DNA of 64,000 bases from positions 1,860,001 through 1,924,000 of the forward strand of contig OU342630.1 in the NCBI GenBank assembly GCA_910589415.1. The letters are read 5' to 3'. This document shows, one piece after another, positions 1 through 64,000 of this stretch (the first letter of the stretch is position 1; every line of letters starts with the position of its first letter). The translations under genes were made by a program, and so were the position numbers. The notes below the pieces were generated by a model. That model was not told the DNA's origin, did no database searches, and worked only from the letters and a program-made list of their open reading frames with translations. The DNA is from Malachius bipustulatus. Its lineage: Eukaryota > Arthropoda > Insecta > Coleoptera > Melyridae.

Positions 1-861
1 TTACTTCTTCAAAGCTTGACAAATAAACGTTTAAATATATCGATGTAAATCAACCTCTGTAAATAAATAATGTTAAAAAATGAGAAAAAAGTTTTTTTTT
101 CTGCTCAAGTATACGCGCATTCGTTTCTCATCTCGAGTCTTATTATACGTATGATCCGGATTCTTTTTAAACGTTTTATCCAACGTATTGAAAACGACAT
201 TAGAGTTAGCGAGTTATTAATGAATATTCTACTGTATACCTGGTGGTCACTTTCAACTGGCTCACCCTTGGGATCTTCTAAACCATAGAAGATACAGAGT
301 CGGTCAACTTTGATAAGTTTCACAATTATTGTATGCTTAATAAGAATCTCAAACAAAATTGAGGCTAACTTAAGTCGTTGCTGAAATATCCTGAAAAAAC
401 TTAAAAAAATCAAGATTTTTTATTTTCATTATATCTTTTTTATTATTGAACATTAATTAATTATTTTTTGTAGGTTAGGATAAGTCGTCAAGAGCCATCA
501 AATCGACACTTTAGAAGTTTTCAAAGTGAACTAGGTCCCAGAATTTTCATAGTCAACTTGTGACATTAAATATTAATATGAAGAAAATATTATTTTCACG
601 AAAGTCGGGAAGAAATCATTAAGCAATTATTCAAGTATTAAAATATTAAAATCCAAGTAAATAAATCGGCAACAACAAGATAAGGGAGTTTTTTTACGTT
701 CGTATCAGTTGTTGTTTACAGAAAGTGCCTCTAGGAAGGAACGGCAAAGAAGACACAATTCAGCGAGAAATATTAAAATATTGAATTCAAGCAAATAAAG
801 CAAATGCGAAGCCGAGAGGAAAACAAGATAAGAAGTTGTTGTTGTTTACGTCCGGTACCTA
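1..861. other. AT-rich intergenic DNA with MITE fragment
   Basis: I see no gene here. Positions about 270-560 carry a diverged fragment of a dispersed repeat seen again near 24520, 58840, 61740-62340 and 63800-64000; shared words are GCTGAAATATCCTGAAAAA and a run like AATTAATTATTTTTTGTAG. The short open frames at 70-413 are antisense to each other and have no recognisable domain. The stretch 655-861 is somewhat richer in GC and may be part of an old LTR interrupted by the fold-back element that follows. Confidence 0.5.
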
Positions 862-1604
862 CCGTGTGTCCCCGGATAGGTGAAACGACTCTTATAAAAG
901 ACAAAAATTTTTTGAGTTTAAGTTTAATTTTTTGGGGTTCAGCCCTGCTTGGCTAAAGAGTAATTTCTATCAAAATATTAGTTTTGAAAAATCAAGCATT
1001 CCTTGGAAATTTCCAAGAAACCGGTTTTTCTGTTGAGTAAAGTGCCTTTTATGTGGCAAATACGAAAAAATGTTATTTGAAAAAGTTGTTCAGAATCAAC
1101 ATGCAGGTCTCTATACCAAATTTCAAAATCATAGGTCAACTTTTATTTTTTACATTTATTTTTATGGTTTATTTCACAAATCAAAGAATTTAATTTTGTA
1201 ACAAAGACTGCCATGGAAAAACCAAATTGTATCCATAGCAATAGCAATCTGTCAATATCAGTCTTTGTTACAAATGAAATTCTTTAATTTGTGAAATAAA
1301 CATAAAAGTAAATGTAAAAGATCAAAGTTGCCTATGATTTTGAAATTTGGTATACGGACCTAAATTTTGATTCTGAACAACTTTTTCAAATAACATTTTT
1401 TCGTATTTGCTACATAAAAGGCACTTTACTCAACAGAAAAACCGGTTTCTTGAAAATTTCCAAGGCGTGCTTGATTTTTAAAAACTAAAATTTTGTTAGA
1501 AATTACTCTTCAACCAAGCAGAGCTGAACCCCAAAAAATGAAAATTCAAATCAAAAATTTTTTGTCTTTTATAGGAGTCGTTTCACCTATCCGGGGACAC
1601 ACGG
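862..1604. mobile_element. Fold-back MITE with TA target-site duplication
   Basis: This is a 743-bp palindromic element. The two ends read CCGTGTGTCCCCGGATAGG and its reverse complement, followed inward by about 340-bp arms that remain complementary (for example the words around 905-1080 mirror 1385-1565). A short unpaired loop lies near 1200-1260. It is flanked by TA on both sides (860-861 and 1605-1606), which fits a Tc1/mariner-type non-autonomous element. No coding capacity is seen. Confidence 0.75.
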
Positions 1605-1848
1605 TATATAAAGGGACGGAAATTTAACGAACGGTAGCAGATTGCAGCTGGCCTTCCTTGAGAACTGATCTAGGATAGCCGGTCCGCCGTCTATAGCTCA
1701 ACCCCCTTTGCCGGAGGCCCCGAGTACTGATCGGGACTTCTCCTCGAGCAAAGAAGAAGAATTGACTTTTCCAAGCTTACGTCTTAACTTCCCCAAGGCG
1801 AAGCCTGGGTATTGACCAGGAGTCAAGTTGGACTAACGCGAGAGAGTT
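1605..1848 (+). repeat. LTR- or UTR-like remnant
   Basis: A stretch with higher GC than its surroundings, starting with a TATATAAAG box just after the fold-back MITE. It contains words such as GAAGAATTGAC that recur at about 6858 and 6990, on the far side of the LINE insertion. I infer that 655-861, this segment and 6661-7214 are parts of one old LTR or UTR interrupted by the fold-back and by the LINE. The evidence is circumstantial. Confidence 0.3.
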
Positions 1849-2175
1849 TTTTATTTTTTTATTTATTTATCTTCACCACCTTTGATTACAAAAACTATCA
1901 AGTACATCTATACAAGATTGTCCAAAAAGGTATCCGTCAAAAATAAACACTCAAAGAGCAAACAATATAACACTATGTATAAATAACATCACGTCGAATA
2001 CAAACATACAATGTTATATCAACACAAGATTAACCTAAAGGTTTTGTCAAAAATAACCATCAAAAGAAAAAAAAAAGCAGATAACAGGACATTGTAGAAA
2101 AATAACATCACATCGAGTACCTATAAACATGTACACATAATAAAAATATCACAGATGATATGACCTATACCACGA

Positions 2176-4029
2176 CTATTTTGTCCTATTTTCTTTGTTT
2201 ACATTGGCCATGTATGTGTGAAACTCGTCTAGCGTATAAAAAGCATTTTCTGTTAGAATTTTTTTGATTTTGTTCTTGAAATTGGTTTGAGTTAGTTCCC
2301 TCCATTCCCGTGGTAACCTGTTGAACATTGCGCAGCCAGCATAATGTGGTGACTTTTTATAATTTAGATGATTAATTTTTCCTAGGTGGAATTTTCCCTC
2401 ACTTCGCGTACAATGAGAGTGTATGTCTCTATTGAGCAGAAACTGATCTTTTCGCGCATGAACGTACAATAGCAGCTTCATTATATAAATACACATCACG
2501 GTTAGAATTCCTTCATTTTTGAAAGCATCTCTGCATGTGTGTCTAGGAGGAATACCATAAATCATTCTTACTATTCGTTTTTGTAGCACTAATACTCTAT
2601 TGATCTCTACAGCCTGGCCCCATACAACAATGTTATAGGACAGCACAGACTGAACCAGGGCATAGTAAACGTCCCTCAGAGCCCCAGGTTCTAAATATTT
2701 TTTCATTTTCAGAATAGCAAAATATGAACTTCCCAATTTAGAGCATACCTTAGAAACATGATTACTCCAATCTATCCTACTGTCTATAATAGTTCCTAAA
2801 AAGTTGACATGCTTGTCCAAAGGAATGTTGAACGTATCTGTGGGAATATTAGACCCGTTTGATGATGACATGTAACGTCCAGTAAATCTCACAGCTACCG
2901 TCTTATCATTGTTTACAATGAGTCTATTGCGTTTGCACCAGTCAGAAAACTGCTCAACCACGGCAGCGACCAATCCCTCCACCTCCGCTTCATCCGTAGA
3001 TGTCACAAGCAGAGAGGTATCATCAGCATACATATACACCCTGGCCCCATCGATGAACTCCGGAAGATCGTTGACATACAGCAAGAATAGCAGCGGCCCC
3101 AGCACGCTACCCTGAGGGGTTCCCACCCCAATGTTATATATACTCGATGACTCACTCCCTATCCTGACCATAATTCGCCTCTCAGAAGCGAACGACACCA
3201 GCAATATATTTAGTGTACCTCTTATTCCCAAGTTATATAACTTAGAAGCCAGATATGAAATGTCAATGGTGTCGAATGCCTGTGAGAGGTCAAAAAATAT
3301 CCCAACCACAATCTTTCTCTGATCGACTGCCTCCATTACATGCTGCACAAAATCCACAGTCGCTGTCTCAGTCGAGCAACCAGTACGAAACCCATGTTGG
3401 CTTGGTGTCAGTATATTATGTTTATCTAGGAATTGCATCACTTCATTAGATATAATCTTTTCAAATATTTTGGAGAATATGTTTACCAATGCGATCTGTC
3501 TGTAATTCACGATATCTGAAGTATTCCCCTTTTTATATAACGGGACCACTAGTGACAATTTCAGTTTATCTGGGTATTGTCCAGAACTGATAGCCTTATT
3601 GAACAGAATAGATAGATAATCCGCGATTTCAGAGCTACAGCCCTTCAGTACCTCTGCTGTGACATCATCGGTTCCAGGTGAAGTGCTTTTTAGTAGTTTA
3701 ATTTCCCTTATTATATCAGCTCGCCATACGGGGTGAAAGAACATTGTACTATAAACCATAGGAACTGTAGTACAGGCAAGGGTATTACTACAGTTGCCGC
3801 CATACATCCGATCTAATTTGACCTTCACCGCCGAACTGAAATGTTTACCGAATTGATTTGCTACAATTATCTCAGATGTCACAACTTTGCCTTTTATTTC
3901 AAGACCAATACTTTTTTTGACCCTATCACGACCCGTTTTTAGGCGAACTATGTCCCACACTTTCTTTGCTTTATTGTTTGATGACTGTATTAGCCTGCTG
4001 TAAAATTCCTTCTTTTCCTTATCTATCAT
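2176..4029 (-). pseudogene. LINE ORF2, reverse transcriptase part
   Basis: Open frame of 617 codons encoding the RT and C-terminal part of a LINE ORF2 protein, which would copy element RNA into DNA at a nicked target. Visible RT motifs: a palm block with VVPLYKKGN at about residues 161-169, FDLSQAFDT at 247-255, GTPQGSVLGP at 303-312 and the catalytic YADD at 334-337. The apparent start methionine is not a true start: the frame simply begins where another element (4030-5583) was inserted into the codon series, and the endonuclease half lies beyond it. The RT frame itself has no stop, so the insertion rather than slow decay is the main lesion here. Confidence 0.85.
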
Positions 4030-4054
4030 TATAATAATAATAATAATAATAATG
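4030..4054. repeat. (TAA)n microsatellite tail
   Basis: Simple repeat of TAA/ATT units at the junction with the outer RT frame. In minus orientation it forms the 3' terminus of the nested ORF1-only element. Confidence 0.7.
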
Positions 4055-4368
4055 TTTATTTTTGAAGAATATTACATTCTTTATAACTATAATACTATAA
4101 TATAATACTTAATTAAATCTACATTAAATCAACCTACTTTCGTATACATTTTTTCCTATACTAGCTAATTTTTTTTTTTTGCTTATTTTGCACTATCATG
4201 TTTTATTTTTATTCTCAATACCTATGTTTATGTCTAAGATCGCGTGGTCAGTAATTTTATTATCGTTATTGTTGTTTACAATATCCATTTCATACCTATA
4301 CTTATGTGTAATGTTTATCAACAATGCAACAATCTGATAGTGTCCTACTTTCACTTGTCCATTGATTT

Positions 4369-5478
4369 CTACCAAATATTCACCATTTTCTTCTTTTTCT
4401 GTTCTATTTTCTTCTTGTATACACCACAATTTACATCAAAAACATCATGACTTACATCCATATTCAAATTTAATTTTCTATTCACCTCAACACAATTGAT
4501 ACATTTCTTCTTTTTTTCGCAGTCTTTTGATAAATGTTCTCCGCTGCATCTAAAACACGCCATTCTATTTTTACATTCTTCTTTTTTATGATTGTATCCC
4601 CCACAATTGAAGCATCGCTTTATATATACGTGCTCGTAAACATAACAGCGATCCCAACCAATGTTAATTTTTTGCATCTCCAATATCTGCTTGAACGATG
4701 ACTCATCCACTTCTGCAATCAAGTCCCAGTATCTCTTTTTCTTTGTTTCTAACAATTTAACTACCTTTATTTGACTCACATAGTTGTTCTGTTGTTTAAT
4801 TTGACTGATTATTTCTTCGTCTTCATTTACTTCACTCAGTCCACATATTTTTATTCTTCTTTTTACCTTCTCAATCATATCTGCTTTATAATCTGTCATC
4901 TTCTTACTAACTTCTGCTTTGAGATTTTCGCCATCCTGTTTTGTTTCACAATTTACTATAATAGCACCACCTTTTGTTTTCTTTATGCTTTTCACTTTGT
5001 TGGAGACAGGATCAACAGTATCCCTCAATTCCTTTTCAATTTTTTCATGTTCCTTTTTAACTTCATTTTTATTTATCTCATTTTTAGGTTTAATAATCAC
5101 AGGTGTGATTGTTTCCTTAATTGCATCCTTATATGATATCTTCTCCTTTTTATCTTCCAACTTTTTTACTATCTTATCTATATTATTTGCTAATACCTTT
5201 TGTTCTGCCGCCTGTTCTTGCATTTTTGCATCCATTTTGTAAATGAATTGAACTATCATGTCCAATACGCCTTCTAAAATCCTTTGTTTGTAAATTTTAT
5301 AATCATTTCTACAGGGTTGACAAATAAACCAAAGTGCAGTACTTTTCTTCAGTACCTTGCATTCATTGTCTGAAATATTCATACACACTTTGTGTACTGG
5401 TTTTCTACATAATCCACAATTCCAACCTTGCTCTCCACTTTCAACCTCCTTTGTACACACACTACACTTGCTACTCAT
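4369..5478 (-). CDS. LINE ORF1 protein: PHD-like finger plus CCHC zinc knuckles
   Basis: 369 codons with an intact frame. The N-terminus (residues 5-56) has a Cys/His pattern like a PHD or RING-type finger (CSVC, CGLC, H29, C53, C56). A lysine- and glutamate-rich region at about 80-160 is likely coiled coil. The C-terminal part has retroviral-type zinc knuckles, beginning CFNCGGYNHKKEEC near residue 289, then CFRCSGEHLSKDC, then a further CINC. ORF1 proteins of this type bind element RNA and help form the ribonucleoprotein. An overlapping frame at 4196-4429 on the same strand may be a frameshifted remnant of its C-terminus. Start ATG at 5478 follows a short 5' UTR up to the junction. Confidence 0.7.
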   Translation of the reverse strand: MSSKCSVCTKEVESGEQGWNCGLCRKPVHKVCMNISDNECKVLKKSTALWFICQPCRNDYKIYKQRILEGVLDMIVQFIYKMDAKMQEQAAEQKVLANNIDKIVKKLEDKKEKISYKDAIKETITPVIIKPKNEINKNEVKKEHEKIEKELRDTVDPVSNKVKSIKKTKGGAIIVNCETKQDGENLKAEVSKKMTDYKADMIEKVKRRIKICGLSEVNEDEEIISQIKQQNNYVSQIKVVKLLETKKKRYWDLIAEVDESSFKQILEMQKINIGWDRCYVYEHVYIKRCFNCGGYNHKKEECKNRMACFRCSGEHLSKDCEKKKKCINCVEVNRKLNLNMDVSHDVFDVNCGVYKKKIEQKKKKMVNIW

Positions 5479-5583
5479 TTCAGTAATATTTTTATCCTTT
5501 TACATTTAAATTATTCGGTTTGTTCATACTATACGACTATATCGCAGTCCGGCAACGATGTGCATCGTGCCGCTGCTAACACA

Positions 5584-6635
5584 CTACTGTCATTGTCTTC
5601 AATTGTTTTCTAAAAAACTGAAATGTCTTTTTAAAGTCATCGTCATTGAGAACATTGTTAATATATCCCAAAAGCTTTAAATTTTCATAGCATTTTCTTA
5701 GGGTTTGACTGTAAATAAAATCTAATCTGTTATTGTTTTGATTTGTATTTCCATTCTTTATTTTATTTTTTGGACAAGCAATATTAAAGCAGTAAGTAAA
5801 ATGATCATAAAATTTGTTAAATGCGATGTTTGCGTTATCTATTTCATTCAAGTTTAAAATCTTTTTATTAAATAAATATTTAAATTTATTAACGTTATCT
5901 ACTGATATACGCCTCTTGAAGGCAGAGCGCGGCAGGCTGGCAGCGATGCCAGACCTCCATTTTAGTACCTGGGCAGTATGATCAGATGCAGGAAAGTGAA
6001 TTATATCCCACTCAGTTATATCCCCCAAATTAGTAACCAAATAGTCTATTGCGGTTCTGGATTGTCCACAAATACGTGTAGGCTTGTTGATCAATGACAC
6101 CATCTGATACGAGCAAAACACATCATGCAAAATGAGATTCTCTCTATAATTCTCTCTCTTTCAATTTATCTACATTAAAGTCCCCACATAATATTACACT
6201 GCTGTATTTTTTGCATACAATATCCAACAGGCTGGTCAAGCTATTAATAAATATATCGAACTCACCTGATGGTGATCTATAAATCACGATAACACATACT
6301 GACTTGTAGAGCTCCACAGCAACTGCCTCAAAATTACATTCAGATATCAACCCTTCGCAAATACTAATGGGTCTCGTACTTGTATAGGTGTCACACCTTA
6401 CAAACACTGTTATGCCTCCCCTCGTATGCTGACTCCTGGAGAGATGATTTACTTGTTTATATTCTTTCAAACATGCGCACTCAGATCCCACAACACTCAG
6501 CCACGTTTCGGTCAAACAGAGAACATCAGGCCCAGTCTCCTCAGTGAGCAACTCCAGATAGTCCTTACCGAGGAATCCCTGTACATTAAGATGTACTAGT
6601 GTACACGCTTTTTTCTCGTCTGGTAGGTTGTGCAC
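5584..6635 (-). pseudogene. LINE ORF2, AP-endonuclease part (frameshifted)
   Basis: Two minus-strand frames, 6144-6635 and 5584-6130, together encode the apurinic/apyrimidinic-type endonuclease domain of the outer LINE, which nicks target DNA to prime reverse transcription. Motifs in order: LNVQGF, the magnesium-binding ETW block, GGITVFV, IYRSP, GDFNVD, then in the second frame DYLVTN and SDH, the catalytic histidine block. The break between frames is at about 6140-6160 inside a (CT)n tract, consistent with slippage. The 3' side is cut by the nested ORF1-only element; RT continues at 4029. No intact upstream ORF1 is present. Confidence 0.75.
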
Positions 6636-6660
6636 CCCAGCAGTAACCTTTTTCTCAGTC

Positions 6661-7214
6661 GACTCATGTTCCTCAGGATTCGCTCTTTGTTCCTGATCGA
6701 AAAAAATTGAAGCGCCTTACAACAACAACTTTTGGCCATATGTCCGGCTTATTCAATTTATCTAGTAAGAGTAGTAATCTAGTAAGAGTAGAACTGATAC
6801 TCTTTCGTCGCCCCCTAAGGCTTATCAGAGTCGAACGAGGACCCAGAGGTGACGCGAAGAATTGACTCGCGTCCCTGATCCAATTATTCTGAGTAAGAGT
6901 ATCATCCCCCATGGCTTCCTAACGCGCCGAAGTATTGCCTTGACGTGTTAGCCAGGCACATAAAAGGCCGACCTTCGATTGCGGGCGAGAATTGACCGTT
7001 ACGTTATCGAAGACAAGCCCAGTCAATTATTTAATAGGAAAACCCACTGAGTGATAATAGACAAGTGGTGTATTAGTATCTGTGAGTGAAGACAAGAGGA
7101 CAGCTGTGTTTATTATTTAGATTTAGAGGTTATAAGTTGTTTCTACTTGTGGTGTTAATCAATAAAGGAATTTGCAGACTTCTAGTGGTGGATTTATTAT
7201 TGTGAGACCCGTAA
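6661..7214 (+). repeat. Diverged Gypsy LTR fragment
   Basis: The end of this stretch (about 7090-7214) matches, with divergence, the end of the LTRs at 25249-25848: shared words include TAGAGGTTATAAGT, GGTGTTAA-CAATAAAGGAATTT and TTATTGTGAGAC-CGTAACA. The orientation here is plus, opposite to the Gypsy array. The upstream part (6661-7080) does not match those LTRs visibly and may belong to a related LTR subfamily; a TATA-like CATAAAAGGCC lies near 6958. Confidence 0.55.
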
Positions 7215-7556
7215 CAATATTTTCCAAATCAAATTTGTAATGAGAAATATTTTTTTGTTTCTTTGATACTTTTAAGTCCAGTGACATGAAACAATCACAT
7301 AGCGGTCATAAGAAAAACAAAAGTTAGAGACTATGAGAACCTAGGCTTTTAAAATCTTTAAATATCAAATGAATAATTCATTGACGACTTACGCAAGCCT
7401 GCAAAGCATGGCGAGTTTTGATGACCACCAATAACTGAATAATTATTATAATTGAATTTCAGTCATTTTAACCCAGGGCCAGTTACCATTATGATATTTG
7501 TGGGTGTCTTTAAAAATATAATTTTCAATATGGTTTTTACTCAAGCTTTTTTTCAG
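7215..7556. other. Non-coding DNA upstream of host-like gene
   Basis: AT-rich DNA with no open frame of note. It ends with a pyrimidine tract and AG at 7555-7556 (CTTTTTTTCAG), a good splice acceptor, so the stretch is probably the end of an intron of the gene that follows. Confidence 0.45.
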
Positions 7557-8920
7557 AACATCATACGATGTCAACAGTAAGAAAACTAGCCATGTTCCGC
7601 CAGTTGTCCCTCCAATGTGATCCTCCTCCGAACCGACGCTACCCTTTGATGAAGCAACTCTCGGAGGATATCCCTGATAAATCGCTTGACTCTTCGATGG
7701 GAGTGAATGTAACTTTTAATGCGAAAACTCGTCGAAAAGTCCTCGATCAGCCTCCACCTTTGAAAATCGCATGGGAAGAGAATCAGACGACGCATAAAGA
7801 TGCCGTCATTGTCACTAAATGCAAAGAAAACCAGCGAAAATCAATCAGATTCTCAAAGCATCCCTCAATAGAGATAGAAAATAACGATTTTTTTTTCGAA
7901 GAGGAAAGTACTGTCGAGTTTCAAGAAAAAACAAACATCAGCATTTATTTAGGTCATGGAAATACCTACGATTATGATAAAATTGGTAAATTCAATGAAA
8001 GACATGGTGCTGAAAATGTCCATGTTGTCAAACAAAAACTTTCACCTGCCATGATTGATAAATCGAAAAATATATTCGAGATACGTCGTAATTTAATAAA
8101 TGAAGATGACAAGTATTATGAGTCTTCCTACATACCAACCAAAACTTCTGTCAGAAATTTTGAAAAATCGAATTCCATTGTTGTCGTACCCCACAGTGAA
8201 GAGAAAAAACATCAAATTGTTACTTCTTTAGAAATGAAACTGACTGATGAAAGCTTAAAAGAAGCGAATAATTTGGAAAAACAAAATTCATGCCTCACTG
8301 TCTCGATTAGACCAACCACAGCAGCAGCTAAAAGAGAACGATTCCAAAAACGAACAAACTCTGCTTTCAACTCTACAGTCGTGGAAAAACGGTCACCCTT
8401 AGTGCGTTCATCGTCCGCTCCTAGTAAACCAGAACGGAAGCCGAAGTTTGTAGCAAGCAAAAGAAGAATTCGAACAGCAAAATCAAAAAGCAAAACAGCT
8501 AATCCACAGCAATGTTCTGGCAGCGAAAATCGAAACGAAGATGGAAGAGAACCTGAAGGAAAAGGTTTTTGTTTCACTGGCACTGAAGTTGAAACAATGA
8601 TTTCTCTGGTAAGCCCCGAGGAAAGTGAAAATGAGGAGTTGGTCGAACCTGAAAAACTAGTAGCAGCAACTAACATTGGAATAAATAGTAACAAAATAAT
8701 AAAAGAACCACCTGTGAATAATATTGAAGAAACAACACTTACTGCACAGAATAATAGTAGCTTGCGGAAAATTGTCAAACAGGGTAAGTTTTAGTTATTT
8801 CCAACCACATTATAGGTAAATTATCTATTGTTATGTACTCAGTTCTTAAATTTTATGTTTTCCCATCTAGAGAATGAGAATCACATTCCGAGTGAAAAGA
8901 CATCTTTTAAGTTTTTATAA
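7557..8920 (+). CDS. Hypothetical host protein, two exons
   Basis: The only stretch that looks like a host gene. ATG at 7568 follows a candidate acceptor at 7555-7556, so an upstream 5' UTR exon is likely. The open frame runs 405 codons to a donor at 8784 (G|GTAAGT); a candidate acceptor at 8869-8870 (TTTTCCCATCTAG) joins in the same phase to a short last exon (8871-8920) ending in TAA. Intron 8784-8870 is 87 bp. If unspliced, the frame stops at 8794. The protein is hydrophilic, rich in Lys, Glu and Ser, with a basic Ser/Arg/Lys tract at about residues 255-315 and no membrane segment or enzymatic motif that I recognise. It could be a cytoskeletal or nuclear disordered protein; I do not assign a family. 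Confidence 0.5.
8784..8870 (+). other. Candidate spliceosomal intron
   Basis: 87-bp GT-AG candidate with a consensus donor GTAAGT and a pyrimidine-rich acceptor. Splicing keeps the phase and adds about 16 codons before the stop. Without it the protein ends after three intron-encoded residues. Confidence 0.45.
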
Positions 8921-9060
8921 AAACAAGCAAGAGAAGTATATTGACTCTCAACAAGCGCGTCGGTACATGGGACGAACGGCTCTCTTGTTTCTCGATAGTT
9001 TTGTTCGATTATTTTCCTACAATACCAAGTTTATTCGTGTTTATAATCACTAAGCCTAGA

Positions 9061-9810
9061 CTTCCGACATAATACAATATAATGCATTACGAAACTCGGT
9101 GTCCGACACCGGCAGGCCTGCAAGGATGGTAGGCGATACCGATATGTGTTTAAAATCGATCTGTGTTGGTTTTCGGTAGATCCTGTGCCTTTAGATGCCA
9201 TTTTAATTTCTGTTAACAAAGACATCAAGAAACGGTAGTTTTCTATCCTATTCTATTTCCATCGTGAATTGAATGCGCCGGTGAATACTGTTGATATGGT
9301 GAAGAAATACCTTCAGGGCTTTCTCTCCATGTTGCCAAATAACGCAGGTGTCATCTACGTAGCGGTACCAACAAGATGGTCTGTTGGTGGCGGAGTTTAG
9401 GGCCTTGGCCTCAAAGAATTCCATGTAGAAGTTGGCAACAATAGGACTCAGGTGGCTGCCCATAGCAACGCCATCCTTTTGTTCATAGAAGTCACCATTC
9501 CACCGAAAATAAGTTGTGGTGAGTACATGGTGGAATAGAGAGGTAATGTCCCTAGGAAAAATGCGCTGAATGTTTAAAGATTCTCGTCGATGGGCAGCAA
9601 GATGAAGAGGGAAACGACATCAAAACTGATGAAAATGTCACTGGAATGAAGGGTTAAAAATTCAAGTTTTTCTATGAAGTGACCCGAGTCTCTAATGTGG
9701 AATTCAGTAGATCCGACGTGTGGCTGCAGCAGGTTGGTTAGATATTTGGCCAGATAATATGTCGGCACTGATAATTGGACAAAGAGACACGTTAGGTTTG
9801 TGTATTCATA
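9061..9810 (-). pseudogene. Penelope-like reverse transcriptase remnant
   Basis: Minus-strand fragments 9574-9768 and 9248-9463 encode Penelope-like RT blocks: FISFDVVSLF (palm, first aspartate), then MGSHLSPIVANFYMEFFE, then WYRYVDDTCVIW, which contains the catalytic YVDD. Downstream, interrupted by stops, a YRKPTQ-like block typical of the end of Penelope RTs is readable near 9130-9160. Several frameshifts and stops separate the blocks, so this is an old dead copy. It is a different family from the copies at 47233-57164, whose sequence is clearly different. The palindromic PolB element inserted about 180 bp away. Confidence 0.7.
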
Positions 9811-9985
9811 TTTTTTTATTTTTTGGCTTTCATAAATTGGACAGTCAATAAAGTCTGGGTATCCTGGCTTCGATATTCATAATCTGCCGTTTGTCTTGAT
9901 CAGGAATTATGGAAATTTTAGGCCGGTTGCATACTTATAAGACATTTGTTTTCGAAATATTGCAGACTAGACATGACATTCAAAA

Positions 9986-9991
9986 AATGTC
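9986..9991. repeat. 6-bp target-site duplication, left (AATGTC)
   Basis: AATGTC immediately precedes the AGTAG terminus of the palindromic element. The same six bases follow its right terminus at 23444-23449. Six-base duplications are the norm for Polinton/Maverick integration. Confidence 0.85.
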
Positions 9992-10022
9992 AGTAGAAAG
10001 GGCGCCACCTGGGCAGATTGGA

Positions 10023-10042
10023 TTTCCCTAGATCTAGGGAAA
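10023..10042. repeat. Perfect 20-bp palindrome near left terminus
   Basis: TTTCCCTAGATCTAGGGAAA, centred between 10032 and 10033, with another CTAGGGAAA half-site at about 10053. Its mirror image lies at 23393-23412, about 30 bp from the right end. It could be a protein-binding site or a hairpin involved in replication initiation or end recognition; this is inference. Confidence 0.6.
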
Positions 10043-10239
10043 AATGGCAGTCTAGGGAAATTTTACCTGAACTGACCTGGCCTCATGCAGAGCCGACGGG
10101 ACCTGACCGGACCACATGCAGAGCCGGCGGGGTCTGACCCGGCCTCACGATAGCAATAAATCTGTCAATTTAATAGCTTATTTATGTAAATTAGGGTCAT
10201 TAATCATATACGGAAAGCAATACTAATGAGTTCTTTTGT

Positions 10240-10745
10240 TATCGGGGGTCATTAATCACGCCCACCTGTCACTCCTTTGTTCGGCGGCCCTTTGTCGGTG
10301 TTCCTTTGTGTGAAATACAATAGAATTAATTATGTTGTTATTTATAACCCTCACGTGTCACTGAATATAAATTGTATAATTAAAAAAAACCTAATCCCTT
10401 AATGTCATTTTAATTGTTATTTATTATACCTATTATGACCCCACGGAGATAGCGGCGGTACCTATGAGGTGCACACCTGCACCATTAATCATATCCGGAA
10501 TGCAATAAACCTATCAAGTTAATTGTTATTTATGTACATACCTGCATCAGAAACAGATAAGATCTCAGAGTGTTCAACGGAAACCAAGCTTCGACACGTC
10601 AGAAAACAGCGCACCTGCACCCTGTCCTTTGTTCGGAAACACAATAGACTAATGAGTTCTTAGAAATCGGGGGTCATTAATCACGCCCACCTGTCACTCC
10701 TTTGTTCGGAGGCCCTTTGTCGGCGGTCCTATGTCTGGAACACAA
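10240..10745 (+). repeat. Duplicated non-coding module in arm
   Basis: Two direct copies of about 75 bp, at about 10245-10320 and 10674-10745. They share GGGGTCATTAATCACGCCCA, then CCTGTCACTCCTTTGTTCGG and GGCCCTTTGTCGG. Each is followed by an ACAATA word. Mirror copies lie at about 22690-22762 and 23115-23190 in the right arm. No coding function is seen. Confidence 0.6.
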
Positions 10746-11020
10746 TAAAGCTGCCGGTCATTGCTATGTGAACACAAAAGAGGAGTCAAGTTAATACATC
10801 CAATTCTACAAGCTTCGACACGTCTGAAAGGGACCACCAACATTGAAAACCGTTATTATGTTAATACATAGGTCCGTCGCACCCACCAGCATCGAAAACC
10901 GGTATTCACTACGAAGACCTACCTGCATACGTACCCACACACCTAGCCAACTACTACCTGCACCGAAAACCGGTATTATATGACTCACCACGGAGACAAC
11001 AAGCTTCGACACGTCTGAAA
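10586..11020 (+). repeat. Dispersed AAGCTTCGACACGTCTGAAA motifs
   Basis: The 20-bp motif occurs at 10810-10829 and 11001-11020, with one mismatch at about 10586-10605 and as a diverged copy near 15445-15464, downstream of the gene. Mirror copies are in the right arm. Recurring motifs of this type, spaced along an arm, resemble binding sites for a replication or packaging protein, but no such protein is encoded here. Confidence 0.55.
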
Positions 11021-11052
11021 TTGAATTATATGAAGAGTTGGGGCATAGGTCC

Positions 11053-11224
11053 ACTACTTGATGGACCAATCAGAATAAAGATAATCGAGGGGTGGGGGTA
11101 GAATATCGGGCGTATGATGTAGGGGAGGGGGTAACTACACTACTTGATGGACCAATCAGAATAAAGATAATCGAGGGGTGGGGGTAGAATATCAGGTGTA
11201 TGATGTAGGGGAGGGGGTAACTAC
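11053..11224 (+). promoter_or_regulatory. 86-bp tandem duplication upstream of PolB, with CCAAT
   Basis: Two adjacent 86-bp units (11053-11138 and 11139-11224), almost identical. Each contains GGACCAATCAG (CCAAT at 11066-11070 and 11152-11156) and a purine-rich GGGGTGGGGG tract. They end about 95 bp before the probable ATG at 11320. A TATA-like GAATATAAGT lies at about 11226. I interpret the region as a duplicated promoter module; the mirror copy serves the right-arm gene at 22211-22382. Confidence 0.5.
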
Positions 11225-11319
11225 TGAATATAAGTACCCAGATATGCAGCGTTACTACCATATAGTCTTCTGATTGAGTGCGCGAAGATACTTCTCAAGA
11301 GGTTGAAATTTGTGAAAAG

Positions 11320-14300
11320 ATGGCTTTCTCTATTGTCGACGAATACACCAAGACAAACCAACGATACAAGTTGAAACAGCACATAGTTGAGATTATACTG
11401 AACCCTCTGAAACGAGAGGTAGTCAATCCAGAGAAATGGCTCCAAGACGGGCTTCGGGGTGTGTTCAATTATATTGTGGAAAATGTGAACCCCGAGGACA
11501 AAGTAGGAATGACGTTCACAGCCGATGAGTTTAACGGGGATTTCCACATACCGTTCAAACAAGTGGTGAATTTACGGTTCGAGGAACTCTGGAAGAGACT
11601 CCACATATTATATCAGAGTAATAAGGCCGGGGTAGAGGGTGATACCTTCAAAATTATAGCAACCAGTTTCACCCCGTATAAGGGCTCAGGGCGAAACACG
11701 CAAGTATCGTTGACATATGCCGAGGATTGTGCCATGAGAAAGGGGATAGTTACAATCAATAATAAGGATAATTTGTGCTTGGTTCGTGCACTAGTGGTCG
11801 CTATGTCATACCTCCAGAACGTACCATATTTGAAGCAAGTGAGACAAAATATAGGAAAGAGACAGGACGAGGAAGTGCAGAAATTAATACAAGAGTCGGG
11901 GATTAACGTACCACAGGAAGGAGCGGGGTTTGAAGAACTACAATTATTTCAGCGATATCTGAAGGAATACAAGATTGTCGTGTATTCTTACGGAACAAAG
12001 GGAAGAGATGTGTTATTCGAAGGACCTGACACCCCACTCAGAATCAATCTTATCCATCATAACAACTACTATAACGTTATAACAAGCCTGACTTCCGCGT
12101 TTTGTTGTCGTTATTTTTGCCAAGACTGCAATGTTCCTTATGACCACAAGGAAAAACATAGATGCAGAGCCCAATGCCCCTGCTGCACTCGTAGGCCCCC
12201 GTGCCCAAAGATAGGTAATGAGATAAGCTGTGAAGACTGTAGTCGGCGATTCAGAGGACAACAATGCTACGATAATCACAAAGCAGCTGGAAGGAACGGT
12301 AAATCACTCTGCGACAACCTAAAAAGATGTAAAGAATGCCTAAAATCGATTAAAGCAGGGCGCCAACATTATTGCGGGGAATTTTTCTGTAAAGTTTGTA
12401 AAAAACACATGCCCTCGAACCATCTGTGCTACATACAAAAAGACACAGGGAAGCCCAAGCTTGATGATACGTTATTCGTATTCTATGATCTGGAAACCCG
12501 ACAAGATCAAGTCAACAACCTAGGAGAGAACGTTCATATTCCCGTGCTATGTGTCTTCCAGCAACGATGCAGCGAATGTTTTAGCTCCTACGGAGATAAC
12601 GAGTGTGAGAAATGCGGTGTTCGGCAACATATTCTGCAAGGCGAGAATGCTGTTGAGCTCTTTTTCAACTACCTATGGAGTCTGAAAATTTTTAAAAGTA
12701 TCGTTGTTGTGGCTCACAATGGAGGGTCATTCGATCATCAGTTTATATTTAGACACGTGCTGGAGAAAACAGATCTGAAGCCTGAAATAATTAAACGTGG
12801 AAGCAAATTACTTATGCTGACGGCAGGGAAGCTCAAATTTATCGATTCGATCAATTATTTCCCTATGAAACTATCAGCCCTACCGAAGGCATTCGATTTG
12901 AAAGAATTGAAGAAAGGTTACTTCCCGCACCTGTTCAATACCAAGGCTAACGAAGACTACGCCGGTGCAATACCCGACGCCAAATATTACTCTCCAGATA
13001 CCATGAAGCCGGCCGATCGCAGCGAGTTCATGGAGTGGTACGAACAGCAGAAAGGTAAATACTTCGACATGTCTCGGGAAATAATCAACTATTGCGTGTC
13101 GGATGTCGATATTCTCACGAATGCATGCCTCAAGTTCCACAAGATGATGATGGAGCAGGGAAACGTCTCGCCATTCACCGAGGCAATTACTATTCCAGGA
13201 GCCTGCAACAAACTATTCAGACGTGGTTTTCTGAAACCGAACACAATCGGCGTTTTACCTAAGAACGGGTTCAGGAATGCAGACACACAATCCAAGATCG
13301 CTCTACAGTGGTTAATTTACGAAGACGAGCAGAGGGGACTTGTAATACAACACGCCGGACGCCAGAGAGAGGTCAATATATGCGGTGTAAAAGTGGATGG
13401 CTTTTGTGATGGGCAGGTGTTTGAATTTCACGGCTGCTATTTCCATGGCTGCCTCACGTGCTACCCTATTAATCGAGAGAAACCTAGTCACGAAGACCCC
13501 ACCGATACTATGGAAGCAAGATATGAAAGGACAACGAAAAAGACAGAGAGACTAAGACAGAAAGGGATAGAAGTTGTGGAGATGTGGGAGCACGAGTTCA
13601 GGCAGTTGTTGGACAACGATAAAAATCTCAAAGACGGGTTGGATAATCATCCTATGCTTAGGAGTCTGCCACTGAACCCTCGTGACGCATTCTACGGTGG
13701 ACGGACTGGTTGCACCAAGAGTCACTATTGTGTTAAGGAGGGGGAGAAGATCAAATACGTCGACGTGTGCTCCCTTTATCCGTGGGTGTGCAAGTACGGC
13801 AAGTTTCCTGTGGGGCATCCAAAAGTTCTCTTAGGTGAGGAGCCCAAGGAGGGACTTATTAAATGCAAGATACTGCCACCTACAGACCTCTATCACCCCG
13901 TTCTTCCGATGAAGGCAAACGACAAGTTAATGTTCGCTCTCTGCCATACATGCACAATGGAGCTCAATCAGAGCGACTGCAACCATACAGACGATGAAAG
14001 AGCATTGACAGGTACGTGGGTCATAGATGAAGTCCGGAAGGCCGTGGAGTGTGGCTACAAGGTGCTTGAAGTGTATGAGGGATGGGAGTATGACACCACA
14101 CAGTATGATGGGAATTCAGGAGGCTTGTTTACTGAGTTTATGGACAAATTCATCAAAATAAAGCAACAGGCTTCCGGTTGGCCTGCGGAGTGCGTCACCG
14201 AAGAGCAGAAAAACGCATACATAGTGGCCTTCATGAAGAGTGAAGGTATACAGATGGAGCAGGGGGAAATTGTAAAGAACGCAGGACTCAGATCGCTGGC

Positions 14301-15143
14301 TAAATTAATCCTCAACAGCTTCTGGGGAAAACTAGGACAGCGCGAAAATCAACCTAAATGTGTGATCGTACGTCAACCTCAGGAGCTGTATGATTTGGTC
14401 AGTAATCCAGCTATAGATGTCACCCATATGTCGATTATTAACGACACAGTGCTCCTGGTTAGCTACACCCTTAAAGACGAAGCGGCAGATGTAATTCCAA
14501 GCGTTAATGTGGCGATTGCGGCATATGTGACAGCTCAGGCTCGACTCAAGTTGTACTCGTATCTGGAGAGTCTCGGCGAGAGAGTACTATATTACGACAC
14601 AGGTAATTTTCGATTTTTTTTTCAATCCCCGCTGTATTCTCTAATATGATATAAATTTAGCATATGAGTTTAATAGGATATTTCAGAACATGTTTCTTCT
14701 TTTTTGTTTCAGACTCCGTTATTTATGTCTCCAGAACAGGTGAATGGGATGTACCTACGGGGTCGTCGCTGGGTGAAATGACAGACGAACTGGAAGAATA
14801 TGGCCAGGGGGGATATATAGAAGAATTTACCTCTGCAGGCCCAAAGAATTACAGCTTTAGAGTTGTCTGTCCTACCACAGGGTATCGAAAAGAAATATGC
14901 AAGGTTAAGGGTTTTAACCTCAATTACCGCACTTCACAGCTAATCAACCCCCACAGCATGAAGAAAATGGTATGTGGCCCCAGCGAACCGATCCTGATCG
15001 AAAACGATCAGATACGGAGAACAAATACCCACGAAATAGTGACTAAGACCGAAAAGAAGGTTTATAGACACTGCTTGGAGAAGCGAAAATTTACCACTGA
15101 TCATGACTCAACGCCGTATGGTTATAAAAAACCTCGAAATTAA
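11320..15143 (+). CDS. POLB: Protein-primed-type DNA polymerase B (Polinton-like), left copy
   Basis: Family B DNA polymerase of the organellar/viral protein-primed type, with proofreading exonuclease. Exon 1 is 11320-14602, exon 2 is 14713-15143; total 1237 residues. ATG 11320 has a good context (AAAAGATGG). Domains: possible OTU-like block (DNLCLVRA, 150-157); Cys/His-rich zinc region (about 260-372); ExoI YDLE (D390, E392); ExoII N467/D472; ExoIII Y591/D595; an insertion resembling Vsr nuclease (692-760); motif A DVCSLYP (815-821); motif B with K995 and N999; motif C from 1092, split by the intron. All key residues are present and there is no premature stop. It faces an identical gene in the other arm. 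It probably replicates the element's DNA; the terminal protein is not identified. Confidence 0.88.
14603..14712 (+). other. Spliceosomal intron inside PolB motif C, left copy
   Basis: 110-bp intron with donor GTAATT at 14603 and a T-rich acceptor ending CAG at 14712, in phase 1. The first metal-binding aspartate of motif C lies before it and the codon of the second is completed only across the junction. Unspliced, the frame departs from motif C and stops at 14649. Confidence 0.85.
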
Positions 15144-16540
15144 TAATTTTTTTTGTATCCAGCCCCATATCCATACTACCATAATAAATGCAATGAGATT
15201 TATTTTAAGACAATTTGTAAAATATTAATGTACATATTACCTAATAAGGACAATTAAGTACTTGTATTATAAAGATAATGATTGGCCTTGTTTAATATTA
15301 ATGTAAAATATTCATATTTTAAATGTATGTGTTTCTTTTGATATAATTCTTACGCTTCTACTACTCTGAAAATAAAATTTTCAAATGATTTTTTTTATAT
15401 ATCAATCCATACTCATTCCTGAAGTAGTCGCATCCGAAGTCGACAAGTTTCAGCACGTCTGAAATTAAAGAGTTTCAGCACAAGTAGGTATCATCTTTTA
15501 TTTAATAATATTACAGCTAAGTCAATATGCTATTATTTATCTAAGATAACCGCCATGTAGTCTAAGACTGACAGCGGGATATCCAGCGAGGGAATTCCAA
15601 ACATGACAGGTCTATTACACCCACCATAATTAACGACCCCAGACGGTAGTGGCGACCACCCTGTGTATCGTTCGCCCGGAGCTCAGTCTGGAATACAATA
15701 GAGTTGCACACATGCATCCGGTCTTTTGTTCGACGATCCTTTGTTGGAATACAATAGGGTTAATTAAGCAGAGGTACGTCGACTTGTCGGCAGCCGCACA
15801 CCTGCACCCTATTGCATAACTGCTCAGCTCGGACCAAGTCAAATCTGCTTGTTATCAAGTCTCGGATATCGCGGGTCAACGCTTGTTCATCTCCTATCGC
15901 ATCTGACCATTGCCTTGCAGTTAGGCCTGACCAAATCTCATAGAGTTTGACTGTAGCGTCGCGCATCGGACTGGTCAACGTCTGATCGTCTCGTATCGAA
16001 CTGGTCAACGTATGATCATCTCTTATCGGATCTGGCTGACGGTGGGGACCTGATCAGGGTATCCGGGTTTTGTTCTGCCACATATACTTATCGATTTTGG
16101 TTGACTATCACATCTCGGTTCTGACGGGGTATCTATGGCTTTATGGCTTGGTCATGTACGTAGGACTAGGGTAGGTAGCGGAAACGTGGTAGCTGAAACT
16201 CGATGAATGGCATAGACTGGTAGCTGAAACATAAGTGTAGATAAAATGACAGTTATAAAATTCTGTAAGATAACAATTATTAAGACTGTATGATTAGGTG
16301 GCAGTTGGCCAAAAATGACAACATGGCACTCGATAAGTGTGCAGGTTTATACCCATGTTATCAAGATGCTAACAGGGAAACATTCGATTATTACCCTCAG
16401 CAACTTGAACAGCGTTGTCACATTGAGAAAACCGGTAGGCGATCACGGATTAACGGCTAGTCATATCTTATCGGATCTGGCCTACGGCGTCGAGTATTGC
16501 TTTCATGTGGCCGGGTCAGAGCCTGTCGGCTCTGCCTGAG
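15144..16540 (+). other. Non-coding DNA between PolB and centre, left arm
   Basis: No convincing gene. AATAAA-type polyadenylation signals follow PolB (for example 15371-15376). Small open frames at 15630-16008 (minus) and 16315-16539 (plus) have no recognisable domain and are present in both arms only because the arms are identical. The stretch 16480-16560 is homologous, in inverted orientation, to the subterminal block at 10075-10160. The mirror stretch is 16895-18291. Confidence 0.55.
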
Positions 16541-16544
16541 CCCC

Positions 16545-16690
16545 GGTCAGCTCGGATAAAATATTACAGAGTCCCGGTCAGCTAGATTAAACATTACAGA
16601 CCCCAGGTCAGCTCGGATAAAATATTACAGAGCCCCGGTCAGCTAGATTAAATATTACAGACCCCCGGTCAGCTCGGATAAAATAAGTGC
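16545..16690 (+). repeat. 30/31-bp tandem array next to centre
   Basis: Five units beginning GGTCAGCT at 16545, 16576, 16606, 16637 and 16667, alternating between two versions (CTCGGATAAAATATTACAGA and CTAGATTAAA-ATTACAGA). The mirror array is at about 16745-16890. They flank the axis of symmetry and so form iterated sites on both sides of it. Confidence 0.75.
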
Positions 16691-16744
16691 AGCTAGCGCT
16701 GCCCACTAATTGCCGCTAGCGGCCATTGGTGGGCAGCGCTAGCT
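16691..16744. repeat. Axis of the palindrome
   Basis: Symmetry centre between 16717 and 16718. AGCTAGCGCTGCCCACT on the left is mirrored on the right; the innermost 12 bp (CGCT|AGCG core) pair perfectly, with two mismatches (16707/16728 and 16711/16724). No spacer is present, so the DNA could extrude a very long cruciform. Confidence 0.8.
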
Positions 16745-18291
16745 GCACTTATTTTATCCGAGCTGACCGGGGGTCTGTAATATTTAATCTAGCTGACCGG
16801 GGCTCTGTAATATTTTATCCGAGCTGACCTGGGGTCTGTAATGTTTAATCTAGCTGACCGGGACTCTGTAATATTTTATCCGAGCTGACCGGGGCTCAGG
16901 CAGAGCCGACAGGCTCTGACCCGGCCACATGAAAGCAATACTCGACGCCGTAGGCCAGATCCGATAAGATATGACTAGCCGTTAATCCGTGATCGCCTAC
17001 CGGTTTTCTCAATGTGACAACGCTGTTCAAGTTGCTGAGGGTAATAATCGAATGTTTCCCTGTTAGCATCTTGATAACATGGGTATAAACCTGCACACTT
17101 ATCGAGTGCCATGTTGTCATTTTTGGCCAACTGCCACCTAATCATACAGTCTTAATAATTGTTATCTTACAGAATTTTATAACTGTCATTTTATCTACAC
17201 TTATGTTTCAGCTACCAGTCTATGCCATTCATCGAGTTTCAGCTACCACGTTTCCGCTACCTACCCTAGTCCTACGTACATGACCAAGCCATAAAGCCAT
17301 AGATACCCCGTCAGAACCGAGATGTGATAGTCAACCAAAATCGATAAGTATATGTGGCAGAACAAAACCCGGATACCCTGATCAGGTCCCCACCGTCAGC
17401 CAGATCCGATAAGAGATGATCATACGTTGACCAGTTCGATACGAGACGATCAGACGTTGACCAGTCCGATGCGCGACGCTACAGTCAAACTCTATGAGAT
17501 TTGGTCAGGCCTAACTGCAAGGCAATGGTCAGATGCGATAGGAGATGAACAAGCGTTGACCCGCGATATCCGAGACTTGATAACAAGCAGATTTGACTTG
17601 GTCCGAGCTGAGCAGTTATGCAATAGGGTGCAGGTGTGCGGCTGCCGACAAGTCGACGTACCTCTGCTTAATTAACCCTATTGTATTCCAACAAAGGATC
17701 GTCGAACAAAAGACCGGATGCATGTGTGCAACTCTATTGTATTCCAGACTGAGCTCCGGGCGAACGATACACAGGGTGGTCGCCACTACCGTCTGGGGTC
17801 GTTAATTATGGTGGGTGTAATAGACCTGTCATGTTTGGAATTCCCTCGCTGGATATCCCGCTGTCAGTCTTAGACTACATGGCGGTTATCTTAGATAAAT
17901 AATAGCATATTGACTTAGCTGTAATATTATTAAATAAAAGATGATACCTACTTGTGCTGAAACTCTTTAATTTCAGACGTGCTGAAACTTGTCGACTTCG
18001 GATGCGACTACTTCAGGAATGAGTATGGATTGATATATAAAAAAAATCATTTGAAAATTTTATTTTCAGAGTAGTAGAAGCGTAAGAATTATATCAAAAG
18101 AAACACATACATTTAAAATATGAATATTTTACATTAATATTAAACAAGGCCAATCATTATCTTTATAATACAAGTACTTAATTGTCCTTATTAGGTAATA
18201 TGTACATTAATATTTTACAAATTGTCTTAAAATAAATCTCATTGCATTTATTATGGTAGTATGGATATGGGGCTGGATACAAAAAAAATTA

Positions 18292-21200
18292 TTAATTTCG
18301 AGGTTTTTTATAACCATACGGCGTTGAGTCATGATCAGTGGTAAATTTTCGCTTCTCCAAGCAGTGTCTATAAACCTTCTTTTCGGTCTTAGTCACTATT
18401 TCGTGGGTATTTGTTCTCCGTATCTGATCGTTTTCGATCAGGATCGGTTCGCTGGGGCCACATACCATTTTCTTCATGCTGTGGGGGTTGATTAGCTGTG
18501 AAGTGCGGTAATTGAGGTTAAAACCCTTAACCTTGCATATTTCTTTTCGATACCCTGTGGTAGGACAGACAACTCTAAAGCTGTAATTCTTTGGGCCTGC
18601 AGAGGTAAATTCTTCTATATATCCCCCCTGGCCATATTCTTCCAGTTCGTCTGTCATTTCACCCAGCGACGACCCCGTAGGTACATCCCATTCACCTGTT
18701 CTGGAGACATAAATAACGGAGTCTGAAACAAAAAAGAAGAAACATGTTCTGAAATATCCTATTAAACTCATATGCTAAATTTATATCATATTAGAGAATA
18801 CAGCGGGGATTGAAAAAAAAATCGAAAATTACCTGTGTCGTAATATAGTACTCTCTCGCCGAGCCTCTCCAGATACGAGTACAACTTGAGTCGAGCCTGA
18901 GCTGTCACATATGCCGCAATCGCCACATTAACGCTTGGAATTACATCTGCCGCTTCGTCTTTAAGGGTGTAGCTAACCAGGAGCACTGTGTCGTTAATAA
19001 TCGACATATGGGTGACATCTATAGCTGGATTACTGACCAAATCATACAGCTCCTGAGGTTGACGTACGATCACACATTTAGGTTGATTTTCGCCCTGTCC
19101 TAGTTTTCCCCAGAAGCTGTTGAGGATTAATTTAGCCAGCGATCTGAGTCCTGCGTTCTTTACAATTTCCCCCTGCTCCATCTGTATACCTTCACTCTTC
19201 ATGAAGGCCACTATGTATGCGTTTTTCTGCTCTTCGGTGACGCACTCCGCAGGCCAACCGGAAGCCTGTTGCTTTATTTTGATGAATTTGTCCATAAACT
19301 CAGTAAACAAGCCTCCTGAATTCCCATCATACTGTGTGGTGTCATACTCCCATCCCTCATACACTTCAAGCACCTTGTAGCCACACTCCACGGCCTTCCG
19401 GACTTCATCTATGACCCACGTACCTGTCAATGCTCTTTCATCGTCTGTATGGTTGCAGTCGCTCTGATTGAGCTCCATTGTGCATGTATGGCAGAGAGCG
19501 AACATTAACTTGTCGTTTGCCTTCATCGGAAGAACGGGGTGATAGAGGTCTGTAGGTGGCAGTATCTTGCATTTAATAAGTCCCTCCTTGGGCTCCTCAC
19601 CTAAGAGAACTTTTGGGTGCCCCACAGGAAACTTGCCGTACTTGCACACCCACGGATAAAGGGAGCACACGTCGACGTATTTGATCTTCTCCCCCTCCTT
19701 AACACAATAGTGACTCTTGGTGCAACCAGTTCGTCCACCGTAGAATGCGTCACGAGGGTTCAGTGGCAGACTCCTAAGCATAGGATGATTATCCAACCCG
19801 TCTTTGAGATTTTTATCGTTGTCCAACAACTGCCTGAACTCGTGCTCCCACATCTCCACAACTTCTATCCCTTTCTGTCTTAGTCTCTCTGTCTTTTTCG
19901 TTGTCCTTTCATATCTTGCTTCCATAGTATCGGTGGGGTCTTCGTGACTAGGTTTCTCTCGATTAATAGGGTAGCACGTGAGGCAGCCATGGAAATAGCA
20001 GCCGTGAAATTCAAACACCTGCCCATCACAAAAGCCATCCACTTTTACACCGCATATATTGACCTCTCTCTGGCGTCCGGCGTGTTGTATTACAAGTCCC
20101 CTCTGCTCCTCTTCGTAAATTAACCACTGTAGAGCGATCTTGGATTGTGTGTCTGCATTCCTGAACCCGTTCTTAGGTAAAACGCCGATTGTGTTCGGTT
20201 TCAGAAAACCACGTCTGAATAGTTTGTTGCAGGCTCCTGGAATAGTAATTGCCTCGGTGAATGGCGAGACGTTTCCCTGCTCCATCATCATCTTGTGGAA
20301 CTTGAGGCATGCATTCGTGAGAATATCGACATCCGACACGCAATAGTTGATTATTTCCCGAGACATGTCGAAGTATTTACCTTTCTGCTGTTCGTACCAC
20401 TCCATGAACTCGCTGCGATCGGCCGGCTTCATGGTATCTGGAGAGTAATATTTGGCGTCGGGTATTGCACCGGCGTAGTCTTCGTTAGCCTTGGTATTGA
20501 ACAGGTGCGGGAAGTAACCTTTCTTCAATTCTTTCAAATCGAATGCCTTCGGTAGGGCTGATAGTTTCATAGGGAAATAATTGATCGAATCGATAAATTT
20601 GAGCTTCCCTGCCGTCAGCATAAGTAATTTGCTTCCACGTTTAATTATTTCAGGCTTCAGATCTGTTTTCTCCAGCACGTGTCTAAATATAAACTGATGA
20701 TCGAATGACCCTCCATTGTGAGCCACAACAACGATACTTTTAAAAATTTTCAGACTCCATAGGTAGTTGAAAAAGAGCTCAACAGCATTCTCGCCTTGCA
20801 GAATATGTTGCCGAACACCGCATTTCTCACACTCGTTATCTCCGTAGGAGCTAAAACATTCGCTGCATCGTTGCTGGAAGACACATAGCACGGGAATATG
20901 AACGTTCTCTCCTAGGTTGTTGACTTGATCTTGTCGGGTTTCCAGATCATAGAATACGAATAACGTATCATCAAGCTTGGGCTTCCCTGTGTCTTTTTGT
21001 ATGTAGCACAGATGGTTCGAGGGCATGTGTTTTTTACAAACTTTACAGAAAAATTCCCCGCAATAATGTTGGCGCCCTGCTTTAATCGATTTTAGGCATT
21101 CTTTACATCTTTTTAGGTTGTCGCAGAGTGATTTACCGTTCCTTCCAGCTGCTTTGTGATTATCGTAGCATTGTTGTCCTCTGAATCGCCGACTACAGTC

Positions 21201-22115
21201 TTCACAGCTTATCTCATTACCTATCTTTGGGCACGGGGGCCTACGAGTGCAGCAGGGGCATTGGGCTCTGCATCTATGTTTTTCCTTGTGGTCATAAGGA
21301 ACATTGCAGTCTTGGCAAAAATAACGACAACAAAACGCGGAAGTCAGGCTTGTTATAACGTTATAGTAGTTGTTATGATGGATAAGATTGATTCTGAGTG
21401 GGGTGTCAGGTCCTTCGAATAACACATCTCTTCCCTTTGTTCCGTAAGAATACACGACAATCTTGTATTCCTTCAGATATCGCTGAAATAATTGTAGTTC
21501 TTCAAACCCCGCTCCTTCCTGTGGTACGTTAATCCCCGACTCTTGTATTAATTTCTGCACTTCCTCGTCCTGTCTCTTTCCTATATTTTGTCTCACTTGC
21601 TTCAAATATGGTACGTTCTGGAGGTATGACATAGCGACCACTAGTGCACGAACCAAGCACAAATTATCCTTATTATTGATTGTAACTATCCCCTTTCTCA
21701 TGGCACAATCCTCGGCATATGTCAACGATACTTGCGTGTTTCGCCCTGAGCCCTTATACGGGGTGAAACTGGTTGCTATAATTTTGAAGGTATCACCCTC
21801 TACCCCGGCCTTATTACTCTGATATAATATGTGGAGTCTCTTCCAGAGTTCCTCGAACCGTAAATTCACCACTTGTTTGAACGGTATGTGGAAATCCCCG
21901 TTAAACTCATCGGCTGTGAACGTCATTCCTACTTTGTCCTCGGGGTTCACATTTTCCACAATATAATTGAACACACCCCGAAGCCCGTCTTGGAGCCATT
22001 TCTCTGGATTGACTACCTCTCGTTTCAGAGGGTTCAGTATAATCTCAACTATGTGCTGTTTCAACTTGTATCGTTGGTTTGTCTTGGTGTATTCGTCGAC
22101 AATAGAGAAAGCCAT
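18292..22115 (-). CDS. POLB: Protein-primed-type DNA polymerase B (Polinton-like), right copy
   Basis: Mirror copy of the left-arm gene: exon 1 is 22115-18833, exon 2 is 18722-18292, same 110-bp intron. It is intact and differs from the left copy at three residues that I see: D669E, R1008G (just after motif B) and S1084R (shortly before motif C). None is one of the invariant catalytic residues, although R1008G lies close to motif B. Both copies read toward the centre, so their 3' ends are about 3.1 kb apart. Which copy is expressed cannot be told; their promoters are practically identical. Confidence 0.88.
18723..18832 (-). other. Spliceosomal intron inside PolB motif C, right copy
   Basis: Mirror of the intron at 14603-14712, same splice signals and phase. 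Its presence in both arms places it before arm duplication or homogenisation. Confidence 0.85.
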
Positions 22116-23443
22116 CTTTTCACAAATTTCAACCTCTTGAGAAGTATCTTCGCGCACTCAATCAGAAGACTATATGGTAGTAACGCTGCATATCTGGGTA
22201 CTTATATTCAGTAGTTACCCCCTCCCCTACATCATACACCTGATATTCTACCCCCACCCCTCGATTATCTTTATTCTGATTGGTCCATCAAGTAGTGTAG
22301 TTACCCCCTCCCCTACATCATACGCCCGATATTCTACCCCCACCCCTCGATTATCTTTATTCTGATTGGTCCATCAAGTAGTGGACCTATGCCCCAACTC
22401 TTCATATAATTCAATTTCAGACGTGTCGAAGCTTGTTGTCTCCGTGGTGAGTCATATAATACCGGTTTTCGGTGCAGGTAGTAGTTGGCTAGGTGTGTGG
22501 GTAGGTATGCAGGTAGGTCTTCGTAGTGAATACCGGTTTTCGATGCTGGTGGGTGCGACGGACCTATGTATTAACATAATAACGGTTTTCAATGTTGGTG
22601 GTCCCTTTCAGACGTGTCGAAGCTTGTAGAATTGGATGTATTAACTTGACTCCTCTTTTGTGTTCACATAGCAATGACCGGCAGCTTTATTGTGTTCCAG
22701 ACATAGGACCGCCGACAAAGGGCCTCCGAACAAAGGAGTGACAGGTGGGCGTGATTAATGACCCCCGATTTCTAAGAACTCATTAGTCTATTGTGTTTCC
22801 GAACAAAGGACAGGGTGCAGGTGCGCTGTTTTCTGACGTGTCGAAGCTTGGTTTCCGTTGAACACTCTGAGATCTTATCTGTTTCTGATGCAGGTATGTA
22901 CATAAATAACAATTAACTTGATAGGTTTATTGCATTCCGGATATGATTAATGGTGCAGGTGTGCACCTCATAGGTACCGCCGCTATCTCCGTGGGGTCAT
23001 AATAGGTATAATAAATAACAATTAAGATGACATTAAGGGATTAGGTTTTTTTTAATTATACAATTTATATTCAGTGACACGTGAGGGTTATAAATAACAA
23101 CATAATTAATTCTATTGTATTTCACACAAAGGAACACCGACAAAGGGCCGCCGAACAAAGGAGTGACAGGTGGGCGTGATTAATGACCCCCGATAACAAA
23201 AGAACTCATTAGTATTGCTTTCCGTATATGATTAATGACCCTAATTTACATAAATAAGCTATTAAATTGACAGATTTATTGCTATCGTGAGGCCGGGTCA
23301 GACCCCGCCGGCTCTGCATGTGGTCCGGTCAGGTCCCGTCGGCTCTGCATGAGGCCAGGTCAGTTCAGGTAAAATTTCCCTAGACTGCCATTTTTCCCTA
23401 GATCTAGGGAAATCCAATCTGCCCAGGTGGCGCCCTTTCTACT

Positions 23444-23449
23444 AATGTC
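23444..23449. repeat. 6-bp target-site duplication, right (AATGTC)
   Basis: AATGTC directly after the right AGTAG-type terminus; identical to 9986-9991. Confidence 0.85.
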
Positions 23450-24517
23450 ATATCAAAAACATGTAGTTCTCACATCCACAATACATCATGTCGTCAGAGG
23501 AAGATGCAGTATTGTGTATACCTACATACGATATATCATCTGCAGCCGTCGAAACGTCGCTTGGTACCAAACAGTATTGTGAAACATTTCTAAACGACAA
23601 GAAGTATCTTCATATCTCTGTAGCGTGTCTGCTTAATGTGTGATTCGTCATTTAAGTCGCTGTGTTGTAAATGGAGCGCCCTGTCTAATACATGTCGAAA
23701 ACAAAATGCGGTGTAAGTATGTGACCGGCATTGACCAACTGGTTAGTCGGTCGGAGTTAGCATTTCGTAGGATCTCCAGAAAGTTTTTTGTATGTTTGAG
23801 GGGTCAAAATCGTTTTAATTTTTTCCTCGTTGTCTCTGACATCCAATACATCGGTAGCATTTCCCTTGTCTGCGGATAGAATATTAATGTTTTTGTTCGA
23901 ATTGAAACTCCTGAATGTAGCTCTTTTATATCTGGATGTTGCTTTTCGGTGGCTAGGCTCGCTGTAAAATTCTCGAGCATTCGTGACGAATCTCTACAGC
24001 ACTGTATTGTGGTAGTTTTCTTATACGAGATCCAATACTGGTGACTATATCCTCAACTGGCAGGGTGAAAGGTGCGATTGATAAGTTACCTCCTTTAGCC
24101 AGCACGGCTGTTTCCCCGGCAGTCAAGCGATGGTACGAAAGCTTGATTCATGTGCGGTAAATATCAAGAGATGGCGAGGGTCCCTCAGCTCTCACTAACC
24201 GGTCATATTACTTCTCTTGTGTATCAGTGGTGTATGTCTATTAGTTTGACAACCATGGATTGTAAGCTTGTCCACGAAATTCCTATCAGTCTATTGCATT
24301 TTAATGTTAACAAGAAGATGTAATCGTAAAAGATTTTCATTAAAAAGGGCAAGGTCTCGACCGGTGTGGTGGATAAGATCTCTCAGGAGGGCCCCCTCAA
24401 TACAATAGTAAATGCGGTGGGTTCAGCTGTCCTTAAAATTACGTTTTTGCTATATACATTAGACGTGATGAGCTTCCCATTAGACATTTAAACAAATTTT
24501 AAACCCTACTAGATTCT
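23450..24517. other. Intergenic DNA right of the PolB element
   Basis: No gene that I can support. The frame at 23640-23879 has no recognised domain. The segment 23500-23570 contains CGAAACGTCG, a word that recurs in Penelope-type pLTR hammerheads, so this may be an old Penelope remnant like the one on the left flank, but I cannot align it. Confidence 0.3.
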
Positions 24518-24965
24518 TCCGGGCTTTCATAGTCAACTTTTGTTTTTCTTATGGCCGCCATATTGATTTTACATGTCATTCGGTATAAAAAATTCAAGGA
24601 AACCAAAAATTCTTTAAATTCACAAATAAGCTTCTAAATTAGGTATATTATTCTTTTTTGTGATAGAAATATTTTTCAAACACTTCAAATTGCTATTCCT
24701 TAATTTTTCCATGACATTCAGCGAAATAATATTCTCGTTTTTGAGATTACATTTTTGATTTCTTTGATTTTCTTTTATTTCATTTTACTTGATGACAATG
24801 GAAAATTATTTTTGCCATAAAAAAAAAATAATTGAACATGGGAATTTTTGAAATGTCAAATGGGCTCTCGACGATGTATGCTAACCTACCAAAAATAATT
24901 TAAAAAATTCAGAACCTAATGAAAAAGGTATCACTAAAATATGAGATAAATTTTTCTACAGCCTT
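24518..24965. repeat. Fragment of dispersed fold-back repeat
   Basis: It contains TTCATAGTCAACTTTTGTTTT-CTTATGGCCGCCATATT, TGTCATTCGGTATAAAAAA and a later inverted part, all shared with 58840-59075 and 61740-62340. It is diverged and has lost clear termini. Confidence 0.55.
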
Positions 24966-25135
24966 GTCGTCCATACTTATTTGGGACATGTATTCTAAGT
25001 ACTGCACTGAAAAAAATGACGCTCTTTTTGCTTTCTGATCTTTTCCCTTCCACTTCACAACGCAACAACCGGCGTTTTGACGCCTTGAATTTTCCGTGAG
25101 ATTATTACCAGCCTGTCTCCTGGTGAGACCAGCTT

Positions 25136-25244
25136 AATGGAGCTGCAGCGCTGCCCAAGTGGAAACGGATACATAAGAACACAATTATTTGGACGCTTCT
25201 TGAAGCGTCGCGTTCATAAAGCGTGGTTAAGGGCTAGTGGGAAC
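25136..25244. repeat. Repeat flanking the Gypsy array, left
   Basis: GCAGCGCTGCCCAAGTGG, AAACGGATACATAAGA and CGCTTCTTGAAG are shared, with mismatches and in the same orientation, with 37020-37090 on the other side of the Gypsy array. It may be part of an older transposon with subterminal repeats into which the Gypsy element inserted. Confidence 0.45.
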
Positions 25245-25248
25245 GTAT
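25245..25248. repeat. 4-bp target-site duplication of Gypsy array (GTAT)
   Basis: GTAT precedes the first LTR and also follows the last LTR at 36984-36987. No GTAT duplication separates the two units internally. Confidence 0.75.
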
Positions 25249-25848
25249 TGTTACGAGTCTCACAATAAATAAATCACCACCAAAGTCTGTAAATTCCTTT
25301 ATTGTTTAACACCACTAGTACTTATAACCTCTAATAATTATTCTAAATAATCAAAACACAAACAGCTGACTACACTACTACCCTACTTGCACTCGTCTAT
25401 TCTTTATATCCGCTATCTGTCACTACTGGCTCCCTTACTTCACACTTCACTTCTGCTCTGTCTATACTTCAGTCTTCACTGTTTCACGTTCAGGATACTA
25501 CTACTTTTCACGCAACCGCAGGCTGTCCTTATATAGTCCCCCGACGCATTAGTAGTCACGTTCTACTCCGTTCTAGCAGGTACATTCTCGAACGTCGCAC
25601 CGGCGCACCAGCCGTCGATTCATGGATTCTGGAAATGTCAGACTGTTCGGCGAGCCCGCTCCAGAAATCCATAGAACTAACGTATGTCTGTCGATGTGTC
25701 ACATGACATGTGACTGGAACTGTCGCGACATGTCATTGACTAACTCAGTATAAAAAAAGAATGTAAACAAACAAGCAAATTCGTGGACTAGAATGTTAAA
25801 GGTTAAAGAAGCAATTACTAGAATTTTTCCAGAGCGGTGTTCGTTATA
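25249..25848 (-). repeat. Gypsy LTR 1 (3' LTR in element orientation)
   Basis: 600 bp, plus-strand ends TGTTACGAG and CGTTATA. A TATA-like TATATAA is in the complement of about 25531-25537 (CTTATATAG), and an AATAAA signal in the complement of about 25297-25302. It agrees with LTR 2 wherever I compared them. Confidence 0.85.
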
Positions 25849-25866
25849 CTGCCCCCTTTCTATTTT
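25849..25866 (-). other. Polypurine tract, copy A
   Basis: On the minus strand the sequence just before the 3' LTR is AAAATAGAAAGGGGGCAG, a classic polypurine tract for plus-strand DNA priming. The same tract occurs next to LTR 2 at about 31416-31433. Confidence 0.75.
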
Positions 25867-25888
25867 CGAGCGTCCCGCTCGAACGGAC

Positions 25889-28800
25889 TTATTCGCTGTC
25901 TCCACAGTAGGGTGCCAGACGATTCAGGTGGACTACCTTCATCTTGCACTTGGGGGCTCCGCTCCGCTGTATCCTATACACCACGTCGTTTATCCTTTTA
26001 ATAATTGTGTAAGGCCCTTCCCAGGATGGCATAAACTTAGGCGACAAACCCTTCTTCCTAGTTGGATTATAAAACCACACTTTGTCTCCTTCTGTGAAGC
26101 CGCCGGAGTTTGCCTTCAAGTCGTACCTCGCCTTCATTCAGTCGCTGGCCAACTTGATCTTCCTCCTGACTAGGGAATGCACTTCTGCCATGGAGTTTCT
26201 TAATTCGTCGACATAGTTTCTGATCTCGGATGGTGGACTGCTTGGTGAACCGTACACCAAATCACAGGGTAGCCGAATCTCTTTGCCGAATACAACCTTG
26301 GCCGGTGTCTGCCCTGTAGTCTCATGGATGGCTGCCCTGTACGACATCAGCAACAAAGGCAGGTACTGGTCCCAGTCTCTCTGATTGTTGCTCACCACCT
26401 TCGACAGATGTTCCTCCATTGTTCGATTAAACCGTTCTACCATACCATCAGACTGTGGATGGAGAGGTGTAGTCCTTGTCTTGTTTATCCCGAGCAGTTT
26501 ACACATTTCTGCGAAAACTTGGGATTCAAAGTTTCGTCCTTGATCGGAATGCAACTCTAAAGGTACGCCAAATCTGCTAATCAAATTATCCACCAAGACT
26601 CTCGCAACTGTAGCAGCTTCTTGGTTCGGTATGGCGTATGCTTCAGGCCACTTGCTGAAATAATCCATGGCAACCAGTAAAAAGCGGTTACCGCTGTCAC
26701 TGATTGGAAAAGGACCTGCTACGTCTATGGCGATCCTCTCGAATGGGGCTCCGACGTTGTACTGCTTCATAGCGCCTGTTAGTCTTCTGCTTGGGCCCTT
26801 GCTTGCAGCACATTTCTCGCACTTACGGCACCAGGCTTCGACATCGTCCTTGCAGTTCACCCAGTAGAACCTCTCTCGAACTTTCGCTAGTGTTTTGTTC
26901 ACTCCGAAGTGAGCTCCTGCTGTACCTCCATGGATTACTTCGAGAATCTTCGGAACTTTACTCCTTGGAACCACCAGCTGCATGACGATCTTCTTTCCGT
27001 CGGCACTCTCCCAGGCTCTCTTCAGCAGACCATTTTCGATTTGCAGCGACTTCCATTGTGACCATAGAGCTTTATATTCTGGGCTACGTGGAGAAACCTC
27101 TGCCCACGTTGGTCTCGGTCCATTCTCTTCTTTACGTTTTAAAATGTCTCCGATGTCTTCGTCTTTTTCTTGCTCTTTCCTGCATGCTTCTATCGTCCAT
27201 CCTGTATCTGCATTGATCACGATCCTTCGAACGCACTCTTCCTTCTGGCTATCCTCAATCCGCTCACAATGTGAGCATTTCACGCATGGCCTCCTTGATA
27301 GTGCATCAGCGTTCTGGTGTAATCTGCCTGCACGATGTTTTATTTTGAAGTTGAACTGCTGTAGACGTTCTATCCACCTAGCAGTCTGACCCTCTACGTT
27401 CTTCATCTTCATCAGCCAGGTGAGCGCGCCGTGATCTGTTCTGATCAGGAATTCCTTCCCATGCAGATAATTTTTAAAATGCTCCACCGATTTGATTATC
27501 GCCAGTAATTCTTTCCTGGTGGTACAGTAGTTCCTCTCAGGCTTTGTCAAGGTCTTGCTGTAGTACTCGATGACTCGCTCTTCTCCCTCTTGGACTTGCG
27601 ATAAAACAGCACCTATCCCGATATTACTTGCGTCAGTATCAAGTACGTACTTTCCTTCTCTTTGAGGATATGACAGGATCGGACTAGAAATCAAAGCCTT
27701 TTTTAGTCTTCGGAAAGCGTCTTCACACTTGGCATCCCAGATGAAAGGTGTCTTCAATTCGGTGAGCTTATGGAGCGGAGCTGCTACATCTGCAAATTTC
27801 TTGACAAATCTTCGGTAGTATGTACAAAGACCCAGGAAACTTCGGACTTCGTGTCTGTCCTTAGGAGTCGGCCAATCACGAATCGATGCTACTTTGCTGT
27901 CGCTGGTCTGGATTCCTTCAGAAGTTACGGTATGTCCCAATAACTCAACCTTCTTCTTAAATAGCGAACATTTTTCTGGATTCAGCTTCAGGTTGGCAGT
28001 TCTGAATCGATCGAAAATTTCCTGAAGGTTGTCGATGTGATTTTGGAAAGTGGAACCCATAACCATGACATCGTCCAGGTATACTAGGCATGTTTTCCAG
28101 GTCAGCCCTCGGAGTACCATCTCCATTAGTCTTTCAAAGGTGGCTGGCGCGTTGCAAAGACCAAATGGCATAACCTTGAAATTGTACAGACCCGTGCCAG
28201 TAGAAAACGCAGTTTTCTCTTTGTCGTTTGGGTGCATGCCAACCTGCCAGTAACCGCTCTTCAGGTCCAAGGTTGAGAACCAGGTTGAGCCAGACAAGGT
28301 ACATAAAATGTCGTCGATTCTTGGTAGCGGGTAGCTGTCCTTCTTCGTAACATCGTTCAACTTCCTATAGTCGACGCAAAACCTTGTTGTTCCATCCTTC
28401 TTGGTTACTAACACGACTGGCGATGACCACGGGCTGTTGGATTCCTCAATCACTCCGTCTTTCAGCATCTGGTCCAGCATGGTTGATACCTCTTCTTGTT
28501 TCGCAATCGGCAGTCTTCTTGGGGCTTGTCTTATTGGTTGGGTGTCGCCTGTATTTATTCGGTGTTGCACAATGTCCGTTCTGCCTAATTTCATGTTCCC
28601 TGTTGCGAAAACGTCTTGGTTCCTCTTCAAAAATTCTTTCGCCAACTTTGTCTCGTCTTTTGACAGTTCTTCGAAGTCAACTTCCGGCGGGACAATCTTC
28701 ATCTTCCTTGTATCTGCCTTCTCCTTGCCCTCCATCTTCTCGCAACAGCTGATCTTCTTGACTGGTACGCAAATTCCAAGTACATCACCTTCCTTGATCC

Positions 28801-29452
28801 TAGCGCTGCCAGAAAACACATTTGCAACACGTACAGGAATCTCTCGGCTAGTGTTGACTAACGTCTTGGCTATTATCAGGTTCTTATTACTGTCTGGGGA
28901 TGGCTCGACTAACCCAACGCAGCTTCCAAGATCTGCTTCCAGTCTGGACGGGACTATCTGCTCGCTGAACCCTCGGATGGTGGTCATTGAACTCGCAATT
29001 AGTCTCGTCATTACCCTCTGTGATTTTCTAGAGCTCAGTACCAAGTCTTCTTCACCCAATCTCAGGATACCTTGTTTCGGATCAATCCGCAGTCCGTGCT
29101 GTTGAATGATGTCTAGTCCCAGAATAAACTCGTCTTCAATCTCGGCTACCACAACCGTATGACGCAGTTCCAGGGCTCCAAGCTGGATTCGGCCATCTAC
29201 TTCGCCAATGATATCTGCGATTTCACCTGTCGCTGTCTTCAACTGGACCCGCCTCGATGGATGACGAATTACAGCTGGACTGACCATGTCCTTCCTTACC
29301 AATGAGATTGATGATCCGGTGTCGAGTACCATGGCAACAGATTTCCCATTTATCTGCCCTTCAACGGCTAGGCTGTCTACGTGGCGTTGGAGTGTTCGGA
29401 TGGAAACGATCTTGGGGACCTTGTTGTTGTCAGCCAGCATTCGCCCCTTCAC
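25889..29452 (-). pseudogene. pol: Gypsy pol polyprotein, copy A, with in-frame TGA
   Basis: Frame 26138-29452 (1104 codons) followed, in the same frame and after a single TGA (26138-26140), by 25889-26137. Order: aspartic protease (DTGSS, 44-48), reverse transcriptase (FCVDYRKLND near 358, YLDD at 458-461), RNase H (DTDASN near 605), integrase zinc region (HHCC, roughly 840-880) and DDE core (IAIDVAGPF, LHSDQGRNF, DGMVERFNR). The part after the TGA is the GPY/F-type integrase C-terminal domain (WEGPYTIIKRIN). The stop lies between the integrase core and that domain. The pol frame differs from gag, so frameshifting or re-initiation would be needed. It has no env. Confidence 0.85.
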
Positions 29453-29463
29453 ACTGGCTGAAG

Positions 29464-30765
29464 TTAGTTTTCCTGCCGCCGACGAGGAGCTTCCCGTTCT
29501 CGAGAGACACTTCTATCTCTGCTTCCGCTCCTGTCCCTGCCTGGTCTTCGTTCCAGGGATCCACCACGTCTCGGAGTCTCGGTAACTTTACAGTCACGAA
29601 TAAAATGTGAACTGGATCCGCAACGGTAGCACTGTTTCCTGTTTTCGTCCCTCCTCGGAGTCCAACCTCTTTTCACATTATTAAACTGCTCAGAGAGCTT
29701 ATCCACCATCATTTTACTCAGCCTTTCCAATATGGTAGTCACGTCCTCTTCTTTTTCTTCATTGATTGTCACTGCTCGTACCTTGGAGAAGTTCCTACCA
29801 TTGGACGCCTTGATTGCTGCGTCTATCTCAAGCGCTCTAACTAACGCTTCGCTGGACTTTGTCAAGTGTGACATGCGCAGGATCTTCTGTATTTCAGTGT
29901 CTCGTATCCCGTTGACAAAAGTTTGCGAGGCTAGTTGTTCCTTGAAATTTTGCGGCGAGTCTGGGTAGGCTTGATGGACAATCCTGTTGACATCAGCTTC
30001 GAACTCCTGTAGCGACTCATTCAGCTTCTGCACTCTGCTCATTAACTGATTTTGGAACACCTGCTCCATATGGCGATTGCCGAACCGAAGTTCTAATGCT
30101 GCACTCAATTGGTTGTAATTCGAGTGCAGTTCTACCGGCAGTGTTTGCAGCATGTCCACAGCTTGCCCTCGAAGAGCAAGAACCAGTGCCGTTGCCTTCT
30201 CTGCGTCGTTCCATCCGTTGGCCATGCATGCGGCCTGAAACTGCATCTTGTACGCAGTCCATGGAGTTGTTCCGTCGTACGCTGGTGGTTTCACTTTCGC
30301 GCCAAAACTGCTAGACGGTGCGGCACACGGAGAATGCTTTACCTCAGAACTTTCCAGAGTTCTGAGTTTTGTCTCGAAGTCGTTCTTCATCTCCTCTACC
30401 AGCAGTTTTGTTTTGTGTTCCACCAGCTTCACTTCGTCGCGAACACCACCGACTTCATCACGAACACCATCAACGTCTTGTTTTACTTTATTCAGTTCAC
30501 ACACATAATCGTCTCTTTGCTGCAGGATAACTTTTAACAGCTTCCCTTCCGTGTCTTCGAGCTTCTTCACAATATTTTTCTGCTCCTCCTGGCCGTCTTC
30601 AAGCTTCTTCATGATATTTTTCTGCTCCTCCTGGCCGTCTTCAAGCTTCTTCATGATATTTTTCTGCTCTTCCTGGCCGTTTTTGAGCAGTAACATCATA
30701 TCCGTCAACATTTGCTCAGACATTTTGTCGCTTCCTGTTTCTTTTCCACTTCTTAATTTACCCAT
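29464..30765 (-). CDS. gag: Gypsy gag, copy A
   Basis: 433 codons, uninterrupted. Residues about 30-75 hold three tandem copies of a short unit (NGQEEQKNIMKKLED-like), then a coiled-coil region with VRDEV repeats. The central part (about 155-330) resembles Ty3/Gypsy-type retrotransposon gag (capsid): AYDGTTPWTAYKMQF and following helices. Near the C-terminus is one CCHC zinc knuckle (CYRCGSSSHFIRDC), then an Arg/Ser-rich RNA-binding tail. It forms virus-like particles with element RNA in the family. It ends 11 bp before the first ATG of pol, which lies in another frame. Confidence 0.85.
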   Translation of the reverse strand: MGKLRSGKETGSDKMSEQMLTDMMLLLKNGQEEQKNIMKKLEDGQEEQKNIMKKLEDGQEEQKNIVKKLEDTEGKLLKVILQQRDDYVCELNKVKQDVDGVRDEVGGVRDEVKLVEHKTKLLVEEMKNDFETKLRTLESSEVKHSPCAAPSSSFGAKVKPPAYDGTTPWTAYKMQFQAACMANGWNDAEKATALVLALRGQAVDMLQTLPVELHSNYNQLSAALELRFGNRHMEQVFQNQLMSRVQKLNESLQEFEADVNRIVHQAYPDSPQNFKEQLASQTFVNGIRDTEIQKILRMSHLTKSSEALVRALEIDAAIKASNGRNFSKVRAVTINEEKEEDVTTILERLSKMMVDKLSEQFNNVKRGWTPRRDENRKQCYRCGSSSHFIRDCKVTETPRRGGSLERRPGRDRSGSRDRSVSREREAPRRRQEN

Positions 30766-30796
30766 TAACTAATTAATCTTCTTGCTGGAATCCGTA

Positions 30797-30813
30797 TCCC
30801 GCTTCTGACACCA
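30797..30813 (-). other. Primer binding site (tRNA-Leu type), copy A
   Basis: On the minus strand, two bases after the LTR, TGGTGTCAGAAGCGGGA. It would pair with the 3' end of a tRNA finishing TCTGACACCA, typical of tRNA-Leu. The equivalent site in copy B is at 36364-36380. Confidence 0.7.
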
Positions 30814-30815
30814 GT

Positions 30816-31415
30816 TGTTACGAGTCTCACAATAAATAAATCACCACCAAAGTCTGTAAATTCCTTTATTGTTTAACACCACTAGTACTTATAACCTCTA
30901 ATAATTATTCTAAATAATCAAAACACAAACAGCTGACTACACTACTACCCTACTTGCACTCGTCTATTCTTTATATCCGCTATCTGTCACTACTGGCTCC
31001 CTTACTTCACACTTCACTTCTGCTCTGTCTATACTTCAGTCTTCACTGTTTCACGTTCAGGATACTACTACTTTTCACGCAACCGCAGGCTGTCCTTATA
31101 TAGTCCCCCGACGCATTAGTAGTCACGTTCTACTCCGTTCTAGCAGGTACATTCTCGAACGTCGCACCGGCGCACCAGCCGTCGATTCATGGATTCTGGA
31201 AATGTCAGACTGTTCGGCGAGCCCGCTCCAGAAATCCATAGAACTAACGTATGTCTGTCGATGTGTCACATGACATGTGACTGGAACTGTCGCGACATGT
31301 CATTGACTAACTCAGTATAAAAAAAGAATGTAAACAAACAAGCAAATTCGTGGACTAGAATGTTAAAGGTTAAAGAAGCAATTACTAGAATTTTTCCAGA
31401 GCGGTGTTCGTTATA
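30816..31415 (-). repeat. Gypsy LTR 2 (shared middle LTR)
   Basis: Serves as 5' LTR of copy A and 3' LTR of copy B. It matches LTR 1 and differs from LTR 3 at three nearby positions (see LTR 3). Confidence 0.85.
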
Positions 31416-31455
31416 CTGCCCCCTTTCTATTTTCGAGCGTCCCGCTCGAACGGAC

Positions 31456-34400
31456 TTATTCGCTGTCTCCACAGTAGGGTGCCAGACGATTCAGGTGGAC
31501 TACCTTCATCTTGCACTTGGGGGCTCCGCTCCGCTGTATCCTATACACCACGTCGTTTATCCTTTTAATAATTGTGTAAGGCCCTTCCCAGGATGGCATA
31601 AACTTAGGCGACAAACCCTTCTTCCTAGTTGGATTATAAAACCACACTTTGTCTCCTTCTGTGAAGCCGCCGGAGTTTGCCTTCAAGTCGTACCTCGCCT
31701 TCATTCAGTCGCTGGCCAACTTGATCTTCCTCCTGACTAGGGAATGCACTTCTGCCATGGAGTTTCTTAATTCGTCGACATAGTTTCTGATCTCGGATGG
31801 TGGACTGCTTGGTGAACCGTACACCAAATCACAGGGTAGCCGAATCTCTTTGCCGAATACAACCTTGGCCGGTGTCTGCCCTGTAGTCTCATGGATGGCT
31901 GCCCTGTACGACATCAGCAACAAAGGCAGGTACTGGTCCCAGTCTCTCTGATTGTTGCTCACCACCTTCGACAGATGTTCCTCCATTGTTCGATTAAACC
32001 GTTCTACCATACCATCAGACTGTGGATGGAGAGGTGTAGTCCTTGTCTTGTTTATCCCGAGCAGTTTACACATTTCTGCGAAAACTTGGGATTCAAAGTT
32101 TCGTCCTTGATCGGAATGCAACTCTAAAGGTACGCCAAATCTGCTAATCAAATTATCCACCAAGACTCTCGCAACTGTAGCAGCTTCTTGGTTCGGTATG
32201 GCGTATGCTTCAGGCCACTTGCTGAAATAATCCATGGCAACCAGTAAAAAGCGGTTACCGCTGTCACTGATTGGAAAAGGACCTGCTACGTCTATGGCGA
32301 TCCTCTCGAATGGGGCTCCGACGTTGTACTGCTTCATAGCGCCTGTTAGTCTTCTGCTTGGGCCCTTGCTTGCAGCACATTTCTCGCACTTACGGCACCA
32401 GGCTTCGACATCGTCCTTGCAGTTCACCCAGTAGAACCTCTCTCGAACTTTCGCTAGTGTTTTGTTCACTCCGAAGTGAGCTCCTGCTGTACCTCCATGG
32501 ATTACTTCGAGAATCTTCGGAACTTTACTCCTTGGAACCACCAGCTGCATGACGATCTTCTTTCCGTCGGCACTCTCCCAGGCTCTCTTCAGCAGACCAT
32601 TTTCGATTTGCAGCGACTTCCATTGTGACCATAGAGCTTTATATTCTGGGCTACGTGGAGAAACCTCTGCCCACGTTGGTCTCGGTCCATTCTCTTCTTT
32701 ACGTTTTAAAATGTCTCCGATGTCTTCGTCTTTTTCTTGCTCTTTCCTGCATGCTTCTATCGTCCATCCTGTATCTGCATTGATCACGATCCTTCGAACG
32801 CACTCTTCCTTCTGGCTATCCTCAATCCGCTCACAATGTGAGCATTTCACGCATGGCCTCCTTGATAGTGCATCAGCGTTCTGGTGTAATCTGCCTGCAC
32901 GATGTTTTATTTTGAAGTTGAACTGCTGTAGACGTTCTATCCACCTAGCAGTCTGACCCTCTACGTTCTTCATCTTCATCAGCCAGGTGAGCGCGCCGTG
33001 ATCTGTTCTGATCAGGAATTCCTTCCCATGCAGATAATTTTTAAAATGCTCCACCGATTTGATTATCGCCAGTAATTCTTTCCTGGTGGTACAGTAGTTC
33101 CTCTCAGGCTTTGTCAAGGTCTTGCTGTAGTACTCGATGACTCGCTCTTCTCCCTCTTGGACTTGCGATAAAACAGCACCTATCCCGATATTACTTGCGT
33201 CAGTATCAAGTACGTACTTTCCTTCTCTTTGAGGATATGACAGGATCGGACTAGAAATCAAAGCCTTTTTTAGTCTTCGGAAAGCGTCTTCACACTTGGC
33301 ATCCCAGATGAAAGGTGTCTTCAATTCGGTGAGCTTATGGAGCGGAGCTGCTACATCTGCAAATTTCTTGACAAATCTTCGGTAGTATGTACAAAGACCC
33401 AGGAAACTTCGGACTTCGTGTCTGTCCTTAGGAGTCGGCCAATCACGAATCGATGCTACTTTGCTGTCGCTGGTCTGGATTCCTTCAGAAGTTACGGTAT
33501 GTCCCAATAACTCAACCTTCTTCTTAAATAGCGAACATTTTTCTGGATTCAGCTTCAGGTTGGCAGTTCTGAATCGATCGAAAATTTCCTGAAGGTTGTC
33601 GATGTGATTTTGGAAAGTGGAACCCATAACCATGACATCGTCCAGGTATACTAGGCATGTTTTCCAGGTCAGCCCTCGGAGTACCATCTCCATTAGTCTT
33701 TCAAAGGTGGCTGGCGCGTTGCAAAGACCAAATGGCATAACCTTGAAATTGTACAGACCCGTGCCAGTAGAAAACGCAGTTTTCTCTTTGTCGTTTGGGT
33801 GCATGCCAACCTGCCAGTAACCGCTCTTCAGGTCCAAGGTTGAGAACCAGGTTGAGCCAGACAAGGTACATAAAATGTCGTCGATTCTTGGTAGCGGGTA
33901 GCTGTCCTTCTTCGTAACATCGTTCAACTTCCTATAGTCGACGCAAAACCTTGTTGTTCCATCCTTCTTGGTTACTAACACGACTGGCGATGACCACGGG
34001 CTGTTGGATTCCTCAATCACTCCGTCTTTCAGCATCTGGTCCAGCATGGTTGATACCTCTTCTTGTTTCGCAATCGGCAGTCTTCTTGGGGCTTGTCTTA
34101 TTGGTTGGGTGTCGCCTGTATTTATTCGGTGTTGCACAATGTCCGTTCTGCCTAATTTCATGTTCCCTGTTGCGAAAACGTCTTGGTTCCTCTTCAAAAA
34201 TTCTTTCGCCAACTTTGTCTCGTCTTTTGACAGTTCTTCGAAGTCAACTTCCGGCGGGACAATCTTCATCTTCCTTGTATCTGCCTTCTCCTTGCCCTCC
34301 ATCTTCTCGCAACAGCTGATCTTCTTGACTGGTACGCAAATTCCAAGTACATCACCTTCCTTGATCCTAGCGCTGCCAGAAAACACATTTGCAACACGTA

Positions 34401-35019
34401 CAGGAATCTCTCGGCTAGTGTTGACTAACGTCTTGGCTATTATCAGGTTCTTATTACTGTCTGGGGATGGCTCGACTAACCCAACGCAGCTTCCAAGATC
34501 TGCTTCCAGTCTGGACGGGACTATCTGCTCGCTGAACCCTCGGATGGTGGTCATTGAACTCGCAATTAGTCTCGTCATTACCCTCTGTGATTTTCTAGAG
34601 CTCAGTACCAAGTCTTCTTCACCCAATCTCAGGATACCTTGTTTCGGATCAATCCGCAGTCCGTGCTGTTGAATGATGTCTAGTCCCAGAATAAACTCGT
34701 CTTCAATCTCGGCTACCACAACCGTATGACGCAGTTCCAGGGCTCCAAGCTGGATTCGGCCATCTACTTCGCCAATGATATCTGCGATTTCACCTGTCGC
34801 TGTCTTCAACTGGACCCGCCTCGATGGATGACGAATTACAGCTGGACTGACCATGTCCTTCCTTACCAATGAGATTGATGATCCGGTGTCGAGTACCATG
34901 GCAACAGATTTCCCATTTATCTGCCCTTCAACGGCTAGGCTGTCTACGTGGCGTTGGAGTGTTCGGATGGAAACGATCTTGGGGGCCTTGTTGTTGTCAG
35001 CCAGCATTCGCCCCTTCAC
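31456..35019 (-). pseudogene. pol: Gypsy pol polyprotein, copy B, with the same in-frame TGA
   Basis: Duplicate of copy A: protease to integrase core in 31705-35019 and the integrase C-terminal domain in 31456-31704, separated by the same TGA (31705-31707). The only residue difference that I see is at position 12. A shared stop means that the copies were duplicated after the mutation arose, or that the stop is tolerated, for example by readthrough. Confidence 0.85.
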
Positions 35020-35030
35020 ACTGGCTGAAG

Positions 35031-36332
35031 TTAGTTTTCCTGCCGCCGACGAGGAGCTTCCCGTTCTCGAGAGACACTTCTATCTCTGCTTCCGCTCCTG
35101 TCCCTGCCTGGTCTTCGTTCCAGGGATCCACCACGTCTCGGAGTCTCGGTAACTTTACAGTCACGAATAAAATGTGAACTGGATCCGCAACGGTAGCACT
35201 GTTTCCTGTTTTCGTCCCTCCTCGGAGTCCAACCTCTTTTCACATTATTAAACTGCTCAGAGAGCTTATCCACCATCATTTTACTCAGCCTTTCCAATAT
35301 GGTAGTCACGTCCTCTTCTTTTTCTTCATTGATTGTCACTGCTCGTACCTTGGAGAAGTTCCTACCATTGGACGCCTTGATTGCTGCGTCTATCTCAAGC
35401 GCTCTAACTAACGCTTCGCTGGACTTTGTCAAGTGTGACATGCGCAGGATCTTCTGTATTTCAGTGTCTCGTATCCCGTTGACAAAAGTTTGCGAGGCTA
35501 GTTGTTCCTTGAAATTTTGCGGCGAGTCTGGGTAGGCTTGATGGACAATCCTGTTGACATCAGCTTCGAACTCCTGTAGCGACTCATTCAGCTTCTGCAC
35601 TCTGCTCATTAACTGATTTTGGAACACCTGCTCCATATGGCGATTGCCGAACCGAAGTTCTAATGCTGCACTCAATTGGTTGTAATTCGAGTGCAGTTCT
35701 ACCGGCAGTGTTTGCAGCATGTCCACAGCTTGCCCTCGAAGAGCAAGAACCAGTGCCGTTGCCTTCTCTGCGTCGTTCCATCCGTTGGCCATGCATGCGG
35801 CCTGAAACTGCATCTTGTACGCAGTCCATGGAGTTGTTCCGTCGTACGCTGGTGGTTTCACTTTCGCGCCAAAACTGCTAGACGGTGCGGCACACGGAGA
35901 ATGCTTTACCTCAGAACTTTCCAGAGTTCTGAGTTTTGTCTCGAAGTCGTTCTTCATCTCCTCTACCAGCAGTTTTGTTTTGTGTTCCACCAGCTTCACT
36001 TCGTCGCGAACACCACCGACTTCATCACGAACACCATCAACGTCTTGTTTTACTTTATTCAGTTCACACACATAATCGTCTCTTTGCTGCAGGATAACTT
36101 TTAACAGCTTCCCTTCCGTGTCTTCGAGCTTCTTCACAATATTTTTCTGCTCCTCCTGGCCGTCTTCAAGCTTCTTCATGATATTTTTCTGCTCCTCCTG
36201 GCCGTCTTCAAGCTTCTTCATGATATTTTTCTGCTCTTCCTGGCCGTTTTTGAGCAGTAACATCATATCCGTCAACATTTGCTCAGACATTTTGTCGCTT
36301 CCTGTTTCTTTTCCACTTCTTAATTTACCCAT
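35031..36332 (-). CDS. gag: Gypsy gag, copy B
   Basis: 433 codons, identical in translation to copy A at 29464-30765: N-terminal repeated heptad-like units, capsid-like centre, one CCHC knuckle, Arg/Ser-rich tail. Its start lies about 50 bp inside the LTR/primer-site end of the internal region. Confidence 0.85.
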   Translation of the reverse strand: MGKLRSGKETGSDKMSEQMLTDMMLLLKNGQEEQKNIMKKLEDGQEEQKNIMKKLEDGQEEQKNIVKKLEDTEGKLLKVILQQRDDYVCELNKVKQDVDGVRDEVGGVRDEVKLVEHKTKLLVEEMKNDFETKLRTLESSEVKHSPCAAPSSSFGAKVKPPAYDGTTPWTAYKMQFQAACMANGWNDAEKATALVLALRGQAVDMLQTLPVELHSNYNQLSAALELRFGNRHMEQVFQNQLMSRVQKLNESLQEFEADVNRIVHQAYPDSPQNFKEQLASQTFVNGIRDTEIQKILRMSHLTKSSEALVRALEIDAAIKASNGRNFSKVRAVTINEEKEEDVTTILERLSKMMVDKLSEQFNNVKRGWTPRRDENRKQCYRCGSSSHFIRDCKVTETPRRGGSLERRPGRDRSGSRDRSVSREREAPRRRQEN

Positions 36333-36382
36333 TAACTAATTAATCTTCTTGCTGGAATCCGTATCCCGCTTCTGACACCAGT

Positions 36383-36983
36383 TGTTACGAGTCTCACAAT
36401 AAATAAATCACCACCAAAGTCTGTAAATTCCTTTATTGTTTAACACCACTAGTACTTATAACCTCTAATAATTATTCTAAATAATCAAAACACAAACAGC
36501 TGACTACACTACTACCCTACTTGCACTCGTCTATTCTTTATATCCGCTATCTGTCACTACTGGCTCCCTTACTTCACACTTCACTTCTGCTCTGTCTATA
36601 CTTCAGTCTTCACTGTTTCACGTTCAGGATACTACTACTTTTCACGCAACCGCAGGCTGTCCTTATATAGTCCCCCGACGCATTAGTAGTCACGTTCTAC
36701 TCCGTTCTAGCAGGTACATTCTCGAACGTCGCACCGGCGCACCAGCCGTCGATTCATGGATTCTGGAAATGTCAGATTGTTCGGCGAGCCCGCTCCAGAA
36801 ATCCATAGAACTAACGTCTGTCTGTCGATGTGTCACATGACATGTGACTGGAACTGTCGCGAACATGTCATTGACTAACTCAGTATAAAAAAAGAATGTA
36901 AACAAACAAGCAAATTCGTGGACTAGAATGTTAAAGGTTAAAGAAGCAATTACTAGAATTTTTCCAGAGCGGTGTTCGTTATA
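36383..36983 (-). repeat. Gypsy LTR 3 (5' LTR in element orientation)
   Basis: 601 bp. It differs from LTRs 1 and 2 at three places that I see: GTCAGATTGTT instead of GTCAGACTGTT (near 36776), AACGTCTGTC instead of AACGTATGTC (near 36817) and an extra A in CGCGAACATG (near 36861). Confidence 0.85.
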
Positions 36984-36987
36984 GTAT

Positions 36988-37639
36988 CTTTTGAAGTTTG
37001 ACGATGGGTGAAGTGCGTTGCAGCGCCGCTCAGGTGGAAACGGGTACATAAGAGAACATGGTGATTTATGTGGCATGCGTCTTGAAGTTAGGTAAAACGC
37101 AAGTGGCTATCGGCCTTTACACGGGCCGTGGTGAACACGGGTAGCATCGCTTGCGCACACGTAACCACTGATGATGTCCACCGCAGCTGTAGACGAAATG
37201 GTCGGAGCCAATCTCGGCACAACAGCCAGGAGTCAATTGCGATTTAAATAGAAGCCGGCCGTGAAAGCCGACACACACATCAATCTCCATGTCAAGTTTG
37301 CACTAATATTATATTCTTCAAGATCGGTTAAATGATTAGAAATATTAAATACCTAATGGGAAGCATTCATGCAACAATAAAATAAATTCAAGTTAATTCA
37401 AAAAGTGAATTGTCCTCAACTAAAAGATAATAATTCGGAAGAAGAAATTTTTTTTTGCCTAATTAAATTTTAATCAACCAACATTGGAATTGGGAAAACA
37501 AGATATTTATAGTTAGAATTACAAGAAAAAAATTAGAAGTGAGTTAAGACAAAGAAGTTATGAAAAATGATGCACTCTTTCTCAAAAAGAAAAGGGTTTT
37601 GTATTAATCTCAGTCTCAATCTCAATCGCCTTTTTCTAC
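36988..37639. other. Repeat flanking Gypsy array, right, and AT-rich DNA
   Basis: Positions 37015-37090 resemble the left flank (GCAGCGCCGCTCAGGTGG, AAACGGGTACATAAGA, CGTCTTGAAG). The next stretch to about 37260 is richer in GC and may be part of the same old transposon. From 37300 to 37640 the DNA is AT-rich with no gene. Confidence 0.4.
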
Positions 37640-37923
37640 AATTAATTTCTGAACATATAGCCGTCCTTCATATGTTTCCATTCTTCTCTATTCTGCGTTT
37701 TTCTTGTCCAGTTGAGTCCTGCCGTCAGTTTTAAGTCATTCGTCCAGCGCATTGGTTTTCGTCCCCTTCTTCTTTTTTTTCTGCTATGGCCTCCAGTGGA
37801 GTAATATGCTATTCCATCTATCGTCTGTACATCTGGCTATATGTCCCTTATAATTCCATTTTAGGGTGATAATAGTTTCGACTACATCTCGGACTTTGGT
37901 AGTCTTGCGAATCCATTCGTTAA

Positions 37924-38883
37924 CCCGCGAGTGGTCGCTAGATGAGCGTTTAGCTCACCATTGTCTTTAAACTGTAATTATTAAGTTATTTGAACTCGTA
38001 CAATCTTGTCGATTTTTCTAGCTTAGTTTATAGCCTTAAGAAGAAACATAGATAGGATTTTGTGATGAAAATCGGGTAAATTTATTTTTTATGGACACTT
38101 CGTTCACCGCCGTTGCCGCCGCGCGAGCTAAACGCTCATTAGCGACCACTCACGTCACTCATCTGCTCTTATGTTTAGGTCTGCTAGCCATATGCAAGGG
38201 TTGATGTAGTTTCTTTATATGAAATTATTTGTTGTTTTTATTGTATACCGAGCATTTGGCTGTTAGTTTAGTTCAGAATCAAACAGTTTGTGTTATCTAA
38301 TGTAAAAAAATCCTATAGTTGTTATCTACCAAAAAAATGTATATTGGCAAGTTAACAATTCCATTCCTCCTTATTTGAAAATACCTACAACAAATATTGC
38401 TAATACAGGGTGTTCGGTTATCAGAGAGCCAAAATAAAATTTCATATACAAAACGGCATCATAAGAATAAAAAAGAATAACTTTTTCCTGATCGGCCTTT
38501 GTTCAGGAAATATTTCCAAAAATCTAAAATTAAATCATCTGTAAATATTTTATTTTTGAGTACATAGGCAGCCAAATTAAAATTTCATCAAAACTTAAAT
38601 TAAAATTTAAATTTTCATTTGTTTTACTAAAAAACAATAACTTTTTCCAGGCAGGGCTTTGTTTAGGAAATACTCTGGCAAAAAAAACAACGCCTGATCT
38701 GGAAATTCTTTTTATGCTTCTAATGCACTTTTGTAAATTTAATTTTAGATGTCCGATCACCAAACATCCTATATTGTAATTCATAGTGCTGTTTATTTCA
38801 CATTTGCCTGTTGATTCTACATGCGAGCGAAACGCTCGCTAGCGACCACTGGTGTTACAATTCACCTAGCGACCAATGCCGGG
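37924..38883. mobile_element. TTAA-flanked piggyBac-type non-autonomous element
   Basis: Starts CCCGCGAGTGGTCGCTAG and ends CTAGCGACCAATGCCGGG, with TTAA on each side (37920-37923, 38884-38887). CCC...GGG ends with TTAA duplications are the piggyBac signature. It lies in the RTE RT exactly between two adjacent coding blocks. An inner inverted pair (37930-37956 and 38108-38133, GAGCTAAACGCTCAT-type) suggests subterminal repeats. No transposase frame remains. It harbours an older-looking fold-back remnant at 38404-38776. Confidence 0.6.
38404..38776. repeat. Old fold-back remnant with CAGGGTG-type end
   Basis: The left end TACAGGGTGTTCGGTTATCA and the right end ...GATCACCAAACATCCTATA are imperfect inverted repeats, and about 120 bp of arm sequence still pairs loosely. 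Two internal copies of CAATAACTTTTTCC are also present. Confidence 0.5.
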
Positions 38884-39593
38884 TTAATTTTCCTTTCTCT
38901 CAAGGATATCCCGATCTGTCTTTCCATTGAACTTTGAGTTGCGGCAATTTTATTCATTGACTGTTTTGTTAGTGTCCATGTCTGACATCCATACGTCATC
39001 ACTGGGAGAATACATTGATCAAAAATAGTCTTGAGCTTAGGCTTAAGGGGATGATTTGGTTTTTTAGGATGTATGTGAGTCTTCCGAATTGCAACCATGT
39101 CAATCTCCTTCTTCGATATATGTCAGGTCTGGTGATCTTTTCCCAATTTCAGTCGGTGACCGAAATATATGTAGCCATCTATATTTTCCAAAAGTTGGTC
39201 TTTGATAATTATTTGGGAATCGTTTTTATACAATACATGAGTTTTGTCTTCTTTAGGTTCATTTGTAGTCCAATTTTATTCATTTGTTCGTTGACCTCAA
39301 GCAGCATTTCTCGTAGGTGGTCTGGATTTTCTGCAATCAGGACTACGTCATCGGCAAATCGCAAGTGAGTCTTCTCCCATTAATCATTTGGCCTTTATCT
39401 CTCCATGTGATATGTCTAAAAGCTTCTTCGAGCAAAAAGTTTTGTTGGGATGAGCATTATTTTATTTATTTGGCAATAAAAATACTCGTAGTTTGGGTGA
39501 GATAGTATTTCCTTGACGAGTCCCTCTGTTGATGTCGATTTTGTTCGTATCTTGGTGTAGTTTACTATTAAATAGCTGTTGTATTTTCATATA

Positions 39594-40359
39594 CAGGGTG
39601 TTTTTTAATAACATGCTAATATTTAAGGAGGTTATTCTTGGGTCCATTTTAAGAAGAAAACTTCATAAGAACGTGTGTCCTAAAAGTCTTAACTTTTGAG
39701 ATACAGAGTGGTAAAGTTTTATTAAAATTAATAATTTTTTCGTAATATCTGTAATACCGCTCTGGATATTTTAATGAAATTTCATATAGAGGTATTACGC
39801 ATCGAGGGGCATTTTTTCATGTACCACGTTTCATTTTATTTCCACTAGTGACAATGGTGAACGATCGTGCAGAATTTTACCTGCATATTTTGGCAGACAT
39901 TGATGGTACGCCACTGATTTCTGTTCAAATAGAAATCATTTTTGGAATCCCCATTCATTTCCAAGTAAATTTGATTACTTGTTTTTTTTCCAGTCCGATG
40001 CACGGTTTTCGCCTAAAACTGTTTCTCTACATGGTCACAAGATTATTTTTAAAATGACAATAAAACAATATAAAAATATGCAGGTAAAATTCTGCACGAT
40101 CGTCACTAGTGGAGATAAAACGAAATGTGGTATATGAAAAAATGCCTCTTGATGAGTAATACCTGTCTATTAAATTTCATTAAAATATCTAGAACGGTAT
40201 TACAGATATTATGAAAAAATTATTTATTTTTAAAAACTTCAACCCTCTGTATCTCAAAAGTTAAGACTTTTAGGACATACGTTCTTATGAAGTTTTTTTC
40301 TCAAAATTGACCCAAGAATATCCTCCTTAAATATTAGCATGTTATTAAGAAACAGCGTG
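39594..40359. mobile_element. Fold-back MITE, TA duplication (first of a pair)
   Basis: Left end CAGGGTGTTTTTTAATAACA, right end its imperfect reverse complement, with TA at 39592-39593 and 40360-40361. Arms of about 300 bp pair throughout (for example CGATCGTGCAGAATTTTACC near 39865 and GGTAAAATTCTGCACGATCG near 40083). It interrupts the RTE LINE. Confidence 0.7.
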
Positions 40360-40363
40360 TATA

Positions 40364-41215
40364 CAGCGTGTTCAGCTAAGGGTACGGAGCGGCCATATCT
40401 CGGTAACTATTGGTCCTAGAGCCTCAAATTAAAAATTTTCCAGTGATAAGTGCCATGAGAAATTCGAGGAAAATATTTTCAAGATGGTCGCACTTCCGGA
40501 AATACCTGAAGTTGACACCTAGTTCGTTATTTTAACGGAAACACCCTGTAAAAAATTATATTTTTTAAATGTCTGAAGAAATCGAATACAGGTGGTTTTC
40601 ACCATTGGAATTTAGATTGAGCGGTTTATGAGTTATAAACAAGTGAAAATCGAAAATTTTCAACTTCAAAGCAGTGTAGAACTAGAACGGCTCAAGATAT
40701 CTAAAAACGGTTTACATGTCCCTATCCTAACTTTTCACGTTTTATCCCAGTATGTAGAGTAAATTTTAATACAGGGTGATGAAAATTATCCGATTTTTCA
40801 TCACCCTCTGTATTAGAATTTAAACCACATAGTAGGATACAATGTGAAAAGTTAGGATAGGGACATGTAAACAGTTTTTAGATATCTTGAGCCGTTCTAG
40901 TTCTACACTGCTTTGAAGTTGAAAATTTTCGATTTTCACTTGTTTATAACTCATAAACCATTCAATCTAAATTCCAATGGTGAAAACCACCTGTATTCGA
41001 TTTCTTCAGACATTTAAAAAATATAATACTTTACAGGTGTTCCCGTTAAAATAATGAACTAGGTGTCAACTTCCGGTATTTACGGAAGTGCGGCCATCTT
41101 GAAAATATTTTCCTTGAATTTCTCATGGTCACTTATGTCTGGAAAATTTTTAATTTGAGACTCTAGAACCAATAGTTACCGAGATATGGCCGCTCCGTAC
41201 CCTTAACTGAACACG
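40364..41215. mobile_element. Fold-back MITE (second of a pair)
   Basis: Starts CAGCGTGTTCAGCTAAGGG two bases after the previous element, ends ...CCCTTAACTGAACACG. Arms of about 410 bp are nearly complementary; the axis is near 40790 within GATGAAAATTATCCGATTTTTCATC. The right end abuts the solo LTR. Different internal sequence from its neighbour, so it is not a tandem copy. Confidence 0.7.
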
Positions 41216-41218
41216 TAT

Positions 41219-42474
41219 TGTTACGGGTCTCACAATCAGTGATGCAAAAATACGGTATTTTATTTTTTTTGTATTATACAGCGTATAATACGGTTTAAAA
41301 TACCGTATAATACAAATTTGAAGGTTACCAAAAATTACGGTCACTTGTCAGCTGTCTCCTGTCATTGATCAATTCATTATCCAGACTACAAATTCTTAAC
41401 CAAGCTTTTATTTTTGTTATTTAAGAAAGAGGAAAGACGGATCTTCCTCTTTTCCTTCGGTCTTAACTGTGTAGATAAGACAAATTCGTTCCACTCCGAT
41501 AATTATTGGCTTATCCAGCCTATCCTAAGCAAGCTCATCCAGCCAGCCACACACTTGATAAATAGTTAAATAGACGAACACACTTACCTTTTAATCAGAA
41601 ATTCAGGCCGAATCAGCAGGAGTCAAATAAATAACAGGGAACTTCGAAAATACAAAAGTTTTTTTCATTTTAAATTCATAAACTTATAATTAGATGCCAT
41701 ATCAAAATACCTACCTAGTACCAGTACTACCTATGTAATTATAAAGGAATTCCTACCGAGATACCTACCGCGGTTTGTTTTTTGCTGAATTTTTGAAAAA
41801 ATCATGAAAAGTAATCATGATATGGATGGTCTCGGTTCTGTCACTTCTGTCAGTTCTGTCATTTGGGAAGGTCTATTTCAGAGAGTTCTTCTTTTTGTTT
41901 TTAATACCGGTATAAAATGTCCTGGTATAATACAAAAAATACGTATTATACAAGTGTATAATACAACGTGTATAATACAATTCGCATCACTGCTCACAAT
42001 AAATAAATCACCACCAAAGTCTGTAAATTCCTTTATTGTTTAACACCACAAGTACTTATAACCTCTAATTCTAATAAACACACACAGCTGATTACTACTT
42101 GTACTAACTGTCACTACTGGCTCCCTTACTTCACACTTCACTTCACTACTGCTCTGTTCAGCTTCCACTAGTTACTGCTCTGTCTTTACTTCACTCTATG
42201 TCCAAACTAAACTAAACTACAACACGCAGCCGCGCGGTGGTCCTTATATAGTCCCCCGACGCATCAGTAGGTACGTTCTAGTAGGTTCATTATCGACTCT
42301 CGTAGATTGCAGAAATCCCATCGGCCGTCAACACGTCATTCCAGACCTGCGTCGAACTGTCGCGAACGTGTCATTGACTAATCCAGTATAAAGAATGTAA
42401 ACAAACAAGCAAATGGTGTACTAGAATGTTAAAGAAGTAATTACTAGAATTTCTCCAGAGCGGTGTCGTTATAA
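41219..42474 (-). repeat. Solo Gypsy LTR (diverged), interrupted by a MITE
   Basis: Begins TGTTACGGGTCTCACAAT and ends GGTGTCGTTATA, matching the LTRs of the Gypsy array with many differences. No internal region remains, so it is a solo LTR left by recombination. A 756-bp hAT-type MITE is inserted 18 bp from its left end. Flanking tetranucleotides (GTAT, ATAT) agree at three of four positions. Confidence 0.75.
41237..41992. mobile_element. hAT-type MITE with 8-bp duplication
   Basis: Ends CAGTGATGC and GCATCACTG, flanked by the 8-bp direct repeat CTCACAAT (41229-41236 and 41993-42000). The LTR reads through cleanly once the element is left out, and the other LTRs give the empty site. Subterminal parts are rich in ATACGGTATT- and TATAATAC-type repeats. 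No transposase is present; 41804-42043 is not a credible gene. Confidence 0.85.
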
Positions 42475-42930
42475 TATATTATTTATTTAGATGATAATAG
42501 GTATCTGTGGTCCACTTTTACATTTTTCAAGCTATTAATAATCGCCCAGTGTTCTATACAGTTCAACGCTTTGTAGAAGTCTATAAAAGCCAGACATATA
42601 TTCAGATTGTACTCTGTGTCTTTTTCCATAAGTAGTCTCATCGTTAAGAGGTGATCGCATGTACTGTGATTTTTTTTCTAAATGCAACTTGTTCCACGGG
42701 TTGATAGTCGTCTAATTTATTTGTGAGTCTGTCGATATCTTTGTGAAGAGTTTATAGACTTGGGAAAGCAGACTGATTGGTCTGTAGTTTTCCAGGTTTG
42801 AAATTATATTGATTATCACAGCGTTGTTCCACGAGTCTGATATTTTACCCTCTTTCAGACATTGATTGAATAGTTCGCATAGTTCTTTAATTTTATGAGT
42901 TCCATTGTTATGGCGTCTGTTACGGTACTG

Positions 42931-43068
42931 TCACTACTGAAAAGGTTTGCAGATTAAGGGGCATAACAATGATATAAGGTAAAAGATTGCCAAAGCTTTG
43001 GAAATGAAAGGATATGAAGTTCATTAGGAAATCTGTCGTTTATCTAGTAGTGACAGCATAAGAAGAAT
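42931..43068. repeat. Short hairpin element (about 138 bp)
   Basis: CTGTCACTACT at the left is mirrored by AGTAGTGACAG at the right. The interior looks unpaired. It may be a small MITE or an eroded Tc1-like end pair, close to where the RTE remnant ends. Confidence 0.45.
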
Positions 43069-45117
43069 TGACATAATTAGCAATAGGTAGGATATAAAAT
43101 TTAGGATACATAATTGAGCCCAAAATTAGATTTGAAATAAAAGAAAGCCAGCCTGAAGAAAATTAAGAAATTAAAAAATCAACAATAAGTTTTTATTGGC
43201 ATATTTTTTGGTTCTAGAGGTACTTTAACAAAAAGGTATATAGAATTCCAGAAGTAAATTTACGAGATTGTTAGTCAAAATTTTAAAAAGCTCAGTTGTA
43301 AGTCTGCGAAACATTTTATTTCGAATTAGGTTAGGAAGATAGATTTTTTCATAAGAGATATTACCTTAAGGTAATTTCTTAACTTTGTATTTATTAATAT
43401 TTTATTAAAATTGTAATGTTAATTTTGTTGTTATTTGATATAGGTACTGCGTATTTAGATAAAAGTTTGTAAACCTGTTTGTTTATTTTGTCAATAAACT
43501 TAGTAGAAACTAAATAATACCAGGAGTGATATCAAGAGCGAAACTTTGGAATTTATTAAAATTTCTGTAAGATTTTTTTATGTTTTTGATACAAAGTATA
43601 TTCGACACGAAGAAGCCATCTTATAAGTTCAAGTGCAAAATTTTAAACCAACATGATTATGACCAGCCAGGCGTGTTACAATGTGAGTAAAGTTAAAAAT
43701 TTTGCAAAAAAAATTACGTAACATTTTCGTTTAAAACAACGTTGCCGATTCGTTGATTTTAAATACGTCATTATAACGTATAATTTATGGTGAATTTATG
43801 TAATTAACCAAATAACTGGGTAATTGTTATCAACCTAACAAGGACATTGAGTTTTGATTAATTACACTTTTTTTAATTTTTCAACAATCGGATTGCTGTG
43901 ATTGATATAATAATTTATTATTATTCAATTTGTTTCATAGAAACTATCTTTAGCATCTCACACAACTTATCTTTTATGGACAAGAGTCGCAACACTGACA
44001 ATAATTAGAAATAAGGATTAGAAATTCAAATAATATGACGTTCTTATTATACTTGCGCAATTTGTTGTCAATCTCCTTTAATCTTCATGGAGTGCACTTG
44101 TTAACACCGACTTATTGTGTTGAATAATTATTGCATTAAAATTTTGCACGAACCATGCAATAACAAACATTGTTGTTTTTATTATAATAAACCATTGTAA
44201 TTGAAAGTATCCTAGTTGCACCTTTTCCCGACACTCCTGCATCCTTTCAATCGCTATACAGTGTGATCCCGAAATGACGAACACGGATAGTACCACAGCA
44301 TGTGGATTAAGGATTCCAAGTTTATTTAGTTTTTTCTCCAGTATGGCTTCCTTAAGAAGATAATGACTATTTTTGTTTAAAAAATTTCAATTGTTTTTTG
44401 GTTTCCACCACTGTTATAAACGACAAAAATTCTTCATGTTTGCTAATTGAACCGACTTCAAAGGTCCAATAATAACGAAGTTACACAGGTGAACAGAAGA
44501 AAATTAAAAATAGTCTATTTTTCATCACCCTGTTTACATGTTCACTTCACGCCCCTGGAGAATTTTGATCATGTAAATATATTTGACTTTCAGAAATTTT
44601 AACCGAGGGATAATTATTTCCATTTGATTGGTGAGGGGTCCAAGCTCTGAAAATTCATTAAAAATTCATTCATTAAATTGAAAAGTCAACTTTGCTGGCA
44701 GTTATCTACAGTTAGGCAAAAGTTATCAAACTGCGGTTTTCAATAACACTTTAGGAATTTAATTCTCTCTTTCACTATGTACGAATAAATATACCATTAC
44801 ATTTTTTTGTTTTTTAGAAAAATCGCTATATTTCCTTACATGTCAGACAACGCCCTGTAACGGTTGCGGTGGCAACAAAATGAAAAATTGGTAAAAAGCA
44901 ATCGACAGAAGAAGAAAAACGATTTTTTGTAATGAGACTAATCTTGCTAAATTCCTTTGAGATTAATAGGAATAATCGACATTTGAATTAACAAAGTTTT
45001 GACGTTACCCCACCAGTTTATTTATCGAGTTATTAAAAAAACCGCAAGTTAAAAAAATCAGCTATTTAATCATGATATTTGGAATATAACCTAATTTTGA
45101 AAAATGATGAGAAATTT
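43069..45117. other. AT-rich intergenic DNA
   Basis: No gene found. The frame at 44078-44296 (minus) has no recognised domain. TTCATCACCCTG near 44521 and CAACGCCCTG near 44848 look like ends of degenerate CAGGGTG-type repeats. Confidence 0.4.
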
Positions 45118-45807
45118 CCAGGATGTCCCGTATCGTTATGTTCAAATCTTGTGAGCATATAGTAGGCTTATTCCTAAGCCTAAAAAACCCAAAAGTGGTA
45201 GGTCTATCTGCATTCGTTACGAAGTTAGAGGTCTAAGAAAATAATGTCTAGTAAATACCAGATTTAACTTTGAAAACCACATAAAGCTTATTTTATTGAC
45301 CACATCTTTAGTTTATCATGTGTTAAAAATGTCCTATTCCTTGCTGAATACAAACTTGTGCTCGGAGGCCTATTGCATAAGTAGCAGTTCTAATTTATCG
45401 TCTTTTTTCGCGACCGATCTCTTGACCAGCATGCTGAATACGATCCAATAATAATTATTATTGCTTTTTGGAATTTAGTTACAAACGCCAATTCCGAAAT
45501 ATGATGGTGTCCCATTTATTTGAATCCAAATGCCATTTTGTATGAGCAGGAGAACCTCTTCTAATGTTTATTTTGGTGACATTTACTCATGTCGCCACCA
45601 TAACAATAAATTATTAGTCTAAACCACAACACATGTGGTTGCGTGGTTTTCAAAGTTGAATTTTTGTTATTTACTAGTCATAATTTTCTTAGGCCTGTAA
45701 CTTCGTAACGAGTAAAGATAGACCTGCCACTTTTAGGTTTTTTGGGCTCAAAATTAAGCCTACTATATGCTCAAAAAATTTGAACATAACGATATGGGAC
45801 ACCCTGT
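45118..45807. mobile_element. Fold-back MITE
   Basis: Left part CAGGATGTCCCGTATCGTTATGT pairs with right part ACATAACGATATGGGACACC and CTG. Internal arms pair for about 190 bp (TAACTTCGTAACGA near 45690 and TCGTTACGAAGTTA near 45217). The ends are of the CAGGGTG type, with TA following the right end. Confidence 0.65.
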
Positions 45808-46297
45808 ATATTGAAGAAAAATCGAAATTCTTTTTCGACAATTTACCACCACATTACAGTTTTTTATCGCTGGCACCCGAACGAAATTTTTTTTAATGAA
45901 ACTGATTATGCCATTTCGTGGTCCTATATCAAGTACACAAATCTTCAAAGTTTCAATTTTTTATCTTTGAAATTAAGCTCTACAGGGTGAGTTTTTTTCA
46001 ATGTTTAGTACAGGGATCTCGTAAACTACTGCAGTTAGAGGAACGGTTAAATGGGGAAAGAAGTGCAGTTTTATGAGCTTAATTCGAAACAGATTTTGTT
46101 TTTTTGAAAATCTCCATGGCTTCCTAGATATTTAACATAAAGTAAATTCCGCGGATTTCTTTACACCGAGATAGCAGTCTTATTATTGGGATTAGAGAAA
46201 AATCGTAAAGGGAAACCTTTTAGACGATTTCATAGACAATAAAACGGCGTTACAATTTTTTTTTATTTGTTGTGTCATTTTAGAGCTATGACGTAAA
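45808..46297. other. AT-rich intergenic DNA
   Basis: No gene. It includes CTACAGGGTGAGTTTTT near 45982, which resembles one end of the CAGGGTG fold-back family with no evident partner. Confidence 0.4.
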
Positions 46298-47232
46298 CTT
46301 GTGTTTTTTTAAATGTAAGTCATAGTTGGCTATGACATCATTCGATATGTTTTTTTTTTTCTAAATACAACGATATAAAACTCGATATAGTTTTTTTGAG
46401 AAATAAAAAAGTTGGGACGGTTTTTAATTTTATTTCCTATAAACTTAACTAGGCAGCCATGTAAGCATAACTGATAGACCTCAGTTGAATTTGAAATTAC
46501 ACATAGATAATTTTGCAGAATAATTTGTAATCCTCTATGCAAACAATAATTATACTTAATTAACTACAAATTTTCTAATAGCCATCTAGTAACTCTAGAA
46601 AATATTATAAATCATTTTAATATAAAAGGTTAACGACGATTAAAATATCTGCGAAAATATTGTTCCGCAGCCCTGACAGCATTCTTTTGACACTGAATAT
46701 AACATTCTGTCATATCACGCTTCTCTTGGTTGGAAAACTCCATACTAGTACTTCACCTTGCAGGTTATACGATTTAAGAACTTCTGCAAAACCTGACTTC
46801 ATACTTAAAGTTCAATGGAAATTATAAGCCTCTAAGTAACTAACTGTCAAATTTTATAGTTTCGCTGTTTCTGTTACTGTTGCTAAGCAACCGTCACATT
46901 TTGATATGAATATTTAGTCTAAAGTTCTACAGCGTAGGTAGGTATTGTTACAAGTTTTTTGAAAGATTAGAATTAAAATTTATATTTTTTTTAAGTTCTA
47001 GAAAACTAGCTATGCCGTTGAACTATATTAATTCATATAAGATTTTCAATTCAAAATTAACTATTAAATTCAGCGCCTATACCACGTATTTGAGGAAATA
47101 AAATTAAAAACCGTCCTAACTTTTTTATTTCCCGAAAAAACGATATCGAGTTTTATATCGTTGTATTTAGAAAAAAAAGACATATCGAATTATGTCATAG
47201 CCAACTATGACTCACATTTAAAAAAACACAAG
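46298..47232. mobile_element. Fold-back element abutting Penelope copy A
   Basis: Ends CTTGTGTTTTTTT and AAAAAAACACAAG; arms of about 150 bp pair well (GATATAAAACTCGATAT near 46373 and ATATCGAGTTTTATATCG near 47144). The interior (46450-47080) is largely unpaired and may contain another insertion. The right end coincides with the point where Penelope copy A stops matching copy B. Confidence 0.65.
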
Positions 47233-47839
47233 TATTTTTTCTTCGTGGTAGGAATTGTAATTCAGGTATCTGCCTGAGGCGGTTGGTTTTGTGTACCAAT
47301 CCAGAATTATTTTGTTGTCATTAGTTCTAATCAATTTTGTGTCTAGGAAAGGTACACTTTTGTTATTTTCCTTTTCCACTGTGAATGATAAAAAAGTGTT
47401 GTGGTTATTTATTTTTTCTAATAATTGATTGATTTGGTTTTTTGGTATAGCACAAATAATATCGTCTACATATTTTTTGATCAGAGGTATTTCATATGGG
47501 AGGTCGCTCAAACAGTCGTCAAGTAGATCATCAATTACATAGTTTGCTATTATGGGAGAAGCTGTTGCTCCCATAGGAGTTCCTAATATTTGTTTATAAA
47601 TAATGTTATTATATGTAAAAATTGTGTTATCAAACACGAACTGGACCAACTCAAGAAACTTTTTTTCCGGTATGTTAGTATTTTGGCTGATTGTCTGCCA
47701 GTGCCTTTTTATAGATTTTTTAACTAAGTCTATATGAATATTTGTAAATAACGATACCACGTCAAAACTGACCAACTCATAGTTATCTGGTAGTTGCATT
47801 TCATTGACTATAGTTGCAAATTCAAAGGAGTCTTTTATA
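47233..47839 (-). pseudogene. Penelope RT, copy A, C-terminal part
   Basis: Contains the main RT motifs: FDVVSLFTNI, LGTPMGATASPIIANY and KKYVDDIICAI (YVDD catalytic). The reading frame matches copies B and C without the homopolymer frameshift seen in copy B (seven T in the run near 47660). It is cut before the linker and endonuclease. On the other side it is separated from its N-terminal half by a TA-flanked fold-back. Confidence 0.8.
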
Positions 47840-49520
47840 CAGGGTTACTGGTAACTGGATACATTCCTTTGGTGATCTGATAAAACAAGAGGTAAGGAGT
47901 AAATTAACCCCAACATGCACTATACAAAACTCAATAGATTTTGAGATATTTCGATTTTCAACTTTTCTTAAAAAAATGGTTTCAGATGTCTTGAAATGTA
48001 ATTTTCAAAAAATCTACTTTAACTTTTTGATTTTTTTTTGCTGGAATACTTGTCCAATACTATGCTTTCTTCTGGAATAAAAAATATCCTGAGGTATTTC
48101 GATCGTGTGAAAATTTCAAAGAAAAACTTTCACAAACTATTTTTTTTAAATAAGATTTAAAAGTTTTTACAAGTTATTTTCGCAAAATTGTCAAGGCACC
48201 TTGCGTACAAATTGTTTTAAAAACTTCCCTAGTGTAGTAGCTATCTAACAAGGTACGAATCTTGTACAATAATAACAGAATCTCCCCGCTATATGTACCG
48301 TTACCGAGGAACAAATCCTTAAGTCGGGACGTTTTAAAAAAAATACGGCCCTGAACGGGGGTCTTAAAATTCTCGGATCCGGTCCATTTTCAATAGGTCG
48401 TATTTGGGGGTCACGAGCTTCGTCCCTACCAAGTTTCGTCCCGATCGGTAAAACTTTCAGACACTTAGAGTGGCTATTACTAGGCTATTCCCGAAAAATC
48501 CCGAAATTCCCGAAAAAATGACACTTCCCGGGAACGGATCCCGCTCATTTTCAAGAGGCATCGTGCCACGGTGCGCCTCTTCAATCGAGCCAAATTTCAA
48601 CTTTCCCACATGAAAACTGGCGGCTCTAGAGTGTTTCCTAGCAAAGTCACAGACAGACAGACCGACAGACAGACATTTTTCGGGCACAAGAATACGTATA
48701 CTTACGAAACTTCTGTGACTTTGCTAGGAAACACTCTAGAGCCGCCAGTTTTCATGTGGGAAAGTTGAAATTTGGCTCGATTGAAGAGGCGCACCGTGGC
48801 ACGATGCCCATTGAAAATGAGCGGGATCCGTTCCGGGAAGTGTCATTTTTTCGGGAATTTCAGGATTTTTCGGGAATAGCCTAGGAAACACTCTTAGTGT
48901 CTGAAAGTTTTACCGATCGGGACGAAACTTGGTAGGGACGAAGCTCGGGACCCCCAAATACGACCTGTTGAAGATGGGCCGGATCCGAGAATTTTAAGAC
49001 CCCCGTTCAGGGCCATATTTTTTTTAAAACGTCCCGACTTAAGGATTTGTTCCTCGGTAACGGTACATAGCAGGGAGATTCTGTTATTCTTGTACAAGAT
49101 TCGTACCTTGTTAGATAGCTACTACACTAGGGAAGTTTTTAAAACAATTTGTACGCAAGTTGCCTTGACAATTTTGCGAAAATAACTTGTAAAAACTTTT
49201 AAATCTTATTTAAAAAAAATAGTTTGTGAAAATTTTTCTTTGAAATTTTCACACGATCGAAAAACCTCAGGTTATTTTTTATTCCAGAAGGAAGCATAGT
49301 ATTGAACAAGTATTCCAGCAAAAAAAAAATCAAAAAGTTAAAGTAGATTTTTTGAAAATTACATTTCAAGACATTTGAAACCATTTTTTTAAGAAAAGTT
49401 GAAAATCGAAATATCTCAAAATCTATTGAGTTTTGTATAGTGCATGTTGGGGTTAATTTACTTCTTACCTCTTGTTTTATCAGATCACCAAAGGAATGTA
49501 TCCAGTTACCAGTAACCCTG
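47840..49520. mobile_element. Long fold-back MITE inside Penelope copy A
   Basis: 1,681 bp, ends CAGGGTTACTGGTAACTGG and its reverse complement. TA lies on both sides (47838-47839 and 49521-49522), and copies B and C show the empty site, in which the two flanking halves join with only one TA. The arms are about 800 bp long; around the centre (about 48650-48670) lies a CAGACAGACAGACC-type simple repeat. It has no credible coding capacity. Confidence 0.85.
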
Positions 49521-50670
49521 TATAGTAGCGTTCATGTTTTATGTATGATTCAGTCAGAACGTCAGTAACTAGTTGTGCTACTCCAGTGCTTGGGGCGTTA
49601 ATTGAGGAGATGATAGGACGAACACTGAGTTCTGCCTTGTGTATTTTAGGTAGTGCGTAATATTTTGCTGGTATGGAGTTGTGTATTTTGTATTTCTTGT
49701 TTTGTTCCTCTGTTATGAATTTTCGTTTGTGTAAGTCAGTGATGAGTTTGTTGGCCGACGTCTGTACAGTAGTAGTAGGGTTTCTAGATAGTACTTTATA
49801 ATATTGTTGGTTTTCAAGAAGATCATTGCTTAATTGATTATATTGTTCTTTACCTATTACCACTGTTACGTTGCCCTTATCTGCTTTTGTTATTAAGATG
49901 TTAGGGTTGTCTCTTAAGAATCGTTTTGTTAATTTGACTTCTCGATTTAAGTCAAAATTAGTCTGTTGTTCATTTTTATAAAAGTTGGTTATTACATTAG
50001 TGACTTTAGCTCTTATTATGTCTTTTTTATTAATGTCTATATGATCTATAATATATTCAACGTCAGCCAACAACCCCCCCACTGTAATGTCTTTCTTTTC
50101 TGGTGGTAAGCTAAATTTGTTTCCTAGACTTAAAAGGTGTTGGACTTCTTCAGGAATATCGACCGTTGTTAAGTTTTTTAGCCAGTTTTGTTTAGTTTTT
50201 ATTTTTGGCTTTTGTTCAGTCCTTAGTCTGTTAATTTTACTTAAGTTAGTCTCTTTAATTGAATGAAACTGTCTGTTATATTTAATTTTGAATTTTCTGG
50301 TCGATTCTTCCATCAGCTCTCCTGGCACCAGTTCTCTTAGTTTAGTCTTAGTTTTTGTTAGTTGTTGTTCAAAAAACACTAGATTTCTGTGAGTTATTTT
50401 AATACAGAGGTTAAGGGTGTTGTGTTCTAACCTTAAGTTATGTTGTTTTATCTGTTGAGATGTGGACCCGTCAGGAACCTCCAAAACCCGGAAAATCGCT
50501 CTTTCGCTGTCAACTATAAAATCAGGCACCAATGACTGTCTTCTGCACTCTAGTAGGAAGATCCTTCTGTTACGTAGGGCCGCTAACTTGATGTCGATAT
50601 TCGCCCATGTCTTGTACAACTGCAGTGCTGTTTGTCCGTAGTTTCGTCTGATGTCTTCGAAGAACCCCAT
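49521..50670 (-). pseudogene. Penelope RT, copy A, N-terminal part
   Basis: Starts at ATG 50670 (MGFFEDIRRNYG), as in copy C. The frame is open through the N-terminal region, LITDLHKRKF and YYALPKIHKAELSVRPIIS, up to SYIKHERYY, where the fold-back element interrupts it. A frame extending to a GTG at 50721 runs into the pLTR and is probably not the start. Confidence 0.8.
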
Positions 50671-50722
50671 TTCTAAAAAATACACACCCTTTGGGAAGTA
50701 ATGACCTTCGTTAGAACACACA

Positions 50723-51216
50723 CTGTTGTTAGTAATGGGTTATAGGTCAATGAGAAGTAAGACTCTTTTCTCTGGCCAAGCTTTCGGAATTACTTTATTC
50801 CTTCTTCAGGGCAACTACAAGATCAAAAACTACAGTTATAACAATATGTTTCATCAATTTTTTTACATGTAAGTACTTACGAAATTTGAGGTTAACTCTT
50901 ACAGTTCTTAGGTAAATTGAATTAAAATAAACAAGACTACACATTGTTAGACTACTACAAAACACTTTAAAAATTAAACACCCATTTTTTGGGTCAGTTA
51001 AAAAACTACATATTTCAAAAAATTAAAAAATAGAAACGAGTCCCCGAGATCGAGAGCCTTCCATCACGTGTCCGACATCTTGGTTAGTTATTGATAAAAT
51101 TCAAGATAATATTCAATTTTTTAAATCCTTAAAAATTTTTAAAAAATTTTTATGTTAAACTTCAGAAATCACATGTCTCTCTTAGTCTGTCAGTTGTCGT
51201 TGTTGTATTAGTGTCT
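50723..51216 (-). repeat. Penelope pLTR between copies A and B
   Basis: 494 bp, reverse complement of the pLTRs at 53474-53975 and 56671-57164. It is downstream of copy B and upstream of copy A, so A and B are in tandem. It contains a hammerhead-like core. Confidence 0.8.
50775..50815 (-). ncRNA. Hammerhead-ribozyme-like motif
   Basis: On the minus strand: CTGAAGA (50809-50803), then GGAAT...ATTCC stem II with a short loop, then GAAA (50785-50782), then AAGCTT as a minimal palindromic stem III. This is the conserved core order of a hammerhead. Such ribozymes are established in Penelope-like pLTRs, often with a minimal stem III. Confidence 0.65.
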
Positions 51217-53473
51217 GTTCTTCTTTTTATTATTCCCGGACTTGTCATCTTGTATTTTAGTTCTTCTTTTTTTAATTTTACTATTTTTGGTCTTATGATT
51301 TTTGTAGTCTGTGATGAGTCTATTAGTCGTTGTTTTCTATGTTGGAGTCTGTATTGAGTCTGTAATAGGAATTGTCTTTTTCTAATTGTATTAGGTAACT
51401 GTATGCTGCACTTAAGTTGTTTGTGTCTGACTTTTTGTTAATTATTTTGTCTTCTTTAGTAATTTCAATCATTTCTAAAGTCAGCCTTTTTTTATAATTT
51501 TTTTCCGTTCTTAAGATAGAGACTTCTTCAAATTTTGGTATATGGTCTTGTTCATTGGCATGTTGCGCCAATGCACATCTTTGTGGGTGCAGTCTACAGT
51601 CACTCTTGTGTGATGTTAGTCTGGTCTGTAAGTTTCCTGATGTTTGCCCTATATACACCCCATCACACCCCCCGCACGGGATTTTGTAAATTACGTTAGA
51701 TTTTTTTAACAAAGGTGTTGGATCTTTAATTTTTGAAAAAACTACGTCACCTATCGTCCTGACTGTCCTCTTTGCTATCTTAATATGTAAGTCATCTGTT
51801 TTTAGGTTGTTGATTAATTTGTTGGTCAAGTTTTTTACTTGTGGTAAAGTTGCATAAATTATGTTTTGTTCGTTGTTTCCTGAGTCAGGCCCCCCTCGTG
51901 CCTCAACTTGGTTATCATTATTTTGACTTGTAACTATTTCTGGATGCACCGCTGGATTACTGTAGAGCAATTTTTTTATAATGTTCTTAGGATAGGAGTT
52001 GTCTATCAGGATTTCCTCAAGTTTTTTAAAATTTTTTTCTTTTAAAGTTTGGTGACTTATTTTGTTGATTCTGTTTTTTAATGCTAATACCAAATTTATT
52101 TTAATTTTTTCTTCGTGGTAGGAATTGTAATTCAGGTATCTGCCTGAGGCGGTTGGTTTTGTGTACCAATCCAGAATTATTTTGTTGTCATTAGTTCTAA
52201 TCAATTTTGTGTCTAGGAAAGGTACACTTTTGTTATTTTCCTTTTCCACTGTGAATGATAAAAAAGTGTTGTGGTTATTTATTTTTTCTAATAATTGATT
52301 GATTTGGTTTTTTGGTATAGCACAAATAATATCGTCTACATATTTTTTGATCAGAGGTATTTCATATGGGAGGTCGCTCAAACAGTCGTCAAGTAGATCA
52401 TCCATTACATAGTTTGCTATTATGGGAGAAGCTGTTGCTCCCATAGGAGTTCCTAATATTTGTTTATAAATAATGTTATTATATGTAAAAATTGTGTTAT
52501 CAAACACGAACTGGACCAACTCAAGAAACTTTTTTTTCCGGTATGTTAGTATTTTGGCTGATTGTCTGCCAGTGCCTTTTTATAGATTTTTTAACTAAGT
52601 CTATATGAATATTTGTAAATAACGATACCACGTCAAAACTGACCAACTCATAGTTATCTGCTAGTTGCATTTCATTGACTATGGTTGCAAATTCAAAGGA
52701 GTCTTTTATATAGTAGCGTTCATGTTTTATGTATGATTCAGTCAGAACGTCAGTAACTAGTTGTGCTACTCCAGTGCTTGGGGCGTTAATTGAGGAGATG
52801 ATAGGACGAACACTGAGTTCTGCCTTGTGTATTTTAGGTAGTGCGTAATATTTTGCTGGTATGGAGTTGTGTATTTTGTATTTCTTGTTTTGTTCCTCTG
52901 TTATGAATTTTCGTTTGTGTAAGTCAGTGATGAGTTTGTTGGCCGACGTCTGTACGGTAGTAGTAGGGTTTCTAGATAGTACTTTATAATATTGTTGGTT
53001 TTCAAGAAGATCATTGCTTAATTGATTATATTGTTCTTTACCTATTACCACTGTTACGTTGCCCTTATCTGCTTTTGTTATTAAGATGTTAGGGTTGTCT
53101 CTTAAGAATCGTTTTGTTAATTTGACTTCTCGATTTAAGTCAAAATTAGTCTGTTGTTCATTTTTATAAAAGTTGGTTATTACATTAGTGACTTTAGCTC
53201 TTATTATGTCTTTTTTATTAATGTCTATATGATCTATAATATATTCAACGTCAGCCAACAACCCCCCCACTGTAATGTCTTTCTTTTCTGGTGGTAAGCT
53301 AAATTTGTTTCCTAGACTTAAAAGGTGTTGGACTTCTTCAGGAATATCGACCGTTGTTAAGTTTTTTAGCCAGTTTTGTTTAGTTTTTATTTTTGGCTTT
53401 TGTTCAGTCCTTAGTCTGTTAATTGTACTTAAGTTAGTCTCTTTAATTGAATGAAACTGTCTGTTATATTTAA
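51217..53473 (-). mobile_element. Penelope-like element, copy B (5'-truncated)
   Basis: Minus strand. It lacks the first part of the ORF: homology begins at KYNRQFHS, close to an inverted junction with the pLTR of copy C at about 53474. The 3' end is complete and continues into the pLTR 50723-51216. 5' truncation and inverted junctions are usual for Penelope insertions. Confidence 0.8.
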
Positions 53474-53480
53474 TAGACAC
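51323..53480 (-). pseudogene. Penelope RT plus GIY-YIG endonuclease, copy B
   Basis: Two frames, 52521-53480 and 51323-52519, are separated by an extra T in a T-run (eight versus seven in copy A) just after IPEKK. The first contains the N-terminal region and FDVVSLFTNI. The second contains GTPMGATASPIIANY, KKYVDDIICA and, after a linker, the GIY-YIG endonuclease (IPCGGCDGVYIGQTSG, then R and H residues of the same domain). It ends at 51323. In the family, RT and GIY-YIG endonuclease carry out target-primed integration. Confidence 0.85.
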
Positions 53481-53975
53481 TAATACACTAATACAACAAC
53501 GACAACTGACAGACTAAGAGAGACATGTGATTTCTGAAGTTTAACATAAAAATTTTTTAAAAATTTTTAAGGATTTAAAAAATTGAATATTATCTTGAAT
53601 TTTATCAATAACTAACCAAGATGTCGGACACGTGATGGAAGGCTCTCGATCTCGGGGACTCGTTTCTATTTTTTAATTTTTTGAAATATGTAGTTTTTTA
53701 ACTGACCCAAAAATGGGTGTTTAATTTTTAAAGTGTTTTGTAGTAGTCTAACAATGTGTAGTCTTGTTTATTTTAATTCAATTTACCTAAGAACTGTAAG
53801 AGTTAACCTCAAATTTCGTAAGTACTTACTTGTAAAAAAATTGATGAAACATATTGTTATAACTGTAGTTTTTGATCTTGTAGTTGCCCTGAAGAAGGAA
53901 TAAAGTAATTCCGAAAGCTTGGCCAGAGAAAAGAGTCTTACTTCTCATTGACCTATAACCCATTACTAACAACAG
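53474..53975 (+). repeat. Penelope 5' pLTR of copy C
   Basis: About 500 bp directly repeated at 56671-57164. It joins copy B head to head at its left end, where ACTAATAC is doubled, suggesting microhomology at the inverted junction. Confidence 0.8.
53882..53925 (+). ncRNA. Hammerhead-ribozyme-like motif
   Basis: CTGAAGA at 53889-53895, GGAAT/ATTCC stem II, GAAA at 53913-53916, followed by AGCTTGGCC. Short stem I pairing (GCC with GGC) is visible. Identical in core to the other two pLTRs. Confidence 0.65.
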
Positions 53976-56670
53976 TGTGTGTTCTAACGAAGGTCATTAC
54001 TTCCCAAAGGGTGTGTATTTTTTAGAAATGGGGTTCTTCGAAGACATCAGACGAAACTACGGACAAACAGCACTGCAGTTGTACAAGACATGGGCGAATA
54101 TCGACATCAAGTTAGCGGCCCTACGTAACAGAAGGATCTTCCTACTAGAGTGCAGAAGACAGTCATTGGTGCCTGATTTTATAGTTGACAGCGAAAGAGC
54201 GATTTTCCGGGTTTTGGAGGTTCCTGACGGGTCCACATCTCAACAGATAAAACAACATAACTTAAGGTTAGAACACAACACCCTTAACCTCTGTATTAAA
54301 ATAACTCACAGAAATCTAGTGTTTTTTGAACAACAACTAACAAAAACTAAGACTAAACTAAGAGAACTGGTGCCAGGAGAGCTGATGGAAGAATCGACCA
54401 GAAAATTCAAAATTAAATATAACAGACAGTTTCATTCAATTAAAGAGACTAACTTAAGTACAATTAACAGACTAAGGACTGAACAAAAGCCAAAAATAAA
54501 AACTAAACAAAACTGGCTAAAAAACTTAACAACGGTCGATATTCCTGAAGAAGTCCAACACCTTTTAAGTCTAGGAAACAAATTTAGCTTACCACCAGAA
54601 AAGAAAGACATTACAGTGGGGGGGTTGTTGGCTGACGTTGAATATATTATAGATCATATAGACATTAATAAAAAAGACATAATAAGAGCTAAAGTCACTA
54701 ATGTAATAACCAACTTTTATAAAAATGAACAACAGACTAATTTTGACTTAAATCGAGAAGTCAAATTAACAAAACGATTCTTAAGAGACAACCCTAACAT
54801 CTTAATAACAAAAGCAGATAAGGGCAACGTAACAGTGGTAATAGGTAAAGAACAATATAATCAATTAAGCAATGATCTTCTTGAAAACCAACAATATTAT
54901 AAAGTACTATCTAGAAACCCTACTACTACTGTACAGACGTCGGCCAACAAACTCATCACTGACTTACACAAACGAAAATTCATAACAGAGGAACAAAACA
55001 AGAAATACAAAATACACAACTCCATACCAGCAAAATATTACGCACTACCTAAAATACACAAGGCAGAACTCAGTGTTCGTCCTATCATCTCCTCAATTAA
55101 CGCCCCAAGCACTGGAGTAGCACAACTAGTTACTGACGTTCTGACTGAATCATACATAAAACATGAACGCTACTATATAAAAGACTCCTTTGAATTTGCA
55201 ACTATAGTCAATGAAATGCAACTACCAGATAACTATGAGTTGGTCAGTTTTGACGTGGTATCGTTATTTACAAATATTCATATAGACTTAGTTAAAAAAT
55301 CTATAAAAAGGCACTGGCAGACAATCAGCCAAAATACTAACATACCGGAAAAAAAGTTTCTTGAGTTGGTCCAGTTCGTGTTTGATAACACAATTTTTAC
55401 ATATAATAACACTATTTATAAACAAATATTAGGAACTCCTATGGGAGCAACAGCTTCTCCCATAATAGCAAACTATGTAATGGATGATCTACTTGACGAC
55501 TGTTTGAGCGACCTCCCATATGAAATACCTCTGATCAAAAAATATGTAGACGATATTATTTGTGCTATACCAAAAAACCAAATCAATCAATTATTAGAAA
55601 AAATAAATAACCACAACACTTTTTTATCATTCACAGTGGAAAAGGAAAATAACAAAAGTGTACCTTTCCTAGACACAAAATTGATTAGAACTAATGACAA
55701 CAAAATAATTCTGGATTGGTACACAAAACCAACCGCCTCAGGCAGATACCTGAATTACAATTCCTACCACGAAGAAAAAATTAAAATAAATTTGGTATTA
55801 TTAGCATTAAAAAACAGAATCAACAAAATAAGTCACCAAACTTTAAAAGAAAAAAAATTTTAAAAAACTTGAGGAAATCCTGATAGACAACTCCTATCCT
55901 AAGAACATTATAAAAAAATTGCTCTACAGTAATCCAGCGGTGCATCCAGAAATAGTTACAAGTCAAAATAATGATAACCAAGTTGAGGCACGAGGGGGGC
56001 CTGACTCAGGAAACAACGAACAAAACATAATTTATGCAACTTTACCACAAGTAAAAAACTTGACCAACAAATTAATCAACAACCTAAAAACAGATGACTT
56101 ACATATTAAGATAGCAAAGAGGACAGTCAGGACGATAGGTGACGTAGTTTTTTCAAAAATTAAAGATCCAACACCTTTGTTAAAAAAATCTAACGTAATT
56201 TACAAAATCCCGTGCGGGGGGTGTGATGGGGTGTATATAGGGCAAACATCAGGAAACTTACAGACCAGACTAACATCACACAAGAGTGACTGTAGACTGC
56301 ACCCACAAAGATGTGCATTGGCGCAACATGCCAATGAACAAGACCATATACCAAAATTTGAAGAAGTCTCTATCTTGAACGGAAAAAAATTATAAAAAAA
56401 GACTGACTTTAGAAATGATTGAAATTACTAAAGAAGACAAAATAATTAACAAAAAGTCAGACACAAACAACTTAAGTGCAGCATACAGTTACCTAATACA
56501 ATTAGAAAAAGACAATTCCTATTACAGACTCAATACAGACTCCAACATAGAAAACAACGACTAATAGACTCATCACAGACTACAAAAATCATAAGACCAA
56601 AAATAGTAAAATTAAAAAAAGAAGAACTAAAATACAAGATGACAAGTCCGGGAATAATAAAAAGAAGAAC
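53976..56670 (+). mobile_element. Penelope-like element, copy C (nearly full length)
   Basis: Plus strand, the most complete of the three copies: 5' pLTR, full ORF region and 3' pLTR. The coding region carries two small frameshifts, so it is not intact. It is oriented opposite to copies A and B. Confidence 0.85.
54028..56563 (+). pseudogene. Penelope RT plus GIY-YIG endonuclease, copy C
   Basis: ATG 54028 (MGFFEDIRRNYG) is the likely start, since the preceding GTG-started extension is in the pLTR. RT motifs FDVVSLFTNI (about residue 405 from this ATG), GTPMGATASPIIANY and YVDDII are all present. The frame breaks at about 55850 by one extra A in an A-run, continues in 55919-56395 with the GIY-YIG domain (CDGVYIGQTSG...R...H), and breaks again near 56375 by a two-base loss, with the last residues in a third frame up to 56563. 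Copy B provides the intact frame at both places. Confidence 0.85.
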
Positions 56671-57164
56671 AGACACTAATACAACAACGACAACTGACAG
56701 ACTAAGAGAGACATGTGATTTCTGAAGTTTAACATAAAAATTTTTTTAAAATTTTTAAGGATTTAAAAAATTGAATATTATCTTGAATTTTATCAATAAC
56801 TAACCAAGATGTCGGACACGTGATGGAAGGCTCTCGATCTCGGGGACTCGTTTCTATTTTTTAATTTTTTGAAATATGTAGTTTTTTAACTGACCCAAAA
56901 AATGGGTGTTTAATTTTTAAAGTGTTTTGTAGTAGTCTAACAATGTGTAGTCTTGTTTATTTTAATTCAATTTACCTAAGAACTGTAAGAGTTAACCTCA
57001 AATTTCGTAAGTACTTACATGTAAAAAAATTGATGAAACATATTGTTATAACTGTAGTTTTTGATCTTGTAGTTGCCCTGAAGAAGGAATAAAGTAATTC
57101 CGAAAGCTTGGCCAGAGAAAAGAGTCTTACTTCTCATTGACCTATAACCCATTACTAACAACAG
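56671..57164 (+). repeat. Penelope 3' pLTR of copy C
   Basis: Direct repeat of 53474-53975, ending CCATTACTAACAACAG, followed by a TA microsatellite. Confidence 0.8.
57071..57114 (+). ncRNA. Hammerhead-ribozyme-like motif
   Basis: CTGAAGA at 57078-57084, stem II GGAAT/ATTCC, GAAA at 57102-57105. Third copy of the same core. Confidence 0.65.
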
Positions 57165-57196
57165 TATATATTTATATATATATATAAATATATATA
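57165..57196. repeat. TA-rich microsatellite
   Basis: TATATATTTATATATATATA-type tract immediately after the last pLTR; possibly the insertion target or a tail. Confidence 0.7.
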
Positions 57197-58057
57197 CACA
57201 TTAAGCTTATTTCACGAAGCCCGGTACGTTGCACAGGTAACCGGAGTCCCGCCCTTAATAATAGACTTGATGGTGTGTATTATAACTGAAAGTGAAGAGA
57301 AACATCATATTAATCGAAGCAACCTGCGAGGGGTAAACATTTCACAACATACAAATCTGGTTATATCCTTAAGAATTTTAGAATCCCTGAACGTTCTTAT
57401 GTCAATACATAGCCCACTGCACTAAAAGTATATACCCATCCGATTACCGGAAACCCTGCTTTGTTGCCACTTCTCAGGGCCTCGGATAAGCAGTATTAGC
57501 ACAGAATATGTCTATTCTGTGGATATACAGTACAGAACATCTAAGTGTCCCCGGATCCGGATAGACGAATTGTCTCTTTGTACAGGCTGGTTCGTCCTAG
57601 CGCAATTATTATCATCCTTACGCTAATGGATACTTACTTACTACTAAAAAAAAACCATTGTAGAAACTATTAATGTTTGAATAGTATTAAAGGTATATTA
57701 CATTCATTAATTTCATTTTATTTCCGTTCATTAAGCTTTTACTTAAAAAAAGTTGCACCCAGAGTCTGGGTCACATGACATCTTTTGTCTCGTACAAAAA
57801 GGTAAACTATTTTTATTACATTTTCGGTATGCCATTGTAAATCGTACTGCAAAAAAGACATATATAGGTACCTACTTATACAATTTCGATAGGATTTTTC
57901 GATAAAAATTCAAATGTAGCGTTTTTAACTTTTTTAATAGTTAAATATTAAATTTTTATTTAATAGGCTAATAAGATAACTACCATAAATTGTATAAGCC
58001 ATAAATACAATACGACCTTTCAGAAAAGTCGGTCGTTGTTTAATTTTATGGTCATTA
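57197..58057. other. Intergenic DNA without gene
   Basis: No supported gene. TGTCCCCGGATCCGGATAG near 57547 resembles the terminal sequence of the fold-back at 862-1604 (TGTCCCCGGATAGG) but has no visible partner. Confidence 0.4.
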
Positions 58058-58061
58058 TATA

Positions 58062-58620
58062 CATCCGCGGCTCCTACAGTTTCACTATGGAACCTATATA
58101 GGGGTGGAGAACATACCTATAGTAACACCAGGAAGGTATTCATTTGCTTTGCAAATGAAAGGGAAAGCCACAAAACGGTTTAAAAAAACGGTTTTGAGAG
58201 TGCGGAGGGAGTGCGGTCCTGACAAGAGGCACCGAATAGATGCCGCGATCCCGGATAAATCCACTTCACAATAATTGCCAAGTATTCTATTCTGTGTTAG
58301 AGGTTTACAGAGGCGGACTGGGCGATATATCCGCTTTCACATAACGTGTCCAGTCCACAGAGATTGATGCAATGATTTTCGGATTATAAATGCAAAATAA
58401 ATGCAAAATTCAAAATAAAAATCGTGGTACTGTTATTTTCGAAGATTTTCCTTGCCCTGAAAGTGAAAAAAAAATAGAAATTCGACCGTAGTGCCAAAGA
58501 GGCCTTAGTTGTGACCTTAATATTAGTTTGCAATGGCTGTTTTTACTTTCTTACCCACCCAGCACCCCTATTTCGCTCCTCGGTCCCGAAAAAATTGATG
58601 AAACTTAGGAGCCGCGGATG
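58062..58620. mobile_element. 559-bp TIR element, copy 1 (empty-site copy)
   Basis: Inverted ends CATCCGCGGCTCCTA / TAGGAGCCGCGGATG with TATA on each side (58058-58061, 58621-58624). Non-coding interior. It shares its 3' half (ACCCACCCAGCACCCCTATT and so on) with 62760-62890. Copy 2 at 61651-62902 is interrupted by a fold-back; copy 1 is not. Confidence 0.75.
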
Positions 58621-58654
58621 TATACAATTACCAATTTTATGATACAGGCTGAGG

Positions 58655-58767
58655 TAAAAAAACTGAATGAAACGGTAAGAGTCATATCTCTTACCGTTTC
58701 ATGCAGTTTTTTTCGGTTTTTTTCATGCAGTCGGTTAAATAATAATTATTTAACCGACTGCATGAAA
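58655..58767. repeat. Two adjacent perfect hairpins
   Basis: Hairpin 1: arms TGAAACGGTAAGAG (58668-58681) and its complement (58688-58701), with further pairing AAAAAAACTG/CAGTTTTTTT outside. Hairpin 2: 22-bp perfect arms (58721-58742 and 58746-58767) with a 3-base loop. The word TTTCATGCAG is shared by both. Confidence 0.7.
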
Positions 58768-58829
58768 TAATAAATAATAAATAATAAATAATTATTATAA
58801 AAAAGTTGCGCTGTTTTGAGACGAGTATT

Positions 58830-59075
58830 TGGCAATTTTTTTTCTCAATAATCCCAGAATTTCCTGAAATATCCTGATCAAACTTGAAGCATGCAGATTT
58901 ATTATTTTAGCCATATCTTCCTTATTATTGAAAAAAGATTTATTATTTTTTGTATGATGAGCTACTCAAATAATGAGCTACTCAAATAATGAGCTACTCA
59001 TTTGACGTTTCAAAAATTTCCAAAGCCGACTAGATCTTGGGATTTTCGAAGTCAACTTTTGTTTTTCTTATGGCC
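58830..59075. repeat. Fragment of dispersed fold-back repeat
   Basis: Matches the arm of the element at 61691-62413 (CTGAAATATCCTGA, GCCGACTAGATC, AGTCAACTTTTGTTTTTCTT). It includes a local triplication of GAGCTACTCA with 16- to 17-bp spacing near 58967-59000. Confidence 0.55.
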
Positions 59076-59321
59076 ACAAAAGTTAATTGGACCTTTAAAT
59101 AAATAATTGTTTTTGCTCTGATTTTTTCATATTATAATTAGCAAAAAAATTTGTATCCGATAACCCTCGAACTTTGATAAATGCTCAAAAATTTTATAAC
59201 AACTTTCTCAAGCTTGTTGTTTGGCAACAGACCGACGCCTAAATTATCAATGTCCTTGGGTTATTACTACTGTTAAACGTAAGTGTAAGTTCTGTTTACT
59301 TTCATAAGTCTAATAATCTTA

Positions 59322-59558
59322 GGTCCGGTTGCACAAACGTTAAAGATCTGCCAGATAATTACTGATTTTAAAATGCCCTGTATTATCAAAATGTTGGTCA
59401 GGTCGGGAAATAAATTCTACTCCCCTTTAGAAGAGTTAAATCACGGGTAAATAACAATAAAAGATCATTCAAAATATTCACCCATACTTTCAAAATTGGC
59501 AATTTAAAATCAGTAATTATCTGACAAATCTTTAATTAACTTTTGTGCAACTAGCCCT
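59322..59558. mobile_element. Fold-back MITE, GGCCGGTTG family, copy 1
   Basis: About 237 bp. Left GGTCCGGTTGCACAAACGTTAA pairs with right TTAACTTTTGTGCAACTAGCC; AGATAATTACTGATTTTAAA pairs with its complement near 59500. Same family as 60205-60443. Confidence 0.65.
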
Positions 59559-60204
59559 TAAACTATATAAAGATAAAGATTTTTTATTTCTCGATACTTA
59601 TTTTCGGGCTGCATGTGTGTTTTAGTTTTATGAAATATTACTAACCGGTTAACCGACGATTAACTGGTTATCCTCTTCATCAGTAAAAAATAAAAAGCTA
59701 TCGGTAATAAAAATTTAATAGATAAAATTATTTTATTCAATTAAAATTAGCACAAAATTATGTACCTACTTCTAATGCCAAATTAACAAACATATTTGAA
59801 GTAATTATGTTCAAGTTCAACTGTTTGCTAATTTTAACTAAATAACAAATACTTTGTATTATAAAAATAAAACAAAAGCAATTCATTAAAATGAAAGGAA
59901 CCAGAATAAGTGCCCTATCATAATCTGCCTTATAAATCAAGATTTATTGATATGCAACATGCAGGAGCAGGATGATGTCACATTACTCACATTACGCTAC
60001 AAAAAGTCATAAACAGCTTCCAGAAACCTGTTTTCTAAATAATAAAAACAAAAACTAAGGAAGTAGGTACTTCATTCAAACTCAAACAAACCGGAAAAAA
60101 TAATCCGACGACCGCATCTGATGGCCACCGTCAAAAAGTGAAGAAATTATTGAGAAAATGTTTCAAATTCCTCTCTGAAGTGTAAATAAATATACCAGAC
60201 AGTG
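59559..60204. other. AT-rich intergenic DNA
   Basis: No gene. The frame 59758-59940 (minus) is short, hydrophobic and AT-driven; I do not support it. Confidence 0.4.
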
Positions 60205-60443
60205 AGGGCCGGTTGTTCAAACGTCAATTAAAAATTTTGAAATAATTACTGATTTTAAATTGCAAAATTTGAAAATACGGCGAATATAATTAATGATCTT
60301 GTATTTTTAATCAATAATTAACTCTTCTTAAAGGGAGCAGAATCCATTTTCAGCAATATCAGACCAATGGTTCGATAATACAGGGCATTTTAAAATCAGT
60401 AATTATCTGAAAATTTTTAATTAACGTTTGAACAACCGGCCCT
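60205..60443. mobile_element. Fold-back MITE, GGCCGGTTG family, copy 2
   Basis: 239 bp with perfect outer ends AGGGCCGGTTGTTCAAACGT / ACGTTTGAACAACCGGCCCT, flanked by TG(A) on either side. The centre includes AATTAACTCTTCTTAAAGGGAG, shared with copy 1 (AGAAGAGTTAA). Confidence 0.75.
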
Positions 60444-61650
60444 GAGTCTTGTAATATTAAGATACCTACTTTAGGTATATACTGTACACATATTTGAATT
60501 TTAAGCAATCCCTTATTATCCCTTACAATCCCAATTATTATTTTTTGCAGTCAATAAAAAGCTGCATTATCTGATTTATGATCCATTACTCTGTGAAGGT
60601 TCCTCACAACATCCCGGGCCAGCGATTAGTGTCTCTTGTATTTTTCCTATTTTTCCGAAAGTAGAATCATCCATCTTCTACCCTTTTCTACTTCCACTTC
60701 TCAAAATTTCAGTTCAGGGGTCTAAAGATTGCATCCAGTGTTACAGACTATCCGACTGCGGGAACCTTTCATTGGATTTTATACGCGTTTAAGATTATTA
60801 TACCAGCAGTCTGCCGATTTTTTTTTTAAGTTAGAAAATAGATAGAGGAGAGGAGAGAGGACTATACCTAAAACGGTTAACCTGTAGTAAGATATCCGTT
60901 CTATATTAATTACCTACATATACCTACAGGGTATTCTATAGTTAGAGTGCCAATCTAGCAATAAGTTGTCGCCCTGTGGGCCTTTAGAGTAGGTATATGA
61001 CTGAAATTTTCAGGAATGGGCTAAATACCTAATTCTCGTCAAAAAATCGTCCTGTGCAAAAAGGCACTATTCAAAATTGTCAATTTTTTTGCAAAATGTG
61101 ATAGTTTATAAATGAAACTTTGTTGTTCCAATTTTTCAAAATGGTATCTGTGATAGTTAAGTTAGAAAAACATCAAAACTGTTTCCGAAAAGCATTGCTA
61201 ATACCATCATCGGAACTTTAAACAGCAATTATTATGTCGCTTCGGTGTACGGCAAAAATAGACTACCAGCTACTTACTGCTTAGTCGAGAATTTCTACAG
61301 AATGGCGACATTAACAGTGGATATGTCATACATATTTTGATAATGAAAATCTACAATTTGTGTATAAATGTAAGACATACAAATAATGTGCTAATTACTA
61401 AAGTGAAGTCATCCCTCATTTTAAAATTACTTAAATTAATGATTTTTTTATTATTAAAAAAAAAATAACAACTGATTGGCACTTGCCTAGAGACACCGCG
61501 TACCTAAGTACCTACCTATATCATTTATCATTTTATAAATACATAATAGTAAAATAATATTTAAAAAAAATAACAAAAATACTAACAAATAAAAGGTTAA
61601 TAAATAATGACCTTTAATAAATGAATTATGAAAAAATAGGTCAATATTTA
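60444..61650. other. Intergenic DNA without gene
   Basis: AT-rich, with many TACCTAC-type runs. No open frame, RNA gene or repeat structure that I can support. Confidence 0.4.
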
Positions 61651-62902
61651 CATCTGGGTATCTTACAGTTTCACTATGGCACCTATAATACAGGGTGCAC
61701 CATATATCCTATTCTCTATATTGCTATCTCCTGAACGCTAAGAGATATAGCGTCGGGTAAATTAAAGAAAAGATGCGCAATTTTGTGGCCATCTCGAATC
61801 CGTTAAGACATACAAAATATCTGTGACTGCTCCTGAAATATCCTGAAAAAAGTATTGAAAAATCGAGATTTCTTATATTATTTGCCATATCTTTCTGATA
61901 ATTGGAAATTACTAAAAAAATTTTTATAGGCTTACAGAAGTCGTCAAGAGCTATACCCATCTGTCAGTATAAAACTGTTCAAGGCCGACTAGATCCAAGA
62001 GTTTTCACAGTCAACTTTCGTTTTTCTTATGGCCGCCATATTATTTTTTTATGTCATTCGATATAAAAAAATAATGGAAACAACAAATTAATAAACATAA
62101 AAAAAAATTCTATGAAGACTATGAAAATTCTGGGATCTAGTCGACTTTGAAAATTTTTTAAATGTCAGATGGGTAGCTCTTGCCGACTTATGTAAGCCCA
62201 CAAAAAATATTCATTAATCTCCAATAATAAAAAAGATATGGAAAAAATAAGAAACCTCGATTTTTCAGTTTTTTCAGGATATTTCAGGAACGGTCACAGA
62301 TATCTTGCATGTCTCGACGGAATCGAGATGGCCACAAAATTGCGCTCCTTTGGACTTGTTTAACCGACCCTGTATCTGTTAGCAATATAGAGAAGGATAC
62401 ATGGTGCACCCTGTAGAGAAGGATTTATGGTGCACCCTATATAGGGGTAGAGGACGTATCTATACCTATAGTAACACTAGGAAGGTATTCATTTGCTTTG
62501 CAGATTCATGATTAGCAAAAAAATGACACTAAAAATCGCAGTAGGGAGTCCGGTCCTGGTTAGCCGGCGTATAAACACATATAAACATGCACCAGACCAG
62601 AGAGGTGATGAATACGTCAAGCCGGATATAAGCTTTCTCATATCGTATCCAGATTATAGGGACTGATGTTACGCTTTTTGGAATGAAAATGCAAAATAAA
62701 TTAAATTCAAAATAATAATCGTGCTACTATTGAAGAAAAATGAAATGAAGAAAAAAATAGCAATGCGACCGTAGTGTCAAAGAGGCCATAGTTGTGACCT
62801 TAATATTAGTTTGCAATGGCTGTTTTTAGCTCTTACCCACCCAGCACCCCTATTTCGCTCCTCGGTCCCGAAAAAATTGATGGAACTTAGGATACGTAGA
62901 TG
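61651..62902. mobile_element. 559-bp-type TIR element, copy 2, interrupted
   Basis: Same family as 58062-58620 but diverged (ends CATCTGGGTATCTTACAG and CTTAGGATACGTAGATG). A fold-back element occupies 61691 to about 62438, between CACCTATA and TATAGGGG, a junction that copy 1 shows uninterrupted (ACCTATATAGGGG). Confidence 0.7.
61691..62438. mobile_element. Fold-back MITE with duplicated right end
   Basis: Ends CAGGGTGCACCAT and ATGGTGCACCCTG (62401-62413), flanked by TA. Arms of about 340 bp pair well. The terminal 25 bp on the right is repeated in tandem (GAGAAGGATTTATGGTGCACCC to 62438). Fragments of the same arm are dispersed in the window (270-560, 24518-24965, 58830-59075, 63800-64000). 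Confidence 0.75.
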
Positions 62903-63543
62903 AAAATATTTACCCAATTTAATTCACTAACAACACTTGGGCTTTACCACAGCCATACGATATTTATTTATATATTTATTTTATTGGAGAAAAATCTCAT
63001 ATAATAAGATTTTTTAATTTTTTATGAAATTTTGGTACATTTTTTACTTTACTGACTGGACTACATAATATTGTGTATTTCACAAAAAGATTTTAATATA
63101 TTATAAAACAAGATGATTCAGTGGTTAAGTACCATAAAATGAGACGGGTGTGAAGACATAAGATTTTATTCAGCAACGGTTTTACTTGCGTTTATTTTAC
63201 TGCCGACCAGATAGGGATTTATGTTCAGAAATCATAATTTAGGAACAGTAAGTAGCAAACAAAAGAATCAGTCAGTTCCAGTCTTCCAGTTCACTCTTCA
63301 ATTTCTAGGTGGTAGGTAAAGTATGTGTATTCTTTTACTAGTATCACAAAACTGTTGGTCTGCTGGAGAACTAACCAGCTGGCATGCTGGTCTAAGAGGG
63401 CAAAAAATGTCAATATAGCAAGCAGCCCGCGGTAGGTACTTATTCCGTGTTATGAAATTATTGTAAAAACAAAAAATTTAAACAATCAACGTACGTTATT
63501 ATGATCTGATCAAAATAAAATTCAAGCCATTAAAAGTACTTAT
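62903..63543. other. Intergenic DNA without gene
   Basis: AT-rich, no gene or clear repeat. Confidence 0.4.
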
Positions 63544-63690
63544 GCCCGTATTCACAAACGATTATTTCCTAAATAATTACGTAATTAATTAAATGAGTGA
63601 GATGGAGATATGCAGTTTTTTTGCAATAGAGTGAGATGGGTATAATTGATTACGTAATTATTTAGGAAATTATCGTTTGTGAATACGGGC
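63544..63690. mobile_element. Small hairpin MITE (147 bp)
   Basis: Ends GCCCGTATTCACAAACGATA-type, nearly perfect inverted arms of about 55 bp (TTTCCTAAATAATTACGTAAT and its complement), small centre with GAGTGAGATGG doubled. Confidence 0.75.
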
Positions 63691-63799
63691 ATTACCTATA
63701 TTTTGATCATTGCATGTTAGCATGTTACCTATTATAGGACCTACCTAAACCTATACAATAATGTGTCCAGTTGTAAGTGGCAGTACTACATGGGGATCT

Positions 63800-64000
63800 T
63801 GGAAACGGCAAGAGATACAGACTCGGTTAAATTAGAGAAAAGCTGCACAATTTAATGCTTAATGAGAATCTGAATTTTTTCTTTGAATATTTCCAGTCGT
63901 TGCTGAAATATCCTGAAAAACCTGAACAATCAAAATTTATTTTTTTAGGCATATCTTTTTTATTATTGGAACTTAATTAATTATTTTTTGTAGACTTACA
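63800..64000. repeat. Partial dispersed fold-back repeat at window edge
   Basis: Matches the arm at 61735-61900 and the fragment at 290-480 (AGAGATACAGACTCGGTTAAAT, TCGTTGCTGAAATATCCTGA, TTGTAGACTTACA). It runs off the window. Confidence 0.6.

What the first reader, a model, noticed from the sequence alone, without database searches (positions are those of the whole stretch)
9986..23449. A whole transposable element that is one 13.4-kb palindrome with a PolB gene in each arm
Seen: two 6,726-bp arms without spacer, constant coordinate sum 33,435, only scattered substitutions, AGTAG ends, 6-bp direct repeat AATGTC outside, one intact PolB gene per arm. Known: Polintons have short to moderate inverted repeats, 6-bp duplications, and encode integrase, protease, ATPase and capsid proteins as well as PolB. 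Here the repeat is the whole element and PolB is alone. Either strand, alone, could fold to a 6.7-kb hairpin and encode PolB. I infer a PolB-only relative or satellite of Polintons, possibly using fold-back replication and an integrase in trans.
Basis: partly seen in the sequence, partly recalled or inferred. Interest (0 to 1): 0.93.

Follow-up and report, generated by a model that had tools for sequence, protein, structure and literature searches.

The report
Mirror-image PolB-only Polinton satellite transposon
A beetle-like genome holds many mobile elements that are mirror images of themselves; those of the kind in this window carry one DNA-polymerase gene in each half and appear to be stripped-down satellites of a full virus-like Polinton transposon in the same genome.

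Summary
The window holds a 13,452-bp element (9992-23443): two 6,726-bp arms, 9 mismatches, no indels, target duplication AATGTC, and an intact 1,237-aa Polinton-type PolB (one intron) per arm. In the same beetle-like genome 15 of 25 PolB loci are plus/minus PolB pairs; the ten further pairs fetched are all palindromes, eight with their own perfect 6-bp duplication. Arms within a copy differ at 0-6 of 3,282 PolB sites, copies by up to 4%. 39 of 40 scored centre matches are palindromic over the query, some in elements without PolB. PolB is under purifying selection (median dN/dS 0.18). A non-palindromic Polinton with integrase, ATPase, protease-like and capsid genes shares the PolB-side end and PolB, is mosaic with the palindromes, and has a different far end. 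So these look like PolB-only mirror-image Polinton satellites, presumably integrated in trans. The axis carries a hairpin whose asymmetry is largely conserved while arms stay identical, suggesting fold-back copying; but three arm differences shared by two insertions show that both arms can pass through transposition. Fold-back and trans-integration are inferred. My literature searches (capped listings, open-licence papers) showed no counterpart.

The parts
9986..9991 (.). left 6-bp target-site duplication AATGTC
   Evidence: identical to 23444-23449
23444..23449 (.). right 6-bp target-site duplication AATGTC
9992..16717 (+). arm a (6,726 bp), AGTAGAAAGG outer end
16718..23443 (-). arm b, mirror of arm a, 9 mismatches, no indels
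11320..14602 (+). PolB exon 1, arm a (start chosen by alignment with relatives; exonuclease motifs, polymerase motifs A and B present; motif names recalled)
14603..14712 (+). PolB intron, arm a (GT-AG, 110 bp, interrupts YYDTDS)
   Evidence: relative P0001 leaves the frame at the same place
14713..15143 (+). PolB exon 2, arm a
18833..22115 (-). PolB exon 1, arm b
18723..18832 (-). PolB intron, arm b
18292..18722 (-). PolB exon 2, arm b
10060..10158 (+). outer subterminal ~30-bp repeats (arm 69-167), arm a; mirror 23277-23375
15939..16717 (+). centre module, arm a (arm 5948-6726): begins where homology to the Polinton ends; most of it also found in the class 2 and class 3 loci read
16718..17496 (-). 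centre module, arm b
16495..16685 (+). axis-side repeats, part of them inverted and about 81% like the outer subterminal repeats; mirror 16750-16940
16668..16767 (.). axis hairpin tip; nearly symmetric in this copy (2 mismatched pairs), more asymmetric in most other copies compared

Best explanation
The element belongs to a recently active family of Polinton-derived satellites whose whole sequence is a palindrome: two copies of the PolB-side end of a Polinton joined tail to tail through a centre module with a hairpin tip. Proposed cycle: Polinton integrase, supplied in trans, recognises the AGTAG ends, which are both of the PolB-side type, and inserts the element with a 6-bp duplication. The element's own PolB, or one from a sister copy, copies it from its ends. 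A displaced strand folds into a 6.7-kb hairpin with the imperfect tip. Copying or repair in that folded form keeps the arms identical, while full-length copying lets arm differences pass on at times. Shown by sequence: the palindrome, the family, the different duplications, intact PolB under purifying selection, near-identity of arms within copies, the tip, and a Polinton with the same PolB end and an integrase ORF, mosaic with the palindromes. Inferred: protein priming, fold-back copying, integrase in trans.
For: Palindrome and duplication. Ten further loci, chosen because one search showed a PolB pair there, are palindromes with 99.6-99.9% identity of arms in the longest aligned block. 9 of 11 PolB palindromes, window included, have a perfect 6-bp duplication, all different. 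39 of 40 scored centre matches are full-length on both strands at the same place. Arms differ at 0-6 of 3,282 sites, copies by 0.03-4.05%. dN/dS median 0.18. A Polinton with shared PolB end, integrase ORF, ATPase, double-jelly-roll capsid protein and duplication CTCCTC. PolB arms mosaic between Polinton and palindromes. Asymmetric tip shared in 33 of 36 pairs of nine copies, or 25 of 28 without the 8 pairs used to orient; two copies hold nearly symmetric tips. The number of terminal AGT triplets varies between copies; from memory this fits jump-back initiation of protein-primed polymerases.
Against: Two insertions (window and C6:20.61) share three arm-to-arm differences in the same arrangement, so arms are not remade from one arm at every transposition. 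No episomal DNA, reads or expression data. 3 of 36 tip pairs (all with C14:18.44) are closer in the opposite orientation, and flip/flop cannot be told from insertion orientation. C13:21.39 has no target duplication and C1:20.04 matches in 5 of 6 bases. The integrase is not in the element; the integrase ORF of the Polinton read is short (225 aa) and that copy carries an insert, so it need not be the helper. The centre module is not explained by the Polinton's far end. The genome search for the centre module as a non-palindrome did not complete.
Confidence: 0.64

Rival explanations
1. A PolB-only Polinton derivative with extremely long inverted repeats that is copied and integrated as ordinary double-stranded linear DNA; arms are kept alike only by gene conversion, and no folded single strand is involved.
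For: Three arm differences passed through a transposition together. Mosaic PolB arms show recombination between elements. Gene conversion between the arms of large palindromes is known elsewhere (recalled).
Against: Arms are near-identical although copies differ by up to 4%, so conversion would have to be frequent. A largely conserved asymmetric tip, with symmetrised tips in the window and in C14:18.44 (9-nt loop, longer stem), looks like copying around a hairpin.
Confidence: 0.26
2. Each palindrome arose at its own site after insertion of an ordinary Polinton, by chromosomal inverted duplication of the PolB end.
For: Such a duplication would keep the original target duplication; PolB of the full Polinton nests among palindromes.
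Against: The centre module is shared by the classes read, and the Polinton-to-module junction near arm 5948 is the same in class 1 and in the class 3 arm read, so a founding event was inherited. The palindromes have two PolB-side ends, whereas the two non-palindromic elements examined have two different ends. Window and C6 share arm differences across separate insertions.
Confidence: 0.05
3. Assembly or amplification artefact (fold-back reads joined into palindromes).
For: Artificial palindromes are known in long reads after amplification (PMC6218980, title and start of abstract in the listing). Runs of N of gap-like size lie in L032 and L048.
Against: Palindromes stop at element ends with different flanks; 18 of 20 loci with both ends read have a matching 6-bp duplication, three of them only after allowing one extra AGT triplet, and two of the 20 are known only as inverted end pairs. 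Arms carry a few substitutions, three of them shared by two loci.
Confidence: 0.02

Closest known systems
Polinton/Maverick transposons (polintoviruses, adintoviruses)
   Same: PolB family (Pfam DNA_pol_B_2), PolB beside one end and pointing inward, AGT-type ends, 6-bp target duplications, size near 13 kb. A Polinton in this genome shares end and PolB with the window element at 92-98% by segment.
   Different: No integrase, ATPase, protease or capsid gene found. The inverted repeat is the whole element (6.7-kb arms), against 46-1,447 bp, mean 402, in intact vertebrate Mavericks (PMC8097293, passages). Two PolB-side ends instead of two different ends.
Bidnaviridae
   Same: PolB and terminal repeats thought to come from Polintons (PMC4061559, passages), on linear segments of about 6 kb (size recalled).
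   Different: No second gene family found in the arm ORFs scanned; bidnavirus terminal repeats do not form parvovirus-type hairpins; here the unit is a palindromic dimer inserted in the genome.
Parvovirus and poxvirus hairpin telomeres and their dimer junctions
   Same: Works like: an imperfect hairpin at the axis of a palindromic dimer, asymmetry kept while arms are identical (comparison recalled).
   Different: No Rep/NS1 or resolvase seen among the ORFs scanned; sequence relation not tested; not a membership claim.
Adenovirus 'symmetric' variants with a duplicated left end
   Same: Works like: a protein-primed linear genome in which one end is duplicated in inverted orientation by fold-back (recalled; the one search on it returned no paper).
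   Different: Those are variants of a virus (recalled); here a dispersed, selected, chromosomal family.
Foldback (FB) elements of flies
   Same: Long inverted repeats built partly of subterminal tandem repeats (recalled).
   Different: FB elements are not palindromic throughout and do not carry PolB (recalled; not tested).

Membership tests
Polinton/Maverick | family-B DNA polymerase of Polinton type | tested here: met
   Pfam E 4.7e-43 for exon 1 and catalytic motifs, 1,237 aa; PolB exon 1 2.0% from that of a Polinton with capsid genes
Polinton/Maverick | retrovirus-like (rve) integrase gene | tested here: not met
   no rve in the three arm ORFs scanned; tblastn with the Polinton integrase finds none in the window arm or the 20 fetched halves
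Polinton/Maverick | packaging ATPase, protease, major and minor capsid genes | tested here: not met
   8 Polinton proteins, no tblastn hit at E 1e-4 in the window arm, 20 halves, L044, L047, L049, L055 or L057
Polinton/Maverick | 6-bp target-site duplication | tested here: met
   9 of 11 PolB palindromes perfect; 9 of 9 class-3-like loci, three only after allowing one extra AGT triplet
Polinton/Maverick | AG/AGT-type end motif | tested here: met
   AGTAGA ends in the copies whose ends were read; (AGT)2//(ACT)2 among the motifs reported for Mavericks
Polinton/Maverick | short to moderate terminal inverted repeats around a unique interior | tested here: not met
   6,726-bp arms, no unique interior; reported range 46-1,447 bp in intact vertebrate Mavericks
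Polinton/Maverick | protein-primed replication | not testable with these tools
   variable AGT triplet number at ends is suggestive only
Bidnaviridae | parvovirus-type helicase and capsid genes with PolB | tested here: not met
   Pfam finds only the polymerase family among the three arm ORFs scanned
Hairpin-telomere replicon (works like) | imperfect palindromic tip with conserved asymmetry | tested here: met
   33 of 36 pairs of nine copies closer in a common orientation, 25 of 28 without the pairs used to orient; the window's own tip is nearly symmetric
Hairpin-telomere replicon (works like) | flip and flop forms relative to arm markers | tested here: inconclusive
   both orientations occur, but insertion orientation of a palindrome cannot be separated from them

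The most novel reading that the evidence does not exclude
The palindromes are an independent class of self-copying mobile DNA that lives as a hairpin genome: each single strand carries a whole PolB unit twice, folds on itself around a maintained imperfect telomere-like tip, and is copied by its own PolB. The shared centre module with that tip spreads between elements and turns other cargo (PolB-less classes 2 and 3) into palindromic mobile elements.
Probability: 0.35. Interest if true: 0.95.

Novelty: new variant of a known kind. Interest (0 to 1): 0.88.

Why it matters
Long perfect palindromes are expected to be unstable (recalled), yet here at least eleven PolB palindromes, mostly 12.5-13.5 kb, and probably dozens of related ones without PolB sit in one genome. 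It gives a natural case of a linear, virus-like transposon throwing off mirror-image satellites, much as viruses throw off defective genomes, and of a satellite that keeps a polymerase but not an integrase. It makes an open question testable: how Polintons replicate, and whether a single-stranded or hairpin intermediate exists. It also offers a set of palindromes for studying arm homogenisation.

Tried and rejected
Assembly artefact: rejected, because many loci end at 6-bp duplications and two loci share arm differences. One-off inverted duplication at this site: rejected by the family. Centre module as the far end of the Polinton: no similarity found beyond 11-base matches with the second element's far end; it resembles the PolB-side subterminal repeats instead. 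Arms remade at every transposition: contradicted by three arm differences shared by the window and C6. Monophyly of palindromes: the full Polinton's PolB nests among them, so recombination or repeated exchange must be assumed. Relatives in IMG/VR: none with the protein, one weak locus with the alignment, L001, not examined. Relatives in prokaryote assemblies: 14 contaminant-like contigs; five look Polinton-like by eye from ORFs (L002, L004, L005, L012, L014), Pfam was run only on L004; no inverted repeat of 40 bp or more in the 8 contigs tested. PDB by sequence, exon 1 only: none. Class 2 ORFs: three scanned, no Pfam match; the 144-aa one has no homologue at E 0.001. Literature: 9 searches showed no palindromic Polinton, but listings are capped (20 of 44 papers, 12 of 16, 10 of 185); judged from titles and abstract starts; passages were read only in PMC6431247, PMC4061559 and PMC8097293.

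Selection and rows dropped: one search scored 41 matches of 331 candidates, at 25 loci by my count; 15 are plus/minus pairs, window included. The ten pairs fetched were chosen because they are pairs, so their being palindromes was expected; the other four pairs were not fetched. Of ten single-PolB loci, C16:10.17 and C4:1.93 were examined at several points (non-palindromic), C16:27.68 at its outer end and axis (second arm present at the axis), seven not at all. The query spans the axis, so its ranking favours palindromic places, and 48 of 88 candidates were not scored. For the tip comparison nine of eleven copies were used; C6:20.61 and C13:21.39 were left out because no complete core was found in the script.
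Full report
What is there. The window element spans 9992-23443 (13,452 bp) between direct repeats AATGTC. Its arms of 6,726 bp are complementary with 9 mismatched pairs and no gap. Each arm holds one PolB gene: start at 11320, a 110-bp intron at 14603-14712 that splits the catalytic YYDTDS motif, end at 15143; 1,237 aa in both arms, with exonuclease motifs, motif A and motif B (motif names recalled). The closest of 87 relatives found, P0001 (63%), leaves the frame at the same intron place. A gene beside the element at 7562-8791 has 28 relatives; the 11 that carry an organism name are all beetles, so the host is most likely a beetle.

It is a family. In the window's own genome (544 Mb, 52 contigs) the PolB search scored 41 matches of 331 candidates, at 25 loci by my count. 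Fifteen loci, window included, are plus/minus PolB pairs, some truncated. Ten of the other pairs were fetched as separate halves; they were picked because they are pairs. In all ten the left half matches the reverse complement of the right half at 99.6-99.9% in the longest block; C1:20.04 carries a 2.8-kb insert in its right arm, C1:10.08 a smaller gap between its arms, and C13:21.39 lacks several hundred bases on one side of the axis. Nine of the eleven copies, window included, have a perfect 6-bp duplication, all different: AATGTC, CATAGG, TACAAC, GACGAA, TGCTTC, TTCATT, CGGGAG, AATTAC, AAGGTT. C1:20.04 matches in 5 of 6 bases (AATGTA/AAGGTA), and C13:21.39 has none. The two ends of C3:44.48 differ at a few bases.

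More classes. A search with 196 bp around the axis scored 40 of 88 candidates; 39 of the 40 places match the whole query on both strands at the same coordinates, the other (C6:20.61, a PolB copy) matches over about half of it. The query spans the axis, so the ranking favours palindromes. Class 2 (three loci read at the axis, L044-L046) is palindromic over about 4 kb there at 99.2-99.5%, shares about 1 kb per arm with the window element (88-96% in the main blocks), and has no PolB hit. Its left outer parts, read at two loci, start with AGTAGAATAGG, which would make arms near 7.0 kb, and are 99.2-99.7% alike between two chromosomes in the two long blocks. No right end of class 2 was seen: the one right side fetched runs into a run of N, so its full palindromy is not shown. 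Class 3, from one arm read, has the class-1 end (98% over 1,233 bp), a 151-bp PolB remnant, a 155-aa ORF and the same centre module. A search with the first 120 bp of the element scored 40 of 171 candidates: 18 inverted pairs, 16 of them 12.5-13.5 kb apart and two 16.3 and 18.4 kb, and 4 single ends. Nine of these pairs without a PolB match were checked for duplications: six match directly (CGAGTC, TTGGTA, CATTCG, TACGTG, TCGGTA, CAATTA) and three (CAGACG, ATGAAC, TAGGTA) match if one extra AGT triplet at an end belongs to the element. Seven of the nine also have a centre match; C1:9.74 and C1:52.62 do not, and C1:9.74 has two somewhat different ends.

Arms within and between copies. Over 3,282 bp of PolB exon 1, arms of one copy differ at 0, 1, 1, 1, 1, 2, 2, 3, 4, 5 and 6 sites in the eleven copies, while copies differ by 0.03-4.05%. 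In the tree the arms of seven copies pair with each other; the four copies of the two very young pairs (window with C6, C10 with C3:49.83) mix. Non-synonymous change is low: median dN/dS 0.18, range 0.134-0.279, in the 52 of 55 pairs with dS above 0.02, with no stop in exon 1 of the 22 arms used. Some other PolB matches in the genome do hold stops. The window and C6 share three arm-to-arm differences (arm 418, 940, 3713) in the same left-right arrangement, although they sit at different sites with different duplications; the other very young pair, C10 and C3:49.83, shares none. So both arms can travel together, and homogenisation is frequent but not obligatory.

The axis. The centre is a hairpin-forming core inside near-perfect arms. 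In most copies it is imperfect, with one-sided bulges that recur. After orienting nine cores to one of them, 33 of 36 pairs are closer in the common orientation than in the opposite one; 8 of these pairs were used to orient, which leaves 25 of 28, and the 3 exceptions all involve C14:18.44. The window copy (2 mismatched pairs) and C14 (9-nt loop in a longer stem) look symmetrised. Single-strand folding of these cores is trivial for palindromes and is not used as evidence. Part of the axis-side repeats resembles the outer subterminal repeats in inverted orientation (81% over 59 bp), so each arm has related repeats at both of its ends.

The parent. The single-PolB locus C16:10.17 is a non-palindromic Polinton, read in separate overlapping pieces: PolB-side end, PolB, then integrase (rve, E 4.3e-12, ORF only 225 aa), A32-type ATPase, a phospholipase-A2-like protein and a double-jelly-roll capsid protein (E 7.5e-73), a protein without Pfam match that resembles the protease of another Polinton contig by tblastn (E 2e-7), an insert whose ORFs look like a retroelement (by eye), and a far end starting AGTAGAAGTG, with duplication CTCCTC. 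Its homology with the palindrome arm runs to arm position 5948, just past PolB. None of its 8 other proteins hits the palindromic loci tested at E 1e-4. A second non-palindromic PolB element, C4:1.93, also has two different ends and duplication TCCAGT if one extra AGT is counted as element; its gene content was not worked out. Contaminant Polinton contigs also carry PolB pointing inward from near a contig end, but their gene order differs (PolB is followed by the ATPase in L002, L004, L005, L012 and L014). The Polinton's PolB nests among the palindromes, 0.37% from C1:10.08, and identity along the arm is patchy: C1:69.52 is 99.3-99.9% to the Polinton in the end and first half of PolB but 89% after PolB, while C1:13.58 is 87-95% there, then 99.3% in the second half and 97% after PolB. 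Helper-type and satellite-type elements therefore exchange arms, which suggests that they replicate in the same cells.

Mechanism. Shown: structure, family, integration signature, selection, homogenised arms, the largely conserved tip, a related Polinton. Inferred: the palindrome has two PolB-side ends, so any factor that needs only that end type can start from both. Polinton integrase in trans is the simplest source of the 6-bp duplications; a search with another Polinton's integrase scored 114 matches of 2,308 candidates in this genome, some of which, such as those inside ORFs above 1,000 aa, may belong to other integrase families. Variable AGT triplet number at the ends fits jump-back starts known from protein-primed systems (recalled). 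Fold-back at the tip would keep arms alike and leave the tip asymmetric; full-length copying would explain the shared arm differences.

Known or new. Polintons have terminal repeats of hundreds of bases (46-1,447 in intact vertebrate Mavericks, PMC8097293, passages); bidnaviruses are thought to have taken PolB and termini from Polintons but lack parvovirus-type terminal hairpins (PMC4061559, passages). No paper on a palindromic Polinton appeared in the listings, which are capped and cover open-licence PubMed Central papers only. I therefore call it a new variant of a known kind: Polinton-derived, but failing defining features (integrase and capsid genes, moderate inverted repeats).

Noticed in passing
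G000:C3:20108332 to about 20115350 (L047, L044), also L045, L046, L049: Class 2 elements: same centre module, palindromic about the axis, different outer arms with AGTAGAATAGG left ends, no PolB hit, outer arms 99% alike between two chromosomes; ORFs of 128, 144 and 111 aa without Pfam match. Right ends not seen.
   Followed up: partly
G000:C4:2261997-2274980 (L057, L058): Class 3 element with class-1 ends, a PolB remnant and a 155-aa ORF without Pfam match, duplication CGAGTC; one arm read.
   Followed up: partly
G000:C16:10172401-10190200 (L050, L023, L051, L056, L063): Polinton of the same lineage with two different ends, a short integrase ORF and a retroelement-like insert near its far end.
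   Followed up: yes
L032/L033 and L055 (C13:21.39, C16:27.68): Two copies share a one-sided deletion of several hundred bases beside the axis, in opposite orientation on the chromosome; C13:21.39 also lacks a target duplication.
   Followed up: partly
window 25248-37000: Two Gypsy-like retrotransposons in tandem that seem to share a terminal repeat (three identical 300-bp blocks 5,567 bp apart; type judged by eye from ORFs).
   Followed up: no
window 47200-57200: Nested, partly inverted copies of an element whose ORFs look like a Penelope-type reverse transcriptase with a GIY-YIG-like end (judged by eye from the translation).
   Followed up: no
window 2176-6716: ORFs on the minus strand that look like a non-LTR retrotransposon (reverse transcriptase and endonuclease pieces, by eye).
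   Followed up: no
ends of several copies (L059-L060, L065-L066, L069-L070, L064): Number of AGT triplets at the very end varies by one between copies, and even between the two ends of one copy.
   Followed up: partly
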